DNA of 64,000 nt from Xanthobacter autotrophicus Py2 (GTDB lineage: Bacteria > Pseudomonadota > Alphaproteobacteria > Rhizobiales > Xanthobacteraceae): contig CP000781.1 in the NCBI GenBank assembly GCA_000017645.1, positions 558,001 to 622,000 of the forward strand, given 5' to 3'. A model generated the notes under the pieces. The model ran no database searches. It worked only from the letters and a program-made list of their open reading frames with translations, and was not told the DNA's origin. Positions 1 to 64,000 of the stretch are shown here, one piece after another. Every line of letters starts with the position of its first letter. Position 1 is the stretch's first letter. The translations under genes and the position numbers were made by a program.

Positions 1-711
<711 letters not shown>

Positions 712-1027
712 GAAGCGTCCTCTCCCTCGTGTTCGCCAGCGCGCCGGGCGGATATCCGTCCGCCTTCAACGTCGCGCGTGATCTTCATTCTGTTTCTTGG
801 GTCCCTTTGGGGAACCTTACGCCCTCGTTGTGACGCGGCGCGATCATGGTGAAAGCGGAAGCCGGGATCAAGAGGGAATTTAAAACGATTGAACTTTCAT
901 TGAACCGGCCCCTGCGATGGCGCTAGACAGGGGGCGATCCCAGCTGCGCCGGGATACCAAACTACCGTTTGCTTGCCCTCGGCTTTGGTCCTGGGCCAGA
1001 TTTGACCGTCGGAACCGAAAGCCCGCC
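712..1027. promoter_or_regulatory. Divergent intergenic region between ABC ATPase and dehydrogenase genes
   Basis: About 316 bases without a convincing gene. It must hold the promoters of the leftward ABC gene and the rightward dehydrogenase gene. The stretch at about 868-905 is AT-rich compared with its surroundings (TTTAAAACGATTGAACTTTC) and is the likeliest promoter area. No clear operator palindrome was found. Confidence 0.4.
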
Positions 1028-1996
1028 ATGACCGATCAAGCAACCGATCAAGCCCGCCCGGCCGTCCTTCTGACCGGACCAGTGATGGAGGAGGTGGTGG
1101 AGCGCCAGCTCGCCTCCCGCTTCGATCTTCTGCCCCTGGATGCCCTGTCCGACGCCACCGCCGCCGCGGTGCGCGCCATCGCCACACGCGGCAAGGAGCG
1201 GGTGGACGAGGCACTGATGGCGCGCCTGCCCGCTCTGAAGATCGTCGCCAATTTCGGCGTCGGCTACGACACGGTGGATGCCGCCGCCGCCGCCCGGCGC
1301 GGCGTGATCGTCACCAATACGCCGGACGTGCTGAACGAGGAGGTGGCCGATCTCACCCTCGGCCTGCTGCTCGCCACCGTGCGGCAGATCCCCCAGGCCG
1401 ACCGCTTCGTGCGCGACGGCAAGTGGCTGAAGGGCGCCTATCCTCTGGGGCCGACGCTGCGCGAGCGGACGGTAGGCATCGTCGGCATGGGCCGCATCGG
1501 CAAGGCCATCGCCCGGCGGCTGGAGGCCTTCGCGGTGCCGGTCGCCTACCACAGCCGGCGCCAGCAGCCGGACGTGGACCTGCCCTATTTCGCAAGCCTG
1601 CTCGACCTCGCGCGGGCGGTGAGCGTGCTGGTGGTCATCGTCCCCGGCGGGGCGGCTACCCGCCATCTGGTGAATGCCGACGTGCTCGCCGCTCTGGGGC
1701 CGGACGGCATCCTCATCAACGTCGCCCGCGGCACCGTGGTGGACGAGGCGGCGCTGCTCAAGGCGCTGCAATCGCGCACCATTCTCGCCGCCGGGCTCGA
1801 TGTGTTCGAGAAGGAGCCCCATGTGCCGGAGGCCTTCCTCGGCCTCGACAATGTAGTGCTGCTGCCCCACGTGGGCTCGTCGACGCACCATACCCGCGCG
1901 GCCATGGGCCAACTGGTGGTGGACAACATCGTCGCCTTCCTGGACGGCAAGGGTCCGCTGACCCCGGTGGCGGAGACCCCCTGGCCGAAGGCCTGA
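1028..1996 (+). CDS. D-isomer-specific 2-hydroxyacid dehydrogenase (glyoxylate/hydroxypyruvate reductase-like)
   Basis: A 322-residue cytoplasmic NAD(P)-dependent oxidoreductase that would reduce a 2-keto acid such as glyoxylate or hydroxypyruvate. Visible family features: the Rossmann loop GMGRIGKAIARRL at about residue 155, the signature NVARGTVVDEAAL with a catalytic Arg near residue 240, a catalytic Glu in FEKEP, and the catalytic His in LLPHVGSSTHHTR near residue 288. The reading frame is open further upstream to 917, but the ATG at 1028 gives the normal family length and N-terminus. It stands alone, divergent from the ABC ATPase gene. The exact substrate cannot be read from sequence. 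Confidence 0.9.
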   Translation: MTDQATDQARPAVLLTGPVMEEVVERQLASRFDLLPLDALSDATAAAVRAIATRGKERVDEALMARLPALKIVANFGVGYDTVDAAAAARRGVIVTNTPDVLNEEVADLTLGLLLATVRQIPQADRFVRDGKWLKGAYPLGPTLRERTVGIVGMGRIGKAIARRLEAFAVPVAYHSRRQQPDVDLPYFASLLDLARAVSVLVVIVPGGAATRHLVNADVLAALGPDGILINVARGTVVDEAALLKALQSRTILAAGLDVFEKEPHVPEAFLGLDNVVLLPHVGSSTHHTRAAMGQLVVDNIVAFLDGKGPLTPVAETPWPKA

Positions 1997-2156
1997 GGCG
2001 CGCTCGCTGACCCCTCGCGGCGACGCTCCCCCTAGCGTAAGGCCACACCATCGGCCAGCCGGGAGCGGCGCGCCGAACCGCGCTCGCGCGCGCCGGGGGT
2101 GAACAGGCTTGCGGAAGGTGGTAGCGTTTGTGCCCGTGTTCGGCTTCGAGGGCAGG

Positions 2157-3007
2157 ATGGCTCCACGGCATATGGCACTTGCGGCAGCTCTGGTGCTGGG
2201 CGCGCAGATGGGCGTGACGCAACTGGGTGCCGCCCAGGTGGGCTCTGATGCGGCCGGCGCCGCCATCATGGCGGGGCTCACTGCAGGGGTCCATCTGGCG
2301 CAGCGCGGTGATGCGCCGTCCGGCCCTGTTGCGCCCTCCGCAACCCCGCGGCCGCAGGCCCCTCCGCGGCTTGATCCCACGGTGCGGGAAGCGGGGGCGC
2401 GGCTTGCCGCGCCGTTCCGTCTGGCCAATGCCGACGGTTCCCGGGCCTGTCCCTTCACGCTGAAGGCGGAACCCGCCGGGCCTGGCCTCGCGGTGGAGTT
2501 CGACCGGCAGGGCTGCGCTGCCATCGCCTTTTTGGCGCAGGGGTGGCCTGGCTGCCGGACCCGTCCGGCTCGGTGCGCCTGCTCAACGCCCAGGGCCGCA
2601 CCGTGGCCGAGTTCACGGAAGGGGCCAACGGCAGCTATGAGGCGCTCAGGGAGGGCGACGGGGTCTATTTCCTCGGCAATCCCGCTGCGGCCGACGAAGA
2701 CGCCGAGATCAAGGTGGAAGAGGTCGTGGGCGAGTGGGACCTTGCCCGACAGGCGGGAACGCCGGTGTGCCGCGTGACCCTGCTCGACCAGCCGGCCGGC
2801 AACGGCAGGGGCAAGGCGCTCGCCATCGCGTCGGGCTGTGATCCGGCCCTGCTGCGCTTCGGCCCCGTGGCATGGGACATTGAGGGCGGCAATATCCTGG
2901 TGCGTGGCGACACCGACACCGCCGTGATCCGCTTTGCGCGGCAGGAGGACGGTGGCTGGGCGCGAACCCCGGAGCGCGGCCGCCCGCTGCTCATGAACCG
3001 GCCTTAG
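2157..3007 (+). pseudogene. Secreted protein with two AprI/Inh-type (metalloprotease inhibitor-like) domains, frameshifted
   Basis: Two overlapping frames make one protein. The first (ATG 2157) has a signal-like N-terminus (MAPRHMALAAALVLGAQMG), a Pro-rich linker and the first half of a beta-barrel domain (CPFTLKAE). The second frame continues without a break in sense from about 2543 (WLPDPSGSVRLLNAQGRT) and then has a clear AprI/Inh-like domain (VGEWDLAR, CRVTLL, SGCDPALL, DTAVIRFAR). The shift sits at the run GGGG around 2540-2543; one extra G would join the frames as AFLAQGVAWLPD. Inh proteins inhibit serralysin-type proteases in the periplasm, but the tandem arrangement here may do something else. 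A real mutation and a homopolymer sequencing error cannot be told apart. Confidence 0.7.
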
Positions 3008-3398
3008 ACACCTATATCCGGCTTGAGCCTGCCATCCGGACGCAGGTCGTGCATGGCACGACGGGGGCTGCGTGCTGCTCCGGGCCGGTGCCGCGCGGAC
3101 GGGACACCGTACCGGGATGGGTCGAGTCGCTGTGGCGCGGAAGCGGCACCTGCGGCCGAAAACCTTAATTAGATACCTTGTAAGAGGTATATCAACTCCT
3201 CCTACGTCATATGTTTTTCGTGTCAGGAACGGGCGTTGTCACCGTTTCGCCAGAGTGCGTTGCATCTTCGCAACACAGGAATCCAGCATCCATGCGGGTT
3301 TGCCCAATTCGGTAGCAATTGCTGCCTTAATTTTCCCATTGGACATGAGGCCGGGACCTGATTTTTATCAATCTAAATCGCAGCCGGGGTACCTCCTT
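3008..3398. promoter_or_regulatory. Intergenic region upstream of outer membrane protein gene
   Basis: About 390 bases without a convincing gene. The part from about 3160 to 3398 is clearly less GC-rich than its surroundings, with stretches such as AACCTTAATTAGATACCTTG, and probably holds the promoter and a long 5' leader of the downstream porin-like gene. The open frame from 3072 that runs into that gene lacks a plausible start and signal peptide of its own and was not used. Confidence 0.4.
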
Positions 3399-4316
3399 AT
3401 GAAAAAGATCGCAGTCGTCGCCGCTTCCTTGCTCCTGGCCGGAGCCGCCAATGCGGCCGACCTCAGCGCGCCGATGCCGGTGAAGGCTGTTCCGGCTCCC
3501 GAGGCTCCCCTTTGGGATCTGGCCTTCGGCGTGACCGGCACGTCGGACTACCTCTTCCGCGGTATCAGCCAGACCAACAACAACCCCGCCATCCAGGGCT
3601 TCGTCGAGCTGCAGCTGTTCGACTGGGTTTACTTCAACGTGTGGGCGTCCAACCAGAACTGGGTGAACACCACCATTGACGGTCTCGGCTACACCAACGG
3701 CAACAGCTCGCTGGAAGTCGACTTCTCGGGCGGCCTGCGTCACACTTGGGGTAACTTCGCCCTCGACGTCGGCGCGGTCTACTACACCTATCCCGGCAGC
3801 GGCTCCAGCAAGGACCCGATCACCGGCCTGAACATCGGACCGGGCTCCAGCGACTACAACTACTGGGAAATCTATGCCAAGCCGACCTACACCGTCGCGC
3901 CCTGGCTGACCCTCGGCCTGAACCTCTACTGGACCAGCGACTTCGCTTCCACTGGCACGGACGGCACCGCCCTGTCGGTGACCGCCAAGGTTCCGCTCCC
4001 CTCCTTCGGTCCCGGCGAAGCCTTCGGCTGGTACGCGTCTGGCGAGTTCGGCCATCAGTGGCTGTCCACCAGCGCCTACAACTATGAAGTCAACTACGCC
4101 TTCACCGACCTGACCTACATCCAGACGATCCCCGGCTACAACTGGTGGAACGTGGGCGTCGCCTTCACCTACAAGGCCGCCACCCTCGACCTGCGCTATT
4201 CCGGCACCGACCTGAGCGACGCCGATTGCGGCTTCATGATCAGCAACACCAACGCTTGCGGCAACAAGTTCCTCGCGACCCTGTCTTTCGCGACTTCGCT
4301 GAACGCCCTCAAGTGA
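3399..4316 (+). CDS. Outer membrane protein of the TIGR02001 (Gcw_chp) family
   Basis: A 305-residue exported protein. The ATG at 3399 gives a classic signal peptide (MKKIAVVAASLLLAGAANAAD, cleavage after ANA). The mature part is a beta-barrel-like sequence rich in aromatic residues in alternating pattern, with family hallmarks near the N-terminus (GVTGTSDYLFRGISQTNNNPAIQG) and aromatic-rich strands to the C-terminus. Members are alphaproteobacterial outer membrane proteins of poorly defined, perhaps channel, function. The AT-rich leader and the strong terminator just behind the stop suggest a highly expressed single-gene transcript. The frame is open upstream to 3072, but only this start gives a signal peptide. 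Confidence 0.87.
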   Translation: MKKIAVVAASLLLAGAANAADLSAPMPVKAVPAPEAPLWDLAFGVTGTSDYLFRGISQTNNNPAIQGFVELQLFDWVYFNVWASNQNWVNTTIDGLGYTNGNSSLEVDFSGGLRHTWGNFALDVGAVYYTYPGSGSSKDPITGLNIGPGSSDYNYWEIYAKPTYTVAPWLTLGLNLYWTSDFASTGTDGTALSVTAKVPLPSFGPGEAFGWYASGEFGHQWLSTSAYNYEVNYAFTDLTYIQTIPGYNWWNVGVAFTYKAATLDLRYSGTDLSDADCGFMISNTNACGNKFLATLSFATSLNALK

Positions 4317-4341
4317 TCTGAACCGGCGTCCCTGACGCCAG

Positions 4342-4375
4342 AAGGCGCCGCGCTTCCCGCGCGGCGCCTTTTTCT
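4342..4375 (+). terminator. Rho-independent terminator after the outer membrane protein gene
   Basis: A perfect 12-bp stem, AAGGCGCCGCGC at 4342-4353 against its complement at 4359-4370, with a 5-nt loop TTCCC, followed directly by a T-rich run (TTTTTCTTTG). It starts 26 bases after the stop codon. Confidence 0.93.
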
Positions 4376-4906
4376 TTGTGGCGGGGGGGGCTGGCCGGAG
4401 CGGGAGGCACGGAGCACGGCGCGCCAGATGTCAGCGCGCCAGCGTCGCAGGTGCGCAAACCGGTGGCTGATCCTGAGGCGTGTCGCTGGCCTCGGGCCCT
4501 GCCGGGGATGCATCCGTCAGAATGTATGCAGCTGGGTGCATGGGGGCGTACGAGATCTGGGCGCCGATTCCCATGGCGCATGAGCGCGCTGGAAGAGCGG
4601 ATCGGCAGTTCGGGGAAGGAACGGGTGGCCGGCTCCCGGCGCTCGTGCTTCGGGATCGCAGCGGCAGGGGGCTATTGTATGGACCTATGAGCTTGACTCA
4701 TGGGCCATTGCTCCAGCCCGCGCGACGCTTGAGCGTTCCCACCTGCGATCGGTCAACGACCAAGTCCGATGGTTTGAGGGCGAGCTGGTTCCCCTGCCGG
4801 CCCTTTGGGGCGATCTGTCCCGGGCGAGGCCGACACTGACGAGCGCTTTCAAGCGCCGCTCGGAATCGCCAAATCGCCTATGTTCAGGACCCGCCAGCTC
4901 TTCGCG
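4376..4906. other. Intergenic stretch with no supported gene
   Basis: About 530 bases between the terminator and the DUF167 gene. Open frames on the plus strand here (for example 4480-4839) have no recognisable domain, start signal or plausible protein composition. I see no RNA gene or repeat. It may carry a decayed gene. Confidence 0.4.
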
Positions 4907-5239
4907 TTATTTCCGTCCCTTGCCGGCGGGCGCCGTGGCGGCCTGGGTGAGGGCGGCGGTCAGCTTGGCTGCATCGCCGGCAATGCGAAACGTCTTCACC
5001 CGCGCGGTGGCCCCCGAGGCGAGCCTGACCTGGGATGCGGCCACCCCCGCCGCCTGCGCCAGCACGCGGGCAACAGCCGCCGTCGCCGCGCCATCCTCCG
5101 GCGCGACCTTGACCCTGATCTTCAGGACCGCTCGGCCATCAGACAGTTCCGCCACGCCATCAAGAGCGTCCCTCCCACCTCGCGGGGTGGCGCGCACGGT
5201 CACCTCCACCCCGTCGGGCAGCAGCTTCAGGAACGACAA
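4907..5239 (-). CDS. DUF167 (UPF0235/YggU-like) family protein
   Basis: A small protein of about 110 residues of the DUF167 family, whose cellular role is not established. Family features are the N-terminal strand VEVTVRATPRGGRDALDG, the middle LKIRVKVAPEDGAATAAV and the following helix ending before VRLASGATARVKTFRI. The first codon in the open frame is TTG at 5239 with no obvious ribosome site, so the start is uncertain. It lies 17 bases behind the YggT gene on the same strand, the common yggT-yggU pairing, and the two are likely cotranscribed. Confidence 0.85.
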   Translation of the reverse strand: MSFLKLLPDGVEVTVRATPRGGRDALDGVAELSDGRAVLKIRVKVAPEDGAATAAVARVLAQAAGVAASQVRLASGATARVKTFRIAGDAAKLTAALTQAATAPAGKGRK

Positions 5240-5256
5240 CAGGCCCGCCCCGCCGG

Positions 5257-5547
5257 TCAGAAGACGTTCGGGTAGATGTAGTAGCCGATGACCTGCTGGA
5301 TGAAGAAGATGATCAGGATCAGCACCATGGGCGACAGGTCGAGGCCGCCGAGGTTGGGCAGCACGGAGCGGATGGGCGCGAGCACCGGCTCGGTGATGCG
5401 GTAGAGGAACTCGCCCACGCTGCGGACGAACGAATTGTGGGCGTTCACCACGTTGAACGCCACGAGCCAGGACAGCACCGCCGAGGCGATGAGCAGCCAG
5501 ACATAAAGCTGAAGAACGAGAAGGATGACGTCGAGCAGCGCGCGCAT
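5257..5547 (-). CDS. YggT family integral membrane protein
   Basis: A 96-residue membrane protein. It has two hydrophobic segments (about residues 3-30 LLDVILLVLQLYVWLLIASAV, and about 70-90 LSPMVLILIIFFIQQVIGYY) separated by the conserved cytosolic loop with RITEPVLAPIRSVLPNLGGLDLSP, the family signature. The ATG at 5547 (MRALLDV) is preferred over the longer frame start at 5583. YggT proteins have been linked to osmotic shock tolerance and to cell-envelope organisation; the exact role is unsettled. First gene of a probable two-gene operon with the DUF167 gene. Confidence 0.88.
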   Translation of the reverse strand: MRALLDVILLVLQLYVWLLIASAVLSWLVAFNVVNAHNSFVRSVGEFLYRITEPVLAPIRSVLPNLGGLDLSPMVLILIIFFIQQVIGYYIYPNVF

Positions 5548-5676
5548 CGCAGGAAGGGTCCCCGGGGAGTTGCGCGTCAGCAATAGCCCCCCGAAGTGGT
5601 TCTGAACAAGGCCGCAGGCCGCTCGTGGCAGGTCCGATGCAGGTTTCCTGCGGCGGCTGCGTCAGCCCGTCGCGTC

Positions 5677-5910
5677 TCAGCCTGTCGCGTCGCCATCCCG
5701 CGAGCGGCCCGGCTCCGATAGGGCGCCGGTGCCGGGGGTGCGCTCGGGATCCATCAGCTCGGGCCGGGCATGGGGGCCGGCGGCCGGAAAGTCATACTCC
5801 GGTGCCGGAGCCGGAGCCGGGGCGGCTGAGCCGCGGCCGGTCGGCGCGCGGAACGTCTTTGTGGCCTTCGGAGCGCTCTGCCGGGGAAGGGTTGGTTTAT
5901 GGGCGGCCAT
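5677..5910 (-). CDS. Small Pro/Ala-rich hypothetical protein
   Basis: A 77-residue frame starting MAAHKPTLPRQSAPKATKTF, with a run of alternating Ala-Pro (PAPAPAPEYDF) and an acidic/polar tail. It is likely disordered and no family is recognised. The ATG at 5910 is preferred because GGAGG sits five to six bases upstream; a second in-frame ATG at 5922 lacks such a site. It is divergent from accA. Coding status rests only on the ribosome site and composition. Confidence 0.45.
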   Translation of the reverse strand: MAAHKPTLPRQSAPKATKTFRAPTGRGSAAPAPAPAPEYDFPAAGPHARPELMDPERTPGTGALSEPGRSRDGDATG

Positions 5911-6172
5911 GGCTGCCTCCATGATGTGACCATGATTGGGGAACAACGCTCTCGCCGCCCCTTCCGTTGCAGCGGCGGATGCGAAAGGGGCGGCCCGCCA
6001 TTCACGTTTCAGAGTGGCCTTGACCGGTAGAGTTCCGCTGCACCAGTCTGGCGCACCGGGATCGGCACGCCAGCCTCGACTTGCCGACCTTGACTTGCCG
6101 ACCCGGCGCAGGCAGCTTCCGGCCCCGTGGGCGGCGCCGGCAACGGGCCTCCTCCAACCTTTACGGACCCTC

Positions 6173-7126
6173 ATGCGCAGCTATCTGGACTTCGAGAAGC
6201 CGGTCGCCGAACTCGAGGCCAAGGTGGAAGAGCTGCGCGCGCTTGCCTCTGCCGGCGATGGCGTGACCATCACCGACGAGGTGCAGCGGCTCGAGACCAA
6301 GGCCCGCGAGGCGCTCCTCGCCCTCTACGCCAATCTCACCCCCTGGCAGAAGACGCTGGTCGCGCGGCATCCGCAGCGGCCCCATTTCGCCGATTTCGCC
6401 AAGGGCCTGTTCGAGGATTTCACCCCGCTCGCCGGTGACCGCAAGTTCGGCGAGGACGAGGCCATCATCGGCGGCTTCGCCCGCTTCCGCGGCGAGGCGG
6501 TGTGCGTGTTGGGCCACGAGAAGGGCTCCACCACCGAAACCCGCATCCGGCACAATTTCGGCATGGCGCGCCCCGAGGGCTACCGCAAGGCGGTCCGCAT
6601 CATGGAGCTCGCCGACCGCTTCGGCATTCCCCTGATCTCGCTGGTGGACACCGCCGGCGCCTATCCCGGCATCGGCGCCGAGGAGCGCGGCCAGGCCGAG
6701 GCCATCGCCCGCTCCACCGACGCCTGCCTCGCCCTGGGCGCACCCAATGTGGCGCTGGTGATCGGCGAGGGCGGTTCGGGCGGGGCCATCGCCATCGCCA
6801 CCGCCAACAAGGTGCTGATGATGGAGCATGCCATCTACAGCGTGATCTCGCCGGAAGGTGCGGCCTCCATCCTGTGGCGCGATACTGCGAAGGCGCAGGA
6901 AGCCGCCACCAACATGAAGATCACGGCGCAGGACCTGCTGAAGTTCGGTATCATCGATGCCATCGTGAAGGAGCCGCCCGGCGGCGCCCATCGCGATCCG
7001 GAGGCCACCATCGGCGCCGCCGGGGATGCCATCGCTGATGCGCTGTCGCAGCTCGCCGGCCTCGACGGGCCGGCCGTGCGCAAGGCGCGGCGTGACAAAT
7101 TTCTCGCAATCGGCCGCTCGCTTTAA
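6173..7126 (+). CDS. accA: Acetyl-CoA carboxylase carboxyltransferase subunit alpha
   Basis: A 317-residue cytoplasmic subunit that with AccD transfers the carboxyl group from biotin-BCCP to acetyl-CoA, giving malonyl-CoA for fatty acid synthesis. The sequence starts MRSYLDFEKPVAELEAKVEELR, the typical AccA N-terminus. The crotonase-fold core has RPHFADFAKGLFEDF, GHEKGSTTETRIRHNFGMARPEGYRKA, the oxyanion region LVDTAGAYPGIGAEERGQ, and GEGGSGGAIAIATANKVLM. The length matches the family. The frame is open upstream to 5936, but the ATG at 6173 is the conserved start. No accD lies nearby, as is usual in alphaproteobacteria. Confidence 0.97.
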   Translation: MRSYLDFEKPVAELEAKVEELRALASAGDGVTITDEVQRLETKAREALLALYANLTPWQKTLVARHPQRPHFADFAKGLFEDFTPLAGDRKFGEDEAIIGGFARFRGEAVCVLGHEKGSTTETRIRHNFGMARPEGYRKAVRIMELADRFGIPLISLVDTAGAYPGIGAEERGQAEAIARSTDACLALGAPNVALVIGEGGSGGAIAIATANKVLMMEHAIYSVISPEGAASILWRDTAKAQEAATNMKITAQDLLKFGIIDAIVKEPPGGAHRDPEATIGAAGDAIADALSQLAGLDGPAVRKARRDKFLAIGRSL

Positions 7127-7318
7127 CCATGAGCGCATGGCCGGCGGCCGCTGCCGGCCCGGCATCTCATCTTGGCCGCATTTGCCTTATTTTCTCGAAG
7201 CCTGTTCAGGCGGTAGCACCAACGCTCCGCACGGCTGGCGATGACGCTAACGCATCGTCAAGGGGAAGGGGCTAACCCTGTCGGTCCATGTGGCCGATAC
7301 GGACCCAGGAGTTGCGCG

Positions 7319-8671
7319 GTGAACCGTTTCGCGTCGAACCGTCCGTGGACGATGGTGTCGTCCCGCATCCGCATGGTGGCCCTGGCCGCCACCGCAGCGC
7401 TCGCGCTCGCCGCCTGCAACCAGACCGATTCCGAAGCCTCCCGCAGGGCCAACAAGCCGTTGACACCCGAGATGGTGTCCCTGATCGCGCAGAAGGACAT
7501 GTCGCCGGCGAGCCCGATCCTCGTGCGCATCTTCAAGCAGGAGGCCGAGCTTGAGGTGTGGAAGGCCACCTCCGACGGCTCGTTCGCCCTGCTCAAGACC
7601 TATCCCATCTGCCGCTGGTCGGGTGAGCTGGGCCCCAAGGTGAGCATGGGTGACCGGCAGGCGCCGGAGGGCTTCTACACCATCACCCCGGGGCAGATGA
7701 ACCCGAACTCCAGCTACTATCTGTCCTTCAACCTCGGATTCCCCAACGCCTTCGACCGCTCCTACGGGCGGACCGGTGAATTCCTCATGGTGCACGGCGA
7801 CTGTTCGTCGGCTGGCTGCTACGCCATGACGGACGAGCAGATTTCCGAGATCTTCTCGCTGGCGCGGGAGAGCTTTGCCGGCGGCCAGCGCGCCTTCCAG
7901 GTGCAGGCCTATCCCTTCCGCATGACGCCGAAGAACCTCGCTCGGCACCGCAACAACCCGAACATGGCATTCTGGCGTAACCTGAAGCAGGGCTACGACC
8001 ATTTCGAGGTCACCAAACAGGTGCCCAAGGTCAATGTCTGCGGGCGCTCCTATGTGTTCGACGCCGAGCCCGTGCCGGGCCGGACCTTCGACGCCAACGT
8101 GTCCTGCCCGCCCTACCAGGTGCCGCCCCAGGTGGCCTCGGCGGTGGCCGAGAAGCAGCGCAGCGACGATGCCCAGGTGGCGGCGCTCGCCCCGTCCGCA
8201 CCGCTGGCGCCGGTGCGCACCAATGCGGACGGCGGCATGCACCCGGTGTTCCTCGCCAAGCTCAAGGAGCGCGAGAGCGGCCAGATGTCCTTCGCGGCCG
8301 CGCCCGGGTCCCTGCCCGAATATGTGAACCCGCCCAAGATGACCCCGGAGAAGGTGGCACTGGACACCGAGACGCCGGTGGCCCCCGCCGCGGCGGCGGC
8401 AGGAGCCGCGGCCGCGCCGGCTCCGCTACCGACCGCCAAGCCTGCCCCGGCGGCGCGGGTGGTGACGCCGGCGGCCAAGCCGGTGGCGGCTTCCGCAACG
8501 GCCAAGCCTGCTACCACGGCGTCTGCGGCGAAGCCGGCGAATTCCAGCTCGGACAAGCCGGTTGCGCAGGCCTACAAGCCCGCCACGGTCGCCTCTGTCG
8601 GCACGCTGACGCCGCCGGCCTCGGTGTCGGGTGGCTCGGCCATCATGTCCACCGGGACGTTCTCGCAATAA
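7319..8671 (+). CDS. YafK-like L,D-transpeptidase (YkuD fold) lipoprotein
   Basis: A protein of about 450 residues predicted to act in the periplasm on peptidoglycan or on its linkage to lipoproteins. A lipobox (LALAAC) follows a hydrophobic stretch near the N-terminus, so it should be lipidated. The catalytic domain at about residues 55-235 has the YafK/YkuD motif HGDCSSAGCYAM with His and Cys, and a preceding LVRIFKQEAELEVWK core. The last 130 residues are a low-complexity Ala/Pro/Lys tail, probably wall-spanning. The GTG at 7319 is chosen because AGGAG lies seven bases upstream; an in-frame ATG at 7352 is the alternative. Confidence 0.85.
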   Translation: MNRFASNRPWTMVSSRIRMVALAATAALALAACNQTDSEASRRANKPLTPEMVSLIAQKDMSPASPILVRIFKQEAELEVWKATSDGSFALLKTYPICRWSGELGPKVSMGDRQAPEGFYTITPGQMNPNSSYYLSFNLGFPNAFDRSYGRTGEFLMVHGDCSSAGCYAMTDEQISEIFSLARESFAGGQRAFQVQAYPFRMTPKNLARHRNNPNMAFWRNLKQGYDHFEVTKQVPKVNVCGRSYVFDAEPVPGRTFDANVSCPPYQVPPQVASAVAEKQRSDDAQVAALAPSAPLAPVRTNADGGMHPVFLAKLKERESGQMSFAAAPGSLPEYVNPPKMTPEKVALDTETPVAPAAAAAGAAAAPAPLPTAKPAPAARVVTPAAKPVAASATAKPATTASAAKPANSSSDKPVAQAYKPATVASVGTLTPPASVSGGSAIMSTGTFSQ

Positions 8672-8804
8672 GCCTCCTGCCTCCAGCATCAGCCTGGTTG
8701 TGGCCATGGCCCTTGTGGCGGCCGCCTGGCCGCAGCTAGGCTTGCGCATGGGGCGCGTCTGCCCAGTCCGTAGCCGCGCCTTGGCCCCGGGGGAGGGCAG
8801 GGGA

Positions 8805-9458
8805 ATGGGACAGGAGAGCGGAGCCATCTGGACGCGGCGGCTAAGCGCCGCTACGGCCCTGGTGGCCTGGGCGGCGCTGGCGCTTCAGCTCGGCATCGTG
8901 GTGGAGAAGATGGCCGCCGCCGGCGACGGCTTCGGGCCCGCCCTATGGCGCTTCCTCGGCTATTTCACAGTTCTCACCAACCTGTTCGTGGCCGTGGTGG
9001 CGAGTGCCTATGCGCTTCGTCCCGGCAGCGCCATGGCCGGTCCGAAGGTGCGGCTCGCGGCGGTGGTGTCCATCGTGCTCGTGGGCATCATCTACGCCCT
9101 GCTGCTGCGCAATGTGTGGAAGCCGGAAGGCTGGCAACTGATCGCCGACCGCCTGCTGCATCAGGTCACGCCGGTGCTCTTCCTGGCCACCTGGGTGCTG
9201 GCGGCGCGTGGCGCTGTCGGGGAGAGCGGTCTCGGCTTCAGCGATGCCGCCTGGGCCATGGCGCCGCCGGTGCTGTACCTCACCTATGCGCTGGCGCGGG
9301 GCGAGGCGGACGGCTGGTATGCCTACTGGTTTCTGGATCCGGCCAAGCTGGGGGAGGGGCGCATGGCGCTCAACACCGTCCTGCTGGCGGCGGTGTTCCT
9401 GGCGACGGCGCTGATTTTCCTGGGGCTCCACCGGCTCCTGGCGCGCCGCACGTCCTGA
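8805..9458 (+). CDS. Pr6Pr family integral membrane protein
   Basis: A 217-residue protein with about six hydrophobic segments, including LVAWAALALQLGIVV, FLGYFTVLTNLFVAVVASAYAL, AAVVSIVLVGIIYALLL and VLLAAVFLATALIFLGL. The motif YFTVLTN and the downstream LLHQVTPVLFLATWVL match the Pr6Pr membrane protein family; function is unknown. The ATG at 8805 is preceded by a strong purine-rich site (GGGAGGGCAGGGGA); the longer open frame to 8631 overlaps the previous gene. No operon partner is evident. Confidence 0.8.
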   Translation: MGQESGAIWTRRLSAATALVAWAALALQLGIVVEKMAAAGDGFGPALWRFLGYFTVLTNLFVAVVASAYALRPGSAMAGPKVRLAAVVSIVLVGIIYALLLRNVWKPEGWQLIADRLLHQVTPVLFLATWVLAARGAVGESGLGFSDAAWAMAPPVLYLTYALARGEADGWYAYWFLDPAKLGEGRMALNTVLLAAVFLATALIFLGLHRLLARRTS

Positions 9459-9607
9459 ACCCTATGGCTGGGACCGAGGCTTGCGGGGCAGCCTATCCGG
9501 CGCGGGCCAGAGGACGGCACATGAGCGCGGCGCCCAAGCCGCCCAAAGGTCCGCCCTATGCCCGCCCCATGGCCCGCCCCGTGTAGGGCGGCCACTGGTA
9601 TCCTGCC

Positions 9608-12403
9608 TCAGGCGAAGCGGCCGTGGCAGTGCTTGTACTTCTTGCCGGAGCCGCAGGGGCAGGCCTCGTTTCGGCCCACCTTGCCCCAGCTCTCGGGATC
9701 ATTGGGATCGCGCTCGGCCACGGCGAGGTCGCCGGACAGGAGCGGTTGCGGCCGGCTGCCCAGCGCCGCGCCGGCAAAGGCCAGCTCGTCTTCCCCGGTG
9801 AAGGGGTCGGCGTGGTGGGCTTCCATGGGCGGCAGCTCTTCCGGCGGCGGCTGCTGGGTCACGATCTCCACCCGCATGAGCTGGGCGGTGACCACCTCCC
9901 GCAGCCGGTTCAGCAGTGCGGAGAACAGGTTGAAGGCTTCCGACTTGTATTCGTTGAGCGGATCGCGCTGGGCGTAGCCGCGCAGGCCCACCACCTGGCG
10001 CAGGTGGTCGAGCATGCCGATATGCTCGCGCCAGAGATGGTCGAGGGTCTGGAGAAGGATGGACTTCTCCACATAGCGCATGATGTCCGGCCCATACTGG
10101 GCGGTCTTGGCGGCCATCAGCTCGTCGGCGCGGCGGATGATGCGCTCGGTGACCTCGGGACCGGCGATGCCCTCTTCCTTGGCCCAGTCCTTCACCGGAA
10201 GGTCGAGGGCGAGCATTTCCTTCAGCGCGGTGTCGAGGCCGTCCACGTCCCACTGCTCGGGATAGGCGTTCTCCGGGATGAACTTGGCCACGGTCTCGGT
10301 GATGAGGGCATGGCGCATGTCCTCCACCGTCTCGGCCACGTCCTCGTCGTTCATCAGCTCCACGCGCTGCTCGAACACCACCTTGCGCTGGTCGTTGAGC
10401 ACGTCGTCATACTTGAGGACGTTCTTGCGCATGTCGTAGTTGCGCGCCTCGACCTTCTGCTGCGCCTTCTCCAGGGCCTTGTTGATCCAGGGATGGATGA
10501 TGGCCTCGCCTTCCTTCAGGCCGAGGCGCTGCAGCATGCCATCGAGCCGGTCCGACCCGAAGATGCGCATCAGGTCGTCGTCCAGCGACAGGAAGAACTT
10601 GGAGTGGCCGGGGTCGCCCTGGCGGCCGGAGCGGCCGCGCAGCTGGTTGTCGATGCGCCGGCTCTCGTGGCGCTCGGTGCCGAGCACGTAGAGGCCGCCG
10701 GCCTCCAGTGCCTTCTGCTTCAGCTCTTCCACCTCGGCGCGGATCTTGGCCTCCGCCGCGGCACGCTCGGCCCCCTCGGGCAGGTCCTTCAGCTCGATCT
10801 CGATGCGCATGTCCGCCGAGCCGCCGAGCTTGATGTCGGTGCCGCGTCCGGCCATGTTGGTGGCGATGGTGATCGCCCCCGGCACGCCCGCCTGGGAGAC
10901 GATATAGGCCTCCTGCTCGTGGTAGCGCGCGTTCAGCACCGCGAAGCTCTTGCCCGAGCGGTCGTTGATGAGAAGCTCGCGGCCGTTGAAGGCGGTCGGG
11001 TCGGAGAAGTCCTTCTGGCGGAAGCCGGCCTGCTTCAGCAACTCGGCCAGAAGCTCGGACTTCTCGATGGAGGTGGTGCCCACCAGCACCGGCTGGCTGC
11101 GCTCCGCGCACTCCTTGATCAGCTCGATGATGGCGGCGTACTTCTCGCCGGCGGTGCGATAGACCTCGTCATCGTCGTCGATGCGGGAGATCTGCACGTT
11201 GGTGGGGATCTCCACCACCTCGAGCTTGTAGATGTCGGCGAATTCCGCCGCCTCGGTGTTGGCGGTGCCGGTCATGCCGGACAGCTTCTCGTAGAGGCGG
11301 AAATAATTCTGGAAGGTGATGGAGGCCAGCGTCTGGTTCTCAGGCTGGACCTGGACGCGCTCCTTGGCCTCCAGCGCCTGGTGCAGGCCTTCCGAATAGC
11401 GCCGGCCCGGCATCATGCGGCCGGTGAACTCGTCGATGATGACCACTTCGTCGTTGCGGACGATGTAGTCCTTGTCGCGCTGGAACAGGGTGTGGGCGCG
11501 CAGGGCCTGGTTCACGTGGTGAACCACCGAGACGTTCTCGATGTCGTAGAGGGAGGCCGACTTCAGCACCCCGGCGGCGCTGAGCATCTGCTCCATCTTC
11601 TCCATGCCGGCTTCGGTCATGGAGACGGAGCGCTGCTTCTCGTCCACCTCGTAGTCTTCCTTGCCGAGGCGCGGAATGTAGGTGTCGATGGTGTTGTAGA
11701 AATCGGAGCGGTCGTCGAGCGGGCCGGAGATGATGAGGGGCGTGCGCGCCTCATCGATGAGGATGGAGTCCACCTCGTCCACGATGGCGTAGAAGTGCGG
11801 GCGCTGGACCATCTGGCCGCGCTCGTACTTCATGTTGTCGCGCAGATAGTCGAAGCCCAGCTCGTTGTTGGTGGCGTAGGTTACATCGCTGGCATAGGCC
11901 ACGCGCCGCTCATCGTCGTCGAGGCCGTGGACGATGATGCCGGTGGTCAGGCCGAGGAAGCGGTAGAGCCGCCCCATCCATTCGGCGTCGCGCTTGGCGA
12001 GGTAGTCGTTCACCGTCACCACGTGCACGCCCTTGCCGGCGAGCGCGTTGAGATAGACCGGGAGGGTGGCGACCAGGGTCTTGCCTTCGCCGGTCTTCAT
12101 CTCGGCGATGCCGGCCTCGTGCATCACCATGCCGCCGATGAGCTGCACGTCGAACGGGCGCATGCCCAGGGCTCGCTTGGCGCCCTCGCGCACTGTGGCG
12201 AAGGCCGGCACCAGCAGGTCGTCGAGGGTCTTGCCCTCGGCCAGCTGGCGACGGAAATCTTCAGTTCGGGCCCGGAGCGCCTCGTCGGAGAGGGCTTCCA
12301 GCTCCGGCTCCAGCGCATTGATGGCCTGAACGCGGGGACGGTATCCCTTGACCCGGCGATCGTTCGCGGAGCCGAAGAGCTTGCGGGCAAGTCCACCTAA
12401 CAT
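9608..12403 (-). CDS. secA: Preprotein translocase ATPase SecA
   Basis: A 931-residue motor that pushes unfolded preproteins through SecYEG using ATP. Visible features in order: start [16 protein letters not shown], first nucleotide-binding domain with [14 protein letters not shown] (Walker A) and [19 protein letters not shown] (Walker B), the preprotein-binding region, the second nucleotide-binding domain with [11 protein letters not shown], and [23 protein letters not shown]. At the C-terminus is the zinc-binding SEC-C motif [14 protein letters not shown] that contacts SecB and ribosomes. Full family length and intact. It is monocistronic here and divergent from the efflux operon. Confidence 0.98.
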
Positions 12404-12769
12404 GGGTTGTGTCTCTGTTCCGATCCGTCAGGTCACAAGGAGGGCGGAGACGAGCCGCCGGACCCTCCGGGAAATGATGCGCCGTTGGACACCTTCAATG
12501 CGGCGTCAGCAAGTCCGAAGGGACGGGTCGGGCGCAGCGGCAAAGCGCGCAGCCAGATCCTGCTCCTCAAGTCCCGCTTCCCTTTCTCGGGCAGCGTGCC
12601 ACGCGGACACTTATGAACGGGTCAGGGCAATGTCAATGCGAGCGGGGAGGGCAGAGACGTTGCCGCTGCGTCGTCGGGGCCGCTGGCGCCGTTCGGCCCA
12701 TTCCTCTCATGGACACGTCATGACCCGGTGCTTAGTATCCGGCGCAACTGCGATATGGGGGAATGCGGT
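12404..12769. promoter_or_regulatory. Divergent intergenic region between secA and the RND efflux operon
   Basis: About 366 bases. It should hold the secA promoter (leftward) and the efflux operon promoter (rightward). No local regulator gene lies next to the efflux genes and no convincing operator palindrome was seen. Open frames here (12348-12899 and 12407-12616) run through secA or lack domains and are not supported. Confidence 0.4.
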
Positions 12770-14077
12770 ATGGTGGGGGGGATCGGGGTGTCCGGCGGGC
12801 TGCGCCACGGCATGGTGGCGCTTTGCGCGGCTTTTCTGCTCTCGGCCTGTGAGGAAAAGAACACCTACGTACCGCCGCCCCCTGCCGCCGTCACCGTAGC
12901 CCCCGTTCTTGAGAAGCCGGTCACCCGCTTCCTCGAGCTGACCGGCAACACCGCCGCCATCAATTCGGTGGACCTGGAAGCCCGCGTCCAGGGCTTCCTC
13001 ACTCAGATCAACTACAAGGACGGCCAGTTCGCCAAGAAGGGCACCGTCCTGTTTGTGATCGAGCAGGACCAGTACAAGGCCCAGGTGGACCAGGCCAAGG
13101 CCCAGCTCGCTGCCAACCAGGCATCGCAGGTGCAGGCCGAGGCCGAGTACAACCGCCAGGCCCAGCTCGCCAAGCAGGACTTCGCCTCGCAGGCCACCCT
13201 CGACCAGGCCCGCGCCAAGCGCGATTCGGCTGTCGCCGAGGTGGCGAACGCCCAGGCCTCCCTGGTGCTGGCGCAGATCAATCTCGGCTACACCCAGGTC
13301 ACTGCCCCCTTCGACGGCGCCGTCACCGCCCATCTCCAGGACGTGGGAGCGCTGGTGGGTTACAGCGGACCCACCAAGCTCGCCACCGTGGTGCAGATCA
13401 ACCCCATCTGGGTCTGGTTCACCCTGAGCGAGCAGGAGGTGCTGCGGATCAAGGAGCACCTCGCCAGGCAGGGGCGCTCGCTGGTCTCCCTGACCCGCGA
13501 CGTGCCGGACCTTGCCATCGAGATCGGCCTCCAGACCGAGACCGGCTACCCCCACCAGGGCAAGATCGACTACGTGGCGCCGCAGGTGGACCCCAACCTC
13601 GGCACCCTGACCGTCCGCGGCATCTTCCAGAATGACGATTTCGCGCTGCTGCCGGGCCTGTTCGCGCGGGTGAGGGTGCCGCTGGGCGCTGCTCAGACCA
13701 CCGTGCTGGTGCCGGATTCCGCCATCAATTCCAACCAGCTTGGTCCCTACGTCCTGACCGTGAGCACGGACAACGTGGTCTCGCAGACCCAGGTGACCCT
13801 TGGCCAGCTCCAGGCCGACGGGCTGCGCGCCATCCAGACCGGGCTGAAGGCCGGCGACCGCATCATCATCAGCGGCATCCAGCGCGCGGTGCCGGGCTCC
13901 AAGGTGAAGGTGGAGGAGGGCACGATCGTCGGCATCGCGCCGCCCGCCGTCGACCAGGGCAACAAACCGCTGCCCAAGCCCGCGGGCGTCGCGCCCGCCG
14001 ATGCACCCGCCAAGGCCGCGCCCTCGGTGGCGCCGTCCGCGGCACCGTCGCAGGCTCCCGCGACACAGAAGAACTGA
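12770..14077 (+). CDS. RND efflux system periplasmic adaptor (MexA/AcrA type)
   Basis: A membrane-fusion lipoprotein of about 435 residues that links an inner membrane RND pump to an outer membrane channel. A lipobox (FLLSAC) follows a short hydrophobic segment, and the mature protein starts CEEKNTY. Next come a split lipoyl domain (LEARVQGFLTQINYKDGQFAKKGTVLF and LGYTQVTAPFDGAVTAHL), an alpha-hairpin rich in Gln/Ala in between, and beta-barrel parts ending near GDRIIISGIQRAVPG. The Pro/Ala-rich tail after residue 385 is an extension. The start is uncertain: ATG 12770 has GGGGGA seven bases upstream, and the frame is open to 12728. It is followed after 28 bases by the pump gene. Confidence 0.92.
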   Translation: MVGGIGVSGGLRHGMVALCAAFLLSACEEKNTYVPPPPAAVTVAPVLEKPVTRFLELTGNTAAINSVDLEARVQGFLTQINYKDGQFAKKGTVLFVIEQDQYKAQVDQAKAQLAANQASQVQAEAEYNRQAQLAKQDFASQATLDQARAKRDSAVAEVANAQASLVLAQINLGYTQVTAPFDGAVTAHLQDVGALVGYSGPTKLATVVQINPIWVWFTLSEQEVLRIKEHLARQGRSLVSLTRDVPDLAIEIGLQTETGYPHQGKIDYVAPQVDPNLGTLTVRGIFQNDDFALLPGLFARVRVPLGAAQTTVLVPDSAINSNQLGPYVLTVSTDNVVSQTQVTLGQLQADGLRAIQTGLKAGDRIIISGIQRAVPGSKVKVEEGTIVGIAPPAVDQGNKPLPKPAGVAPADAPAKAAPSVAPSAAPSQAPATQKN

Positions 14078-14105
14078 CCCGCACTCGAAGAAAGAGGCAG
14101 CGCCC

Positions 14106-17100
14106 ATGATATCGCGCTTTTTCATCGAGCGGCCGGTCCTCTCGAACGTACTCGCACTTGTCTTCGTGCTGATCGGCCTGGTCTCGCTGACCCGGCTGCC
14201 GGTGTCGCAATATCCCAACATCGTGCCGCCCACGGTCTCGGTCTCGACCTCCTATCCGGGCGCTTCCGCCAAGACCATGATCGACACCGTCGCCCTGCCC
14301 ATCGAGCAGCAGGTGAACGGCGTCGAGGGCATGCTTTACATGCAGTCCTGGTCGGCCTCCGACGGCACCTACACGCTGATCGTGACCTTCGACATCGGCG
14401 CCGATCCCAACATGGCGCAGGTGCTGGTGCAGAACCGCGTCAACATCGCCCTCGCCTCGCTGCCCACTGCGGTGCAGGCGCAGGGCGTCACCATCCTGCA
14501 GAAGGGCACCTCGATCCTCGAGTTCGTCACCCTGATCTCGCCGGACGGGCGCTATGACGGGCTGTTCCTCAACAACTACGCCATCATCAACATCCAGAAC
14601 GAGCTGGAGCGTGTGGCCGGCGTCGCCAACGTGGGCATCTTCGGCGCCGGCACCTACGCCCTGCGCATCTGGATGGACCCGGACCGCATGCAGGCCTTCG
14701 GCCTGACGCCCCAGGACATCTCCAACGCCATCCAGAAGCAGAGCCAGATCGTCACCCCCGGCCAGCTCGGCATTCCGCCGGCGCCGGACAATGCCGCTTT
14801 CCAATATACGGTGAACATCGCTGGCCGCCTCGACGACGCCAAGGACTATGAGAACATCATCGTCAAGGTGGACAATTCGGACGGTGGCCGCATCGTCCGC
14901 ATCCGCGATATCGGCCGGGTGGAGCTGGGCGCGCAGAGCTATTCCAAGGATTTCATGCAGGATAACAAGCCTGCTGCCGGCATCGGCATCTTTCAGCTGC
15001 CCGCCGCCAACGCCCTCGACGTGGCGGCGCGGGTCTCCAAGAAAATGGAGGAGCTGAAGAAGGACTTCCCCGAAGGCCTCGAATACAGCATCCCGTTCAA
15101 CACCACCCTGTTCGTGTCCGCCTCCATCGACGAGGTCTGGAAGACCCTGTTCGAGGCGGCGATCCTGGTGCTGGTGGTGATCCTGCTGTTCCTCCAGGAT
15201 TGGCGGGCGACCCTGGTGCCGGCGACCACCGTGCCGGTGACCATCATCGGCGCGTTCGCGGCCATGGACGCCATGGGCTTCACCATCAACCTGTCCACGC
15301 TGTTCGCCATCATCCTGGCCATCGGCATCGTGGTGGACGACGCCATCGTCATCGTGGAGGGCGTGGCCCGTCACATCGAGGAGGGCATGGCGGGCCAGCC
15401 GGCGGCCGAGAAGGCCATGGACGAGCTGTTCGGCCCGGTGGTGGGCATCACGCTGGTGCTCATGAGCGTGTTCCTGCCGGCCTCCTTCATTCCCGGCCTG
15501 ACCGGGCAGATGTTCAAGCAGTTCGCGCTGGTCATCGCCGCCACGGCCTTCATCTCGGCCATCAATGCGGCGACGCTGAAGCCCACCCAGTGCGCCCTGT
15601 GGCTGCGTCAGCCGGTGCCGCCGGAAAAGCGCAACTTCATCTTCCGCGGCTTCAACAAGATCTACGCCAAGGCGGAGCATGGCTATACGGGCGTCATCTC
15701 CCGCATGGTGCACCACTCCAAGGTCATGGTGATCATCGCCCTGGCGCTCATGGGCGTCGCCGCCTACGGCCTCACCCGCGTGCCCACATCCTTCCTCCCG
15801 ATCGAGGACCAGGGCTATTTCCTCGCCCACGTGCAATTGCCGGACGCCTCGAACCTCAACCGCACCAAGAAGGTGATGGCGGATGTCAGCGAGCGCATCC
15901 GCAAGGTGCCGGGGGTCGAGACCGTGCTGGCCATCTCCGGCATCTCGGTGCTGGACAATTCATCCACCCTCGCCAACGCGGGCGTCACCTACATCACCCT
16001 GAAGCCGTGGTCGGAGCGCTACGCCACCACCGGACAGGACCTGCTCTCGCTCTACATCAACCTCAACAAGGCGGTGGCGGACGTGGTGCAGGCGGAGGTG
16101 CTGATCCTGTTGCCGCCGGCCATCCAGGGCATCGGCAACGCCGCCGGCTTCACCATGCAGCCGCAGCTGCGCAACGGCAATTTCGACTACCGCCTGCTGG
16201 AGCAGATCACCACCTCCATGGTGGACAAGGCGTCGGCCCAGTCCGCCCTGCAGCACGTCTCCTCGTCTTTCCGTGCCGGGGCGCCGCAGATCGAGGTGGA
16301 GGTCAACCGGGTCAAGGCGGAGACGCTGGGGGTCACGGTGGGGCAGGTGTTCGACACCATCTCGTCCTATCTGGGCTCGACCTACGTCAACCAGATCAAC
16401 AGGTTCGGCAACGTCTTCCAGGTCTATGTGCAGGCCGAATCGGGTTATCGCGTCACCCCGACCGACCTCACCAACCTGAAGGTGCGCACGCCCAAGGGGC
16501 AGATGATCCCGCTCGGCACCCTCGTCACCGTGAAGATGGTGCAGGGGCCGCCACTGATCTCGCTCTACAACCTGTACCCCAGCTCCACCGTGGTGGGCGG
16601 CACCGCCCAGGGCTTCTCCTCGGGACAGGCGCTCTCCCTGATGGAACAGATCGCCTCCGCCACCCTGCCGCCGGGCACGGGCTTCGAATGGACCGCCATG
16701 TCCTACCAGGAGAAGGCGGTCGGCAATCAGATCTACTACGTGTTCGGCCTCGCCATCCTGCTCGTGTATTTCGTGCTGGCGGGCCAGTATGAGAGCTGGA
16801 TCCAGCCCATGGCGGTGATCCTGGCGGTGCCTCTGGCACTGCTCGGCACGGTGGGGGCGCTGGTGGGCCTTGGCATCTCCAACAACCTCTACACCCAGAT
16901 CGGCCTGGTGCTCCTGATCGCCCTTGCCTCCAAGAACGCCATCCTCATCGTGGAATATGCACGCGAGAAACGGGCGGAGGGGATGGAGATCATGGATGCG
17001 GCGGTGGAGGCTTCGCGCCTCAGGTTCCGCCCCATCCTCATGACCTCCTTCGCCTTCATCCTGGGCGTGCTGCCGCTGGTGTTCGCTACCGGCGCCGGTG

Positions 17101-17315
17101 CCAATTCCCGCAAGTCCATCGGCATCGCGGTGGTCTCGGGCATGCTGGCATCCACCTGCCTCGCGGTGCTGTTCGTGCCGTCGTTCTATACGGTGCTGCA
17201 GCGGTTCGAGGAGAAGCTGAAGGGCAGGAAGAAGCCCGCGGGCCATGCGCCCCCCGAGCCGCCGGAAAGCCCCGCGGCCGATGCCGGCGTGCCACCGGCG
17301 CCCGCATCTGCCTGA
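14106..17315 (+). CDS. RND multidrug efflux permease, HAE1 (AcrB/MexB) family
   Basis: A 1069-residue inner membrane proton-driven pump. The start MISRFFIERPVLSNVLALVFVLIGL is the diagnostic first transmembrane helix of HAE1 pumps. TM4 carries the proton-relay pair in AIGIVVDDAIVIVEGVARHI. The pore and docking domains lie at about 40-330 and 560-860, and the second membrane block has FGLAILLVYFVLAGQYESW and LIALASKNAILIVEYAREK. Length fits the family, with a Pro-rich tail. It forms an operon with the adaptor. No TolC-type outer membrane gene is adjacent, so it probably uses one encoded elsewhere; the substrates are unknown. Confidence 0.96.
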   Translation: MISRFFIERPVLSNVLALVFVLIGLVSLTRLPVSQYPNIVPPTVSVSTSYPGASAKTMIDTVALPIEQQVNGVEGMLYMQSWSASDGTYTLIVTFDIGADPNMAQVLVQNRVNIALASLPTAVQAQGVTILQKGTSILEFVTLISPDGRYDGLFLNNYAIINIQNELERVAGVANVGIFGAGTYALRIWMDPDRMQAFGLTPQDISNAIQKQSQIVTPGQLGIPPAPDNAAFQYTVNIAGRLDDAKDYENIIVKVDNSDGGRIVRIRDIGRVELGAQSYSKDFMQDNKPAAGIGIFQLPAANALDVAARVSKKMEELKKDFPEGLEYSIPFNTTLFVSASIDEVWKTLFEAAILVLVVILLFLQDWRATLVPATTVPVTIIGAFAAMDAMGFTINLSTLFAIILAIGIVVDDAIVIVEGVARHIEEGMAGQPAAEKAMDELFGPVVGITLVLMSVFLPASFIPGLTGQMFKQFALVIAATAFISAINAATLKPTQCALWLRQPVPPEKRNFIFRGFNKIYAKAEHGYTGVISRMVHHSKVMVIIALALMGVAAYGLTRVPTSFLPIEDQGYFLAHVQLPDASNLNRTKKVMADVSERIRKVPGVETVLAISGISVLDNSSTLANAGVTYITLKPWSERYATTGQDLLSLYINLNKAVADVVQAEVLILLPPAIQGIGNAAGFTMQPQLRNGNFDYRLLEQITTSMVDKASAQSALQHVSSSFRAGAPQIEVEVNRVKAETLGVTVGQVFDTISSYLGSTYVNQINRFGNVFQVYVQAESGYRVTPTDLTNLKVRTPKGQMIPLGTLVTVKMVQGPPLISLYNLYPSSTVVGGTAQGFSSGQALSLMEQIASATLPPGTGFEWTAMSYQEKAVGNQIYYVFGLAILLVYFVLAGQYESWIQPMAVILAVPLALLGTVGALVGLGISNNLYTQIGLVLLIALASKNAILIVEYAREKRAEGMEIMDAAVEASRLRFRPILMTSFAFILGVLPLVFATGAGANSRKSIGIAVVSGMLASTCLAVLFVPSFYTVLQRFEEKLKGRKKPAGHAPPEPPESPAADAGVPPAPASA

Positions 17316-17489
17316 TCGCGGCGCGCCAGCCCTGCCGAAACCCGTGACATCTGCCCGTTCCGTGGGCAGATGTCGCCGCAAAGTCGCGCTTTCTCCCTAT
17401 AACGGCCTTGTCTAACCTTGGCCGGAAACCGTCCACCCCACCCCTTGGGCTGCCCGTAGGGCCAATGCCCGCAGGACCAGGTGCCATAT

Positions 17490-20400
17490 ATGTCGATCCT
17501 CGCGAGCCTGCATCACGTTACGAGCTACAAGTACGAGCGCCCGGTCACCATGGGGCCGCAGACCATCCGGCTGCGCCCGGCGCCGCATAGCCGTACCGAG
17601 ATACCTGCTTATTCGCTCAAGATTTCACCAGCCGAACATTTCATCAACTGGCAGCAGGACCCGTTCGGCAACTGGCTGGCGCGCATCGTGTTCCCGGAGA
17701 AGGTGGAGGAGTTCAAGGTCGAGGTCGACCTCCTCGCCAAGCTCGACGTGCTCAATCCGTTCGACTTCTTCGTCGAGGACTATGCCGAGAACTTCCCCTT
17801 TGCCTACGCCCCCGAGCTGAAGGCCGAGCTCGCCCCCTATCTCGAGCTGGAGCAGGAGGGCGCCCCGTTCGACGCCTTCGTCGCCGGCGTCTCCCGCGAG
17901 CCGCGCCGCATCGTGGACTTCCTGGTGGAGATCAACCAGCTCCTCCAGAAGGAGATCGGCTACGTCATCCGCATGGAGCCGGGCGTCCAGACCCCGGACG
18001 AGACGCTCACCAAGAAGCTTGGCTCCTGCCGCGACACCGGTTGGTTGCTGGTGCAGGTGCTGCGCCATCTCGGCCTCGCCGCGCGCTTCGTTTCCGGCTA
18101 CCTGATCCAGCTGAAGCCCGACGTGGCGGCCCTTGACGGCCCCTCCGGCACTGACGTGGACTTCACCGACCTGCACGCCTGGTGCGAGGTCTATGTGCCG
18201 GGCGCGGGCTGGATCGGCCTCGACCCCACCTCGGGCCTGCTGTGCGGCGAGGGCCACATCCCGCTCGCCGCCACCCCGCACTATCGTTCCGCCGCTCCCA
18301 TCACCGGCTATCTGATGGAGAAGACGGAGACCGAGTTCGGCTTCGACATGAGCGTCGCCCGCGTGGCCGAGGCGCCCCGCGTGACCCTGCCGTTCTCCGA
18401 CGAGACCTGGGCCGCCCTCGACGAGCTGGGCCACAAGGTGGACGAGGATCTCACGGCCGGCGACGTGCGCCTGACCATGGGCGGCGAGCCCACCTTCGTC
18501 TCCATCGACGACTATGAATCCCCGGAGTGGAACACCGAGGCCCTCGGCCCGCAGAAGCGGGTGCGCGCCGACGACCTGATCCGCCGCCTGCGCAAGCGCT
18601 TCTCCACCGAGGGCGTGCTGCATTACGGCCAGGGCAAGTGGTATCCCGGCGAGACGCTGCCGCGCTGGTCTTTCGACCTGTTCTGGCGCAAGGACGGCCA
18701 GCCCATGTGGCGGCGCGAGGACCTGATCGCCGACGAGCAGACCAACTACGCCCCGACCCCGGCCGACGCCGAGCGCTTCTGCCGGGCGGTGGCCGAAAAG
18801 CTCGCGGTGGGCTCGCAGTTCGTGCTGCCGGCCTACGAGGACAACATCTATTACATGTGGAAGGAGCAGTGCCTTCCCGAGAACATCGCCCCCGGCGACG
18901 AGCGCATGGCCGACGAGGTCCAGCGCCGCATGCTGGCGCGCACCTTCAACCAGGGCCTCGCCAATGCCACCGGCTCGGTGCTGCCCCTGCGCCGGGTGTG
19001 GACGCCCGAAGGCTTTGCCTGGCGCTCCGAGCTGTGGACCTTCCGCCGCGAGTTCCTGTTCCTGATCCCCGGCGAAAGCCCCATGGGCTATCGCCTGCCG
19101 CTGGAATCGCTGCAGTATCTCGCGCCCACGCGCTACCCCTATGTGGTGGCCACCGACCCGTTCGAGCCGCGCGGACCGCTGCCCGACGCCGATGAGCTCG
19201 CCGCCCGCTACCGCGCCAGCGGTGAAGGCCTGGCGGGTACCGATGGCGCCACGCCGGTCGATGCCCGCGAGCGCTACTCCGTCGCCCCACGCCGGGAGGC
19301 CTACGGCACCGGCGAGCGGGCGCAGGAGCTGGTGCGCCAGTATCTGGCCCAGAACGACACCCAGGTGTTCACCGCCGACACCCGCACCGCGCTCTGCGTG
19401 GAGCCGCGCAACGGCCGCCTCTGCGTGTTCCTGCCCCCGGTGGAGACGCTGGAGGACTATGTGGACCTCATCGCCGCCGTCGAGCAGGTGGCGATCGAGC
19501 TGAACACCCCCCTGCACCTGGAGGGCTATCCGCCGCCCTTCGACTACCGCCTCAACCTGATCCGTCTCGCGCCCGATCCGGGCGTGCTGGAAGTGAACGT
19601 CCATCCGTCCGACACCTGGTCCGGCTGCGTGGAGATCACCCGCATCCTTTATGAGGAAGCGCGTCTCGCCCGCCTCGGCACCGAGAAGTTCATGGTGGAC
19701 GGCCGCCACACCGGCACCGGCGGCGGCAACCATGTGGTGGTAGGCGGCTCCACCCCGGCCGACAGCCCGTTCCTGCGCCGGCCCGACCTGCTGAAGAGCC
19801 TGCTGCTGTTCTGGCAGCGCCACCCGTCGTTGTCCTACATGTTCTCGGGCCTGTTCATCGGCCCGACCTCCCAGCATCCGCGGGTGGACGAGGCGCGGCA
19901 CGACAGCCTCTACGAGCTGGAGATCGCTCTCTCGAAGATCGGCCTGCCCGGCGCGGCCGAAGGGCCGACCCCGCCGTGGCTGGTGGACCGCCTGCTGCGC
20001 AACCTGCTGGTGGACGTGACCGGCAACACCCACCGCACCGAAATCTCCATCGACAAGCTCTATTCGCCCGACGGCCCCACCGGCCGCCTGGGCCTGGTGG
20101 AGTTCCGCTGCTTCGAGATGCCGCCGGACTGGCGCATGAGCTTGGCCCAGCAGCTGCTGCTGCGCGCCCTCATCGCCCGGCTGTGGCACAAGCCGGTCAC
20201 CGGCAAGTGCGCGCGTTGGGGCACCATCCTGAACGACCGCTTCATGCTGCCGCACTATGTGTGGGCCGACTTCGTGGACGTGCTGGAAGACCTCTCGGAC
20301 GCCGGCTACACCTTCGATCCGGAGTGGTTCCGCGCCCAGTTCGAGTTCCGCTTCCCGCACTATGGCAAGGTGCAGCGGGGCGGCGTGGACGTGGAGATCC

Positions 20401-20900
20401 GCCAGGCTCTCGAATGCTGGCACGTGCTGGGTGAAGAGGGCGTCATCGGCGGCACCGCCCGCTACGTGGACTCCTCCGTGGAACGCCTGCAGGTGAAGGT
20501 GGAGGGCTTCAACCCCGCCCGCCATATCGTCACCTGCAACGGGCGGCGGCTGCCGCTGGCGCCCACCGGCCGCAACGGCACCTTCGTCGCCGGCGTGCGG
20601 TACAAGGCGTGGCAGCCTTGGTCGGGCCTGCACCCCACCATCCCGGTCCAGGCGCCCCTCACCTTCGACGTGGTGGACACCTGGAGCGAGCGCTCACGGG
20701 GCGGCTGCCGATATTACGTGTCGCATCCGGGCGGTCGCAGCTACGAGACCTTCCCGGTCAATTCCTATGAAGCCGAGGCCCGTCGCCTCGCCCGCTTCCA
20801 GGATTACGGCCACACGCCCGGCACCACCCCCGTTCCGGAGGAGAATGCGCCGGACGAGTTCCCCACCACCCTCGACCTGCGCCGTCCCATCGGCGCGTGA
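17490..20900 (+). CDS. Transglutaminase-like protein with C-terminal DUF2126 domain
   Basis: About 1136 residues. The N-terminus (MSILASLHHVTSYKYERPVTMGPQTIRL) is the bacterial transglutaminase N-terminal beta domain. The papain-like core at about 165-260 has the triad: Cys in LGSCRDTGWLL, His in DLHAWCEVYV and Asp in LDPTSGL. Residues from about 320 on form the large DUF2126 region (TMGGEPTFVSIDDYESPEWN, HTGTGGGNHVVVGG). Such proteins co-occur with ATP-grasp, alpha-E and small transglutaminase genes and are thought to make or cleave peptide-like amide bonds. ATG 17490 is preferred over the GTG at 17481. It heads the three-gene cluster 17490-24974. Confidence 0.9.
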   Translation: MSILASLHHVTSYKYERPVTMGPQTIRLRPAPHSRTEIPAYSLKISPAEHFINWQQDPFGNWLARIVFPEKVEEFKVEVDLLAKLDVLNPFDFFVEDYAENFPFAYAPELKAELAPYLELEQEGAPFDAFVAGVSREPRRIVDFLVEINQLLQKEIGYVIRMEPGVQTPDETLTKKLGSCRDTGWLLVQVLRHLGLAARFVSGYLIQLKPDVAALDGPSGTDVDFTDLHAWCEVYVPGAGWIGLDPTSGLLCGEGHIPLAATPHYRSAAPITGYLMEKTETEFGFDMSVARVAEAPRVTLPFSDETWAALDELGHKVDEDLTAGDVRLTMGGEPTFVSIDDYESPEWNTEALGPQKRVRADDLIRRLRKRFSTEGVLHYGQGKWYPGETLPRWSFDLFWRKDGQPMWRREDLIADEQTNYAPTPADAERFCRAVAEKLAVGSQFVLPAYEDNIYYMWKEQCLPENIAPGDERMADEVQRRMLARTFNQGLANATGSVLPLRRVWTPEGFAWRSELWTFRREFLFLIPGESPMGYRLPLESLQYLAPTRYPYVVATDPFEPRGPLPDADELAARYRASGEGLAGTDGATPVDARERYSVAPRREAYGTGERAQELVRQYLAQNDTQVFTADTRTALCVEPRNGRLCVFLPPVETLEDYVDLIAAVEQVAIELNTPLHLEGYPPPFDYRLNLIRLAPDPGVLEVNVHPSDTWSGCVEITRILYEEARLARLGTEKFMVDGRHTGTGGGNHVVVGGSTPADSPFLRRPDLLKSLLLFWQRHPSLSYMFSGLFIGPTSQHPRVDEARHDSLYELEIALSKIGLPGAAEGPTPPWLVDRLLRNLLVDVTGNTHRTEISIDKLYSPDGPTGRLGLVEFRCFEMPPDWRMSLAQQLLLRALIARLWHKPVTGKCARWGTILNDRFMLPHYVWADFVDVLEDLSDAGYTFDPEWFRAQFEFRFPHYGKVQRGGVDVEIRQALECWHVLGEEGVIGGTARYVDSSVERLQVKVEGFNPARHIVTCNGRRLPLAPTGRNGTFVAGVRYKAWQPWSGLHPTIPVQAPLTFDVVDTWSERSRGGCRYYVSHPGGRSYETFPVNSYEAEARRLARFQDYGHTPGTTPVPEENAPDEFPTTLDLRRPIGA

Positions 20901-21341
20901 CGCCGGCGGCCATCGGCTGCCCCATCCCCTCGTCAGGCGGGGATGGGGCAGCGTGTGCCGTGGCAACGCGTGCGGTCCGGTTTCGGCCGGATCAGGCGCG
21001 CATCGCGATGGACGCGCTGTCGGGCGGGTTGAAAACTGTTAGTAAACAAACGACCGGTGTAGGGTTGCCGCTTGAGCCGGGTTAGCCTGGGACGAACGGG
21101 AACTGCGCTTTAGACTGGCCTCCATCGCCACGGCAAAGGCGGGACAGATGCGGGGCCGCCTGAGGTGCCCCGCGCGGGGGTCGTCGTCGACCTCTTCCAA
21201 AGAAGAGTGCATCCGGCGCCGGGCGGGTCATAATGGGGCGCTCGGCAACGCCGGGCACCTTGAGCGCGTTGCCATCGGATTGCGGTGCAATCTGATGGCT
21301 AAAACGTTCTCTTCTCTTAGGCTTAGAGGCGGGTTCAGATT
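20901..21341. other. Intergenic region within the transglutaminase cluster
   Basis: About 440 bases with no supported gene. It separates the DUF2126 gene from the ATP-grasp gene, so the latter may have its own promoter. It contains the palindrome described at 21271-21299. No other structured element was found. Confidence 0.4.
21271..21299. repeat. 29-bp hyphenated palindrome before the ATP-grasp gene
   Basis: Arms GCCATCGGATTGC (21271-21283) and GCAATCTGATGGC (21287-21299) are complementary over 13 bp with one mismatch and a 3-nt centre. It lies 42 bases upstream of the first possible start of the ATP-grasp gene. It could be an operator or a copy of a dispersed palindromic repeat. Confidence 0.6.
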
Positions 21342-23909
21342 TTGGACGGGATCGCTGCGCACATTCCGCCCACACCGAATCCGGCCCTGGAAGGGGTAGT
21401 CGTGTCGGGGGCGGAGCAGCGGAGCGAGGTGTTTGAACGGGCGGCCGCGGAAAGCCTCATCGGGGGCTACCGGACCCTGCCCGGCATCCGCGACGAGATG
21501 ATGGACCAGGACGGCCAGCCGCGCCGCCACTGGATGCCGTTTCTTGCTGCCCTTGCGGAACTCGGCTCCGACGAGCTGCGCCGGCGCTTCTCCGCCGCCG
21601 ACCGCTATCTGCGCGATTCGGGTGTCTTCTACCGCGTTTATGACGATACCGGCGGCGGCGAGCGGCCGTGGTCGCTCAGCCACATGCCGCTGCTCATCGA
21701 GGATGCGGACTGGCAGGCGCTCTCCGCCGGCCTCATCGAGCGCGCCGAACTTCTCGAAGTGGTGCTGCAGGATCTCTACGGCGCCGGCCATCTCGTCGCC
21801 GATGGCGATTTGCCCGCTGCCGCCGTGGCCGGCAGCCCTGAATTCCTGCGGCCTCTGGTTGGCATCAAGCCCGAGGGCGGGCGTTTCCTGCGGGTCTATG
21901 CCGCCGATGTGGGGCGCGGCCCGGACGGCCGCTGGTGGGTGCTGGCGGATCGCACCCAGGCGCCATCCGGCGCCGGCTACGCGCTGGAGAACCGCCTCGC
22001 CTCCACCCGCGCCCTGCCGGACGTGTCGCGCAACCTCAACATGCAGCGCGTCGCATCCTTCTTCCAGGCGCTACGCACCTCGCTGATGAAGCTCGACCGG
22101 ACCGGGGAGGGGCGCATCGGCCTGCTCAGCCCGGGTCCGCTCAACGAAACCTATTTCGAGCACGCGCTGCTCGCCCGCTATCTTGGCTTCCTGCTGGTGG
22201 AGGGCGAGGACCTGACCGTGCGCGGCGACACGCTCCATGTGCGCACGGTGGCGGGGCTGCGGCGCATCGACGTGCTGCTGCGCCGACTGGATGCGGACTT
22301 CGCCGATCCGCTGGAGCTGAATGCCGGCTCGCGGCTCGGCGTGCCGGGCCTGGTGCAGGCGGTGCGGATGGGCGGGGTGTCGCTGGCCAATGCGCTGGGC
22401 ACCGGCCTCATCGAGGCGCCGGCCCTGCTCGCCTTCCTGCCGCGCATCGCCACCCGCGTCTTCGGCCGGCCGCTCAAGCTGCCCCATGTGGCCACCTGGT
22501 GGTGCGGCCAGCCCGCCGAGCGGGCGCAGGTGATGGAGCATCTGGACGAGCTGGTCATCTCCTCGGCCTTCGGCCGCGCCCTGCCGGGCCTGCCGGATGG
22601 CGGCTCGGTGCTGGGCGCGGACCTCACCGCCACCGACCGTCGGCGCCTGTCCACCCTGCTTGCCCGGCGCGGCGGCGATGTGGTGGGCCAGGACATCGCG
22701 CGCCTGTCCACCACCCCGGTGTGGACCGGCGAGAAGCTCACGCCGCGCCCGTTCATGCTGCGCGTCTTCCTGGCCGCCACCGACAAGGGCTGGACGGTGA
22801 TGCCCGGCGGCTTCTGCCGCATCTCCTCGGCGCCCGACGCCCGCGCCGTCTCCATGCAGAAGGGCGACCGCTCGGCGGATGTCTGGGTGCTGGCTGACGA
22901 GGCGGTGTCGGACACCACCCTGCTGCCAAGCTCGACCAATGTGAAGGTGCGGCGCTCCTCCGGCACGCTGCCGAGCCGGGCGGCGGACAATCTGTTCTGG
23001 CTCGGGCGCTACGTGGAGCGCGCCGAGGCGACGCTGCGCCTGTCGCGGGTACTGGTGGGGCGGCTGGCGGAAAGCGGCGACAGCGGCACCAGCCCGCTGG
23101 TCACGCGCCTGCTCGGACTGCTGGGCGCCTGGGGCGCCATGCCGCGCGATCTCGCCCGCGCCACCCCGGCTCGCTATGCGGTGGCGGTGCTGACCCGCCG
23201 CGACGTGCCCGGCGCCCTGCCACAGCTGGTGCAGGCGGCCCGCGCCTCGGCCTCGGTGATCCGCGACCGCTTCTCGCCCGACGCCTGGCGGGCGCTGGTG
23301 GACCTTGAGGCCTGCGTCGACGCCCCCATTCCCAATGCCCCGTCCGAGGCGGACGCGGCGGAGCGGGCCGATGCCGCCCTGCGCATCATCGCCGCCTTCT
23401 ACGGCCTCGCCTCGGAGAACATGAACCGGCTGACCGGCTGGCGGTTTTTGGAGCTGGGCCGCCGCACCGAGCGGGCCATCGGCACCCTGCGCTTCGCCCG
23501 CACCTTCGGCGAGGCGGGGGCGCCGCTCGGTTCCCTCGATGCGCTGCTGCAGGTGGCGGACAGCCTCATCACCTACCGCACCCGCTACGTGATGATGGAA
23601 GCGCGCGGGCCGGTGCTCGACCTGGTGCTGCTCGATCCGGACAATCCGCGCTCGGTGGCGTTCCAGGTGCACCGCATGGCCAACCACCTGAAGGTGCTGC
23701 CGGGCCGCGACCAGGATGCGCCGCCGCCGCTGTGGGAGCGCCTTGTCGCCCGCATGCAGGCGGAACTGGCCGCGAGCACGGCGGAGAGCTTCGAGCCGGC
23801 CTGGTTCGACGCCATGGAGAAGATGCTGATGGAGCTGTCCGACGAGATCGCCGCCCATTACTTCCTCCAGGGCCACGCCCCGGAGATGACGCACTCGCTT
23901 TCCATGTGA
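21342..23909 (+). CDS. Circularly permuted ATP-grasp protein fused to an alpha-E (DUF403) domain
   Basis: A protein of up to 855 residues joining two families often encoded separately. Residues about 30-520 are the circularly permuted type 2 ATP-grasp domain (DUF404/DUF407: GGYRTLPGIRDEMMDQDG, RVYAADVGRGPDGRWWVLADRTQAPSGAGYALENR, MPGGFCRIS). After SGTLPSRAADNLFWLGRYVERAEATLRL, the start of the alpha-helical alpha-E domain, the protein runs to YFLQGHAPEM. ATP-grasp enzymes form amide-type bonds, so with the transglutaminases it suggests synthesis or processing of a peptide. The start is uncertain: TTG at 21342, or GTG at 21402 which has GGAAGGGG just upstream. Confidence 0.88.
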   Translation: MDGIAAHIPPTPNPALEGVVVSGAEQRSEVFERAAAESLIGGYRTLPGIRDEMMDQDGQPRRHWMPFLAALAELGSDELRRRFSAADRYLRDSGVFYRVYDDTGGGERPWSLSHMPLLIEDADWQALSAGLIERAELLEVVLQDLYGAGHLVADGDLPAAAVAGSPEFLRPLVGIKPEGGRFLRVYAADVGRGPDGRWWVLADRTQAPSGAGYALENRLASTRALPDVSRNLNMQRVASFFQALRTSLMKLDRTGEGRIGLLSPGPLNETYFEHALLARYLGFLLVEGEDLTVRGDTLHVRTVAGLRRIDVLLRRLDADFADPLELNAGSRLGVPGLVQAVRMGGVSLANALGTGLIEAPALLAFLPRIATRVFGRPLKLPHVATWWCGQPAERAQVMEHLDELVISSAFGRALPGLPDGGSVLGADLTATDRRRLSTLLARRGGDVVGQDIARLSTTPVWTGEKLTPRPFMLRVFLAATDKGWTVMPGGFCRISSAPDARAVSMQKGDRSADVWVLADEAVSDTTLLPSSTNVKVRRSSGTLPSRAADNLFWLGRYVERAEATLRLSRVLVGRLAESGDSGTSPLVTRLLGLLGAWGAMPRDLARATPARYAVAVLTRRDVPGALPQLVQAARASASVIRDRFSPDAWRALVDLEACVDAPIPNAPSEADAAERADAALRIIAAFYGLASENMNRLTGWRFLELGRRTERAIGTLRFARTFGEAGAPLGSLDALLQVADSLITYRTRYVMMEARGPVLDLVLLDPDNPRSVAFQVHRMANHLKVLPGRDQDAPPPLWERLVARMQAELAASTAESFEPAWFDAMEKMLMELSDEIAAHYFLQGHAPEMTHSLSM

Positions 23910-23918
23910 GCGCCTAGG

Positions 23919-24020
23919 GCGTTTTCAAGCGAAGCGGGCACCGGTTCGGGTGAAGAAAACGCGTTGGGGCAAGAGTCCAGAGCGATTGACGTGAGGCAGA
24001 GCGAGCGCAAAGCGCTCTGG
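23919..24020. repeat. Probable dispersed intergenic palindromic repeat
   Basis: Two inverted repeats in a row between the ATP-grasp and transglutaminase genes: GCGTTTTC (23919-23926) with GAAAACGC (23955-23962), and CCAGAGCG (23977-23984) with CGCTCTGG (24013-24020). The composition and position resemble REP/BIME-like elements of Hyphomicrobiales. No second copy is present in this window, so the dispersed nature is an inference. Confidence 0.45.
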
Positions 24021-24089
24021 CCCGCGCTGAGATCGAGCGAAACGGGTCCGGGATGCACCCCATCCGAGGGATCCGCGAGGAAGGAAGAG

Positions 24090-24974
24090 ATGCTCTACGA
24101 CATCCGCCAGACCACCACCTACAGCTATCAGGTGCCCGTGCGGGTGGTGCGGCAGGTGCTGCGCATGACGCCGGTGGACCGCATCGGCCACCAGCATGTC
24201 ATCGCCCACATCCTCGACATCGATCCCGATCCGGCGGAGCTGGAGCACGGCATCGACTTCTTCGGCAATGGCCTCACCTGGCTCACCATCGACCAGCCCC
24301 ACGGCCATCTCTCGCTCACCACGCGTAGCCGGGTGGACGTGACCTCAACCGCTTTGCCGGACCCCGCCGAGACCCTGCTGGTGGACGATGTGCGCGCGGC
24401 GGCGCTGGAGGAGGCGGACCTCGGCCCGGATGCGGCGGCCCACGGCCTGTTCCCGAGCCGCGCCGTGCCGCTCGATTCCGAAATCACCGAGTGGACCGCC
24501 ACCAGCTTCCGCGGCGACCGCCCGGTGCTGGAGGGCGGGCTGGAGCTGATGCATCGGGTGTATGAGGATTTCACCTACCAGCCCGGCGCCACCCATGTGG
24601 CAACCCCGCCCCACGAGGCGTTTGCCGCCAAGGCCGGCGTATGCCAGGACTTCGCCCAGGTGATGATCGCCGGCCTGCGCGGCCTCGGCCTGCCGGCGCG
24701 CTATGTGTCGGGCTATCTGCGGACCATCCCGCCGGAAGGCCAGCCGCGCCTCGAAGGGGCGGACGCCACCCACGCCTGGGTCGAGATCTGGTGCGGGCCG
24801 GAGGCGGGCTGGATCGGCCTTGACCCCACCAATGCCATTCCGGTGGGGGACGACCACATCATCCTCGCGGTTGGCCGCGACTATGCCGACGTGGCCCCGG
24901 TGGACGGGGTGATCGTCACCTCGGGCGACCATCGCCTGTCCGTAGGCGTGGACGTGGCTCCTGTGGTGCGGTGA
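24090..24974 (+). CDS. Transglutaminase-like cysteine protease family protein
   Basis: A 294-residue protein with an N-terminal beta domain (MLYDIRQTTTYSYQVPVRVVRQVLRMTP) and a papain-like core. The triad is visible: Cys in AGVCQDFAQVMI near residue 188, His in DATHAWVEIW near 228 and Asp in GLDPTNAIPVGDDH near 245. No signal peptide, so cytoplasmic. The ATG at 24090 has GAGGAAGGAAGAG directly upstream. It is the third member of the DUF2126-transglutaminase / ATP-grasp-alpha-E / transglutaminase cluster, a widespread arrangement whose pathway is not established. A proteasome-type protease gene, often a fourth member, is not present here. Confidence 0.9.
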   Translation: MLYDIRQTTTYSYQVPVRVVRQVLRMTPVDRIGHQHVIAHILDIDPDPAELEHGIDFFGNGLTWLTIDQPHGHLSLTTRSRVDVTSTALPDPAETLLVDDVRAAALEEADLGPDAAAHGLFPSRAVPLDSEITEWTATSFRGDRPVLEGGLELMHRVYEDFTYQPGATHVATPPHEAFAAKAGVCQDFAQVMIAGLRGLGLPARYVSGYLRTIPPEGQPRLEGADATHAWVEIWCGPEAGWIGLDPTNAIPVGDDHIILAVGRDYADVAPVDGVIVTSGDHRLSVGVDVAPVVR

Positions 24975-25019
24975 CGCCGGCACGCGTTGCCGCACGCCCG
25001 TTCGGCGCCTGAACGTTCC

Positions 25020-25045
25020 CGGTGCCGGTCAAAGGCCCGGCACCG
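25020..25045. terminator. Hairpin between convergent transglutaminase and matB genes
   Basis: A perfect 9-bp stem, CGGTGCCGG (25020-25028) with CCGGCACCG (25037-25045), and an 8-nt loop, placed between two converging genes. There is no T-run on either side, so termination is inferred from position and stem only. Confidence 0.4.
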
Positions 25046-25059
25046 TGACATGAGGGCGA

Positions 25060-26589
25060 TCACGCCACGGCGCGGAAGATGTCCTTGTAGGTCTCGCGCA
25101 GCACGTTCTTCTGCACCTTGCCCATGGTGTTGCGAGGCAGCTCCGGCACGAAGAACACGCGCTTGGGCTGCTTGAACTTGGCGAGCCGGCTCTCCAGCGC
25201 CGCGTGGATGTCGGCCTCGGTCAGGCTGGCGCCCGCCACCTTCACCACCACGGCGGTGACCCCCTCGCCGAAATCGGGGTGGGGCACGCCGATCACCGCG
25301 CTTTCGGCCACGCCGGGAATGGCGTCGATCTCGCCTTCCACTTCCTTGGGATAGACATTGAACCCGCCGGTGATGACGAGGTCCTTGCCCCGGCCGACGA
25401 TGTGCACATAGCCCCGGGCGTCGATCTTGCCGAGGTCGCCGGTGATGAAGAAGCCGTCGCGGAATTCCGCCGCCGTCTTCTCCGGCATGCGCCAGTAGCC
25501 CTTGAAGACGTTGGGTCCCTTCACCTCGATCATGCCGATGTCATCGGTGGGCAGCACCCGCCCGGTCTCCGGATCGGTGACTCGCAGCACGATGCCGGGC
25601 AGGGGGAAGCCCACCGTGCCGGCGATGCGCTCGCCGTCATAGGGGTTGGAGGTGTTCATGCCGGTCTCGGTCATGCCGTAGCGCTCGAGAATGGCGTGGC
25701 CGGTGCGCTCGAAGAAGGCGCGGTGGGTCTCCGCCAGAAGCGGCGCCGAGCCGGAGACGAACAGGCGCATCTTCGCCGTCGCCTCCCTGGTGAGGCCCTG
25801 CTGGTCGAGGAGGCGGGTGTAGAAGGTGGGCACGCCCATCAGGCTGGTCACCGTGCCTGCCGCCATCAACTCCAGCGCCTCGCGCGGATCGAACTTGGCG
25901 CGGAAGACCATGGCGGCGCCGGCCAGAAGCACGATGTTGGAGGCCACGAACAGCCCGTGGGTGTGGAAGATGGGCAGGGCGTGGAGCAGAACGTCGTCGC
26001 CCGTGAACCGCCATTCGTCCTTCAGCGTCAGGGCGTTGGAGAGCAGGTTGTCGTGGCTCAGCATGGCGCCCTTGGCGCGGCCCGTGGTGCCGGAGGTGTA
26101 GAGGATGCCGCCGAGGTCTTCCGGCCCGCGCGGCACATCGGCGAACTCCGTGGGCAGGTGCGCCGCCCCGTCCGTCAGCGATCCGGTGCCGTCGGCGCCC
26201 AGGGTCTCGACGGAGGGCACGCCGAGGCGTGTCGCCAGGGCGCGGGCCTCGGCCTCGATGTGGGGCGGGCAGACGAAGAGCGTGGGCTCCGCGTCCGAGA
26301 GGAAATACTCCACCTCGTTCAGCGTATAGGCGGTGTTGAGCGGCAGGTAGACGCCGCCGGCGCGAACCGTAGCGAGATAAAGGGCGAGGGCCGGCCAGGA
26401 CTTCTCCACCTGCACCGCCACCCGGTCGCCGGGCTTCACGCCCCGCGCCACCAGCAGGTGGGCGAGGCGGGCGGACAGCGCCAGCGCGTCGCCATAGGTC
26501 TCCACCCGTCCGTCCATGAGGGTGGCGAGCGGGGCGTCGAGGGCGGGCATGGCGGCGCGGATGGCGCCGAAGAGATGGTTGTCGCTCAT
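25060..26589 (-). CDS. matB: Malonyl-CoA synthetase (malonate-CoA ligase)
   Basis: A 509-residue cytoplasmic adenylate-forming ligase that activates malonate with ATP and CoA. Motifs in order: GGILYTSGTTGRAKGAMLSH (phosphate loop), the MatB-typical RYGMTETGMNTSNPYDGER around the A5 site, GFFITGDLGKID (A7), GRGKDLVITGGFNVYPKEVE hinge (A8), and the catalytic Lys region RNTMGKVQKNVLRE near the end. Length matches MatB. It lies 61 bases behind the malonyl-CoA decarboxylase gene on the same strand. Together they convert malonate to acetyl-CoA. The neighbouring FCD-type regulator supports the assignment over a generic acyl-CoA ligase. Confidence 0.94.
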   Translation of the reverse strand: MSDNHLFGAIRAAMPALDAPLATLMDGRVETYGDALALSARLAHLLVARGVKPGDRVAVQVEKSWPALALYLATVRAGGVYLPLNTAYTLNEVEYFLSDAEPTLFVCPPHIEAEARALATRLGVPSVETLGADGTGSLTDGAAHLPTEFADVPRGPEDLGGILYTSGTTGRAKGAMLSHDNLLSNALTLKDEWRFTGDDVLLHALPIFHTHGLFVASNIVLLAGAAMVFRAKFDPREALELMAAGTVTSLMGVPTFYTRLLDQQGLTREATAKMRLFVSGSAPLLAETHRAFFERTGHAILERYGMTETGMNTSNPYDGERIAGTVGFPLPGIVLRVTDPETGRVLPTDDIGMIEVKGPNVFKGYWRMPEKTAAEFRDGFFITGDLGKIDARGYVHIVGRGKDLVITGGFNVYPKEVEGEIDAIPGVAESAVIGVPHPDFGEGVTAVVVKVAGASLTEADIHAALESRLAKFKQPKRVFFVPELPRNTMGKVQKNVLRETYKDIFRAVA

Positions 26590-26650
26590 GGTTTCTCTCG
26601 TGCCATCGGCCCCTTCTTCCGGGAACCGATCTGGTTTGGTCCGTCCTGCC

Positions 26651-28021
26651 TCAGGAGGTGGGAACGAGCGCGCGGCTGGCGGCCTCGGCCTTCAGCAGCT
26701 TCTTCACGGGTCCGCTCGCCACCACCTCGCCCTTGCCGAGGAAGGCTTCGTGGTTCTTCTCGATGTCCGCCAGCACATAGCGGTAGTTCACCATAAGCCC
26801 GGCGGCCTGTGCGATGCCCTTGGGCGAGAGGTCGCCCATGGGATTGATGCGCTCCAGCCGCGCGCCATTGCCGAGGTGGAAGCGGGCCACCGGGTCCACC
26901 GGCTTGCCCTTGGTGGTGCGGGCGACAAGGAAATAATAGGCAGCCGCCGCCGAGAGCACAGGCACCAGCGCCTCGCGGGTCTCCGGCTTCTCGGCCCAGT
27001 CCGGGGTATCGAGCGCCGCCAACGCCTCTCGGTCGAGGGCGGTGAGGGCAGGGGAGTTCTCCGCCTTGCGCTCGGCGTCTAGCCAGGCGCGGAAGCCGGG
27101 CACGGGGGAGAGCGTGACAAAGGTGGAGAGCGAGGGGATTTCGCGGGAAATCTCCTCCACCACCTGCTTGATCAGGAAGTTGCCGAAGGAAACGCCGCCG
27201 AGCCCACGCTGGCAGTTGGAGATGGAATAGAAGACCGCGGTGGTGGCCTTCTCCGGCTCCAGATGCTCGCGCGATTGGTCCAGCACCGGGGCGATGCCGC
27301 CGGGAATGTCCTTCATCAGCGCCACTTCCACGAAGATCAGTGGCTCGTCCACCAGGGCGGGGTGGAAGAAGGCGTAGCAGCGCCGGTCCGGCGTATCCAC
27401 GCGGGCGCGCAGGTCGTTCCAGTCGCGGATGGCATGCACCGCCTCGTAGCGGATGATCTTTTCCAGCACGTTGGCGGGCGTCGACCAGTCGATGCGGCGC
27501 AGCACGAGAAACCCCCGGTTGAACCAGGACGAGAAGAGGTGTCCGAAATCCCGGTCCACGGTGGCAAGATCGCGGCGATGGACCAGGGCGTCCATCAGAT
27601 TCTCGCGCATGCGCACGAGGGAGAGGGTGGCGCCGGGCCCGAGGTTGAACCGGCGGAACAGCTCCTGCCGGCGCGGCTCGCTGGCAAGGTGGATTTCCGC
27701 CGCCGCCGCGTCGGAGCCGGTGCGGCCATAGCTCTCGATGGCTTTTTCGAGCCGCGCCCGGTCCGGCCCGAAGGTCTCCGCCAGCGCTTCGAAGAAGGCG
27801 ATGCGCTCGCCGGTCTTCATGCGGGCGTAGCGGTCGAGGATGTCGGAGGCCAAAGCCACGCCGGAGGCCTCGCCCCGGCCGGAGAGAAGCTGCTCGCAGC
27901 GCTCCACCAGGGTCGCCGCCTTGGTTGCGCCGGACACCCGGCTCGACCGGTCGAGCAGCGAGCGCCCGCGCTCCGCGATGGAGGTCAGGAGGTCGCCGAA
28001 GAAGGAAGTGTTGGAACTCAT
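26651..28021 (-). CDS. matA: Malonyl-CoA decarboxylase
   Basis: A 456-residue enzyme that decarboxylates malonyl-CoA to acetyl-CoA. The N-terminal half is helical; the C-terminal GNAT-like catalytic half carries HPALVDEPLIFVEVALMKDI, FYSISNCQRGLGGVSFGNFLIKQV and FHLGNGARLERIN with the conserved His, then GDLSPKGIAQAAGLMVNYRYV. These are family hallmarks. The frame starts at ATG 28021 (MSSNTSFFGDLL). It is the first gene of the matA-matB operon, divergent from the GntR/FCD regulator gene, and is likely controlled from the operator region 28201-28260. Confidence 0.95.
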   Translation of the reverse strand: MSSNTSFFGDLLTSIAERGRSLLDRSSRVSGATKAATLVERCEQLLSGRGEASGVALASDILDRYARMKTGERIAFFEALAETFGPDRARLEKAIESYGRTGSDAAAAEIHLASEPRRQELFRRFNLGPGATLSLVRMRENLMDALVHRRDLATVDRDFGHLFSSWFNRGFLVLRRIDWSTPANVLEKIIRYEAVHAIRDWNDLRARVDTPDRRCYAFFHPALVDEPLIFVEVALMKDIPGGIAPVLDQSREHLEPEKATTAVFYSISNCQRGLGGVSFGNFLIKQVVEEISREIPSLSTFVTLSPVPGFRAWLDAERKAENSPALTALDREALAALDTPDWAEKPETREALVPVLSAAAAYYFLVARTTKGKPVDPVARFHLGNGARLERINPMGDLSPKGIAQAAGLMVNYRYVLADIEKNHEAFLGKGEVVASGPVKKLLKAEAASRALVPTS

Positions 28022-28200
28022 CGCATCGCCCCGCCGTGGTCTCAGAGCCCGCTGTCGGAGCGCCTATGGGAGAGCGGGAAGCCGGCAATGGCAAGGCGCG
28101 CGTGCGCCGCACGCCCCTTCTCTTTCGGCTGAGGGCGCCCCGCCGCCGTGCAGCGTGGACGCTCCCGCCCGGAAAGATGGGGCACTGCGACATCAGCGAC

Positions 28201-28214
28201 TGTCATGCATGACA
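28201..28214. promoter_or_regulatory. 14-bp perfect palindrome in the mat divergent region
   Basis: TGTCATGCATGACA is its own reverse complement. It sits between matA and matR, 29 bases upstream of the second palindrome, and could be an additional regulator site. Confidence 0.45.
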
Positions 28215-28242
28215 TGAAATGCAGATTGGATTCCTTGTCAAT

Positions 28243-28260
28243 AATCTTGTATGCAAGATT
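28243..28260. promoter_or_regulatory. Probable MatR operator
   Basis: Perfect inverted repeat AATCTTG (28243-28249), TATG, CAAGATT (28254-28260). GntR/FCD regulators bind short AT-rich palindromes with a similar CTTGTATNCAAG-like core, so this fits a site for the adjacent regulator. It would control matA-matB and probably matR itself. Confidence 0.7.
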
Positions 28261-28316
28261 TTGCTGACTGCATCTCTGATGCCGGCCAGTGACGGTGGAG
28301 CGGACGGAGCGGGATC

Positions 28317-28994
28317 GTGCGTGGCGAGCGGACCCCGAGGCTCAGGGAGGCGCTGGAGGACGACATCGTCTCCGGCCGGCTGCGGCCGGGACAGAGGCTC
28401 GACGAGGTGGGGCTGGCCGCGCGCTTCGGCGTATCGCGGACGCCGATCCGCGAGGCCTTGATCCAGCTGTCCGCCTCGGGCCTGATCGAGATCCGCCCCC
28501 GCCGCGGCGCCTTCGTGGTGCTGCTCGGCCCGCGCGAGCTTCTGGAATCCTTCGAGCTGATGGAGGAGCTGGAAGTCGCCTGCGCGCGTCTGGCCGCCCA
28601 GCGCATGGGAGATGCCGATCGCGCCGCACTGGCCAGCGCCCATGCCGCGTGCGGCGCTGCGCTCGCAGGTGGAGATGTTCCAACATATTACAGCGCCAAC
28701 GCCGCGTTCCACGCCGCTATTCATGCCGCCACCGGCAATCGCGTGATCCATGGCGAAGCCTCGCGCCTGCAGCGTGCGCTGCAGCCCTATAACCGGCTGC
28801 AGCTCGACGTCCCGCGTCGCCTGGAAGCGTCCTTCGCCGAGCACGAGGCGATCATGGCGGCGCTTTGTGAAGGCGACGGCGTCGGGGCTGCGGAGCGGAT
28901 GCGGGCCCATGTGCAGGTCCAGGGGGAGCGCTTCATGGCTCTGCTCGCAGCCTTGCAGGCGCAAGCCGAGGCTTCGTCGGCGAGCGCCCTCTAA
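28317..28994 (+). CDS. matR: GntR-family transcriptional regulator, FCD subfamily, of malonate catabolism
   Basis: A 225-residue cytoplasmic regulator. The N-terminal winged helix (residues about 5-70) has LREALEDDIVSGRLRPGQRLDEVGLAARFGVSRTPIREALIQL and the wing IEIRPRRGAFVV, classic GntR. The C-terminal FCD helical effector domain has ESFELMEELEVACARLAAQR, metal-ligand-like His/Asp residues in NAAFHAAIHAATGN, and ASFAEHEAIMAAL. The GTG at 28317 begins just before the helix-turn-helix. Divergent from matA-matB, so it most likely senses malonate or malonyl-CoA and controls that operon; the link is from context. Confidence 0.88.
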   Translation: MRGERTPRLREALEDDIVSGRLRPGQRLDEVGLAARFGVSRTPIREALIQLSASGLIEIRPRRGAFVVLLGPRELLESFELMEELEVACARLAAQRMGDADRAALASAHAACGAALAGGDVPTYYSANAAFHAAIHAATGNRVIHGEASRLQRALQPYNRLQLDVPRRLEASFAEHEAIMAALCEGDGVGAAERMRAHVQVQGERFMALLAALQAQAEASSASAL

Positions 28995-29372
28995 ACTCGG
29001 GACGGAGACGGCGCCAGGTCAGGGGAGAGAATCTTCCGGCCGGATATTCCGCCTGATTCTCGCCCGGAAGCGCGGGCGATCGAGCAGAGGTCCGCCAGAT
29101 CCATTGGGGATGTCGCGGCCGCCGGTCCCGACGCCTGTTGCCGCCCGCGACGGCTTCCAGTATGAAGGCCGAAGTGACGCCCGCGTCACCCGCCGGTCCA
29201 CCATCCGGATAAGCATCGCCTTCCACCGGCGGATGCCGCTCCGGCCGATGTGTCAGGCGAGAAGGCAAAAGTTCATAAGTTCGGTGTCTTACCAAGTTCA
29301 GTGCCGTGCAGGGATGGTCCGGGAGATCTTTTCTCTTGCGGAAAATCCACGTAAGCCCTGAATCAACAGCAG
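28995..29372. other. Intergenic region before the tRNA-Arg fragment
   Basis: About 378 bases with no supported gene. The last 40 bases (GGAAAATCCACGTAAGCCCT and following) resemble the stretch just upstream of the complete tRNA-Arg at 29540, so the duplication includes upstream flank as well as tRNA sequence. This region likely marks the border between conserved chromosome and inserted DNA. Confidence 0.45.
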
Positions 29373-29415
<43 letters not shown>

Positions 29416-29539
29416 CGTGTCAAGCCGGCCGATGCGAAAAGTGTGAAGAAAAGAGTTTTTGAATTCAATGGCTTGTGAGGGTTGGCTCGTGGAGCTTAAC
29501 TTTCGCAGGAAACCCGAGTAAGCACTGCGTAAGCAGCAG

Positions 29540-29616
29540 GCACCCGTAGCTCAGCTGGATAGAGCGCCGCCCTCCGAAGGCGGAGGCCACACGTTCGAAT
29601 CGTGTCGGGTGCGCCA
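29540..29616 (+). tRNA. tRNA-Arg (anticodon CCG)
   Basis: A complete cloverleaf of 77 bases with encoded CCA. Acceptor GCACCCG (29540-29546) pairs with CGGGTGC (29606-29612). The D arm contains GCTCAGCTGGATAGAGC. The anticodon stem-loop is CCGCC-CTCCGAA-GGCGG with anticodon CCG. The T arm is ACACG-TTCGAAT-CGTGT. Discriminator G and CCA follow. It lies 124 bases after the truncated tRNA-Arg half and is overlapped on the other strand by the end of a serine recombinase gene. Confidence 0.96.
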
Positions 29617-31245
29617 CTTACGAACAAAACTGGGCACTCCGGCTGGAACAGCCCCATCGCCCATAACCAGCCGTTCCAGAACGTCCTTCCTGCCGTGAAT
29701 GCGGATTTCGTGATCGTCGACCTCTACCTGGTCGATGACCGAGCGGATATAGGCGCGGCGGAAGGGGATCGGCCCATTGGCGATGTTGTCCCGCATCAGC
29801 GCCGCAAAGGCTGCGATCTTCTCTTCCGTGATCCGGGCTTCCGGTTGTAGTTCGCGCAGGACGCGCTCATGCGCCGTCCGGGCATTGTCCCGCTCGGCCT
29901 TGAGCGTCGCCAGACGCTCCTTGAGCGTCGGATCGGCGACATCGGCGACACCATTCTCGATCGCCTCGTAGAGGCGAGACAGGCGCGAATCGCAATCAGC
30001 GACCTTGTTCTGCAAGGCTGATAGCCGTTGTGCGTGATCCGCGCTGCGCGCCGCCTGCCGTGTCAGGAGGCCGCCGAGCAGGGCATGGATGCGCTCGGGC
30101 GTGAACAGAGACGCGCTTAACTCGCCGGTGACGGCGTTGTCGAGCTTGTCCATCGGGATCGACCGGCCCGGACAGGCGGATTTGCCCTGCTGCGCGCAGG
30201 TGGCGCAGGTGTAATAGCGGTAGCGGCCCGACTTGCCGGTCCGCAAGGTCATTCCGCCGCCGCAGGTCGCGCAGGTGGCGAGCCCGGTCAGCAAAATGGG
30301 TCCGGTGACGACGCGCGGGGCCACCGTCTTCGGGTTGCGTGACTTCAGACGCGCCTGCACGGCGTCGAAGACTGCGGGCTCGACGATCGGCTCGACGGGG
30401 ACCAGAATCTGCTCGGCGGCGGGCTTCTCTTCGCGCGTCTTCCAGACTTTGCGGTTGAAGCGGTACTCGCCCTTATAGGTCGTGCTGGTCAGAAGCTTAT
30501 GAAGCGGACCGATGCCCCAGCGCGCGCCGCGGCGGGTCCGGTAGCCATGCTCATTCAGATGGCAGGTCAAGGCTTTGACGCCCATCGGGCCGGACGTGCC
30601 GTTGCCCTTGTGCGCCAGCCGGAACATCAGACGGACGACTTCGGCTTCGACGGGGTCGATGGTGAGGCGCTTCTTGGTCTTGGCGCCGCGCTGTTCGGCA
30701 GCGGTGACAGCATAGCCGTAGGGTGCCGCCGAACCATTCCAGAAGCCCTGCCGGGCATTCTCCTGCATGGCGCGCAGAACGTGCTTGGCGTTTTCCTTCG
30801 ACTGGTATTCGTCGAAGAGCGCAAAGACCTGCCGGACCATGACGCTCATCGGATCATCACCCAGGTCCTGGGTGATGCTGACCAGCCGGACGCCATGCTT
30901 TCGTAGGCGCCGCACATGATATTCCAGCGCGAAATGGTCCCGCGCAAAGCGGCTGAAGGAATGCACGACGACGACATCGAACGGCGCGTCGTCCGCCGCC
31001 GCAAGATCGAGAAGCCGCTGTAGCTCGGGGCGCCGGTCATCCGTGCCGCTCAGGCCGGCATCGACGAATTCAATGACGACCTGCCAGCCCTTGGCCTTGC
31101 AGAAGGCCTCCGTCTGGCGGCGCTGATCGGGAATCGACAGATCGCTTTCCGCCTGCCGCCCGGTGGAAACGCGCAGGTACAGCGCGGCGCGCAGGCCCAC
31201 GTCGCCCGATGCCTGTTCCAAAGAGGTACGCTCGAGAAGGTTCAT
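29551..31245 (-). CDS. Large serine recombinase (site-specific integrase)
   Basis: A 564-residue recombinase. Order: N-terminal resolvase catalytic domain with the nucleophile Ser in YLRVSTGRQ (about residue 28) and FSRFARD; the Recombinase domain (AAPYGYAV to [18 protein letters not shown]); a zinc ribbon [20 protein letters not shown] then [14 protein letters not shown]; a coiled-coil segment around 400-470. The stop codon lies inside the tRNA-Arg gene, so its last residues ([12 protein letters not shown]) are read from tRNA antisense. This suggests the gene end was made by insertion at the tRNA. It overlaps the upstream small gene by ATGA. Probably catalyses integration or excision of this region. 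Confidence 0.9.
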
Positions 31246-31487
31246 GGTATCGCCCCGATCGTTTCTTCTATGGTCTCAGCTCTTTCAGGCGCTTTCGAGT
31301 CGGCGGACAGCTCCAGTAGCCGCAGGATTTCAGGCATCAGAAAGGCTTCGATCACATCGAGTTCTTCCGGCGTGACCGGCCATGCGGACGGGCACGGTCC
31401 GATCACCGCCGCCTGCGGCGGGGCGGCCGATGGAAGCAGCCTGTGATCGCCGGCCTTTCGCCCGCGCATCTCCGCCCCCCCGTCCAA
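31242..31487 (-). CDS. Small hypothetical protein, translationally coupled to serine recombinase
   Basis: Up to 81 residues with no family recognised. The C-terminal half is helical and acidic (VTPEELDVIEAFLMPEILRLLELS). Its stop overlaps the recombinase start (ATGA), a sign of translational coupling, so it is probably an accessory protein of the recombinase. The start is uncertain; an internal Met (MRGRKAG) is possible. Confidence 0.55.
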   Translation of the reverse strand: MDGGAEMRGRKAGDHRLLPSAAPPQAAVIGPCPSAWPVTPEELDVIEAFLMPEILRLLELSADSKAPERAETIEETIGAIP

Positions 31488-31565
31488 TCGTGTTGAAAAC
31501 CTGCGATCGGAGCGTAGGGGGCGCGGCGCCGGGCAATCCTCGCGTATTCCTCGGCATGCCAGCGC

Positions 31566-31757
31566 CTATGGCCGCGGTCCGCCCGGCGCACGCTGGCGGA
31601 TCGCCGTGTCGATGACGGCCATGCCGGCAAGAATCTGGCGGCCAGCCTGCGAACAGGGCGCGACCGCGGCCAGCCGGTTTTGAAGCATCCGGCGCAGAAC
31701 ATGGAGTTCGGGCAGAGACAGCTTGCGGAGTTCGTGCAGGGTATAGGTGGGAACCAT
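31566..31757 (-). CDS. Small hypothetical protein upstream of serine recombinase
   Basis: A 63-residue frame from ATG 31757, MVPTYTLHELRKLSLPELHV, with a mostly helical Leu/Arg-rich body (LRRMLQNRLAAV). AGAGG lies about nine bases upstream of the start. Not recognised as a named family; the position as first gene of the leftward recombinase transcript suggests an accessory or regulatory role. Confidence 0.5.
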   Translation of the reverse strand: MVPTYTLHELRKLSLPELHVLRRMLQNRLAAVAPCSQAGRQILAGMAVIDTAIRQRAPGGPRP

Positions 31758-32020
31758 CTTGTTATCCTCTCTCTGGTGGCCCCGCTTATCGGGGCCTTCG
31801 CGGCCCACACACAGATCATCGGCAGAAGGACCGATGGCGGGGCGGAGGAGAGAGGGGCGAGAGGAGACCGCCATACCTCGCACGAACGGAAGCACGCTGT
31901 GCTGCCGCGTGATGTGAATCAGGAATGCCGGCGTGGGAATGTCGCGCGTGAATTTGCGAAGGTTGCGAGATGCGTGATAGTATATACTTATGATTGTATA
32001 TTTTAGTTTGAGATATATTT
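31758..32020. promoter_or_regulatory. AT-rich divergent promoter region of the integration module
   Basis: About 263 bases between the leftward recombinase genes and the rightward integrase genes. The part from about 31975 to 32025 is very AT-rich (TATATACTTATGATTGTATA), unlike its surroundings, and is the likely rightward promoter. No gene is seen. Confidence 0.4.
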
Positions 32021-32266
32021 GTGTCTATTATGATCAGTGTGCGCGGCGATCTGACGATGGCCGAAGTACGCCAGGCGATATTTGAAGCCCTGGGTCAAAT
32101 CGAGGATGAGTATGCCGTGCGCCATTCGCGCAACGTGACGCTCTTCGTCAATCCCACGAACGAATTCGGAGACAAGGTTGTCGTGCGCGACAGCCTTGGC
32201 GCCGTCGTTTCTAGGGTGACCAAAAAGGGGGCTTACAGATCAGCCGCCGACGAGTGGAATATTTAG
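32021..32266 (+). CDS. Small hypothetical protein
   Basis: Seventy-eight to 81 residues (start GTG 32021 or ATG 32030). The sequence, for example MAEVRQAIFEALGQIEDEYAV followed by NVTLFVNPTNEFG, suggests a small alpha/beta protein. No family recognised. Nearest neighbours are another small gene and the tyrosine integrase, so it is likely part of the integration module. Confidence 0.55.
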   Translation: MSIMISVRGDLTMAEVRQAIFEALGQIEDEYAVRHSRNVTLFVNPTNEFGDKVVVRDSLGAVVSRVTKKGAYRSAADEWNI

Positions 32267-32294
32267 GGCGCGCCCTGGCGAAAGGAGCCGCAGC

Positions 32295-32537
32295 ATGAAG
32301 CTGCCACCTTGCTATATCGGGCTCGAACAGGCCCGGCAGGTCCTCGCGGAGATCGGAGTTGAACTCAACCCCCGGCAGATGAAACGCGCCGCCGACAAGG
32401 ATGCGCGCGGGCGCCGGAAACTGCCATTCTTTGTCGATCCGATCGATGGCACCCTCAAGATAGAAAAAGGAACCCTCGTTGCGATCTACCAGCAGCTTCA
32501 GGCTGAAGCCGAAAAATATCATGGAAGTAAAAATTGA
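32295..32537 (+). CDS. Small hypothetical protein, possible excisionase-like factor
   Basis: Eighty residues starting MKLPPCYIGLEQARQVLAEI, with a likely short helix-turn-helix-like segment (LNPRQMKRAADKDARGRRKLPFF). It has a strong ribosome site (GAAAGGAG) seven bases upstream. It lies 48 bases ahead of the integrase on the same strand, the usual place for an excisionase or directionality factor, but the sequence is not a recognised Xis family, so the role is inferred from position. Confidence 0.6.
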   Translation: MKLPPCYIGLEQARQVLAEIGVELNPRQMKRAADKDARGRRKLPFFVDPIDGTLKIEKGTLVAIYQQLQAEAEKYHGSKN

Positions 32538-32585
32538 ATTTTGTTCTTTATTTGTTCCTCATGTTGCTATAAATACAATTATATA

Positions 32586-33809
32586 ATGGCAGACATCAGA
32601 AAAAGAGCGGGAGCCAAAGGCGCAACATATCAGGTTCGGTATGTTGTCAACGCCGGTCGCGGATATTCCTATGCCAGCTTTCGGACCCTGAAAGAGGCCC
32701 GCGCCTTCTCCGAAAATCTGGGCTCGCTCGTCGCGGCCCCTGATAGTGGCGTCGTCAGCGTCGCAGACGCGGTGGACCGCTGGCTTGCCATTTGCGAGAG
32801 GACGGGGCGTGACGGACGAGAAAAGGTGGAAGCCGAGACCTACAAGGAATACGCGCGGCGCGCAAAGGTCATGAAAGAATATTCATGGGCGAAACTTCTG
32901 CATGAGCTTGTCCCGCCTGATATCGTCGCCTTCCGGACGTGGCTGCTGGAAAACAAGACGCGCGATCTTGCCCGGCGCGCTCTGTCGTCCTTTCACTCCG
33001 TGCTCATCGAGATGAAGCGCGAAGGCCGGCTGACGACCGATCCCGCCGCTGGCGTCACCATCAAGGCCGGAGGACGTTACGAGGACGAGGACGGCGAGGT
33101 CGAAATACCGACCGACGATGAGGTGCGGGCCATCTATGCCGCAGCTGACAGACTCGCCACGAAGAACGCCTATATGGCGGAGCGTTGGGCCCGCTATCGC
33201 CCGCTGGTCTATCTCGCCGGATTCACGGGTATGCGTCCATCCGAGTATCGCGGGTTGTCGTGGAAGCAGATCGGCGGCGACCACATTCGCGTAACTCAGC
33301 GCGCCGACAAGACTGGCCAGATCGGGCCGGTCAAATCCCGTGCCGGGCGCCGGACGCTCTACATTCCATCCTTTCTTGCCGAAATGCTGGAGGTCTGGCG
33401 TTCCGAATGCGCGGCCTCAGCTCTTGATCTGGTATTTCCGACGTCATCCGGTCAGCCTATGGCGCTGGTCAATTTCAGGGCGGGCGGCTGGGACCCGCTC
33501 ATGAAGGAGGCGTGCCTGGTGGATCGGATCGAGCGTGACGGAAAACAGATCGATGTTCCGCGCTACACACCCTATGCCCTGCGGCACTACTTCGCGTCAA
33601 AGCTGATCGAGGGTGGGTACGATCTGAAGTTCATCCAGCAGGCGATGGGACATTCCAAGATCGAAATCACGTTCAATGTTTATGGCCACCTCATCCGCGG
33701 CCGGGAAGACCATCACCGGCAAAGCGCGGAAAAACTGGCCCATCAGATACTGGGGCCCGTCGCGCGTTGTGGCGAATTTGTGGCAAATTCTCTGGAAGCC
33801 CCAGAATAG
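32586..33809 (+). CDS. Tyrosine recombinase (phage-type integrase)
   Basis: A 407-residue site-specific recombinase. The N-terminal arm-binding-like segment (MADIRKRAGAKGATYQVRYV) is followed by a SAM-like core-binding domain (SVADAVDRWLAICERTG) and the catalytic domain. Catalytic residues are visible: Arg in FTGMRPSEYRGLSW, His-x-x-Arg region ALRHYFASKLIE, His in MGHSKIEIT and the nucleophile Tyr in FNVYGHL. ATG 32586 is chosen; the longer frame to 32541 has an unlikely Cys-rich start. Immediately downstream is a 48-nt copy of the tRNA-Gly(UCC) 3' end, its probable attachment site. Confidence 0.93.
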   Translation: MADIRKRAGAKGATYQVRYVVNAGRGYSYASFRTLKEARAFSENLGSLVAAPDSGVVSVADAVDRWLAICERTGRDGREKVEAETYKEYARRAKVMKEYSWAKLLHELVPPDIVAFRTWLLENKTRDLARRALSSFHSVLIEMKREGRLTTDPAAGVTIKAGGRYEDEDGEVEIPTDDEVRAIYAAADRLATKNAYMAERWARYRPLVYLAGFTGMRPSEYRGLSWKQIGGDHIRVTQRADKTGQIGPVKSRAGRRTLYIPSFLAEMLEVWRSECAASALDLVFPTSSGQPMALVNFRAGGWDPLMKEACLVDRIERDGKQIDVPRYTPYALRHYFASKLIEGGYDLKFIQQAMGHSKIEITFNVYGHLIRGREDHHRQSAEKLAHQILGPVARCGEFVANSLEAPE

Positions 33810-33821
33810 CTGGCGTTCTTT

Positions 33822-33869
33822 CAGCCTTCCAAGCTGGCTATGAGGGTTCGATTCCCTTCACCCGCTCCA
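33822..33869 (+). other. Attachment-site remnant: 3' part of tRNA-Gly(UCC)
   Basis: Forty-eight bases with the anticodon loop CTTCCAA, the 3' anticodon stem, variable loop, T arm GAGGGTTCGATTCCCTT, acceptor 3' strand CACCCGC and TCCA. The 5' half of the tRNA is absent: the sequence upstream is the integrase 3' end. A tRNA 3' fragment right after an integrase is the signature of att sites used by tyrosine integrases. No complete tRNA-Gly lies in the window. Confidence 0.85.
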
Positions 33870-34249
33870 TTGTTAAACTCAATCACTTAGACCATGATGC
33901 TTTCCAATAGTCACCCCTTTATGCCGATTTTTGCCACATCGAGCTGATCCGGTGAAACCCGCAGAAATCCTAGATAGTCCGTTGTGACCCGCTTGAGCTT
34001 GTGGCGCGTTTGTGGCGAATCTCTCCAAAGGCCCTAGAGGCCGCAAACGCAGTGGGGAACATGTTTTCCACAGATATGGAAAATGACCGAAGGCACAAAG
34101 GTGCGGTAAGAAGTATATCAATCTATCAGATGCGTAGAGGTGTCTTTGTCATAAGCTTTGGGACATCGGGCGATGGTGTCTGATGGCCAAAAGCTGCTCC
34201 GCGAGTTCCTTCGGTCGAGCGAATTGCGTTTTGGTCAGGAGCGAAGGTT
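33870..34249. other. Intergenic region after the tRNA-Gly fragment, possible integrase-tail remnant
   Basis: About 380 bases, fairly AT-rich, no supported gene. The stretch around 33998-34045 (TTGTGGCGCGTTTGTGGCGA, then TCTCCAAAGGCCC) resembles the final codons of the upstream integrase (TTGTGGCGAATTTGTGGCAA), so a decayed end of a second integrase may lie here. Confidence 0.35.
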
Positions 34250-34999
34250 ATGGGCGACACGGACGACGATTTTGACGACACGGAATGGTGTGGGCGTCCC
34301 CAGGACGATCCGCACCGGCTGGCGATGCTCGAAGCGAGGCGGCAATCCTTTCGGGCGGAACATCCGCTCGTCGATTGCTGGGTTTACCGGGTCCAGACGA
34401 TCGAGTTGTTTCTCGGCGGGGTCAGGCGCGTTCTGGTCGAAACGACGCGCGCTCTCATGACCTATTTCAATCCTGGCGGCGCGATCGAAACGACCGCGAT
34501 TTATCTGAGGTCCGAAAACCCTTTTGATCTCGCGGAAGCCCATCTTGGCATTGATCGAATCCTTGAGATTCGCGATGAGAGCAACGATGCCGAGCAGATA
34601 CTTTCTTCCTATCCTCGCGAATACGAGGAGCGCAGCGTGGATGCGTTCAGGCGCCTCAACGAGGATCTCGATGACGAAATACTACGCTATCTGCGGTCAG
34701 TCGTGCGTCTCTTCCTTCATTTGCAAGGGAATGGCGATTCTGAGCCCCGCGACCACGTTTTAATACCTGTACTGGCTGCTGTCCGTGAGACAGTTCAAGG
34801 TGAATACGAGGCGGCGCTGGTGAATGTAGACACCACAATCGCGTGGCTCGCCCCTCGCGAGATGGATTTTATGTTTGCAAAGGGAGTCCTTCAGGATTCC
34901 CGCCGGGCTGGCCTTGCACTCGGGCGGAGGGTTGCCGCCGAGCATTCTTCCACGTTTGCGCGAAGGCTCAGCGCCCTAACGGGGCAGGGCCGGGGCTAG
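34250..34999 (+). CDS. Hypothetical protein
   Basis: A 249-residue, probably cytoplasmic helical protein starting MGDTDDDFDDTEWCGRPQDD. The centre has a hydrophobic stretch (TIELFLGGVRRVLVETTRAL) but no clear membrane helix. No family recognised. ATG 34250 has AGGAG eight bases upstream, supporting that the gene is real. Its 3' end overlaps the convergent gene 34976-35458 by 24 bases. It lies in the accessory region next to the attachment remnant. Confidence 0.6.
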   Translation: MGDTDDDFDDTEWCGRPQDDPHRLAMLEARRQSFRAEHPLVDCWVYRVQTIELFLGGVRRVLVETTRALMTYFNPGGAIETTAIYLRSENPFDLAEAHLGIDRILEIRDESNDAEQILSSYPREYEERSVDAFRRLNEDLDDEILRYLRSVVRLFLHLQGNGDSEPRDHVLIPVLAAVRETVQGEYEAALVNVDTTIAWLAPREMDFMFAKGVLQDSRRAGLALGRRVAAEHSSTFARRLSALTGQGRG

Positions 35000-35458
35000 A
35001 CGCCGCGCGCTCCGGCGGCGATGGCGGCCTCGCAACCCCATGAGGCGTCGCGTAACCTGCCAATTGTAGTCGAGCGCAAAGTCATCGTCGCGATCGATCA
35101 GGCGACCGACCTTCAGGCTGAACAGCGCCTCGATGATATTGCCGCCATTGGCCCGGATTTGCTGCGCTTCCCTCCCTGCATCGAGGTCCATTCGCCTGCC
35201 TCCCGTGGGTTGCTCCCGGACATACTCGACCAGGCCGTCAACGGACTCGTCGAAGGAGTGCCCGCAGACTTCCGTCAGAAACCTGACCACGCGGCCGTAG
35301 CAAGTATAGTCCTGCCCGTTCTGACGGATCAGGCCATACTCCCGGTCATAGGCGCGGCGGTCACGTTCTTCTCGCCCGGGATCGGCTTCGTCCGTCCATG
35401 AGACCAGCCCCGCCATGGCGTCGTAGCGCAGCAGGCTATAGTGCAAGCGGCTGTCCAT
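34976..35458 (-). CDS. Hypothetical protein
   Basis: A 160-residue protein starting MDSRLHYSLLRYDAMAGLVS, polar and charged with an Arg-rich C-terminus (RGRHRRRSARRLAPALPR). No family recognised. GGAGG lies seven bases upstream of the ATG at 35458, which is why this start was preferred over the longer frame to 35521. It converges with and overlaps the preceding gene. Confidence 0.6.
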   Translation of the reverse strand: MDSRLHYSLLRYDAMAGLVSWTDEADPGREERDRRAYDREYGLIRQNGQDYTCYGRVVRFLTEVCGHSFDESVDGLVEYVREQPTGGRRMDLDAGREAQQIRANGGNIIEALFSLKVGRLIDRDDDFALDYNWQVTRRLMGLRGRHRRRSARRLAPALPR

Positions 35459-35719
35459 TTCATCCTCCATCGGGCTCCGGCGTGAGGCACACGTCCTCCC
35501 GCGGGCAAATGTGATCCGCACCGCCGGCTGCTCCCGGCGCCGGGTATTTCCTCAAATCTCGCCGCGATCGTCTGGCCAGGCGCGCCGCCCGGTCAAACCC
35601 CGCCCGCACCACTCCCGGCCCTTGGCCGGGACCGTGTTAGGGCCTGACCCGCCGGCTCAATCGCCCGGCCTTTCCTGCCCGCGTCTTGAGGAAAACCCCC
35701 AGCGCAAAGGAGCAGGATC
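35459..35719 (+). promoter_or_regulatory. 5' leader of ardC, shared with other element genes
   Basis: A GC-rich leader with four blocks also seen before parB: block 1 at 35574-35596 (core GGCGCGCCGCCCGGTCAA), block 2 GCCGGGACCGTGTT at about 35625-35638, block 3 GTCTTGAGG at 35683-35691, and the ribosome site CAAAGGAG at 35705-35712. Spacings to the start codon are nearly the same in the two leaders. Block 1 contains a small inverted repeat. It may be a common promoter/operator or an RNA leader. Confidence 0.55.
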
Positions 35720-36448
35720 ATGCCGGCCCACAACGAAACCCCGCGGCAGGACATCTACAGCCGCATCACCAACCAGATCATCGAAGCCCTGGAACAGGGC
35801 GTGAAACCCTGGACCCAACCCTGGAACGCCGCTCACGCCGCCGGTCACGTCTCCCGGCCCCTGCGCCATAACGGCGAGCCCTATGCGGGCATCAACGTCC
35901 TGACGCTCTGGGCGTCCGCCATGTCCGGCCACTACACCGCGCCGATCTGGATGACCTTCCGGCAGGCCATCGAACTGGGCGGCTGCGTCCGCAAGGGCGA
36001 GAAGGGCTCCCCGGTCGTCTACGCCAACGCCATCCGCCGTACCGAAACCGACGAGGCGACCGGCGACGATGTGGAGCGCAGCATCCCCTTTCTGAAGGCC
36101 TACACCGTCTTCAACGTCGAGCAGATTGACGGCCTGCCGGAGCGCGTTCACGCCTCGGCGCAACCCGCCGACAATCCCGCGCAGCGTATCGCCCATGCCG
36201 AAACCTTCTTCGCCGCCACGGGCGCTGATATCCGCCATGGCGGGGACAGCGCCTATTACAGCCCGGCCCTGGACTATATCCAGATGCCGCCCTTCGAAGC
36301 CTTCCGCGATGCGGAGGGTTACTACGCAACGCTCGCCCATGAGGCGACGCACTGGACCCGGCACGCAACGCGCCTTGACCGCGACCTCGGGCGCAAGCGC
36401 TTCGGCGATGCGGGCTACGCCCGCGAGGAACTGGTCGCCTTATCTTGA
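35720..36448 (+). pseudogene. ardC: ArdC-type antirestriction protein, 5' part (gene split by transposon)
   Basis: ArdC proteins protect incoming conjugative DNA from host restriction. Here residues 1-240 are ArdC: the N-terminal ssDNA-binding domain (RQDIYSRITNQIIEALEQGVKPW, GINVLTLWASA, GEKGSPVVYAN, YTVFNVEQIDGLP), then the zincin-type domain with the HEATH zinc motif at 207-211. After EELVA at 36439 the frame enters the transposon and stops after two more codons. The missing 64 residues (ELGAAFLCADLGL...) are found intact at 43269-43463, so the original gene encoded 304 residues, the normal ArdC length. The 242-residue product may be inactive. Confidence 0.92.
36434..36439. repeat. Direct repeat GTCGCC, left flank of transposon
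   Basis: Six bases identical to 43263-43268. One copy belongs to the original ardC codons; the pair flanks the inserted element and is a target duplication or the crossover core of the tyrosine recombinases. Confidence 0.8.
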
Positions 36449-36453
36449 CAGTC
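36440..36453 (+). repeat. Left terminal inverted repeat of the transposon
   Basis: TTATCTTGACAGTC; matches the reverse complement of the right end at 12 of 14 positions, including the run TGACAGTC. Confidence 0.85.
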
Positions 36454-36508
36454 TGCACCGATTGCCAGTGTGCTGCTGATGTCGATGCAACAGGACTGAC
36501 GGAGGCGT

Positions 36509-36561
36509 TATCCAGGCCGGCCGCAGCGCTCCCACATAGCTGGCGGAGGCCGGCCTGGATA
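36509..36561. repeat. Subterminal 14-bp inverted repeat
   Basis: TATCCAGGCCGGCC (36509-36522) and its exact complement GGCCGGCCTGGATA (36548-36561) with a 25-nt spacer. It lies between the left terminus and the first recombinase gene. It could bind a recombinase or form a hairpin that limits read-through from ardC. Confidence 0.65.
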
Positions 36562-36635
36562 GCGCCGGGCAAGTTGAACTCCTTCGTTGATGCTGGGCTC
36601 CCCGGAAGGGGGTCGGGGGGAAGGTTGAACAACTT

Positions 36636-38030
36636 GTGGACATTGTAATCGCAGCTCTAAGCATTACGATTCAGGAGCGCAGATCAGCGGATGGCGTTGA
36701 TGCCCATGTCCCGATGATCCTCCAGGACGGGGCGCTATACGATCCTGCTCTGGATCGCTTTTTTCGCGATCTTCCTCTCAACGGCGTTCGCTCACGCCAT
36801 TCCCTTCGTGCCTATGGCTACGATGTTTTGGTCTGGGCTCGTTTTCTTTCGGAAGCCTGCGCCAAGACGATATGGCAAGCCGACCGGCATGACGTCCTTG
36901 CCTATCATCGCGTCCGCCGCCGCGCCGACGCGGGACAACGCATTTCCGCTGCGTCCTGGAATCGCGCCGTTGCCTGTCTCGATCGGCTATATCGCTGGGG
37001 TGTGCAGGAAGGACTGATTGCAGAAGCACCCTTCACGCATCGCTCGGTCTGGAGGCAGGGGTACGCTGGGCGCCGGTCGCAGGTGGCAGCGCGGAACGAT
37101 GCCTATGAACCTGCCGCGCGTCGAGCGGACGTCAGTTTCGTCACGCTCGAGGACTATCGGCGCTTTCGGGATGTCGGCCTCAAGGCGCTTTTGCCTGACG
37201 GCCGCACACGCCCCGGCGCCCGCGATCGCAACGGTATCCGCAATGCGTTGTTCGCCGATCTCCTCGTGACCACAGGGCTTCGGCTGGAAGAAGCATCATC
37301 CCTCTTCACCTCCGATCTCGTTTTCGCCGATCAGCGTCCGGGCCGTCAGGTCTGGCTGGACCTGCCGGATGCCCAGACCAAGGGCGATCGCGGTCGCCAG
37401 ATCCTCGTTCCCGCTCGACTGCTCGAACAGGTGCGCGCCTATGTCGATGTCGAGCGTGCTCATGCCATCACGAAGTTTCAGCAGCGGTCAGGATGGCAGT
37501 CGATCGACCGTCCGATCTTCGTTCATCGCGAGCGGCACGCGGCCCGGCTGCGACTGCTGGACGGTGGGGATATCGCTCTCGATCTGCTCGACCCCGAGGA
37601 ACGTTGCCGGATTATTGTCTGCGACAGCGACGGCACGCCGAGCGAACCGGCGGCATTGTGGCTTTCGGAGGTCGGCATGCCGGTGCAGCCGAACTCGTGG
37701 GAAGTCATTTTCGCCCGCGCCTCCAGCCGGTGCCGGTCCTTCGGGTTAGATATCAACATCAGCCCGCACCAGCTCCGCCACACCTTTGCCGTTCACATGC
37801 TGGCGATGCTCATTCAGCACCGTATCCGTGACGCTGCGCTTCCTGCCGGCTCGATGGAAGGATACCGGCAGATGCTCGGTGATCCTCTCCAGCAGGTGCA
37901 ACGGCTTCTCGGCCATGCCAGCCTGACAACGACCTATATTTACCTCGACCACATAGCGACGCGCGCCGATACCGTCGATGCGGCTGTCGAGGAACTCCTT
38001 GGGCTGCTCCCTTCTGAGGCCACGCTATGA
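36636..38030 (+). CDS. Tyrosine recombinase A of the transposon trio
   Basis: A 464-residue recombinase with a full catalytic set: Arg in TGLRLEEASSL, the box II motif SPHQLRHTFAVHML, His in LLGHASLTTTY and the nucleophile Tyr in IYLDH. The N-terminal part (LRAYGYDVLVWARFLSE) is a SAM-like core-binding domain. A GTG at 36636 is used; GGAAGG lies 11 bases upstream. The stop overlaps the next start by ATGA, so the three recombinases are translated as one unit. Acts in excision and insertion of the element together with B and C. Confidence 0.88.
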   Translation: MDIVIAALSITIQERRSADGVDAHVPMILQDGALYDPALDRFFRDLPLNGVRSRHSLRAYGYDVLVWARFLSEACAKTIWQADRHDVLAYHRVRRRADAGQRISAASWNRAVACLDRLYRWGVQEGLIAEAPFTHRSVWRQGYAGRRSQVAARNDAYEPAARRADVSFVTLEDYRRFRDVGLKALLPDGRTRPGARDRNGIRNALFADLLVTTGLRLEEASSLFTSDLVFADQRPGRQVWLDLPDAQTKGDRGRQILVPARLLEQVRAYVDVERAHAITKFQQRSGWQSIDRPIFVHRERHAARLRLLDGGDIALDLLDPEERCRIIVCDSDGTPSEPAALWLSEVGMPVQPNSWEVIFARASSRCRSFGLDINISPHQLRHTFAVHMLAMLIQHRIRDAALPAGSMEGYRQMLGDPLQQVQRLLGHASLTTTYIYLDHIATRADTVDAAVEELLGLLPSEATL

Positions 38031-39814
38031 GGAGGCGTCCGCGCAAGGGAACCTCGGTGCGCTTTGCGCCCGCCGATGGCGCAGTTCCCCCGCACGCCGG
38101 TGATCCGGTGCTCGGTCTGCGCTTCAACATCGAGGCGCGCTATGGCGGAACCGTCGAGGTTGATCTTGTCGGCGAGCGTCCGCGAGCCATCGCCGTTGCT
38201 TTCGCAGGTGCCCTCCGGCGGCAGTCCGAGCTTGGCGGATCGCTCGGCGCACGCACCACCATCAAGCAGCATCTGCAGGCTTATCTCCGGTTTTTTTCAT
38301 ATCTGCGCGAGCACTCCGCGGCCAAGACGATCACCGATCTGCGCGTAGCCGATATCGATGGGTATGAGCATTTCCTCGAAGCCGGCGGGTTGACCCCGAT
38401 CCACCGGCACACTGTTCTCGCCAAAGCCATCCTCGCTCTGCGCTCGATCGACGCCGACCAGCCTGGCCTTCTGGATGAAGGGGTTCGTCATCGGTTGAGC
38501 TACACCAGCGCACAATCGGCCGGACGATCCCGACCGCGTGACGCCTATAGCCCATTTGTCGCGCGGCAGCTTCGGGACGCTGCCCGTGGCGATATCGCCA
38601 GGATATTCCGGCGGATCGGGAAGCCGCTCGATGAAGACGACAACTATCCCAACCTTCGCAGAGTGACCGATGAGGCTAATGCCCGGATCGTCGCCTCCGG
38701 CAGGCTCAGCAGTGGGGACCGCGCGTTCAAGAGCCTCTATTTCATGAGGCTGCGGCGCGGTCTTCCAGTCTCGAACCTGGCTGAGGATCTGCACGCATGT
38801 TTCCATCTGCGAGCAATGGATATTCCGCCTCTACTGACCTTCATGTCACTGGAGACCGGCCTTGAGATCGAGTGCTGCAAAGCGTTGACGATCGACTGCC
38901 TTCAGAACCCCGGACCCGGCACGATCGAGATCGCCTATGTGAAGCGCCGTGCCCGCGGCGCTGAGCACAAACGCATTCGCGTCCGTGACGGCGGGATCGG
39001 AACACCGGGCGGTCTGATCCGTAAGCTGATCGAGGCAACGGCATTCACACGGCAGTTCGTGCCGAGCGAGAACCTTTGGCTCTATTACTACACCGGGCGG
39101 AAGCAGCTTCGCGCAGGTCTGGAGCATCAGCAGGAACTCGTAGCCAGATGGATAAAGGGGCATGATCTCGTTGATGACGATGGTGAGCCGCTCCGCCTCG
39201 TTCTTTCCCGTTTGCGCAAGACCCACAAGGCGCTCTGGTATCTGAAGACCGAGGGCCACATGGCCCGTTTCGCTATCGGCCATACGCCAGAGATCGCCGC
39301 TCGCCACTACGCGGATATCCCTTCGCTGCGGCCGCTGCACGAAGCCACCATTGCCGACGCATTTTCGGAGGTCGTGACAGCGGCCGCCCCGATTATTCTG
39401 GCACCTGCTGATGAAGAGTCCTGGCGGCAATGCGATGCAGCGCCTGAAGAGCATGAGGAACGCGACAGTATCCTGCGTGGCGAGCAGGACGTTTGGCTGG
39501 CGGCATGCTCTGGTTTTGATCGTAGTCCCTTCGGGGCGCCGGGGGCACCTTGCCCGCAACCGTTCTGGGGCTGTCTGGAGTGCCGCAATGCGGTCATCAC
39601 CGCGCGCAAGCTGCCAGCGATCATCGCGTTCCAGCAGTTTATCGAGGAGCAACGGGCCAGTCTTTCCGCCTCAGACTGGGCGATGAAGTTTGGCCGCGCC
39701 CATGCTCGCATTGCCGGGCAGGTTCTGCCGGCATTTCCCGAGAGCATGGTTGCCGCAGCCCGCCGTGAGGCGGAAGTGCATGCGCTTTATCTGCCGCCGG
39801 AGGCCCGGCAATGA
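38027..39814 (+). CDS. Tyrosine recombinase B of the transposon trio
   Basis: A 595-residue protein with a SAM-like N-terminal region (TTIKQHLQAYLRFFSYLREH) and a divergent catalytic domain. His and Tyr are visible in IGHTPEIAARHYADI near residue 425. Where box I normally carries Arg the sequence reads ETGLEIECCKALTID, with Glu in place of Arg, so catalysis may be weak or provided by partners. A Cys-rich patch follows near residues 500-525 (CSGFDRSPFGAPGAPCPQPF, CLECRN), possibly metal-binding. It overlaps both neighbours by ATGA. Confidence 0.82.
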   Translation: MRRRPRKGTSVRFAPADGAVPPHAGDPVLGLRFNIEARYGGTVEVDLVGERPRAIAVAFAGALRRQSELGGSLGARTTIKQHLQAYLRFFSYLREHSAAKTITDLRVADIDGYEHFLEAGGLTPIHRHTVLAKAILALRSIDADQPGLLDEGVRHRLSYTSAQSAGRSRPRDAYSPFVARQLRDAARGDIARIFRRIGKPLDEDDNYPNLRRVTDEANARIVASGRLSSGDRAFKSLYFMRLRRGLPVSNLAEDLHACFHLRAMDIPPLLTFMSLETGLEIECCKALTIDCLQNPGPGTIEIAYVKRRARGAEHKRIRVRDGGIGTPGGLIRKLIEATAFTRQFVPSENLWLYYYTGRKQLRAGLEHQQELVARWIKGHDLVDDDGEPLRLVLSRLRKTHKALWYLKTEGHMARFAIGHTPEIAARHYADIPSLRPLHEATIADAFSEVVTAAAPIILAPADEESWRQCDAAPEEHEERDSILRGEQDVWLAACSGFDRSPFGAPGAPCPQPFWGCLECRNAVITARKLPAIIAFQQFIEEQRASLSASDWAMKFGRAHARIAGQVLPAFPESMVAAARREAEVHALYLPPEARQ

Positions 39815-41985
39815 AGGGATTGTCGCCAGCAGATTCCAACTTCCGGCAACTCGATCAGCGCCCGGTTCTTGCAACCGCTCCGTTGAAGCCTGGGTTTGAT
39901 CGGGATTCCCTCTCTCGCTACGGCGATCCAAGCTGGGATCTTGGACCGGCCGTGTTTCGTGAGAACGCCCGCCGCTGTCACGTCACCGTGCATTTCACGT
40001 CGGTCGAGGACGTGGGTGTCCGCGAGGCACTGCGCGAACTTCTCTATGCCCGGCTCAACGTCGATCTGCCCGGTCACCGCAAGATACTTCCTCCAGGAAG
40101 CGTCCGGCAGATGTTCAACCGCGCGCGGCGCTTCTTCGATTTCGTGCGCGATGAACTTGGCGTTGTCGATCTACACCGGGTCGACCAGTCCCTTCTGGAC
40201 CGATATGCCCGCCATCTCAGGGATGATCGTACCCGTCGCCCGATCATCGTCGCTCACTTGCTGGAGATCCCTTTCGACCTCCATGTCTTGCGGGATTATC
40301 TTCCCTCTGGCGGCCTGGCATTCCAACCTTGGGCCGGACGCGCACCTGCGCGCGTCGCGGGCTATCGTCACGTTCGTGAGAACCGGACGCCGCGTATTCC
40401 TGAACCAATCATATCCCCGCTGCTGTCCTGGTCGATCCGGTACATCACCGAGTTTGCTGCCGATATCTTCACGGCCCGCGAGGAGATGGATTGTCTCGAA
40501 GCGCATCGCGCCATGCTTATCGAGCGGGACAGCACCCTCGACCGTCATGGCCGACGGCGCGAGCAGCGCAACCGGCTTGAGGATTATTTCGCCCGGCTTC
40601 GCAGTGAAGGTCGCGGGGTTCCGATCTGGGGCACCGCCCATAATGGCACCTTTCTCCGGCACCCGGCGACGGGGGAGTTGTCGCCACCTGTCAACGCCCA
40701 CCTGATTCATCTGCATATCGGCATCGACACGCAAGTCGATCCGAAGATGCACATTCAACTCGCGGGTGGTGCTCCACGCGAGATCAGAGCTGCCGTGCTT
40801 GAACTCGGTGTCGAGACCGGCGGTATGGATACGCTGATCGCCATTCTGCCCGAGACCGGTAAGCCCTGGCGGCCTCGTTTCGACGCCAAGACTCTCGCGG
40901 CGGAAGAGCGCATGCTGCAATCGGCGGCCTATATCGTCTGCGCCTATCTGACCGGCATGCGGGACTGCGAAGTCCAGGCGATGCAGCGTGGGTGTCTTTC
41001 CCTGGCGCGCAGCGAAGACGGCATGATCATGCGCCACCGCGTGCGATCCGTCGCTTATAAAGGCAAGTCCGCCCGGGGTGAGCCTGCCGAGTGGGTCACC
41101 ATCGAACCTGTCGCCAGAGCTGTCGAGGTTCTGGAACGCCTGTCGTTCCGAGCCGCATCCGCCCGTGGGCTGCCAACACTCTGGCCGGTACTCGCTGCCA
41201 AAACGGTTTGCAAGGACCACCTCTCCGCCGAGATCGTCCGTCAACTCAATCACTTCCGCGACCACCTCAACGACCTGTTCGGCACCCCGGACACGCCGGC
41301 GGTCCCTAATGGGCCTGGTGATCAGCCTTGGCGGATCACGACACGCCAGTTCAGGCGCACGATTGCATGGCACATCGCCAACCGTCCGTTCGGCACCATC
41401 GCCGGCATGATCCAGTACAAGCATGCCTCCGTCGCGGCGTTCGAAGGTTATGCCGGCTCCAGCCGATCCGGCTTTCGGGCCGAAGTCGAGAGCCAGCGTA
41501 GTCTCGGCCAGCTCGATGACCTGTTGATCTATTTCGACGAGCGGCAGGCCGGGGCCAAGCTGTCCGGGCCTGCGGCGGCACGTATCGCGAAGACGCTCGA
41601 CAGCGTATCGGACCATCTCGGACCGCTTCCGGCCATGATCGCTGATCGTGCCCGACTGCGAACCATGCTCGCGAGCCTCGCACGGACCTTGCATGTCGGC
41701 GTGCTGGCCGATTGCTTCTTCGATCCCGGCACGGCCGTCTGCCTGAAGCAGGCCACCGGAGCCAAAGGTCCGCTGACCGCACTCTGCCAGCCGACCCTCT
41801 GCCCAAATGCCTGCATCACCTCCATGCACCGGCCAGCATGGGCGCGGTCCGCGCAGGAGGCCGCAGACCTGTTGAAGGAGAAGCGGCTGTCCACGCTTCA
41901 ACGAAGCATCCTTCAGCAGAATCTTGATCGAGCGAAGACGGTCCTCGACAGCATAGACAGGGACCAGTCCGCGCCCGGCTCCTGA
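39811..41985 (+). CDS. Tyrosine recombinase C of the transposon trio
   Basis: A 724-residue recombinase. The catalytic domain at about residues 360-560 has Arg in TGMRDCEVQAM, the box II region TTRQFRRTIAWHIAN, His in YKHASVAAF and a likely nucleophile Tyr in EGYAG. The C-terminal 150 residues include Cys-containing segments (DCFFDPGTAVCLKQ, CQPTLCPNACITSMHRPAW) that look like a metal-binding extension. It starts within an ATGA overlap with recombinase B. The large C-terminal extension is typical of the biggest member of such trios. Confidence 0.85.
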   Translation: MKGLSPADSNFRQLDQRPVLATAPLKPGFDRDSLSRYGDPSWDLGPAVFRENARRCHVTVHFTSVEDVGVREALRELLYARLNVDLPGHRKILPPGSVRQMFNRARRFFDFVRDELGVVDLHRVDQSLLDRYARHLRDDRTRRPIIVAHLLEIPFDLHVLRDYLPSGGLAFQPWAGRAPARVAGYRHVRENRTPRIPEPIISPLLSWSIRYITEFAADIFTAREEMDCLEAHRAMLIERDSTLDRHGRRREQRNRLEDYFARLRSEGRGVPIWGTAHNGTFLRHPATGELSPPVNAHLIHLHIGIDTQVDPKMHIQLAGGAPREIRAAVLELGVETGGMDTLIAILPETGKPWRPRFDAKTLAAEERMLQSAAYIVCAYLTGMRDCEVQAMQRGCLSLARSEDGMIMRHRVRSVAYKGKSARGEPAEWVTIEPVARAVEVLERLSFRAASARGLPTLWPVLAAKTVCKDHLSAEIVRQLNHFRDHLNDLFGTPDTPAVPNGPGDQPWRITTRQFRRTIAWHIANRPFGTIAGMIQYKHASVAAFEGYAGSSRSGFRAEVESQRSLGQLDDLLIYFDERQAGAKLSGPAAARIAKTLDSVSDHLGPLPAMIADRARLRTMLASLARTLHVGVLADCFFDPGTAVCLKQATGAKGPLTALCQPTLCPNACITSMHRPAWARSAQEAADLLKEKRLSTLQRSILQQNLDRAKTVLDSIDRDQSAPGS

Positions 41986-42303
41986 GGGGATCTGGGTGCT
42001 CCTTCGCCGGTGGCCCGCCCGGCGTGCTCGGAGCGCGCGATGCCCGACGCATCCGCGCAACGGCTGACGCCGTCCTCCGCTCGCGCTTCGGCTCTGCGAG
42101 TGCGCGGCCGCGCCTGAGACATCGCAATCCGCTGCTCCGACGCCGGGACAGGCCCCGGCGGAGAAGGAGCAACAATCATGACAAGACAAAAAATCAGGAA
42201 CAGCCGCCCGAACGGGCGGCAGGAGAGGAAGAGGACGGCCGGAGTCGGGCGGTCGGTTGAAGGGGCGAGAGAGGCTCGCGCCGCCGGCTGCGGAGATTCC
42301 ACA
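41986..42303. promoter_or_regulatory. Leader of the passenger ArdC gene
   Basis: Between recombinase C and the passenger ArdC gene. An ATG at 42178 preceded by GAGAAGGAG opens an in-frame Arg-rich extension of 42 residues to the ArdC start at 42304; it may be the true start or a leader. The GC-rich sequence before it (CCGCCCGGCGTGC at about 42016) resembles only weakly the shared leader of other element genes. Confidence 0.35.
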
Positions 42304-43206
42304 ATGAGGAATACCTCGTCATCCGTCCAGCGCGCCGACGTCTATTCCCGCGTCACCGCAGAGATCATCGCCGCCATCGAACAAGGTGCTGGCGAATGGC
42401 GTGCGCCCTGGTTCCACAACGGGTCCAGCATCGCGCGCCCGACCAACATCTCCTCTGGCAAGCGCTATCGCGGCATAAACACGCTGGCGCTCTGGGCCGC
42501 GGGCTTCGCCGCCGGATATGGCGATGGCCTCTGGGGCACCTACAAGCAATGGCAGGATGCCGGTGCGCAGGTGCGGGAGGGAGAGCGCTCCACCACAGTG
42601 GTGTTGTGGCGGGAGATTCAAGCTTCCCGGCAGGCCGACAAAGATGACGATGATGACGACCATCGCCGGATGTTCGCCCGCGCATTTTCTGTCTTCAACA
42701 TAGCGCAGGTGGACGGGTACGAGCGCCCGGCGACTCCTGTGCTACCAGAGGGCGAACGTCTCGCTCATGCGGAAGCATTCATCGCAAACCTGGGCGTCAA
42801 GACTGAGTTCGGCGGGTCGGAAGCCTATTACCGTCCATCGGCCGACACCGTGTTCATGCCGCCGTTTACCTCCTTCCGCGACGCCGCATCATTCTACGGT
42901 GTGTGGCTGCACGAGAACGGCCATGCCAGTGGCGCAAAGCACAGGCTCGACCGCGATCTTTCCGGCCGCTTCGGATCGGCGGCCTATGCCGCCGAAGAAT
43001 GCTGCGTGGAAATTCTCAGCGGGCTCGTGCTGGCTGATCTGGGAATCGCACACCATCCGCGCCCCGACCACGCCGCCTATGTTGCCTCGTGGCTCAAGGT
43101 CCTGAAGGACGATCCCAAGGCCATCTTCACGGCCGCCAGCAAGGCGCAGCAGGCAGCCGACTGGATGCACGCCCAGCAGCCCCAGGCAGAGGAGATGGCA
43201 GCATGA
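42304..43206 (+). CDS. ArdC-type antirestriction protein carried by the transposon
   Basis: A 300-residue complete ArdC homologue, diverged from the split copy. N-terminal ssDNA-binding domain: RADVYSRVTAEIIAAIEQGAGEW, YRGINTLALWAAGFAAGYGD, VREGERSTTVVLWREI, AFSVFNIAQVDGYE. Metallopeptidase-like domain: YGVWLHENGHASGAKHRLDRDL with the HENGH zinc motif, AAYAAEECCVEILSGLVLADLGI, and the C-terminal helix DPKAIFTAASKAQQAADWM. GGAG lies eight bases before ATG 42304; a longer start at 42178 is possible. It ends by ATGA overlap with the fused ORF 43203-43463. It lies inside the transposon and may replace the gene the insertion destroyed. Confidence 0.88.
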   Translation: MRNTSSSVQRADVYSRVTAEIIAAIEQGAGEWRAPWFHNGSSIARPTNISSGKRYRGINTLALWAAGFAAGYGDGLWGTYKQWQDAGAQVREGERSTTVVLWREIQASRQADKDDDDDDHRRMFARAFSVFNIAQVDGYERPATPVLPEGERLAHAEAFIANLGVKTEFGGSEAYYRPSADTVFMPPFTSFRDAASFYGVWLHENGHASGAKHRLDRDLSGRFGSAAYAAEECCVEILSGLVLADLGIAHHPRPDHAAYVASWLKVLKDDPKAIFTAASKAQQAADWMHAQQPQAEEMAA

Positions 43207-43248
43207 CTAGGTCCGTCTTGACTGCGGAAAAATTTCAGATTGGGGCTG

Positions 43249-43262
43249 GACTGTCAGGATAT
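43249..43262 (-). repeat. Right terminal inverted repeat of the transposon
   Basis: GACTGTCAGGATAT; its reverse complement matches the left end at 12 of 14 positions. Confidence 0.85.
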
Positions 43263-43268
43263 GTCGCC
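43263..43268. repeat. Direct repeat GTCGCC, right flank of transposon
   Basis: Six bases identical to 36434-36439. Joining left ardC through its copy to the codon after this copy restores the reading frame with no change. Confidence 0.8.
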
Positions 43269-43492
43269 GAACTGGGCGCCGCCTTCCTTTGCGCCGATCT
43301 GGGCCTTCGGCTGGAAGACCGGACCGATCATGCCGCCTATATCGGCCACTGGCTGGCCGTCCTGACGGAAGACAAGCGGGCCATCTTTGCCGCTGCCGCC
43401 CACGCCCAGCGTGCCGCCAGCTATCTCGGGCAGTTCAGCGCCCCTTCCGAGGCCGCCGCATAGGCGGCCTCTCCCTTTTGCCGGCCCGGTTT

Positions 43493-44173
43493 TTACGGCA
43501 CCGCGCCGTTCGAACCTGGCCATTCATCCTGCGGGCTCATCGGCAGCCGCTCCTGCGGGCTGTCGAGGCCGGCGATGTACTCGTCGCACAGCGAAAGCCG
43601 GTCCAGCATCGCCGTCGCCTGCCGCTCGCCCATGACCTCCGCCAGATCGAACCTCTGGCCGAGATATTCCAGCACCACGCACCACGTGTCGCTGTAGTAC
43701 CGCGTGACGCGCCGCCCGGGGCTGTTGCGGACCTGATGCTCGATCTCGTCATTCTCCGCCCGGGCCTTCTCGTGCTGGATCAGCACGAAACGGTGCGGAT
43801 GCCGCCGGTCGAACCACTGCCACTCGCCGCTGAAATCCACCAGTTTCGGCTTGCGGAACCAGATATAGTCCGGCGTGAACTTCACAATGGCCGTCCCGCG
43901 CGACCACTCGCGCATCTGCCACCGCGCCACCGGGCGACCCAGCAGGCCGGCCATAAACAGTGTGACGGCTCCCTCCGTCACCGCCATCGCCTCGTAGCCG
44001 ATCCAGAACGAAACACCGACACAGGCCAGCGCGGCCAGCGTCGACTCCCAATCCGCTTCCTTGGCCTCCGCAGGCCGCAGATGCCGCATCGAGACCGTGA
44101 TCACCGTCTGGCCATCCTCGACGCCGAATTCGGTTTTGGGCTCGCCTTCGAAGGCCTTGGCAAGCGCATTCAT
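43493..44173 (-). CDS. Hypothetical protein, possible membrane protein
   Basis: A 226-residue protein starting MNALAKAFEGEPKTEFGVED. Two weak hydrophobic segments lie at about 45-85 (LAALACVGVSFWIGYEAMAV, AVTLFMAGLLG), followed by a basic region with several Trp and His residues (GEWQWFDRRHPHRFVLIQHE). GGGAG lies eight bases upstream of ATG 44173. No named family recognised. It is convergent with the ardC remnant and divergent from the next gene. Confidence 0.65.
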   Translation of the reverse strand: MNALAKAFEGEPKTEFGVEDGQTVITVSMRHLRPAEAKEADWESTLAALACVGVSFWIGYEAMAVTEGAVTLFMAGLLGRPVARWQMREWSRGTAIVKFTPDYIWFRKPKLVDFSGEWQWFDRRHPHRFVLIQHEKARAENDEIEHQVRNSPGRRVTRYYSDTWCVVLEYLGQRFDLAEVMGERQATAMLDRLSLCDEYIAGLDSPQERLPMSPQDEWPGSNGAVP

Positions 44174-44254
44174 CGCTGATCTCCCTTCGTGGTGGCGCCT
44201 TGTGCCGCGCCCTGACCAATGGGAAACTGCCATTGAATTCGAAGGGATTTCCTC

Positions 44255-45136
44255 GTGCTTTCCTCGTCGCCCGCGACACCTGAAATCGCCTATTCCGATG
44301 ATGTGCTGGCGCGCATGCAGGCGGCACTAATCGCGCTGCGCGCGGCGACCGGCGTCAATGGCCGCAAGCGCAGCTGGGCAGCCATTGCGCTCGATCTTCA
44401 GGAATTCCTCACCGATCCCGCTGACCTCGATGACGATGACGACGAGAATTTCACCGATCCCCTGAAACCGCTGGCCGAAGCCCTGCGCCGCTTCGCAGCC
44501 GGAACCCAGGTCCCGGCGCCGGACCGGCTCGACGGGTTGTGCCGGCTCCTGGTGTCAAAAGCCTTCCTGACCGAGATGGACCTGCGGCCCGCCGCGCATG
44601 GCAGCGCCTTGCTGCATGCGCTGACCGCGTATTTTGGAACGGGGGAGCAGGCATCGCCGTCAAGATCGCGCAACACCGCCACTCGGAAGACACCCGGAGG
44701 GCGCACCGAACTGTCCGTGCTGACCATCGCCGGAGAGGGAAACCGCCCGCCCGCCGTTGAAGATAGCATCTACAGCCTGCCGATCCCGCCGCAATCGACC
44801 GATCCCGGCGGCCTTATCCGCCTGATGAAACGCACGGGCGGCAGCATGCGCCGCTTCGACGGCTGGCTGTTCCGCTTCCATGGCCAGACGATCATGGTCA
44901 TGCAGGACAGTCTGAAGGGGGAACCGGCCATCTACACGGTCCTCTACCGGAAGAATGCCGCCCTCACCGCCGAGGGCGTGATGATCATCCTCAAGTCGCG
45001 TGACTTCGGATTCCCGGTGCCGGAATTCGGCGAAAAGATGCGGCTGTTCTCCGGCTCCTTCGCCGAGGATGCGCTCGCCATGGTAAAGGACCGCATCTGG
45101 GCCTACCGGCAGGAGGGGGACGCCGATGCCCGGTGA
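44255..45136 (+). CDS. Hypothetical protein
   Basis: A 293-residue protein. The N-terminal 100 residues are helical (YSDDVLARMQAALIALRAAT, with an acidic patch DLDDDDDENF), and the C-terminal half is a mixed alpha/beta region (SMRRFDGWLFRFHGQTIMVMQ, KGEPAIYTVLYRKNA). No family recognised and no signal peptide. GTG 44255 has GAAGGGA seven bases upstream. It overlaps the following ankyrin gene by 11 bases, so the two form an operon and their products may act together. Confidence 0.65.
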   Translation: MLSSSPATPEIAYSDDVLARMQAALIALRAATGVNGRKRSWAAIALDLQEFLTDPADLDDDDDENFTDPLKPLAEALRRFAAGTQVPAPDRLDGLCRLLVSKAFLTEMDLRPAAHGSALLHALTAYFGTGEQASPSRSRNTATRKTPGGRTELSVLTIAGEGNRPPAVEDSIYSLPIPPQSTDPGGLIRLMKRTGGSMRRFDGWLFRFHGQTIMVMQDSLKGEPAIYTVLYRKNAALTAEGVMIILKSRDFGFPVPEFGEKMRLFSGSFAEDALAMVKDRIWAYRQEGDADAR

Positions 45137-45518
45137 AACCCCGGAGCAGCGCAAACGCGCCGAGCGCCACAGGCAGTTCCTGGAGGCGGCGGATATCGGC
45201 GATGCCGTCCGGGTGCAAAAGTTCCTTGATAGCGGCGGAATCGACGTCAATCATGCCCAGCCCCGCACCGGGCTCACGGCCCTGCACATAGCCGCTGCCC
45301 GCAATGCCGTCGCGGTGGTTCGCATTCTCGCGGCTTCCGGGCTCTGCGATCCCGCGCTGAAAGACGCGCAAGGGCGCACCGCGGCGACGCTGGCGGTGAC
45401 GGTTGCGCGCAACCCCGCGCTGGGGCGCTATCTTGCCGACCTCCAATACAAAACCGGCGTGGCCGCGGTGCAGCGCGCCGGCCAGTCCGGAAAGCTCACG
45501 GGTCAGGGCGAGGCATAA
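45126..45518 (+). CDS. Ankyrin-repeat protein
   Basis: A 130-residue protein with about three ankyrin repeats: EAADIGDAVRVQKFLDSGG, TGLTALHIAAARNAVAVVRI and QGRTAATLAVTVARNPALG. Ankyrin repeats mediate protein binding. No signal or membrane segment. It overlaps the preceding hypothetical gene by 11 bases and its 3' end overlaps the convergent coupling-protein gene by 16. In this context it may be an inhibitor or partner of the upstream protein; that is inference from gene order. Confidence 0.8.
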   Translation: MPGETPEQRKRAERHRQFLEAADIGDAVRVQKFLDSGGIDVNHAQPRTGLTALHIAAARNAVAVVRILAASGLCDPALKDAQGRTAATLAVTVARNPALGRYLADLQYKTGVAAVQRAGQSGKLTGQGEA

Positions 45519-47032
45519 GTTCCCCGGAACCACCCATGGACCGGACTCCATTGGTTGAAATACTCGACCCTTTGCAGCATCAGCGGATTGTAACCCGCCC
45601 ACAGCACCAGCTGCCGCTTCAGCCGGTCGCCGCGCGCGAACTGCCGGCTGACCTCGTCCGGCGTCAGCAGGTCAAATTGTTCAATCGATTCCGAGCGGCC
45701 CGTAATGCCCGAAACCCGCTGATCGGTGCCGGCCTCGCTCTCGCGCGTGACCTTCACAATAGTCTTGCCAAGGCGCTTTGAGACATACTCCGTCGTCTGC
45801 AAATCGTTGTTGCCGAAAAACTGCATGATCCCGGCATTGCCGGCAAACGTCTCCCAGCGCTCCTTGTAAAGCGCCTTGCCCTGACCCCAGTCCTGTAAAA
45901 TGATCCAGAGCCTGACGCCAAAGGACGCGATCTGTCCCGCCGCGTCCTCGATCTGGCGCATATGCCCCAGCACCGGGAATTCATCGAGGCAGGCGAGGAC
46001 CGGGCAGGCCACGGGCGTCCGCTCCCGTTCCATCGCCTCCAGCAGCAGGTTGATGAACAGCCGCAGCCACCGGCTGCACAGCCCCATGCGGCTCGCCGGC
46101 AGGCACAGATAGACCGTCATGCCGCCCTTCGTCGTCTTCAGCTCCGACAGGTCGAAATCATGGCCCTCCAGCACCCGGGCCATCGCGCTGAAATCGAACA
46201 GCTTGGTATGGCGGCGCGCCGTCGACAGCACGCTCGCCCGCTCATTCGCCGGGCGTTCATAGAAATCCCGGGCCGACCGCTCAAGGATATGCCCCAGATG
46301 GGCCGTCTCCGGCGCACGCTGCAACCGCGCGGCATTGCTCAGCATCGCATATTCAAGGACGAACGGATCATCCTCCTCATCGCCCGTGGTCTTCAGCGCC
46401 TCACCCAGCAGATCACGCAGCGCGATCAGGTTGCGCCGTCCTTCCAGCGCCGGGGCCGTCGCCATGTGCAGCAGCAACCCCTCGATCAGCACGCGGGCGC
46501 TTTCATCCCAGTGCGGGTCCCGCCCGCCCGCAATCACCAGCGCGTCCGATATCAGCCCCGCATTCTCGATCACCGTCTCCCCGGCGGGATCGAGCAGCAT
46601 CAGCGGATTGAAACTGACCCGATACCGGGCCAGCCGTTCCGGCACGATGTTGAAGGGATCGAGGATGCACACTTTCTGGCCCAGCGCCGCCCGGCGCTCC
46701 GCCGTGATCGCCGCCAGCTCGCCCTTCGGATCAAGCGCCAGCACGCTGCCGGGATAGAACAGCAGGTTATTGACCACCGTCACCGACTTGCCGGTGCGCG
46801 ATCCCGCCACCGTCATGACGTGACGGTTATCGTCAATGCCGATCAGCCGGTCGCCGATGGCGCCGACCAGGATTTTGCCGCCGGGGTTGTTGGGGTCGTA
46901 GGCCATCGCCCGGCTGGCGCAGATTTTATCGACCGGCTCCCACCGCGCCTGCGGCACCGCTTGCTGGTGAAGGAATCGGGACGTGACACCGCGCGCCACG
47001 TCTCGCGTGAAATCGTCATTGAAGGCCGCCAT
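45503..47032 (-). CDS. Type IV secretion coupling protein (TraG/VirD4-like ATPase)
   Basis: A 509-residue ATPase that would bring relaxase-bound DNA to a conjugation channel. Motifs: Walker A AGSRTGKSVTVV near residue 80, then LALDPKGELAA, Walker B VLACLDEFPVLGH near residue 365, and a C-terminal FFGNNDLQTTEYVSKRLG typical of TraG/VirD4. The usual two N-terminal membrane helices are not present from the ATG at 47032; the frame is open to 47398 but that part reads back through the resolvase gene and has no membrane segment either. No trb/virB pore genes lie in the window. Confidence 0.87.
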   Translation of the reverse strand: MAAFNDDFTRDVARGVTSRFLHQQAVPQARWEPVDKICASRAMAYDPNNPGGKILVGAIGDRLIGIDDNRHVMTVAGSRTGKSVTVVNNLLFYPGSVLALDPKGELAAITAERRAALGQKVCILDPFNIVPERLARYRVSFNPLMLLDPAGETVIENAGLISDALVIAGGRDPHWDESARVLIEGLLLHMATAPALEGRRNLIALRDLLGEALKTTGDEEDDPFVLEYAMLSNAARLQRAPETAHLGHILERSARDFYERPANERASVLSTARRHTKLFDFSAMARVLEGHDFDLSELKTTKGGMTVYLCLPASRMGLCSRWLRLFINLLLEAMERERTPVACPVLACLDEFPVLGHMRQIEDAAGQIASFGVRLWIILQDWGQGKALYKERWETFAGNAGIMQFFGNNDLQTTEYVSKRLGKTIVKVTRESEAGTDQRVSGITGRSESIEQFDLLTPDEVSRQFARGDRLKRQLVLWAGYNPLMLQRVEYFNQWSPVHGWFRGTYASP

Positions 47033-47231
47033 GGCGCTGATCCCCACAGGTCGTATGCGGGAATCATAGACAAGGCATGATAGGCTCGATCTCGCGGATT
47101 CCTCGCGGGTAGCCGTTGTGATGGTTGGGGCGCGTCCCCTTACGGGACCAGGCTCTAGGCTTCGCCCCGAGCCCTGCGTTGCCTTCGGCGGAGCAGGGTC
47201 TCGGCCATCCGGTGACGATCCTTCGCGCGGA

Positions 47232-47843
47232 TCAGCGCGCCTCGTCCCGCCTCGCGGCGCGGTCAGACTTTGCGCTGGCGAAAATAGCGCAAGCCGGTTC
47301 GCCCAGCAGCCGCCGCAGCGTTGTCCGGGTAACGCCGCAAGCGGCAGCAACGCTCGTGACGGTCCGGCCGCTGGCGATAAGGTTGCGGGCATCGGCAATC
47401 TGCGCCGGGCTCAGCTTGCGCGGCCGGCCCATGACCACGCCGCGGCTGCGGGCGGCGTCCAACCCCGCGCGCGTCCGGTCCCGGATCAGCTCGCGCTCGA
47501 ATTCAGCCAGCGCCGCCAGCATGTGCAGGTAGAAGCGGCCCGCGGCGCTGGTCGTGTCGATCTGCTCTTGCAGCGACAGGAAGCCGATGCCGCGCTGCTG
47601 CAATTGCCCGACGATGTCTATCAAATCCTTGATCGACCGCCCCAGGCGGTCGAGACGCCAAACGACCAAAACGTCGCCCGCGCGCGCTGTTTTCAGCGCC
47701 CGGCGCAGGCCGGGGCGGATCACCATCGCGCCCGAAACGCCGCTGTCCTCGTGGAGCCGCTGGCATCCCGCCGCTATTAGCGCCTGCCTTTGGAGGTCGA
47801 GATTTTGGTCGCCGGTGGAAACGCGGGCGTAGCCGATCAGCAT
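47232..47843 (-). CDS. Resolvase/invertase-type serine recombinase
   Basis: A 203-residue small serine recombinase. The catalytic domain has the nucleophile Ser in IGYARVSTGDQNLDLQ, then LVVWRLDRLGRS, the E-helix region (GRFYLHMLAALAEFERELI) and a C-terminal helix-turn-helix (RTVTSVAAACGVTRTTLRRLL). This is the Tn3-resolvase/DNA-invertase architecture. It lies 199 bases upstream of the coupling-protein gene on the same strand. It may resolve multimers of the excised element or be a remnant of another transposon; no terminal repeats were found nearby. Confidence 0.92.
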   Translation of the reverse strand: MLIGYARVSTGDQNLDLQRQALIAAGCQRLHEDSGVSGAMVIRPGLRRALKTARAGDVLVVWRLDRLGRSIKDLIDIVGQLQQRGIGFLSLQEQIDTTSAAGRFYLHMLAALAEFERELIRDRTRAGLDAARSRGVVMGRPRKLSPAQIADARNLIASGRTVTSVAAACGVTRTTLRRLLGEPACAIFASAKSDRAARRDEAR

Positions 47844-48001
47844 GGCGGGAGGTTCATAAATGTTCCTTTTCGGACCATCGCCGAAAGATGGGCCGCAATA
47901 CGAAAAATCTACTTGTAATGCATTGTATTTATTGAATGATATTATTGTTCAGTATTTCTCAACGAATCACCTAATATAGTGATCTATATAGGAAGGGTTT
48001 C
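47844..48001. promoter_or_regulatory. AT-rich promoter region before the secreted protein genes
   Basis: A strongly AT-rich stretch (for example TTGTATTTATTGAATGATAT) between the leftward resolvase and the rightward secreted protein pair. It ends in a near-palindrome at 47970-47992 (CCTAATATAG, TGAT, CTATATAGG). The likely promoter and operator of 48002-49728. Confidence 0.5.
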
Positions 48002-48331
48002 ATGCGCTATACGCAAGTATTTTATTGTCATTTTGCTATTCTTTGCTTTTTGGCGCTGGCTGGCCCGGCCCGCGCGGACACGGTCGCGGCCGCTGCGACG
48101 GCGCAGCCCGCGGGCGCGCCGCAGGACCGCACGGCGATCGTCGAAGACGATGTTGCCGGCGCGTTCCGCTTCATCATCGACGGGCGGGAAGTGGCGCGGC
48201 TCGACACCGAGGGGCTTCATGTCCGCAAAAGCGTGACCTATGGCGGCACCATCAATGATGTCGGCGAGGCGTTCTACGAAAAGACCCTGGTCGATAAACC
48301 TGCGCGGGCCCACGCAGAGGGAGCGCGCTAA
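48002..48331 (+). CDS. Small exported hypothetical protein
   Basis: A 109-residue protein with a clear signal peptide (hydrophobic FYCHFAILCFLALAGPARAD, cleavage after ARA). The mature part has a predicted beta-rich section (AFRFIIDGREVARLDTEGLHV) that recalls the sequences found in phage tail-fibre or shaft regions. GGAAGGG lies just upstream of ATG 48002. It overlaps the next gene by one base (TAATG), so the two are an operon. Confidence 0.68.
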   Translation: MRYTQVFYCHFAILCFLALAGPARADTVAAAATAQPAGAPQDRTAIVEDDVAGAFRFIIDGREVARLDTEGLHVRKSVTYGGTINDVGEAFYEKTLVDKPARAHAEGAR

Positions 48332-49728
48332 TGCGGAGCATCCTGCTGGCTGCCATGCTGATGCTGGGTATGGCCTCTCCTGCCAGAGCGCAGCTGGTGG
48401 GGACGGATACCGCGCCAGGATCGTCTTGTGCGGGATTTCCCGATGGCGCGACCCGCATGACAGCGGATGCCGATCTTGACGGGAAAGATGTCGTGCTGGT
48501 CTGCGACGGAACGACCTGGAACGCGGTCAGTGGCAGCAGCGGTGGCAACACCTTCTCATTCCGTGCATCGGGGGGGTCGACAACATCCAACTCGCTATCG
48601 CTTGTCACTAATCTCAGCCAGAACTATGACCCGAATTCGGTTTGGGATGAAAGCGGCGCGGCTGATCGATACCAACCGACAGAGGCTGGCGACTATTTTA
48701 TATATTTGACCGCCAATGGTAACGGTTGCGCCAATCTCCAAGTAGACGCTGAAATCAGATTGAACTCGACTGCCGTTGCCTCTACTGGCGTCGACGGACC
48801 GGATCAGCCTGGTGTTGCGCTGAGCACGGTTGTTAATATGAATGGCACGACCGATTACATTCGGTTCTATGCCACCGATAATGGGGAGTGCTCGACTATT
48901 GAGAACATCCAGGTCGGCGGCTTCAAGATTAGTGGCGGCGGGAGCGGCGGCGGGGGTGGCGGAGCTTCTGTGCTGAATGACCTCACAGATGTTGATACCG
49001 CCGGCTTAGCTGATGGCAAGGTGCTTATGTATAGCGCTGGTGCGTCGGGCTGGGTGCCCGGAACGGTTTCAGGAGGGGGCAGTACCGATGTCTCATTCTA
49101 TGCATACCAGACCAGTGGCCAGTCGATCCCGGGCGGCGCTATCCAGACTGCAATTAATTTTGGCGCCGAGAGATTCGACACAAATAACAATTTCAATCTG
49201 ACAACAGATCGATTTACGCCAACAGTCGCTGGCAAATATATTCTGACGGCAGCCTCAGATATCAATGGCCTGACAAGCGGGTATGCGGCTGAGGTCAGCA
49301 TATATAAAAATGGAAGCCTATATGCGTGGGGCTCGCTGGCCGATTCAACTAACGGCGAATCGATGTCTGTCGTTAGTGTTGTTGCAGATGCAAATGGATC
49401 GACTGATTATTTCCAGGTTTATATAATAAACATAGATAGCTCTTCACATTCTACGGGCGCTGGCGCCGATACCACTTACTTCACCGGCGCTCTTGTTGGA
49501 GGTGGTGGCGGGGGCGCGCCGACCTGCACTACGCGCTCGTTTTCTGGTGTGGGAACCACTATAAGCGTGTCGTGCCAGGCTAGCGAAATTCTCACAGGCG
49601 GCGGATGCAAATCAGCCTCCACGCCCATTACCGACAATAACTATCCAAGCGCAGCCGATACATGGACCTGTAGTTTCGACGCTTCGTCAGCTAGCAATGG
49701 AGTGTATGCTATTTGCTGCGCCTTCTAA
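48331..49728 (+). CDS. Secreted protein with two C1q-like beta-sandwich domains
   Basis: A 465-residue exported protein with signal peptide MRSILLAAMLMLGMASPARA. Two similar domains follow, at about 70-205 and 250-390. Each has the C1q/TNF-like pattern of aromatic strands and a Gly-Tyr strand (RYQPTEAGDYFIYLTANGNG and RFTPTVAGKYILTAASDING), a strand with N-G turn, and a closing strand (IQVGGFKI, YFTGALVGG). They are separated by Gly-rich linkers (GGGSGGGGGG) and followed by a Cys-containing tail (CTTRSFSG, CQASEILTGGGCKS, CSFDAS, CCAF). Likely a surface or tail-fibre-like binding protein. Codon usage is less GC-rich than in neighbouring genes. Confidence 0.75.
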   Translation: MRSILLAAMLMLGMASPARAQLVGTDTAPGSSCAGFPDGATRMTADADLDGKDVVLVCDGTTWNAVSGSSGGNTFSFRASGGSTTSNSLSLVTNLSQNYDPNSVWDESGAADRYQPTEAGDYFIYLTANGNGCANLQVDAEIRLNSTAVASTGVDGPDQPGVALSTVVNMNGTTDYIRFYATDNGECSTIENIQVGGFKISGGGSGGGGGGASVLNDLTDVDTAGLADGKVLMYSAGASGWVPGTVSGGGSTDVSFYAYQTSGQSIPGGAIQTAINFGAERFDTNNNFNLTTDRFTPTVAGKYILTAASDINGLTSGYAAEVSIYKNGSLYAWGSLADSTNGESMSVVSVVADANGSTDYFQVYIINIDSSSHSTGAGADTTYFTGALVGGGGGGAPTCTTRSFSGVGTTISVSCQASEILTGGGCKSASTPITDNNYPSAADTWTCSFDASSASNGVYAICCAF

Positions 49729-50217
49729 GTTGATGCGATGTGATGGGTCTTTACGGCTATCATCATCATGCTCTTCCTCAGTGCCTCGGTGCATGCAGAC
49801 TGCGCCGGTTCAGCGCAATCTCAAGCACGGCTACCTGCAACACAAAGGTGCCACGGCATGCCGCGATTCATGTCCAGTTATGTATTCCAGCTCTTCGCAC
49901 GTTCGCCCGTTGCAGGGGCGACGGTCTTGCGGTAGTTGCCTGCGGGTTTGGCAGCCTGAGACTTTTTGCCTGACCACCCGCTCCTTTCGCCACACAGGGA
50001 TTTCCCTCGACATTCACGCCCCGTCCTGATCGGGCGCGCTGCCGGTTCAAGGCCAAGCCCCTTCGGGGTGGCGCGCGGGTATCCCCGACCTTCGGTCGCC
50101 TTGCGCCCTGCAAGCCGGGTGATTCCCCTCCCGCGCGCCAGCCGTGAACCGTCTGCTTCTCCGCCCGCTCCTGGAGAAGGCGTGTCGAGGAAAACCCATA
50201 GCGAAAGGAGCTACATC
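49729..50217 (+). promoter_or_regulatory. Long intergenic leader before the small gene 50218
   Basis: About 490 bases without a supported gene. From 50032 on it holds weaker versions of the leader blocks seen before ardC and parB: GGGCGCGCTGCCGGTTCAA at 50032-50050, GTGTCGAGGAAAACCC at 50182-50197 and the ribosome site GCGAAAGGAG at 50201-50210. The upstream 300 bases show nothing recognisable. Confidence 0.5.
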
Positions 50218-50454
50218 ATGACACGCAAGTTCGAAAAAGCCGCCAAGCCCGAAACCGAGTACCGTCCACCGGCCTTCATCGCCTACCACGTCGACGAACG
50301 CGGCAAGAAGAAGTTCTGGACCCGCATCGGCGCCGCCTGGCGCCACCAGAAGGGCGACGGCCTGACCCTCCGGCTCGATCTGCTGCCGGCCACCGGCGGA
50401 CGGATCGTCCTGCGGGCCCCGTCCGAAACCCCCGACGAGGAGGCGGGCGCGTAA
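50218..50454 (+). CDS. Small hypothetical protein
   Basis: A 78-residue basic protein, MTRKFEKAAKPETEYRPPAF, with a beta-rich core (IAYHVDERGKKKFWTRIGAAWRH, GDGLTLRLDLLPATGGRIVL). The sequence looks like a complete small domain; similar short proteins occur in alphaproteobacterial conjugative elements, but no named family is assigned. A very strong ribosome site (GCGAAAGGAG) and the shared leader support expression. It is followed after 30 bases by the next small gene. Confidence 0.7.
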   Translation: MTRKFEKAAKPETEYRPPAFIAYHVDERGKKKFWTRIGAAWRHQKGDGLTLRLDLLPATGGRIVLRAPSETPDEEAGA

Positions 50455-50484
50455 GCGCCCCCTCCCACCTTCTGGAGGTTCATC

Positions 50485-50694
50485 ATGATCATCATGCACC
50501 GCATCGAAACCGCCCGCGCCGCGCTGGCGCGCGCCGCCCGGGTCCGCGGGACCGCGCCGGTCTATGCCGAGGACGAAGTCATCGACCTGTTGGTCGATAT
50601 CCGCCACCTCTGCGATGCCGCCGGCATCGACTTCGCCCGCTGCAACTACCTCTCGCGCAACCACTACCACCACGAAACCGGGAGCGCGTCATGA
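50485..50694 (+). CDS. Small hypothetical protein
   Basis: A 69-residue helical protein (MIIMHRIETARAALARAARV, DEVIDLLVDIRHLCDAAGID). GGAGG lies a few bases upstream of ATG 50485. The stop overlaps the next start by ATGA. Function unknown; part of the small-gene operon 50218-50999. Confidence 0.65.
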   Translation: MIIMHRIETARAALARAARVRGTAPVYAEDEVIDLLVDIRHLCDAAGIDFARCNYLSRNHYHHETGSAS

Positions 50695-50999
50695 CGCGCT
50701 CCCTCCAAACCTTCCGGATGCAATGGCGGGGGATCGTCGTCGAAATCCAGTACGAGGCCGATTGGCTCGGCACGTTGCGCGCGCCGCGCGTCGGCCACCT
50801 GTCCATCACGGCGATATCGCCAGAGTGCGCGGCACTGCCAATCACGGAGACCGGGTATCGGTCGCATTTCATCGACCCCGCTGCGGTGGAGGAGGCGGGC
50901 GGGCCAGTGGCCTACGTCACCGCCTGGCTGGACCGCGCTGCGCAGGGTGCCGCCTGGAAGGCGCATGAAGACGCGGCGCGCCAGATGTCGTTGTTCTAG
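50691..50999 (+). CDS. Small hypothetical protein
   Basis: A 102-residue protein starting MTRSLQTFRMQWRGIVVEIQ, mixed alpha/beta, with a pattern (IVVEIQYEADW, HLSITAISPE, GYRSHFIDPAAVEEAGG, VAYVTAWLDRAA) that suggests a compact fold. Ends RQMSLF. No named family. Coupled to the preceding gene by ATGA overlap. Last gene of its operon before the hairpin at 51017. Confidence 0.65.
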   Translation: MTRSLQTFRMQWRGIVVEIQYEADWLGTLRAPRVGHLSITAISPECAALPITETGYRSHFIDPAAVEEAGGPVAYVTAWLDRAAQGAAWKAHEDAARQMSLF

Positions 51000-51016
51000 C
51001 GGCGTGGACAAAAAGA

Positions 51017-51047
51017 AACGGCGCGGGAGCCTGGCTCCCGCGCCGTT
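51017..51047 (-). terminator. Terminator between convergent genes
   Basis: A perfect 14-bp stem AACGGCGCGGGAGC (51017-51030) with its complement (51034-51047) and a 3-nt loop. On the minus strand it is followed by a T-rich run (TTTCTTTTTG), so it is a good terminator for the SprT-like gene; it may also stop rightward transcripts. Confidence 0.85.
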
Positions 51048-51065
51048 GTACGTTTCCTGAGGTGC

Positions 51066-51743
51066 TTATTCGGAGGGCGTCATCAGGGCGTTGTCCGTGC
51101 CGCACAGCAGCCGGACATCGTGCTTCGCCCAGGCCTTGAGGTCGCAGACCGGGCAGGCATAGCGTACGCGCCTGCCGCTCTTCGGGGCCGCGGGCTCGGC
51201 TTCGCCCTCGCCTCCGGCAGGCGCGGCTTCAGGCGCATCCTTCCAGACCAGCGCAAATCCCTTGCCGAGCAGCTTGTCCGCCGCGAGGTCAAACGGACCC
51301 GCGGCGACAATGTAGTGGCTGACGGCCTCGCCCGTCTCCTTGCCGCCCTCCACCCCGGTGTCGGACGGCTGGAGCCCGAGCGCCTTCATCTTCTCCGCCC
51401 ATTCCCGGTTATGGTAGCGCCCGCGTCCCGGCTGGCCCTCGTGGCGTTGCCACTGATGGACAATCTCGTGGACCAGCGTCCCGAGAATGTCTTTCTGGGA
51501 CCGGCTCGCAAAATGCATCGGGTTCAGGGCGATCTCGTCGGCCACCTGGCCAGCCTCGTTCGCAAAGCGCCCGCCTGCGAAATACCCGAATGTCCCCTTG
51601 CGCCTCTGGAAGGTGATCAGCGCGTTCGGCAGCATGCCGCCGAACAGCGCCTTGTTGAAATACTCATGCGCCTGCTGGAGACGGTCATAGGTCTCCTTCG
51701 TCGGCTTGATCAAAAGCGTGACCGGATCGACGGAAACGTTCAT
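51066..51743 (-). CDS. SprT-like metalloprotein with C-terminal zinc ribbon
   Basis: A 225-residue cytoplasmic protein. The SprT-like domain (about 10-140) has TLLIKPTKETYDRLQQAHEY, FQRRKGTFGYFAGGRF and the zinc motif LVHEIVHQWQRHEG with HEIVH, followed by the distal His in YHNREWAEKMKALGL. The C-terminus has a zinc ribbon-like pair (YACPVCDLKAWAKHDVRLLCG), where only three Cys are evident. SprT/Spartan-like proteins act on DNA-protein crosslinks; on a conjugative element it could handle relaxase adducts or be an antidefence factor. AAAGGA lies upstream of ATG 51743. Confidence 0.82.
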   Translation of the reverse strand: MNVSVDPVTLLIKPTKETYDRLQQAHEYFNKALFGGMLPNALITFQRRKGTFGYFAGGRFANEAGQVADEIALNPMHFASRSQKDILGTLVHEIVHQWQRHEGQPGRGRYHNREWAEKMKALGLQPSDTGVEGGKETGEAVSHYIVAAGPFDLAADKLLGKGFALVWKDAPEAAPAGGEGEAEPAAPKSGRRVRYACPVCDLKAWAKHDVRLLCGTDNALMTPSE

Positions 51744-51995
51744 CGGTGGAGCATCCTTTCCGCCGGCCCCTTCTTTGGAATGCACATTCCAAATTCAGAT
51801 CAGTGCCGGCTGCGATGTCCCCAGAATGTGGTTGCGATTGAACCTCCGTTTCCTCGCGCATTCCTCGTTATTTCTGTTGATGAAAGTGTAATGTACAAAG
51901 CATCTTTGATTGATTATGTTTGCATGTACATTTCCAATTCCGCCCCACCTTGTGTCATAATGGTAGAGAGGGGCAAAAACCGGCCGGGTTGAGCA

Positions 51996-52051
51996 CAAGG
52001 TGTGCGCGGTACTACCGCGCTCACCTTGCCGGGGGAACTCTCCGGTTCCCC
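51996..52051. repeat. Near-perfect 33-bp palindrome plus 20-bp inverted repeat
   Basis: First palindrome 51996-52028: arms CAAGGTG-T-GCGCGGTA and TACCGCGC-T-CACCTTG around a single central C, complementary except for one T-T position. Three bases on, GGGGAAC (52032-52038) and GTTCCCC (52045-52051) with a 6-nt spacer. Such paired repeats are typical of relaxase recognition regions. Confidence 0.75.
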
Positions 52052-52186
52052 GCGGACCCCCTCAGGGCATCCCCACAGCCGCGGCGCCCGTCCTTGTGAC
52101 GGTCTATCGGCAGGGGATGCAGTCAGCCGCGCCGGGCATCGAGCCCTTCGCAGCTGAGGCACCGTGTTCGGCGGTGCATCCCGACA

Positions 52187-52336
52187 CAGGGAGACTGCCG
52201 CTCTCCCTGGACCCATCGCGCAAAGGGGCTGGCCGCGCCCCCTTGCAACCCACGGCCCGGGCCTTCGCGCCCTGGACCACGACCGCTGTGTCGGCAGCGG
52301 CTTCGAGCAAAGGGGAGATGCCGGCTCTCCCTTTGC
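52187..52336. repeat. Three consecutive hairpins with similar 7-nt loops
   Basis: Hairpin 1: CAGGGAGA/TCTCCCTG (52187-52209), loop CTGCCGC. Hairpin 2: GCAAAGGGGC/GCCCCCTTGC (52220-52246), one mismatch, loop TGGCCGC. Hairpin 3: GCAAAGGGGAGA/TCTCCCTTTGC (52307-52336), one bulge, loop TGCCGGC. Arms and loops are alike although the linkers differ, which points to selection for structure in DNA or RNA. Confidence 0.65.
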
Positions 52337-52478
52337 AATTCCATCGTCCGGGCATGGCGCTCCCCGGAACCCTCGCCCTGCATGGTGCGGCGGCGTGGCG
52401 ATGGCGGCGGCACGGCCTCGGGCACGCGCGTGGAAAGCGCGTGGAATCGGGCTGGCGTTGCGCCGCTATTGCTATGGC

Positions 52479-52808
52479 ATGACGGAGAAGAGCAAACGTG
52501 AAGCCCCGATATCCTACCGCCCCCCGCAGGAACTGCGGGCGCAATTCCGGGCGCGGGTCGAGGAATCGGGGCTCTCCGTCAATGCCTTCATCACCGCCGC
52601 CGTGTTCGGCGAGGACGCGCCCGCACCGGCCCGGCGCGTGTCGGCATCGCGGGCCGATATAGCCCGCCTGCTGGCCCAGACCGCGCTGCTGGGCGCGCAG
52701 CTGAAAGGGCTGGGGCCGGATGCCGATGACGCTCTGGTCGCCGAGGCTATTCGCGACCTCCATGAAATCCGCGCCGCCTGCCTCAAGACGTTGGGACGCT
52801 CGCCATGA
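52479..52808 (+). CDS. MobC-like relaxosome accessory protein
   Basis: A 109-residue protein, MTEKSKREAPISYRPPQELR, with an N-terminal ribbon-helix-helix-like part (FRARVEESGLSVNAFITAAVFG) and a helical C-terminus (ADIARLLAQTALLGAQLKGLG). This is the plan of MobC and similar accessory proteins that bind oriT and help the relaxase. The ATG at 52479 is selected; the longer frame to 52164 crosses the hairpin region. It overlaps the relaxase start by ATGA. Confidence 0.78.
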   Translation: MTEKSKREAPISYRPPQELRAQFRARVEESGLSVNAFITAAVFGEDAPAPARRVSASRADIARLLAQTALLGAQLKGLGPDADDALVAEAIRDLHEIRAACLKTLGRSP

Positions 52809-54493
52809 TCCCCAAGGCGAGCCAGCGCGGCGGCGGCCAGGACCTCGCCACCCATCTGCTGAACGCCTTCGACAATGAATATGTCGAAGTGGCCGAGGTC
52901 TCGGGCGCGATTGCGCCGGATTTGCACGGGGCCTTCGCCGAATGGGAGGCCGTCGCCCACGGGCTGACCCGCTGCCGCAATTATCTCTACAGCCTGTCGA
53001 TCAACCCGGACCCCGAGCATGGCCCCTTAAGCCGCGACCAGTATCGCGCCTATGCCGACCGCGTGGAAAAGGCGCTCGGCTTGGAGGGGCAGCCCCGGGC
53101 CTTGGTGTTCCACATCAAGGACGGCCGCGAGCATTGCCATGTCGTCTGGTCCCGGATCGACTACCAGACCGAGAAGGCCGTCCACATCGCCTTCGACCGC
53201 GAAAAGCTCATGATGGTGACCCGGGAGTTCGCCCGCGAACACGGTCTCGCGCTGCCAAAGGGCTATGGGCCGGAGCGCTCTGACGAGCCGCGCCGGAAGG
53301 CGTCGGCCTATGAACGGGCGCAGGAACGCGCGACCGGCCTGTCCAAGGAAGAGCGCATGGTCATGGTCACGCAGGCCTGGCGCCAGAGCGACAGCCCGCG
53401 TGCCTTCGTCCGCGCGCTGGAGGACATGGGTTACATCCTCGCCACCGGCAACCGGCCCTATGTCCTGGTCGATATCTACGGCGCCATGAACGCGCTGCCG
53501 AAGCTGATCGACGATCGCGCGGTCCGCACGAAGGACATTCGCGCGTTTCTGAGCAAGGCGTTTCCGCCGGAGTCGCTGCCGACGGTGGACGAGGCGCGCG
53601 CCCTGGCGGCGCAGCACCGCAAAGCCCGGGAGCAGTTCGCCAAGGCCCGTGATGACGGCAGGCAGCGCGAACAACTCGCCCGGGCCCAGGCCGTCCGCCG
53701 TGAAAAGCTCATCGTCGAGCAGGCCGCGAAACGCGCGCGGCAGGAAGAGGAGCGGCGCGCTCTTGCCCGGCAGCAATTAGCGGAGCGGCAATATCAGCGC
53801 GGGCAGTATCTGGCCGAGGTCTCCCGCATCCGGCAGCGGCGAGCGGAGGCGCGGCCCACCGGGCTTGCCGCCTTCCTGGGGCGGGTGACCGGCGTCAGCG
53901 CTGTGATCCGGCAGGTACATCGCTATCAGGATGCCCGCCGCTATCTCGCCTTCCGGAATGAGAAGCGCGCGCTTACCGCCCGGCAGGGGCACGAGGTCGC
54001 GGACCTGGAGCGGCGCCACGCCATGCAGGCGCTCGACATGGCACGCCATGTCAAAGCGCTCGATACAGTGGACGCCCGCGAACGAAAGGCGCTGGAGGAG
54101 CGGCGCGTCCGCGAGCAGCGCGCGCAGGATCGCGGCAGCGCGCAGCACATGCCGGCTCTTTCGCTGGACCTCAAGCCGCGCGGGCGGGGCGCATCGGTAC
54201 GCAAGGCCAAGAACCGGCATCAGGACACTTTGCGCGGACGCGAGGATCGTTTGCCCCGCGGGCCGGCTGTGCCAGGCCTGAAAGAAGATATGGCTCGCGC
54301 CGCCCAGCCGCCGCCCGGACGGGAAGAGGCGGTTGACCTGCGTAGCGCCTTCGCGCAGGCCGCCGATGACGGGCGCGGTGATGGCGGTGATGGCGGAGAC
54401 GATGGCCGCATCACGGTCACGCGCGCGACGCGCCGTGGCGAGCGGGAGCGGACACGAGGCCGCAAACGCGGCGATTTCGAGCGGGAGCGGTAG
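52805..54493 (+). CDS. Relaxase/mobilisation nuclease
   Basis: A 562-residue HUH-type relaxase that would nick oriT and bind the 5' end covalently. The N-terminal catalytic domain (about 1-165) has MIPKASQRGGGQDLATHLLN, NYLYSLSINPD and the metal-binding His motif VFHIKDGREHCHVVWSRID. The middle has a helix-rich region (ERMVMVTQAWRQSDSPRAFVRALEDMGYIL), and the C-terminal half is a long Arg/Gln/Glu-rich coiled coil (QREQLARAQAVRREKLIVEQ). It is the main evidence that this region is transferable. The MOB subclass cannot be fixed by eye. Coupled to the MobC-like gene by ATGA. Confidence 0.88.
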   Translation: MIPKASQRGGGQDLATHLLNAFDNEYVEVAEVSGAIAPDLHGAFAEWEAVAHGLTRCRNYLYSLSINPDPEHGPLSRDQYRAYADRVEKALGLEGQPRALVFHIKDGREHCHVVWSRIDYQTEKAVHIAFDREKLMMVTREFAREHGLALPKGYGPERSDEPRRKASAYERAQERATGLSKEERMVMVTQAWRQSDSPRAFVRALEDMGYILATGNRPYVLVDIYGAMNALPKLIDDRAVRTKDIRAFLSKAFPPESLPTVDEARALAAQHRKAREQFAKARDDGRQREQLARAQAVRREKLIVEQAAKRARQEEERRALARQQLAERQYQRGQYLAEVSRIRQRRAEARPTGLAAFLGRVTGVSAVIRQVHRYQDARRYLAFRNEKRALTARQGHEVADLERRHAMQALDMARHVKALDTVDARERKALEERRVREQRAQDRGSAQHMPALSLDLKPRGRGASVRKAKNRHQDTLRGREDRLPRGPAVPGLKEDMARAAQPPPGREEAVDLRSAFAQAADDGRGDGGDGGDDGRITVTRATRRGERERTRGRKRGDFERER

Positions 54494-54554
54494 AGACATT
54501 GCCCGCAGCACTTTGTGCGTGTTCATATGCCGCGAGACAGACTCGGGGGCTGGC

Positions 54555-54827
54555 ATGGAGAGGTTCGAGAAAGAGCGCATGGAGGCGCTCGCCGCGCGCC
54601 GGGCGGAGTGGCAGGACAGCGGGGAGACGCTGGAAGAGCGCTTCGGGCCGGGCTCCTTTGGCTGTCACGAGGCCCTGCATGTCACTCATCTGGTCGTCGA
54701 TCTGATCGAGCGCGAGCTGGTCCAGCACAGCGCCGTCCTGCTCGATCCATCGTGGTTTGACAGGATTCGGGAAGCGCAGGCGTTGCTTTACAGAGCCTAC
54801 CAGGAGGCTGGAGCGCGGCATTTGTGA
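54555..54827 (+). CDS. Small hypothetical protein downstream of relaxase
   Basis: A 90-residue helical, charged protein, MERFEKERMEALAARRAEWQ, with GCHEALHVTHLVVDLIERELV and a polar C-terminus. No named family. The ATG at 54555 is in frame with a longer open frame that overlaps the relaxase; GGGGG just upstream may serve as ribosome site. Last gene of the mobilisation operon. Confidence 0.6.
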   Translation: MERFEKERMEALAARRAEWQDSGETLEERFGPGSFGCHEALHVTHLVVDLIERELVQHSAVLLDPSWFDRIREAQALLYRAYQEAGARHL

Positions 54828-54932
54828 GCGAGACGGCGATCGCCGGATTTTGAGCAGCGACGGTAGCGCGTCCGCCCTCCATTTTTGCATCACCCAGCAC
54901 TTGCGCTTTCACCGCGATTTCATCCAATAAGT

Positions 54933-54951
54933 CCAAAATAGCTCTTTTTGG
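54933..54951. promoter_or_regulatory. Inverted repeat before the Phd antitoxin gene
   Basis: CCAAAA (54933-54938) and TTTTGG (54946-54951) with a 7-nt spacer, ending nine bases before the antitoxin start. Phd/YefM proteins repress their own promoters through palindromes, so this is a candidate site. Confidence 0.4.
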
Positions 54952-54960
54952 GCGAGTCGA

Positions 54961-55167
54961 ATGAAATCCCTCTCGGCGCGCGAAGCCAAGAATGAGTTCG
55001 GACGACTCATCGACTTGGCGCGGGCAGAACCCGTGACGATCGAGAAACACGGTCGACCCGTCGTCGTCGTCATGTCGGTAGAAGAGTACGAGCGCCTGAC
55101 AGTCGCGGACTCCGCGCGCCAGGCACATGGGGAACCGGGCAAGGGGGTCGCCAGTGAGTCTGACTGA
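54961..55167 (+). CDS. Phd/YefM-family antitoxin, no toxin partner
   Basis: A 68-residue protein with the complete Phd/YefM DNA-binding fold (MKSLSAREAKNEFGRLIDLA, EPVTIEKHGRPVVVVMSVEEYERL) and a short C-terminal tail of the type that wraps a toxin. No toxin gene lies next to it: its 3' end overlaps the start of a methyltransferase gene. It may act as repressor of the restriction operon or as a leftover antitoxin. Confidence 0.87.
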   Translation: MKSLSAREAKNEFGRLIDLARAEPVTIEKHGRPVVVVMSVEEYERLTVADSARQAHGEPGKGVASESD

Positions 55168-57412
55168 CCGGGAGAAAGAACAGCTTAAGGCCATGATCGA
55201 CGCGGGCCAGCCGCTGCCGCCACGATACAAGGCCGTGCTGTTCGACCAGCCGCATGAAGCGGAGTTGATCTGGCCGGGAAAGACATCGGAAGTCACCAAT
55301 GTCGTCCTCCCCTTTCAGTCGATCGAGCAGATCGACGAGCCGCGAGCCGGCACGCAGGCCGGGACTACTGACTTGTTCGCCTTCGACCAGGCCACCGGGC
55401 GGCAGACGGGCGGCTGGGCGAACAAGCTTATCTGGGGCGACAATAAACTGGTCATCGCGTCGCTGAAGAACGGACCTCTGCGTCGCCAGATTGAAGACGC
55501 CGGCGGCCTGAAGCTGGTCTATATCGATCCGCCGTTCGACGTCGGCGCCGACTTTTCGTTCGATATCGAGGTCGGAGATGAGAGTTTTACCAAACAGCCC
55601 AGCGTGATCGAAGAGGTCGCTTACCGCGACACATGGGGCGCCGGAACCCAATCATACGTTCATATGCTCTATGAACGTCTCTGTTTGATCCGCGACCTGC
55701 TGTCGCCGGACGGCAGCCTCTATGTGCATGTCGGGTGGCAGGTGAGCGGGTACGTCCGGGTCATTCTCGACGAGATTTTCGGAAAGGGTGGCGCGCCGGG
55801 CTTGCCCGGATTTCGTAATGAGATTGCTTGGAAATGCACAAGCGCCCACAGCGATAGCGGCCGCTATGGCATCAATTGGCAAACCATCTTTTACTATACA
55901 AAGGGCGGCTCCTATACGCTCAACGAAACATATCAAGAGTACGATCAAGACTACGTTGACCAATATTATCGCTACAAAGACCCGAGCGGCCGCCGCTTCA
56001 TGTCGGACAACTTGAATGCAGCGGGCTTGCAGGGAGGTGGATACCCCTATGAATGGAAGGGCATAAAAAGAACTTGGCGCTGCCCTCCTGAGACAATGAA
56101 GCGGCTCGATGAAGAAGGTAAGATATTCTACACGAAGAACGGCGTCCCGCGACTTAAGCGTTATTTGGACGAGGCCAAAGGCTTAAGCTGTCAGACTCTC
56201 TGGGCCGACAAGGCCGTACAATACGTAGTCTCCTGGGGCCAAGAGAACACCGGGTATGAAACTCAGAAATCAGAGTCATTACTGTCCAGAATCATCGATG
56301 CGTCATCCAAGCCGGGCGACTTGATCGCCGACTTCTTCTGCGGCTCGGGCACCACATTGGCCGTTGCCGAGAAGCTGGGCCGAAAATGGATCGGGGCGGA
56401 TCTTGGCCGGTTCGCCATCCATACCAGCCGCAAGCGCATGATCGGCGTGCAGCGCGGATTGCAGGAGGCAGGGAAGCCGTATCGCAGCTTCGAGATTCTG
56501 AACCTCGGGAAATATGAGCGGCAGTATTTCGCGGGTATCGATCCCACGCTGCCGGAAGAGCAGCGCCGCGCGATCTCCCTGCAAAAGGAAGAGCATTACC
56601 TCACGCTGATCCTCAGCGCCTACAAGGCCGAGCGCGTGTTCCAGTCGCCGCCTTTCCACGGCAAGAAGGCCGGGGCGCTGGTACTCGTCGGGCCGATCGA
56701 TGCGCCGGTCACGCAATCGCAGGTCCATGAGGCTGTTGAAGCCGCCCGCAAGCTGCGCGTCAGCAAGCTCGACATTCTCGGCTTCGAGTTCGAGATGGGC
56801 ATCGTGCCCCACGCGCAGGACGAAGCGCGGGCCAAGGGCGTCAACGTCGCGCTTCGCTACATTCCCAAGGACGTGTTTGATCGCCGGGCCGTCGATAAGG
56901 GCCAGGTCGCCTTCTACGATGTCGCCTATGTCGATGTGCAGCCGGTCGTGAAGGGCGCGTCCGTCACGGTGCGGCTGAAGGATTTTGGCGTCTATTATCG
57001 TCAGGACGATGTGGGCGCGTTGATCGAGTCGTTGAAGAATGGCGGCTCCAAGGTCACGGTCGATGCCGGGCAGGTCGTGAAAATCACCAAGGACAAGAAG
57101 GGCGTGGTCAGCCGCGAGGTCCTGACCAAAGCCTGGAGCGACTGGGTCGATTACTGGGCCGTCGATTTCGACTTCGAGAACCGCAAGGAGATCGTGCGGA
57201 TCACCGAGGCCGACGGCGCCGAGCGCGAAGCCTGGACCGGGGGCTACATCTTCGAGAACGAATGGCAGTCATTCCGCACCCGGCAGGAGCGCACGCTGGA
57301 GCTGACGAGCGCGCCGCACGACTACCCGAAGAAGGGCCGGTACAAGATCGGCGTCAAGGTCATCGATATTTTCGGCAATGACACGACCAAGGTCGTCGAG
57401 GTTTCGCTGTGA
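55154..57412 (+). CDS. Site-specific DNA adenine methyltransferase, type III Mod-like
   Basis: A 752-residue methyltransferase. Catalytic motif IV LVYIDPPFDV (DPPF at 125-128) precedes the AdoMet motif DFFCGSGTTLAVAEKLGR (395-401), the beta-class order of type III Mod enzymes that make N6-methyladenine. Between and after lie the target-recognition region (about 220-370) and a C-terminal 300 residues beginning near SFEILNLGKYERQYF that are common in large Mod proteins. GTG 55154 is favoured (GGGGG upstream), overlapping the antitoxin end; an upstream GTG at 55127 is in frame. The stop overlaps the next GTG start, so the three genes are translated together. Confidence 0.9.
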   Translation: MSLTDREKEQLKAMIDAGQPLPPRYKAVLFDQPHEAELIWPGKTSEVTNVVLPFQSIEQIDEPRAGTQAGTTDLFAFDQATGRQTGGWANKLIWGDNKLVIASLKNGPLRRQIEDAGGLKLVYIDPPFDVGADFSFDIEVGDESFTKQPSVIEEVAYRDTWGAGTQSYVHMLYERLCLIRDLLSPDGSLYVHVGWQVSGYVRVILDEIFGKGGAPGLPGFRNEIAWKCTSAHSDSGRYGINWQTIFYYTKGGSYTLNETYQEYDQDYVDQYYRYKDPSGRRFMSDNLNAAGLQGGGYPYEWKGIKRTWRCPPETMKRLDEEGKIFYTKNGVPRLKRYLDEAKGLSCQTLWADKAVQYVVSWGQENTGYETQKSESLLSRIIDASSKPGDLIADFFCGSGTTLAVAEKLGRKWIGADLGRFAIHTSRKRMIGVQRGLQEAGKPYRSFEILNLGKYERQYFAGIDPTLPEEQRRAISLQKEEHYLTLILSAYKAERVFQSPPFHGKKAGALVLVGPIDAPVTQSQVHEAVEAARKLRVSKLDILGFEFEMGIVPHAQDEARAKGVNVALRYIPKDVFDRRAVDKGQVAFYDVAYVDVQPVVKGASVTVRLKDFGVYYRQDDVGALIESLKNGGSKVTVDAGQVVKITKDKKGVVSREVLTKAWSDWVDYWAVDFDFENRKEIVRITEADGAEREAWTGGYIFENEWQSFRTRQERTLELTSAPHDYPKKGRYKIGVKVIDIFGNDTTKVVEVSL

Positions 57413-59418
57413 AGGCCGGCCCTATCGAAATCGGGCGGCTCCTGCAAAACCGCCAGCGTTTCTGCGTTCCCATCTACCAGCGCCATTATGTCTGGACGCG
57501 GCAGAAGCAATGGGAGCCGTTCTGGAACGATGTCCGCACCAAGGCGATTGAGTGCCTGAGCGGGCGCGAACGCCGCTTCTCGCATTTCATGGGCGCCGTC
57601 GTGCTGGAAGCGCGCGGCGGATTTTCGGCCGGGCGCGTGCCGTCTTTCCAGGTCGTGGACGGCCAGCAGCGTCTCACGACCTTCCAGATATTTCTTGCGG
57701 CGGCGCGGGACTATGCCCGTGCGGTGGGTTTCGAGAAAAGCGCCGAGAAGATCGCCGACTACATCCTGAACGACAAGCCGCACCTGATGGAGGACCGGGA
57801 GGTCGAAATCTATAAAGTGTGGCCGACGCAGTACGACCGCGCGCTATTCATCGACATCATCTCCGGTGATCGCGAGACGCTCCGCAAGAAATACGGCAGG
57901 CATTTTTATGCCAAGCGGGACAAGATTTACGACTACAACACCGTGCCGCGACTGCTGTCCGCGTATGGCTATTTCTACGACAAGATCAAGCATTCGGTAG
58001 AGAGCGACGACCTGGAGGACGAGTTCGCGCCGTCGCCGGAGGCGCCGGACGAGGACACCGAAGAGGCCGCTGCCGCCGATTCCGGCGCGCCGGACGAGGT
58101 CAAGCTGGATTCGCTTTGGCAAGCACTTGTCGAGGAATTCAAGGTCGTCGAGATCGTCCTCGAAGAAGGGGACGACGCGCAGGTCATCTTTGAAACGCTG
58201 AACGAGCGCGGGGAGCCGCTTCTTGCCTCGGACCTGGTACGCAACAACATCTTTCACCGGGCCGACGCCTTGGGCGAGAAGGCGGAACGGCTTTTCGCGA
58301 CGCACTGGAAAGCGTTCGAAGATCCGTTCTGGAGCGTGGAGGAAAAGCAGGGGCGCTACAAGAAACCCCGCATCGAGTTCTTTCTGTCGAATTTCATCGC
58401 TGGAAAGATTGCCGGCGAAGTCAATCTCTCGAAGCTTTTCAGCGAATACAAGGCCTTCCTGAAACCCCGCAAGGCCAAGGAGCCGCGCTACGCGACAGTG
58501 GCGGCGGAGTTGCAGGAACTGGAGCGGTTTGGTGCCGTCTACCGCGAGCTGGTCGAGCGCACCGCGGATTCGGCACTCGCCGCATTCTCCCGCCGCCTGC
58601 TGCCGTGGGATGTAACGACCGTCTATCCGCTGGCAATGCGCCTGTGGGCCAGCGACATCGAGGATGCGGACAAGGCCGCCGCGCTCGACATGCTGCTGTC
58701 CTTGATTGTCCGGCGCGGCGTCTGCGAACTGACCACCAAAAACTACAACAAGTTCTTCCTGACGGTGATCGCGCACCTGGACGACAAGGGCTGGAGCGCG
58801 GCCAATCTCGCGGCGTTTCTCCTGGCGCAGAAATCCGAGACGGGCCGCTTCCCGCGCGACGAAGAGTTTGAGCGGAAATGGCTCGACGCCCGCGCCTATG
58901 TCGTCTTGCAGCCGGCACGGGCACGGGCGATCCTTCAGGAAATCGAGATCGCCAAGCGCACCAAATTCCACGAGACAACCACGCTCGCCCCGTCCCTCAC
59001 GGTTGAACACGTGATGCCGCAGCAATGGACCGCGCATTGGCCGATGGCGGACGGCACCAGGCCCAATGCGGACCAGGCCCACGCCGCGCTCTTCAACAGC
59101 ATCGAAGACGATACGCCCGTCGGTCGGATCGTGCGGCGGAACCGGCTCCGGGAAAGTTTCGGCAATCTCACATTGCTGACGCAGCCGCTGAATGCGGCTG
59201 TCAGCAACGGGCCGTACCAGGATTGGGTCAATGAGAAGGGCGAGGCGGTCAAAGGGAAGCGCACCGCCTTGCAGGATCATTCCCTGCTGGTCATGAATCG
59301 CGAAATCACAACCTGCGATACATGGGACGAGGACGCGATCATTGCGCGGGGCCGGAACCTGTTCGCGCTGGCAAGAGCAATATGGACGTTGCCCGCGGTG
59401 AACGCGGCGGAAGCCTGA
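57409..59418 (+). CDS. DUF262-DUF1524 protein (GmrSD/SspE-like nuclease)
   Basis: A 669-residue protein. The N-terminal DUF262 domain has CVPIYQRHYVW at about 19-29, QVVDGQQRLTTFQIF with the NTPase-like DGQQR motif at 84-88, and AQVIFETLNERGEPLLASDLVRN near 265. The C-terminal DUF1524 His-Me finger domain has LTVEHVMPQQW at 530-540 and FGNLTLLTQPLNAAVSN near 585. This is the architecture of type IV restriction enzymes (GmrSD, BrxU) and of SspE. It starts with GTG within a GTGA overlap with the methyltransferase, and is followed by a Res-like helicase gene 13 bases on. Confidence 0.9.
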   Translation: MKAGPIEIGRLLQNRQRFCVPIYQRHYVWTRQKQWEPFWNDVRTKAIECLSGRERRFSHFMGAVVLEARGGFSAGRVPSFQVVDGQQRLTTFQIFLAAARDYARAVGFEKSAEKIADYILNDKPHLMEDREVEIYKVWPTQYDRALFIDIISGDRETLRKKYGRHFYAKRDKIYDYNTVPRLLSAYGYFYDKIKHSVESDDLEDEFAPSPEAPDEDTEEAAAADSGAPDEVKLDSLWQALVEEFKVVEIVLEEGDDAQVIFETLNERGEPLLASDLVRNNIFHRADALGEKAERLFATHWKAFEDPFWSVEEKQGRYKKPRIEFFLSNFIAGKIAGEVNLSKLFSEYKAFLKPRKAKEPRYATVAAELQELERFGAVYRELVERTADSALAAFSRRLLPWDVTTVYPLAMRLWASDIEDADKAAALDMLLSLIVRRGVCELTTKNYNKFFLTVIAHLDDKGWSAANLAAFLLAQKSETGRFPRDEEFERKWLDARAYVVLQPARARAILQEIEIAKRTKFHETTTLAPSLTVEHVMPQQWTAHWPMADGTRPNADQAHAALFNSIEDDTPVGRIVRRNRLRESFGNLTLLTQPLNAAVSNGPYQDWVNEKGEAVKGKRTALQDHSLLVMNREITTCDTWDEDAIIARGRNLFALARAIWTLPAVNAAEA

Positions 59419-59431
59419 CGGGGGGAACGAC

Positions 59432-62104
59432 GTGGCGCTGCATCCTGATTTTCCGACGGACCCCTATGCGGTGCTGCTCCCGGATGTACGCTGGTATCCC
59501 GGCGACGAAATGCTTGGCGGCATGGGCTATGAAATGTTGCTGCCGCCCCTCGTGTATAAGGTCCGCAAGGCCGTGGCGGCATGGCGAGCGTCCGGCTACG
59601 AGGGGGCTTCCCCGACCACGGCGGCGTTGCTCAATCACTGGTTCCGCGACGAGCATATGATGCCGCAGGCCGACGGGACCGTGCGGCCGTTTCAATGGTA
59701 CTTCGCGCAGCGCGAGGCGGTGGAATCGGCCATCTGGCTTTACGAAATCGAGCGGGCGCGCGACCCGTATGCGCTAATGAAATTCGATTCCTCCGGGCGG
59801 GTGTCCAAGGGCATGTTCGCCGAGGACTGGACCCGTTATGTGCTGAAACTCGCGACCGGCGCGGGGAAGACCAAGGTCATGAGTCTTCTCATGACGTGGT
59901 GTTATTTCCACAAGCTCTATGAGCCGGATTCCGATCTTTCGACGAATTTCCTGCTGATCGCGCCCAACATCATCGTGCTTGATCGGCTGCGTACCGATTT
60001 CGACGGCGCCCGGATTTTCTACGAAGACCCGCTGCTCCCGGACAACGGTTATGAGGGGCAGAACTGGCAGGACGATTTCCAGATGACCGTCCACATCCAG
60101 GACGAAATCGGGTTGGTCGCACCGCAGGGCAACCTGTTCCTGACCAATATTCATCGCGTCTATGAATCCGGGTCCGCCCCGGCCTTCGAGGATCAGAATG
60201 CGACGGACTATTTCCTCGGAAAAAAGCCGGTCGGCAAGGCGACGGACAGCCAGGTCGATCTCGGCATGATCGTGCGCGAGGTGCCCGATCTCGTCGTTCT
60301 GAACGACGAAGCGCACCACCTGCATGACGCGCAGAGCGCGTGGTTCAAATCCATCGAGGACATATCGTTGCGCCTGCGCCAGAAGGGGACGCAGCTCTCG
60401 GCGCAATTCGACCTCTCCGCCACGCCCAAGCACAATAACGGCGCGATCTTCGTGCAGACGGTCAGCGATTATCCGCTGGTCGAGGCGATCCGTCAGGGCG
60501 TGGTCAAGACACCGGTGCTGCCGGACGGGCCGTCGCGCGCCAAGCTCCAGGAAAAAAAGAGCGCACAGTTTACCGAGCAATATGAAGACTATCTTCATCT
60601 CGGCTATCTCGAATGGAAGAAGGTCTATGACGAGCTTCTCCCGACAGGGAAGAAGTCCGTGCTGTTCGTCATGACCGACGACACGCGCAATTGCGACGAA
60701 GTGGCCGAATATCTGGAAAGCCGCTACCCCGAGCTGAAAGGCGGCGTGCTGGTTATCCATACCAAGCGCAACGGCGAGATTTCCGAAGCGTCCTCCGGCA
60801 AGAGCAAGGAGGAACTGGACAAGCTGCGCGAAGCCAGCAAATCCATCGACGATCCTGCCAGCCCCTACAAAGCCATCGTCTCCGTCATGGTGCTGCGCGA
60901 AGGCTGGGATGTGCAGAACGTCGTCTCGATCGTCGGCCTGCGGCCCTACACCAGCGCGGCGCGCATCCTGCCGGAACAGACCCTTGGCCGCGGGCTGCGG
61001 CGCATGTTCCGCGGCGAAGACGTGCAGGAAAAGGTCAGCGTCATCGGCACGGACGCCTTCATGGACTTTGTCGAAGGGATCAAGGTCGAGGGCGTCGAAC
61101 TCGAATACCAGCCGATGGGCGAGCGAACCGGCCCCAAATCGCCGGTCGTCATCGAGGTCGATCAGGACAACAAGGCCAAGGATATCGACAAGCTCGACAT
61201 CGACCTGCCGCTCCTCGCGCCCCGTATCCAGCGCGAGTACAAGAATCTCGCCGATCTTGATGTGGCCGCGCTGGGCCACAAGCGCGTCGCCTATCGCCTG
61301 TTCACGGAGGAAGAGCAGCGCGAGATCGTCTTCCGCGACATGAACACCGACCAGCAAAGCCACGTCACGGCGATGGACACGGCCTTCACGCCCAACTACC
61401 AGAACATGATCGGGTTCTTTGCGCGCTCCATTATGCGCGACCTGCGGCTTGTCGGCGGATTCGATGTCCTCTTCGGCAAGATCAAGGCGTTCGTGGAGTC
61501 ATATCTCTTCGATCGTGCCGTGGACCTGGATGACCTCAACACGCTGCGAAATCTGTCCGAGATCGAGGCCACGCGCACACTGGTCGAAACCATAAAAGGT
61601 GCCGTCAACGCGCTCACGGTGCAGGATACCGGCACGACCGAGGTGCGCGGCTCCATCCGGCTGGCCAAAACCCGGCCGTTCCTCGTGAAGGAGCAGCCTT
61701 TCCTCGTACCGAAGAAATCGATCTTCAACAAGGTCGTCGGCGACTCGCATTTCGAGCTGGAATTCGCGGCGTTTCTTGACGGCTGCCCCGACATCGTCTC
61801 GTTTGTGAAGAACAGCCAGAGTACGTCCTTCCGCATTGAATACCAGAACGCCGACGGCAGTATCGCCAACTACATCCCCGACTTCATCGTAAAGCAGACC
61901 GACAGCGATGTCTGGATCGTCGAAACCAAAGGCCGCGAAGACCTCGACGATCCGCTCAAGTGGGACCGTCTTCAGCAGTGGTGCGCCGATGCCACCGCGC
62001 ACGACGAAGCCGGGCGTACCTTCAGCCCTCTGTTCGTCCGGCAAGAGGACTGGGAGCAGTACAAGCCGGCCCGTTTCCACGATGCGATCGCCGCTCATCG
62101 GTAA
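59432..62104 (+). CDS. Type III restriction Res-like DEAD/DEAH helicase-nuclease
   Basis: An 890-residue protein. Helicase motif I ATGAGKT at 141-147, motif II NDEAHHLHD at 291-299, motif III DLSATPKHNN near 340, and motif VI TLGRGLRRMFRG near 525. The C-terminal endonuclease domain has the PD-(D/E)XK core: PDF at 816 and ETK at 831-833 (VWIVETKGREDLDDP). This is the normal Res plan and length. With the Mod-like enzyme it should form a type III restriction system that cuts unmodified DNA after ATP-driven translocation. GTG 59432 has GGGGGAA upstream. Confidence 0.93.
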   Translation: MALHPDFPTDPYAVLLPDVRWYPGDEMLGGMGYEMLLPPLVYKVRKAVAAWRASGYEGASPTTAALLNHWFRDEHMMPQADGTVRPFQWYFAQREAVESAIWLYEIERARDPYALMKFDSSGRVSKGMFAEDWTRYVLKLATGAGKTKVMSLLMTWCYFHKLYEPDSDLSTNFLLIAPNIIVLDRLRTDFDGARIFYEDPLLPDNGYEGQNWQDDFQMTVHIQDEIGLVAPQGNLFLTNIHRVYESGSAPAFEDQNATDYFLGKKPVGKATDSQVDLGMIVREVPDLVVLNDEAHHLHDAQSAWFKSIEDISLRLRQKGTQLSAQFDLSATPKHNNGAIFVQTVSDYPLVEAIRQGVVKTPVLPDGPSRAKLQEKKSAQFTEQYEDYLHLGYLEWKKVYDELLPTGKKSVLFVMTDDTRNCDEVAEYLESRYPELKGGVLVIHTKRNGEISEASSGKSKEELDKLREASKSIDDPASPYKAIVSVMVLREGWDVQNVVSIVGLRPYTSAARILPEQTLGRGLRRMFRGEDVQEKVSVIGTDAFMDFVEGIKVEGVELEYQPMGERTGPKSPVVIEVDQDNKAKDIDKLDIDLPLLAPRIQREYKNLADLDVAALGHKRVAYRLFTEEEQREIVFRDMNTDQQSHVTAMDTAFTPNYQNMIGFFARSIMRDLRLVGGFDVLFGKIKAFVESYLFDRAVDLDDLNTLRNLSEIEATRTLVETIKGAVNALTVQDTGTTEVRGSIRLAKTRPFLVKEQPFLVPKKSIFNKVVGDSHFELEFAAFLDGCPDIVSFVKNSQSTSFRIEYQNADGSIANYIPDFIVKQTDSDVWIVETKGREDLDDPLKWDRLQQWCADATAHDEAGRTFSPLFVRQEDWEQYKPARFHDAIAAHR

Positions 62105-62311
62105 AGTCCGCCGGTTCCTGTTCCTTTCCGTCGTCGGCTCAATCCATGACGCCATTGCGGCCGGGCGCGCCGCCCGGTCAACGGCCTGCCCGCGCCACCC
62201 CGGCGCTGCCGGGCCGTGTTGACCGTAGCCGCGTGCCGCGGTGACCGCGCGTCTCTCCGCCCGTCCTTTCTCCCTGGCGTCTTGAGCCAACCGACAACAA
62301 AGGAGAAAGTC
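62105..62311 (+). promoter_or_regulatory. 5' leader of parB, same blocks as the ardC leader
   Basis: Block 1 at 62159-62181 (core GGGCGCGCCGCCCGGTCAA) matches the ardC leader at 22 of 23 positions. Block 2 GCCGGGCCGTGTT lies at 62208-62220, block 3 GTCTTGAG at 62279-62286 and the ribosome site CAAAGGAG at 62297-62304. The order and spacing are the same as at 35574-35712. Confidence 0.6.
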
Positions 62312-64000
62312 ATGACCGAGACGCACAATATCCCTCTGAACAAGCTGATCCAGTGGGACGGCAATGTCCGTCGTACAGGCGCCGATGACGGCATCGAAGA
62401 ACTTGCCGCCTCCATAGGGGCGCACGGCCTGTTGCAGGCGCTGATCGTCCGCAAGGCGAAGGGCGGCCAATTCGCCGTTGTCGCCGGGCAACGGCGCCTG
62501 AAGGCGCTGAAGCTGCTGGCCTCACGGAAGACGTTGACCGCATCCGCACCCATCCGGTGCGAACTCGTATCGGAAGAGACCGATGCCGGGGAATTGTCCC
62601 TCGCGGAAAACGTCATGCGCGTCGCCATGCATCCGGCAGATCAGTTTGAGGCCTTCCGGGACCTGGTCGATCGCGGACTCGATATCGCGGCAGTGGCGCG
62701 GCGCTTCGGTATAAGCGAGACTTTGGTCGTGAAACGGCTGAAGCTGGGCCGGCTGAGCCCTGTCATTCTCGATGCCTATCGCAACGGCGACATTGACCTC
62801 GAAGAGACTCAGGCATTTGCGATCACAGACGACCATGCGGCCCAAGAGCGGGTTCTGGCCGATTTGCCGGAATGGAACCGTTCGGCAGCGCTCATCCGCC
62901 GCCATCTGACTGAAGATGAAATTTCCGCTACCGACAAGCGGGTGTGCTTCATCGGCCTCGATGCCTACGAGCAGGCGGGCGGCGCGGTGCGGCGCGACCT
63001 GTTCGACGACGCGCACAGCGGAACTATCCTTGATCCGGCATTGCTGGACCGGCTGGTTGACGCGAAGCTGACCGCCTTTGCGGAAGGTGTGCGCGCGGAA
63101 GGCTGGGCTTGGGTCGATCTGGCCGGCATGCTGGATCGTTCGGTCATGGCCGGCTACCGCCGCGTTTGCCCGGAACAGGTGCCTCTCACCGACGCGCAAC
63201 AGGCCGAACTTGAAGCGTTGTCCGCAGAGTATGACACGCTTGCTGACTCGCCGGGGGCCGACGCTGGCGAGGAGGCGGTTCTGGCGCGGCTAGATTTCAT
63301 CCAGCACCGTCTGGACGAGCTTGACGCCGCACAAGAGCGCTGGAGCGCCGAAACGCTGTCATCCGCCGGAGCCATAGTCGGCATCGGCTGGGACGGGGCC
63401 GCTGTGATCGAGCGTGGGCTCGCCCGGCGCGACGCGGTGCCGGACATCGACATCGGTGACGACGAGAAACCTGTCCGGACTGCGGCGGGGATTTCAGCGA
63501 CGCTCGTCACCGAGTTGACGGCCCGGAAGACCGTGGCGTTGCGGAAGGTGGCCGCTGACAACGTGCCGGTCATGCTGGCGGCCGTGGTCCATGCGCTGGC
63601 CCTGCCGTGCTTCTATAGCGGCGCGCAGAGCCGGTCCTGCCTGCAACTCTCGCTCCGGGAAGCATGCCCGGAGCGGCATTTGCGCGACCAGGAACCGATG
63701 GAGACCGCGCAGGCCTTCGGTACAGCAGAAGCGCGCTGGACGGCGCTTCTGCCCGAAGACCCTTCCGCCCTCTGGACGTGGTGCCTGGCGCAGCCGCAGG
63801 ACACATTGCTGGCGCTGCTAGCCCATATCGGCGCGCGTGCCATCGACGCCGTGCGTCTCAAGGCCGACCGGCCCGAAGCCGGGCGGTTCGTTCATGCGGA
63901 ACAGCTCGCTCAAACGGTTGGTTTCGACATGGCGGCGCACTTCACGCCCGATTGTGACAGCTATTTCGGGCGCGTTACCGGCACGCAGATCATCGCGGCG
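62312..64000 (+). CDS. ParB/Spo0J-family protein (3' end beyond window)
   Basis: The open frame from ATG 62312 runs off the window end with no stop; 563 codons are visible. The N-terminal ParB domain has IPLNKLIQWDGNVRRTGADD, ELAASIGAHGLLQALIVR and the nucleotide-binding box VVAGQRRLKALKLL, then LSLAENVMRVAMHPADQFEA and the helix-turn-helix AAVARRFGISETLVVKRLKLGRL. A long C-terminal part follows, unlike short chromosomal ParB. Large ParB-like proteins are common on alphaproteobacterial conjugative elements, where they may stabilise or regulate the element. No parA is seen. Confidence 0.92.
   Translation, partial: MTETHNIPLNKLIQWDGNVRRTGADDGIEELAASIGAHGLLQALIVRKAKGGQFAVVAGQRRLKALKLLASRKTLTASAPIRCELVSEETDAGELSLAENVMRVAMHPADQFEAFRDLVDRGLDIAAVARRFGISETLVVKRLKLGRLSPVILDAYRNGDIDLEETQAFAITDDHAAQERVLADLPEWNRSAALIRRHLTEDEISATDKRVCFIGLDAYEQAGGAVRRDLFDDAHSGTILDPALLDRLVDAKLTAFAEGVRAEGWAWVDLAGMLDRSVMAGYRRVCPEQVPLTDAQQAELEALSAEYDTLADSPGADAGEEAVLARLDFIQHRLDELDAAQERWSAETLSSAGAIVGIGWDGAAVIERGLARRDAVPDIDIGDDEKPVRTAAGISATLVTELTARKTVALRKVAADNVPVMLAAVVHALALPCFYSGAQSRSCLQLSLREACPERHLRDQEPMETAQAFGTAEARWTALLPEDPSALWTWCLAQPQDTLLALLAHIGARAIDAVRLKADRPEAGRFVHAEQLAQTVGFDMAAHFTPDCDSYFGRVTGTQIIAA

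Follow-up and report, generated by a model that had tools for sequence, protein, structure and literature searches.

A site-specific element with a recombinase trio splits ardC and carries a second ardC in Xanthobacter autotrophicus Py2

What has broken the ardC gene in the 64,000-nucleotide window analyzed here (Xanthobacter autotrophicus Py2, CP000781.1, positions 558,001 to 622,000, forward strand), how did it arrive there, and why does it bring an ardC of its own? The gene has been split by a mobile element with a recombinase trio; the features are listed in window coordinates.

35,720 to 36,439, plus strand: 5′ part of the target ardC, 240 codons, ArdcN and the start of MPTase-PolyVal, interrupted directly behind the ExxA motif (EELVA)
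36,434 to 36,439, plus strand: left hexamer GTCGCC, codons V-A, considered native to the target; it is identical in the intact homologue L158, and left hexamers track the flanking gene
36,440 to 43,262, plus strand: element proper, 6,823 bp, with two further base-identical genomic copies in different ardC genes
36,440 to 36,453, plus strand: left terminal repeat TTATCTTGACAGTC
36,636 to 38,030, plus strand: recombinase A, 464 aa, XerC/D-like tyrosine recombinase, start codon uncertain; R216, K249, H378, R381, H427, and Y436 present
38,027 to 39,814, plus strand: recombinase-fold protein B, 595 aa; Glu in place of the box-I Arg; R397, H419, and Y428 present
39,811 to 41,985, plus strand: large recombinase C, 724 aa; R384, R515/R516, H538, and Y547 present; Arg in place of the box-II His
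42,304 to 43,206, plus strand: cargo ardC, 300 aa and full length; EECCVE stands where the target motif would be; open frame extends from 42,178, start most likely at 42,304
43,249 to 43,262, minus strand: right terminal repeat ATATCCTGACAGTC (as read on the minus strand)
43,263 to 43,268, plus strand: right hexamer GTCGCC, presumably donor-derived by the rule from other copies, both hexamers being equal here
43,269 to 43,463, plus strand: 3′ part of the target ardC, the final 64 codons plus the stop codon, in phase with the 5′ part

The left ardC frame (35,720 to 36,439) reads ...YAREELVA and then ends within three codons supplied by the element, L, S, and a stop; in Pfam, this N-terminal part matches PF08401 (4.6e-44) and covers positions 2 to 82 of the 126 in PF18818. 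The original prediction, that the frame broken at 36,439 resumes in phase at 43,269 to give a 304-residue ArdC, is borne out by L158, the intact S. meliloti pSymB homologue, which has exactly the combined length of 240 and 64 codons and is 81% and 78% identical in DNA to the two ardC flanks. The borders were indeed resolved to the base, except that the element proper does not include the hexamers that the predicted span (36,434 to 43,268) took in. Its 14-bp ends are inverted repeats, as predicted, albeit imperfect ones: TTATCTTGACAGTC and ATATCCTGACAGTC (right end reversed) agree at 12 of 14 positions. Two more copies in the genome, with 0 differences over 6,823 bp, occupy other ardC genes at the same codon, so the window element is not a chance arrangement. 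A diverged relative of 12.7 kb (L012/L218) lies in a fourth ardC, and the eight ArdcN genes found in the genome are four split targets and four full-length cargo genes. We also looked for signs that the insert is always present, or that the ends and the trio occur nowhere else, and found neither; ends and trio both recur in other genomes.

Relatives of the element define its target. Genome loci were chosen by recombinase C only (the best 80 of 218 relatives) and are not ardC-biased; plasmid loci came from a query that included about 240 bp of ardC on either side, so they lean towards ardC. Among the 80 genome loci, left borders read EE-x-[VI]-A in all 50 readable cases and right borders x-A-[ED] in all 48, the insertion site being the codons of the ExxA metalloprotease motif of ardC. 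The diverged own copy was excluded from all border and hexamer counts. Judged by these borders, insertion is into ardC between fixed codons, EEL/VA/E, in a single orientation. One copy with the same ends, L131, is instead inserted in a Ti-plasmid reading frame that is not ardC. On the ardC tree, the split targets lie dispersed among the other sequences (41 clusters, 17 label changes). Most of the loci with a taxon, again among the best 80 of 218, belong to Alphaproteobacteria, the exceptions being a Bacillota MAG (L080) and a Microbacterium MAG (L067). All 73 elements with both ends measure 5.7 to 11.1 kb; the diverged own copy measures 12.7 kb.

The three predicted recombinase genes overlap by ATGA at 38,027 to 38,030 and 39,811 to 39,814, as first described, but only the trio itself stands, not its reading as three ordinary tyrosine recombinases. 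Recombinase A matches tyrosine-recombinase families, with a complete catalytic set in 7 of 7 aligned sequences. Recombinase C has R384, R515, H538, and Y547 in 15 of 15, and Arg replaces the box-II His in 14 of 15. Protein B, judged by its catalytic columns, is a degenerate recombinase rather than an ordinary third one, because its box-I Arg column holds Glu in 40 and Asn in 2 of 42 aligned relatives (Arg stands one column earlier in 2 of 42). Its Y428 is kept in 42 of 42, and its predicted model is recombinase-like (mean pLDDT, 70). No Pfam transposase family was matched by A, B, C, or the cargo ArdC. Between C and the cargo ardC, the window element has no plus-strand ORF of at least 80 aa that might serve as a fourth core gene; in L048, C is separated from the right end by 246 bp and there is no fourth gene. 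A 193-aa ORF directly follows C in L027 and L040, and a fourth gene of 124 to 176 aa is present in the distant relatives L134, L135, and L136.

The second, whole ardC carried by the element encodes a homologue of the crystallised ArdC 6I89 (E value, 2.5e-50). It could be mere passenger DNA, collected by elements that pick up plasmid genes because ardC just lies nearby. Elements do carry other cargo, namely, two hypothetical genes in L027, L037, and L040 and a set of ArsR-like and cation-efflux-like genes together with IS genes in L102 (ORFs judged by eye), while L048 carries none, and the cargo ArdC requires only two changes on the tree. Yet a full-length ArdC frame is found in 66 of the 73 elements with both ends (L131 excluded), ArdC cargo being absent from 7, and the cargo proteins form two clades, one of which lacks any sampled target or background sequence; we consider a passenger role unlikely. 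The [VI]A motif occurs in 2 of 88 cargo ArdC proteins versus 51 of 57 resolved background ones, a contrast that rests on few independent lineages because the cargo forms two clades. The motif could not be read in 2 of 59 background matches and in 76 of 164 cargo-side ArdC fragments, many of which are right pieces of targets or cut-off cargo. The cargo ArdC of L051 and L080 has EELVAE, and EELRAE, EELCAE, and EELTAE each occur in 2 of the 57 background proteins.

GTCGCC does flank the element on both sides, as the original prediction had it, but the two copies are probably not a target-site duplication. We counted hexamer pairs in 61 insertions from a 105-locus table, leaving aside L025 for a 1-bp indel, L131 for its different target, and L037, which repeats the L027 insertion. 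Of 14 insertion pairs whose left flanks were at least 90% identical, 11 shared the left hexamer; of 17 pairs whose right flanks reached the same identity, 3 shared the right hexamer (Fisher P = 0.001, although the pairs are not independent). L067, L083, L151, and L156 have identical 180-bp right flanks and four different right hexamers. The pNL1 copy of Novosphingobium aromaticivorans DSM 12444 (L022) has GTGGCA on its left and GTCGCC on its right. In seven multicopy genomes (a Roseovarius pair with GTCGCG throughout and DEHP117, which has no right borders, were omitted), 9 of 18 right hexamers matched the left hexamer of a sister copy within that genome, against an expectation of 2.8 (P = 0.0003 to 0.0006), for example, CGGGCC in Tardibacter and GTAGCG in Sphingobium 15-1. 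In these comparisons, it is the left hexamer that tracks the target gene and not the right one, which often equals the left hexamer of a sister copy.

A cut-and-paste transposon could have made the GTCGCC pair as a 6-bp target duplication, scrambled at a later time when homologous recombination between copies swapped right flanks. Consistent with this, the two hexamers are equal in 16 of 61 insertions (shuffled mean, 6.9; P = 0.00015), and reciprocal hexamer pairs are seen in L150/L152 (CFD-2) and L154/L155 (Tardibacter). The excess, however, sits in 13 insertions grouped by hand once the table had been seen (chiefly Rhodobacterales, plus a Henriciella MAG and two MAG contigs), where 9 of 13 are equal; outside them, equality is at chance level (7 of 48 versus 5.6 expected). 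A duplicate should moreover be native to the right flank, which neither the 3 of 17 pairs nor the four hexamers beside identical flanks fit, and both the family matches of A and the recombinase-like model of B, with no Pfam transposase match in A, B, C, or the cargo, point away from such a transposon. Because hexamers mostly differ and only the left one tracks the target gene, the GTCGCC pair is probably not a target duplication, and we regard this scenario as highly improbable. Also highly improbable is a reversible switch of the phage or ICE type, in which ardC would be restored on exit since either hexamer keeps the frame: the spacer of exactly two codons means that precise loss would yield a full-length ArdC, and the three odd background motifs and the L155 hexamer could be scars, but the strand-biased circularizing integrative elements (SEs) obey this hexamer rule too and, as reported in PMC10214605, leave no empty site.

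Two further features of the hexamers may be recorded. Codons other than V or I occur in 11 of 73 right hexamers versus 1 of 74 left ones (P = 0.002), an excess unexplained by plain copying of the donor's left hexamer to the recipient's right. The left hexamer of L155 is an odd one, CGGGCC, even though L154, with 95% identity in the left flank, has GTCGCC.

The reading that we hold to be probable on the sequence comparisons is a site-specific transposon of the SE/Tn554 type, which would move as a circle with the donor's hexamer and whose cargo ArdC would replace the truncated target ArdC. Recombinases A and C, aided by the degenerate B, would form a circle in which the two terminal repeats enclose the donor's left hexamer, and would then join it to the hexamer of another ardC. 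As a unit of two whole codons, the hexamer can be exchanged with no change of reading phase. The cargo ArdC would stand in for the protein truncated by the insertion, and the plasmid or island would therefore keep its anti-restriction function. The target motif is missing from the cargo gene of nearly all elements, and this copy would itself be a poor target. Several observations weigh against this reading: the overall excess of equal hexamers, the reciprocal hexamer pairs, the non-V/I codons in right hexamers, the L155 hexamer, the replaced box-II His of C and box-I Arg of B, the small number of cargo lineages, the EELVAE cargo of L051 and L080, the 7 elements with no ArdC cargo, and the Ti-plasmid copy L131.

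The original prediction was right that the element does not match the common trio types, in that RIT, Tn554, and GInt are ruled out as its identity by gene content, but it left the closest published kind, SE, unnamed. Set beside the published description of SEs, the element resembles them in gene order (ordinary recombinase, degenerate recombinase-fold protein, large recombinase), in imperfect inverted terminal repeats (13 to 19 bp in SEs; 12 of 14 positions identical here), in site preference, and in a left hexamer that is native and a right one from the donor. The last rule was found experimentally for SE-6945 and SE-6283 (PMC9345347; PMC10214605), whereas here it comes from comparison only (11 of 14 versus 3 of 17; 9 of 18) and has exceptions. 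SE-6283 (Tn6283), which inserts into bcp and carries a bcp homologue, is a precedent for breaking and replacing a gene, according to the sections available of PMC10214605, PMC9345347, and PMC5991714. The differences are that SEs have four core genes, intA, tfp, intB, and srap, of which the window element lacks the fourth; that protein B keeps R, H, and Y; that the target here is ardC; and that SE hosts are Gammaproteobacteria and hosts here are mostly Alphaproteobacteria, a class for which the SE survey reported no Tfp or Srap homologue. SE Tfp has the recombinase fold without the catalytic RHRY; protein B has a recombinase-like model and no Arg in the box-I column, with Y428 kept. RHRY is expected in both the ordinary and the large SE recombinase; here A is complete (7 of 7), and C keeps its other catalytic residues (15 of 15) with Arg for the box-II His (14 of 15).

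Tn554 elements share the published 6-bp rule with SEs; as outlined in PMC3414803 and PMC10214605, they have tnpA, tnpB, and tnpC and no counterpart of B, whereas the window element has B and no gene of TnpC size. GInts likewise have three integrase-like genes in an operon with cargo, and 6-nt staggered cuts were proposed for them (PMC5385486). Each has one protein without the first catalytic Arg, the third (GinC) in GInts and the second (B) here. In GInts, however, the small GinD is essential, with no counterpart in the window element or L048; cargo spans 2.5 to 70 kb, compared with whole elements of 5.7 to 11.1 kb here (73 of 73); and the named targets are ABC-transporter, ssb, and ribonucleotide-reductase genes (PMC5385486) rather than ardC. 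According to PMC5385486, gin-like operons also occur in Alphaproteobacteria, at odds with PMC10214605, whose available text reports no ginC-ginD block there. RITs have three overlapping recombinase genes, but the archetype described in excerpts of PMC3414803 and PMC10214605 has proteins of 315 to 410 aa and about 3.5 kb in total, against 464, 595, and 724 aa, 6.8 kb, and a cargo ArdC here. The recA-mobile elements of Vibrio cholerae likewise disrupt a gene of their host and bring along a diverged homologue, but the passages available of PMC5991714 describe them as ICEs.

Since ArdC occupies the place of the fourth core gene, it may bind a single-stranded bridge or digest a stuck recombinase. 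ArdC is described in PMC7213743, as far as its available text goes, as a single-stranded-DNA-binding protein with a Spartan-like metalloprotease domain, of which a metal-ligand mutant still supported conjugation into P. putida; in the SE model, as sketched in the part available of PMC10214605, covalently DNA-bound recombinase must be removed before copy-out. There is perhaps a slim chance that the cargo ArdC thus serves as a component of the transposition machine and is more than a spare; if so, aiming at ardC would be aiming at plasmids that already supply the helper.

Circle formation and compensation by the cargo ArdC are steps that we infer. The apparent SE way of moving, with the 6 bp at the donor's left passing to the right of the new site, is here extended to Alphaproteobacteria and to a three-gene element. 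Since each insertion keeps a two-codon record of its copy's origin, the order of transposition may be readable from finished genomes. With its many relatives, the element also offers abundant natural material on how one and the same gene can be broken and apparently replaced. ardC affects how well plasmids enter restricting hosts, and the element is a naturally occurring parasite that targets a single fixed position in this plasmid anti-restriction gene, breaking the gene and seemingly replacing it.

The original prediction of an ardC gene split by a transposon was borne out: the frame in the window (35720-36439 and 43269-43463) is interrupted after codon 240.

36440 to 43262: insert, with three overlapping ORFs and a second ardC

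The ORFs overlap by ATGA, as foreseen, and encode recombinase A (464 aa), the degenerate recombinase-fold protein B (595 aa), and the large recombinase C (724 aa); the second ardC encodes a full-length ArdC of 300 aa, the cargo ArdC. The expected 14-bp inverted-repeat ends are present in imperfect form (12/14 identical), and element sequence at 36440-36448 appends L-S-stop to the truncated ArdC. The 304 residues proposed for the unbroken protein match an uninterrupted counterpart of 304 aa encoded on S. meliloti pSymB (L158); its site has the residues EELVAELG, and the hexamer there is GTCGCC.

Searching the whole own genome (2 contigs, 5.6 Mb) gave two more copies; all three are identical across 6,823 bp, and each interrupts a separate ardC gene, always at one and the same codon. 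That codon is also where a fourth, diverged element (12,716 bp, C protein 46% identical) interrupts another ardC, with left hexamer GTCGCT and right hexamer CGCGCC. The eight ArdcN occurrences in this genome are the four split targets and the four cargo genes.

The recombinase trio and the ends recur in other genomes, at the same ardC site. Among the best 80 of 218 relatives, gathered with the C alignment alone, all 50 readable left borders are EE-x-[VI]-A and all 48 readable right borders are x-A-[ED], with right-hand target pieces positioned by an ArdC C-terminal profile. A border table of 105 loci (C relatives plus own and plasmid loci) had 75 readable left borders: 70 EE-x-[VI]-A, two DELVA, one EELRA, one with a 1-bp indel (L025), and one in a small non-ardC ORF of pTi_CFBP5505 (L131; REELKA/RAELRN), where the target may be ardC-like DNA rather than an ardC gene as such. 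This last element (3564-12008) has the same ends as the ardC elements and a 59%-identical C protein. Seven contigs start exactly at the element's left end, as would contigs from collapsed repeats. The exact left end is scarce in broad samples (3/385 and 2/397 genomes, own genome counted), and the C protein was matched in 17/296 own-family genomes (E 0.001; own counted), some matches being remote (25-29%).

In ArdC of R388, the metal ligands are H201, H205, and E229, the last within the second signature of the protease class, (E,H)xx(A,F,T,S,G) (PMC7213743). By our reading of the alignment, the insertion hexamer would comprise the codons for the final two residues of this ExxA motif. Per-base comparison of targets with background ardC genes, up to 10 bp around the hexamer, found no difference at p < 0.01; thus, the element appears to use the gene's most conserved stretch unchanged. 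In sphingomonad plasmids, reverse-transcriptase/maturase ORFs lie immediately upstream of ardC remnants; there, ardC seems also to be disrupted in its N-terminal half by another kind of element.

L022, 323-2619: reverse-transcriptase/maturase ORF
L150, 1-784: the same, annotated as group II intron type
L151, 1-724: the same
L152, 1-322: the same
L153, 1-566: the same

If the six flanking bases were a target duplication, left and right hexamers ought to match. The GTCGCC noted on both sides of the window copy does match (36434-36439 and 43263-43268), but duplication does not hold generally, since hexamers are equal in only 16 of 61 insertions. This number still exceeds the shuffled mean of 6.9 (P 0.00015), which counts against a pure rule whereby the left hexamer is native to the target and the right one comes from the donor's left side. 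The excess lies in 13 insertions, mostly Rhodobacterales, a set assembled by hand after the table had been inspected (9/13 equal); the other 48 have 7 versus 5.6 expected.

L048, L068, L085, L089, L090, L098, L099, L148, L149: equal-hexamer insertions, nine of the hand-made set of 13

The two sides behave differently. The left hexamer tracks the flanking gene, being common to 11/14 pairs with left flanks ≥90% identical, and the right one does not (3/17 pairs with right flanks ≥90% identical; Fisher p 0.001, a guide only because pairs overlap). Across seven multi-copy genomes, 9/18 right hexamers equal a sister copy's left hexamer (2.8 expected); within these genomes the copies are identical where both ends are comparable, apart from a single mismatch in Primorskyibacter. 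Such chains may make copy order readable, and in the own genome they would allow C2:203k as the first copy, C1:3.37M as the next (C1 and C2 being its contigs), and the window copy as the last. Publications give this rule for the strand-biased circularizing integrative elements (SE) SE-6945 and SE-6283 (PMC9345347) and for Tn554-related elements (PMC10214605). Three things are misfits: non-V/I codons are commoner in right hexamers (11/73) than in left ones (1/74), L155 has an odd left hexamer (CGGGCC), and hexamers are reciprocal between L150 and L152 and between L154 and L155. We consider a site-specific transposon moving in the SE/Tn554 manner quite probable, with confidence slightly lowered by the overall excess of equal hexamers. 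Right hexamers for C-A, T-A, or R-A are frequent; matching left hexamers are nearly absent, and the presumed donors are unseen.

L061, L092, L097, L103: right hexamer TGCGCC
L033, L151, L154, L218 (diverged own-genome copy): right hexamer with R-A codons

These site-specific transposons form a family that is real and well defined. They appear to work like SE, a likeness in mode of movement rather than a claim of SE-family membership. Because SE-6283 targets bcp and itself encodes a homologue of this gene, "as if it complements" the broken one (PMC9345347, PMC5991714), break-and-replace is not new in principle; recA-mobile elements are also named as a precedent (PMC5991714). The suggestion of an undescribed family member stands in part: no ardC-specific element of such kind was found in titles and abstracts of the open-licence papers that the searches brought up, but the apparent way of moving and break-and-replace have SE precedents. 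In a 2023 survey, Alphaproteobacteria yielded no Tfp/Srap homologues and no ginC-ginD blocks (PMC10214605), unlike in the GInt paper, where gin-like operons are reported from this class (PMC5385486).

Around the target ardC, the window holds several mobility and restriction-type genes.

32541-33809: tyrosine integrase
45503-47398: type IV coupling protein
52805-54493: relaxase
55127-62104: restriction-type genes in a row (methyltransferase with type III-like match, GmrSD type IV-like enzyme, ResIII helicase protein)

Together, these genes fit a mobile island, with which the stretch is compatible. The restriction-type genes stand close to mobile genes, and a large serine recombinase (29551-31245) near the integrase is possibly a further mobile-element border.

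Cargo varies among relatives: merBA mercury genes in L134 (3550-13400), ArsR-like and cation-efflux-like genes with IS genes in L102 (4541-14791), and a pair of hypothetical proteins adjoining C in L027 and L040. An ArdC frame of at least 306 codons, stop to stop, lies inside 66/73 elements with both ends (L131 excluded). At the target-motif place, the 88 resolved cargo ArdC proteins have EEATAE (38), EECCVE (26), EEICAE (12), EELTAE (5), EEACAE (3), EELVAE (2), EECSVE (1), or EECLVE (1). Background ArdC proteins from genomes have [VI]A in 51/57, a sample of best Pfam scores in which other subfamilies are maybe underrepresented; EECCVE is common in database relatives of the cargo, taken regardless of context. 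On a midpoint-rooted tree, with bootstrap not settled and some long branches, targets are scattered and cargo ArdC falls into two clades, one of EECCVE type amid these database relatives, the other a lineage without any sampled target or background sequence. Given this sampling and the two clades, that the cargo ArdC is a non-target for the element is only suggestive, and its likely role, at about even confidence, would be that of a spare for the broken gene.
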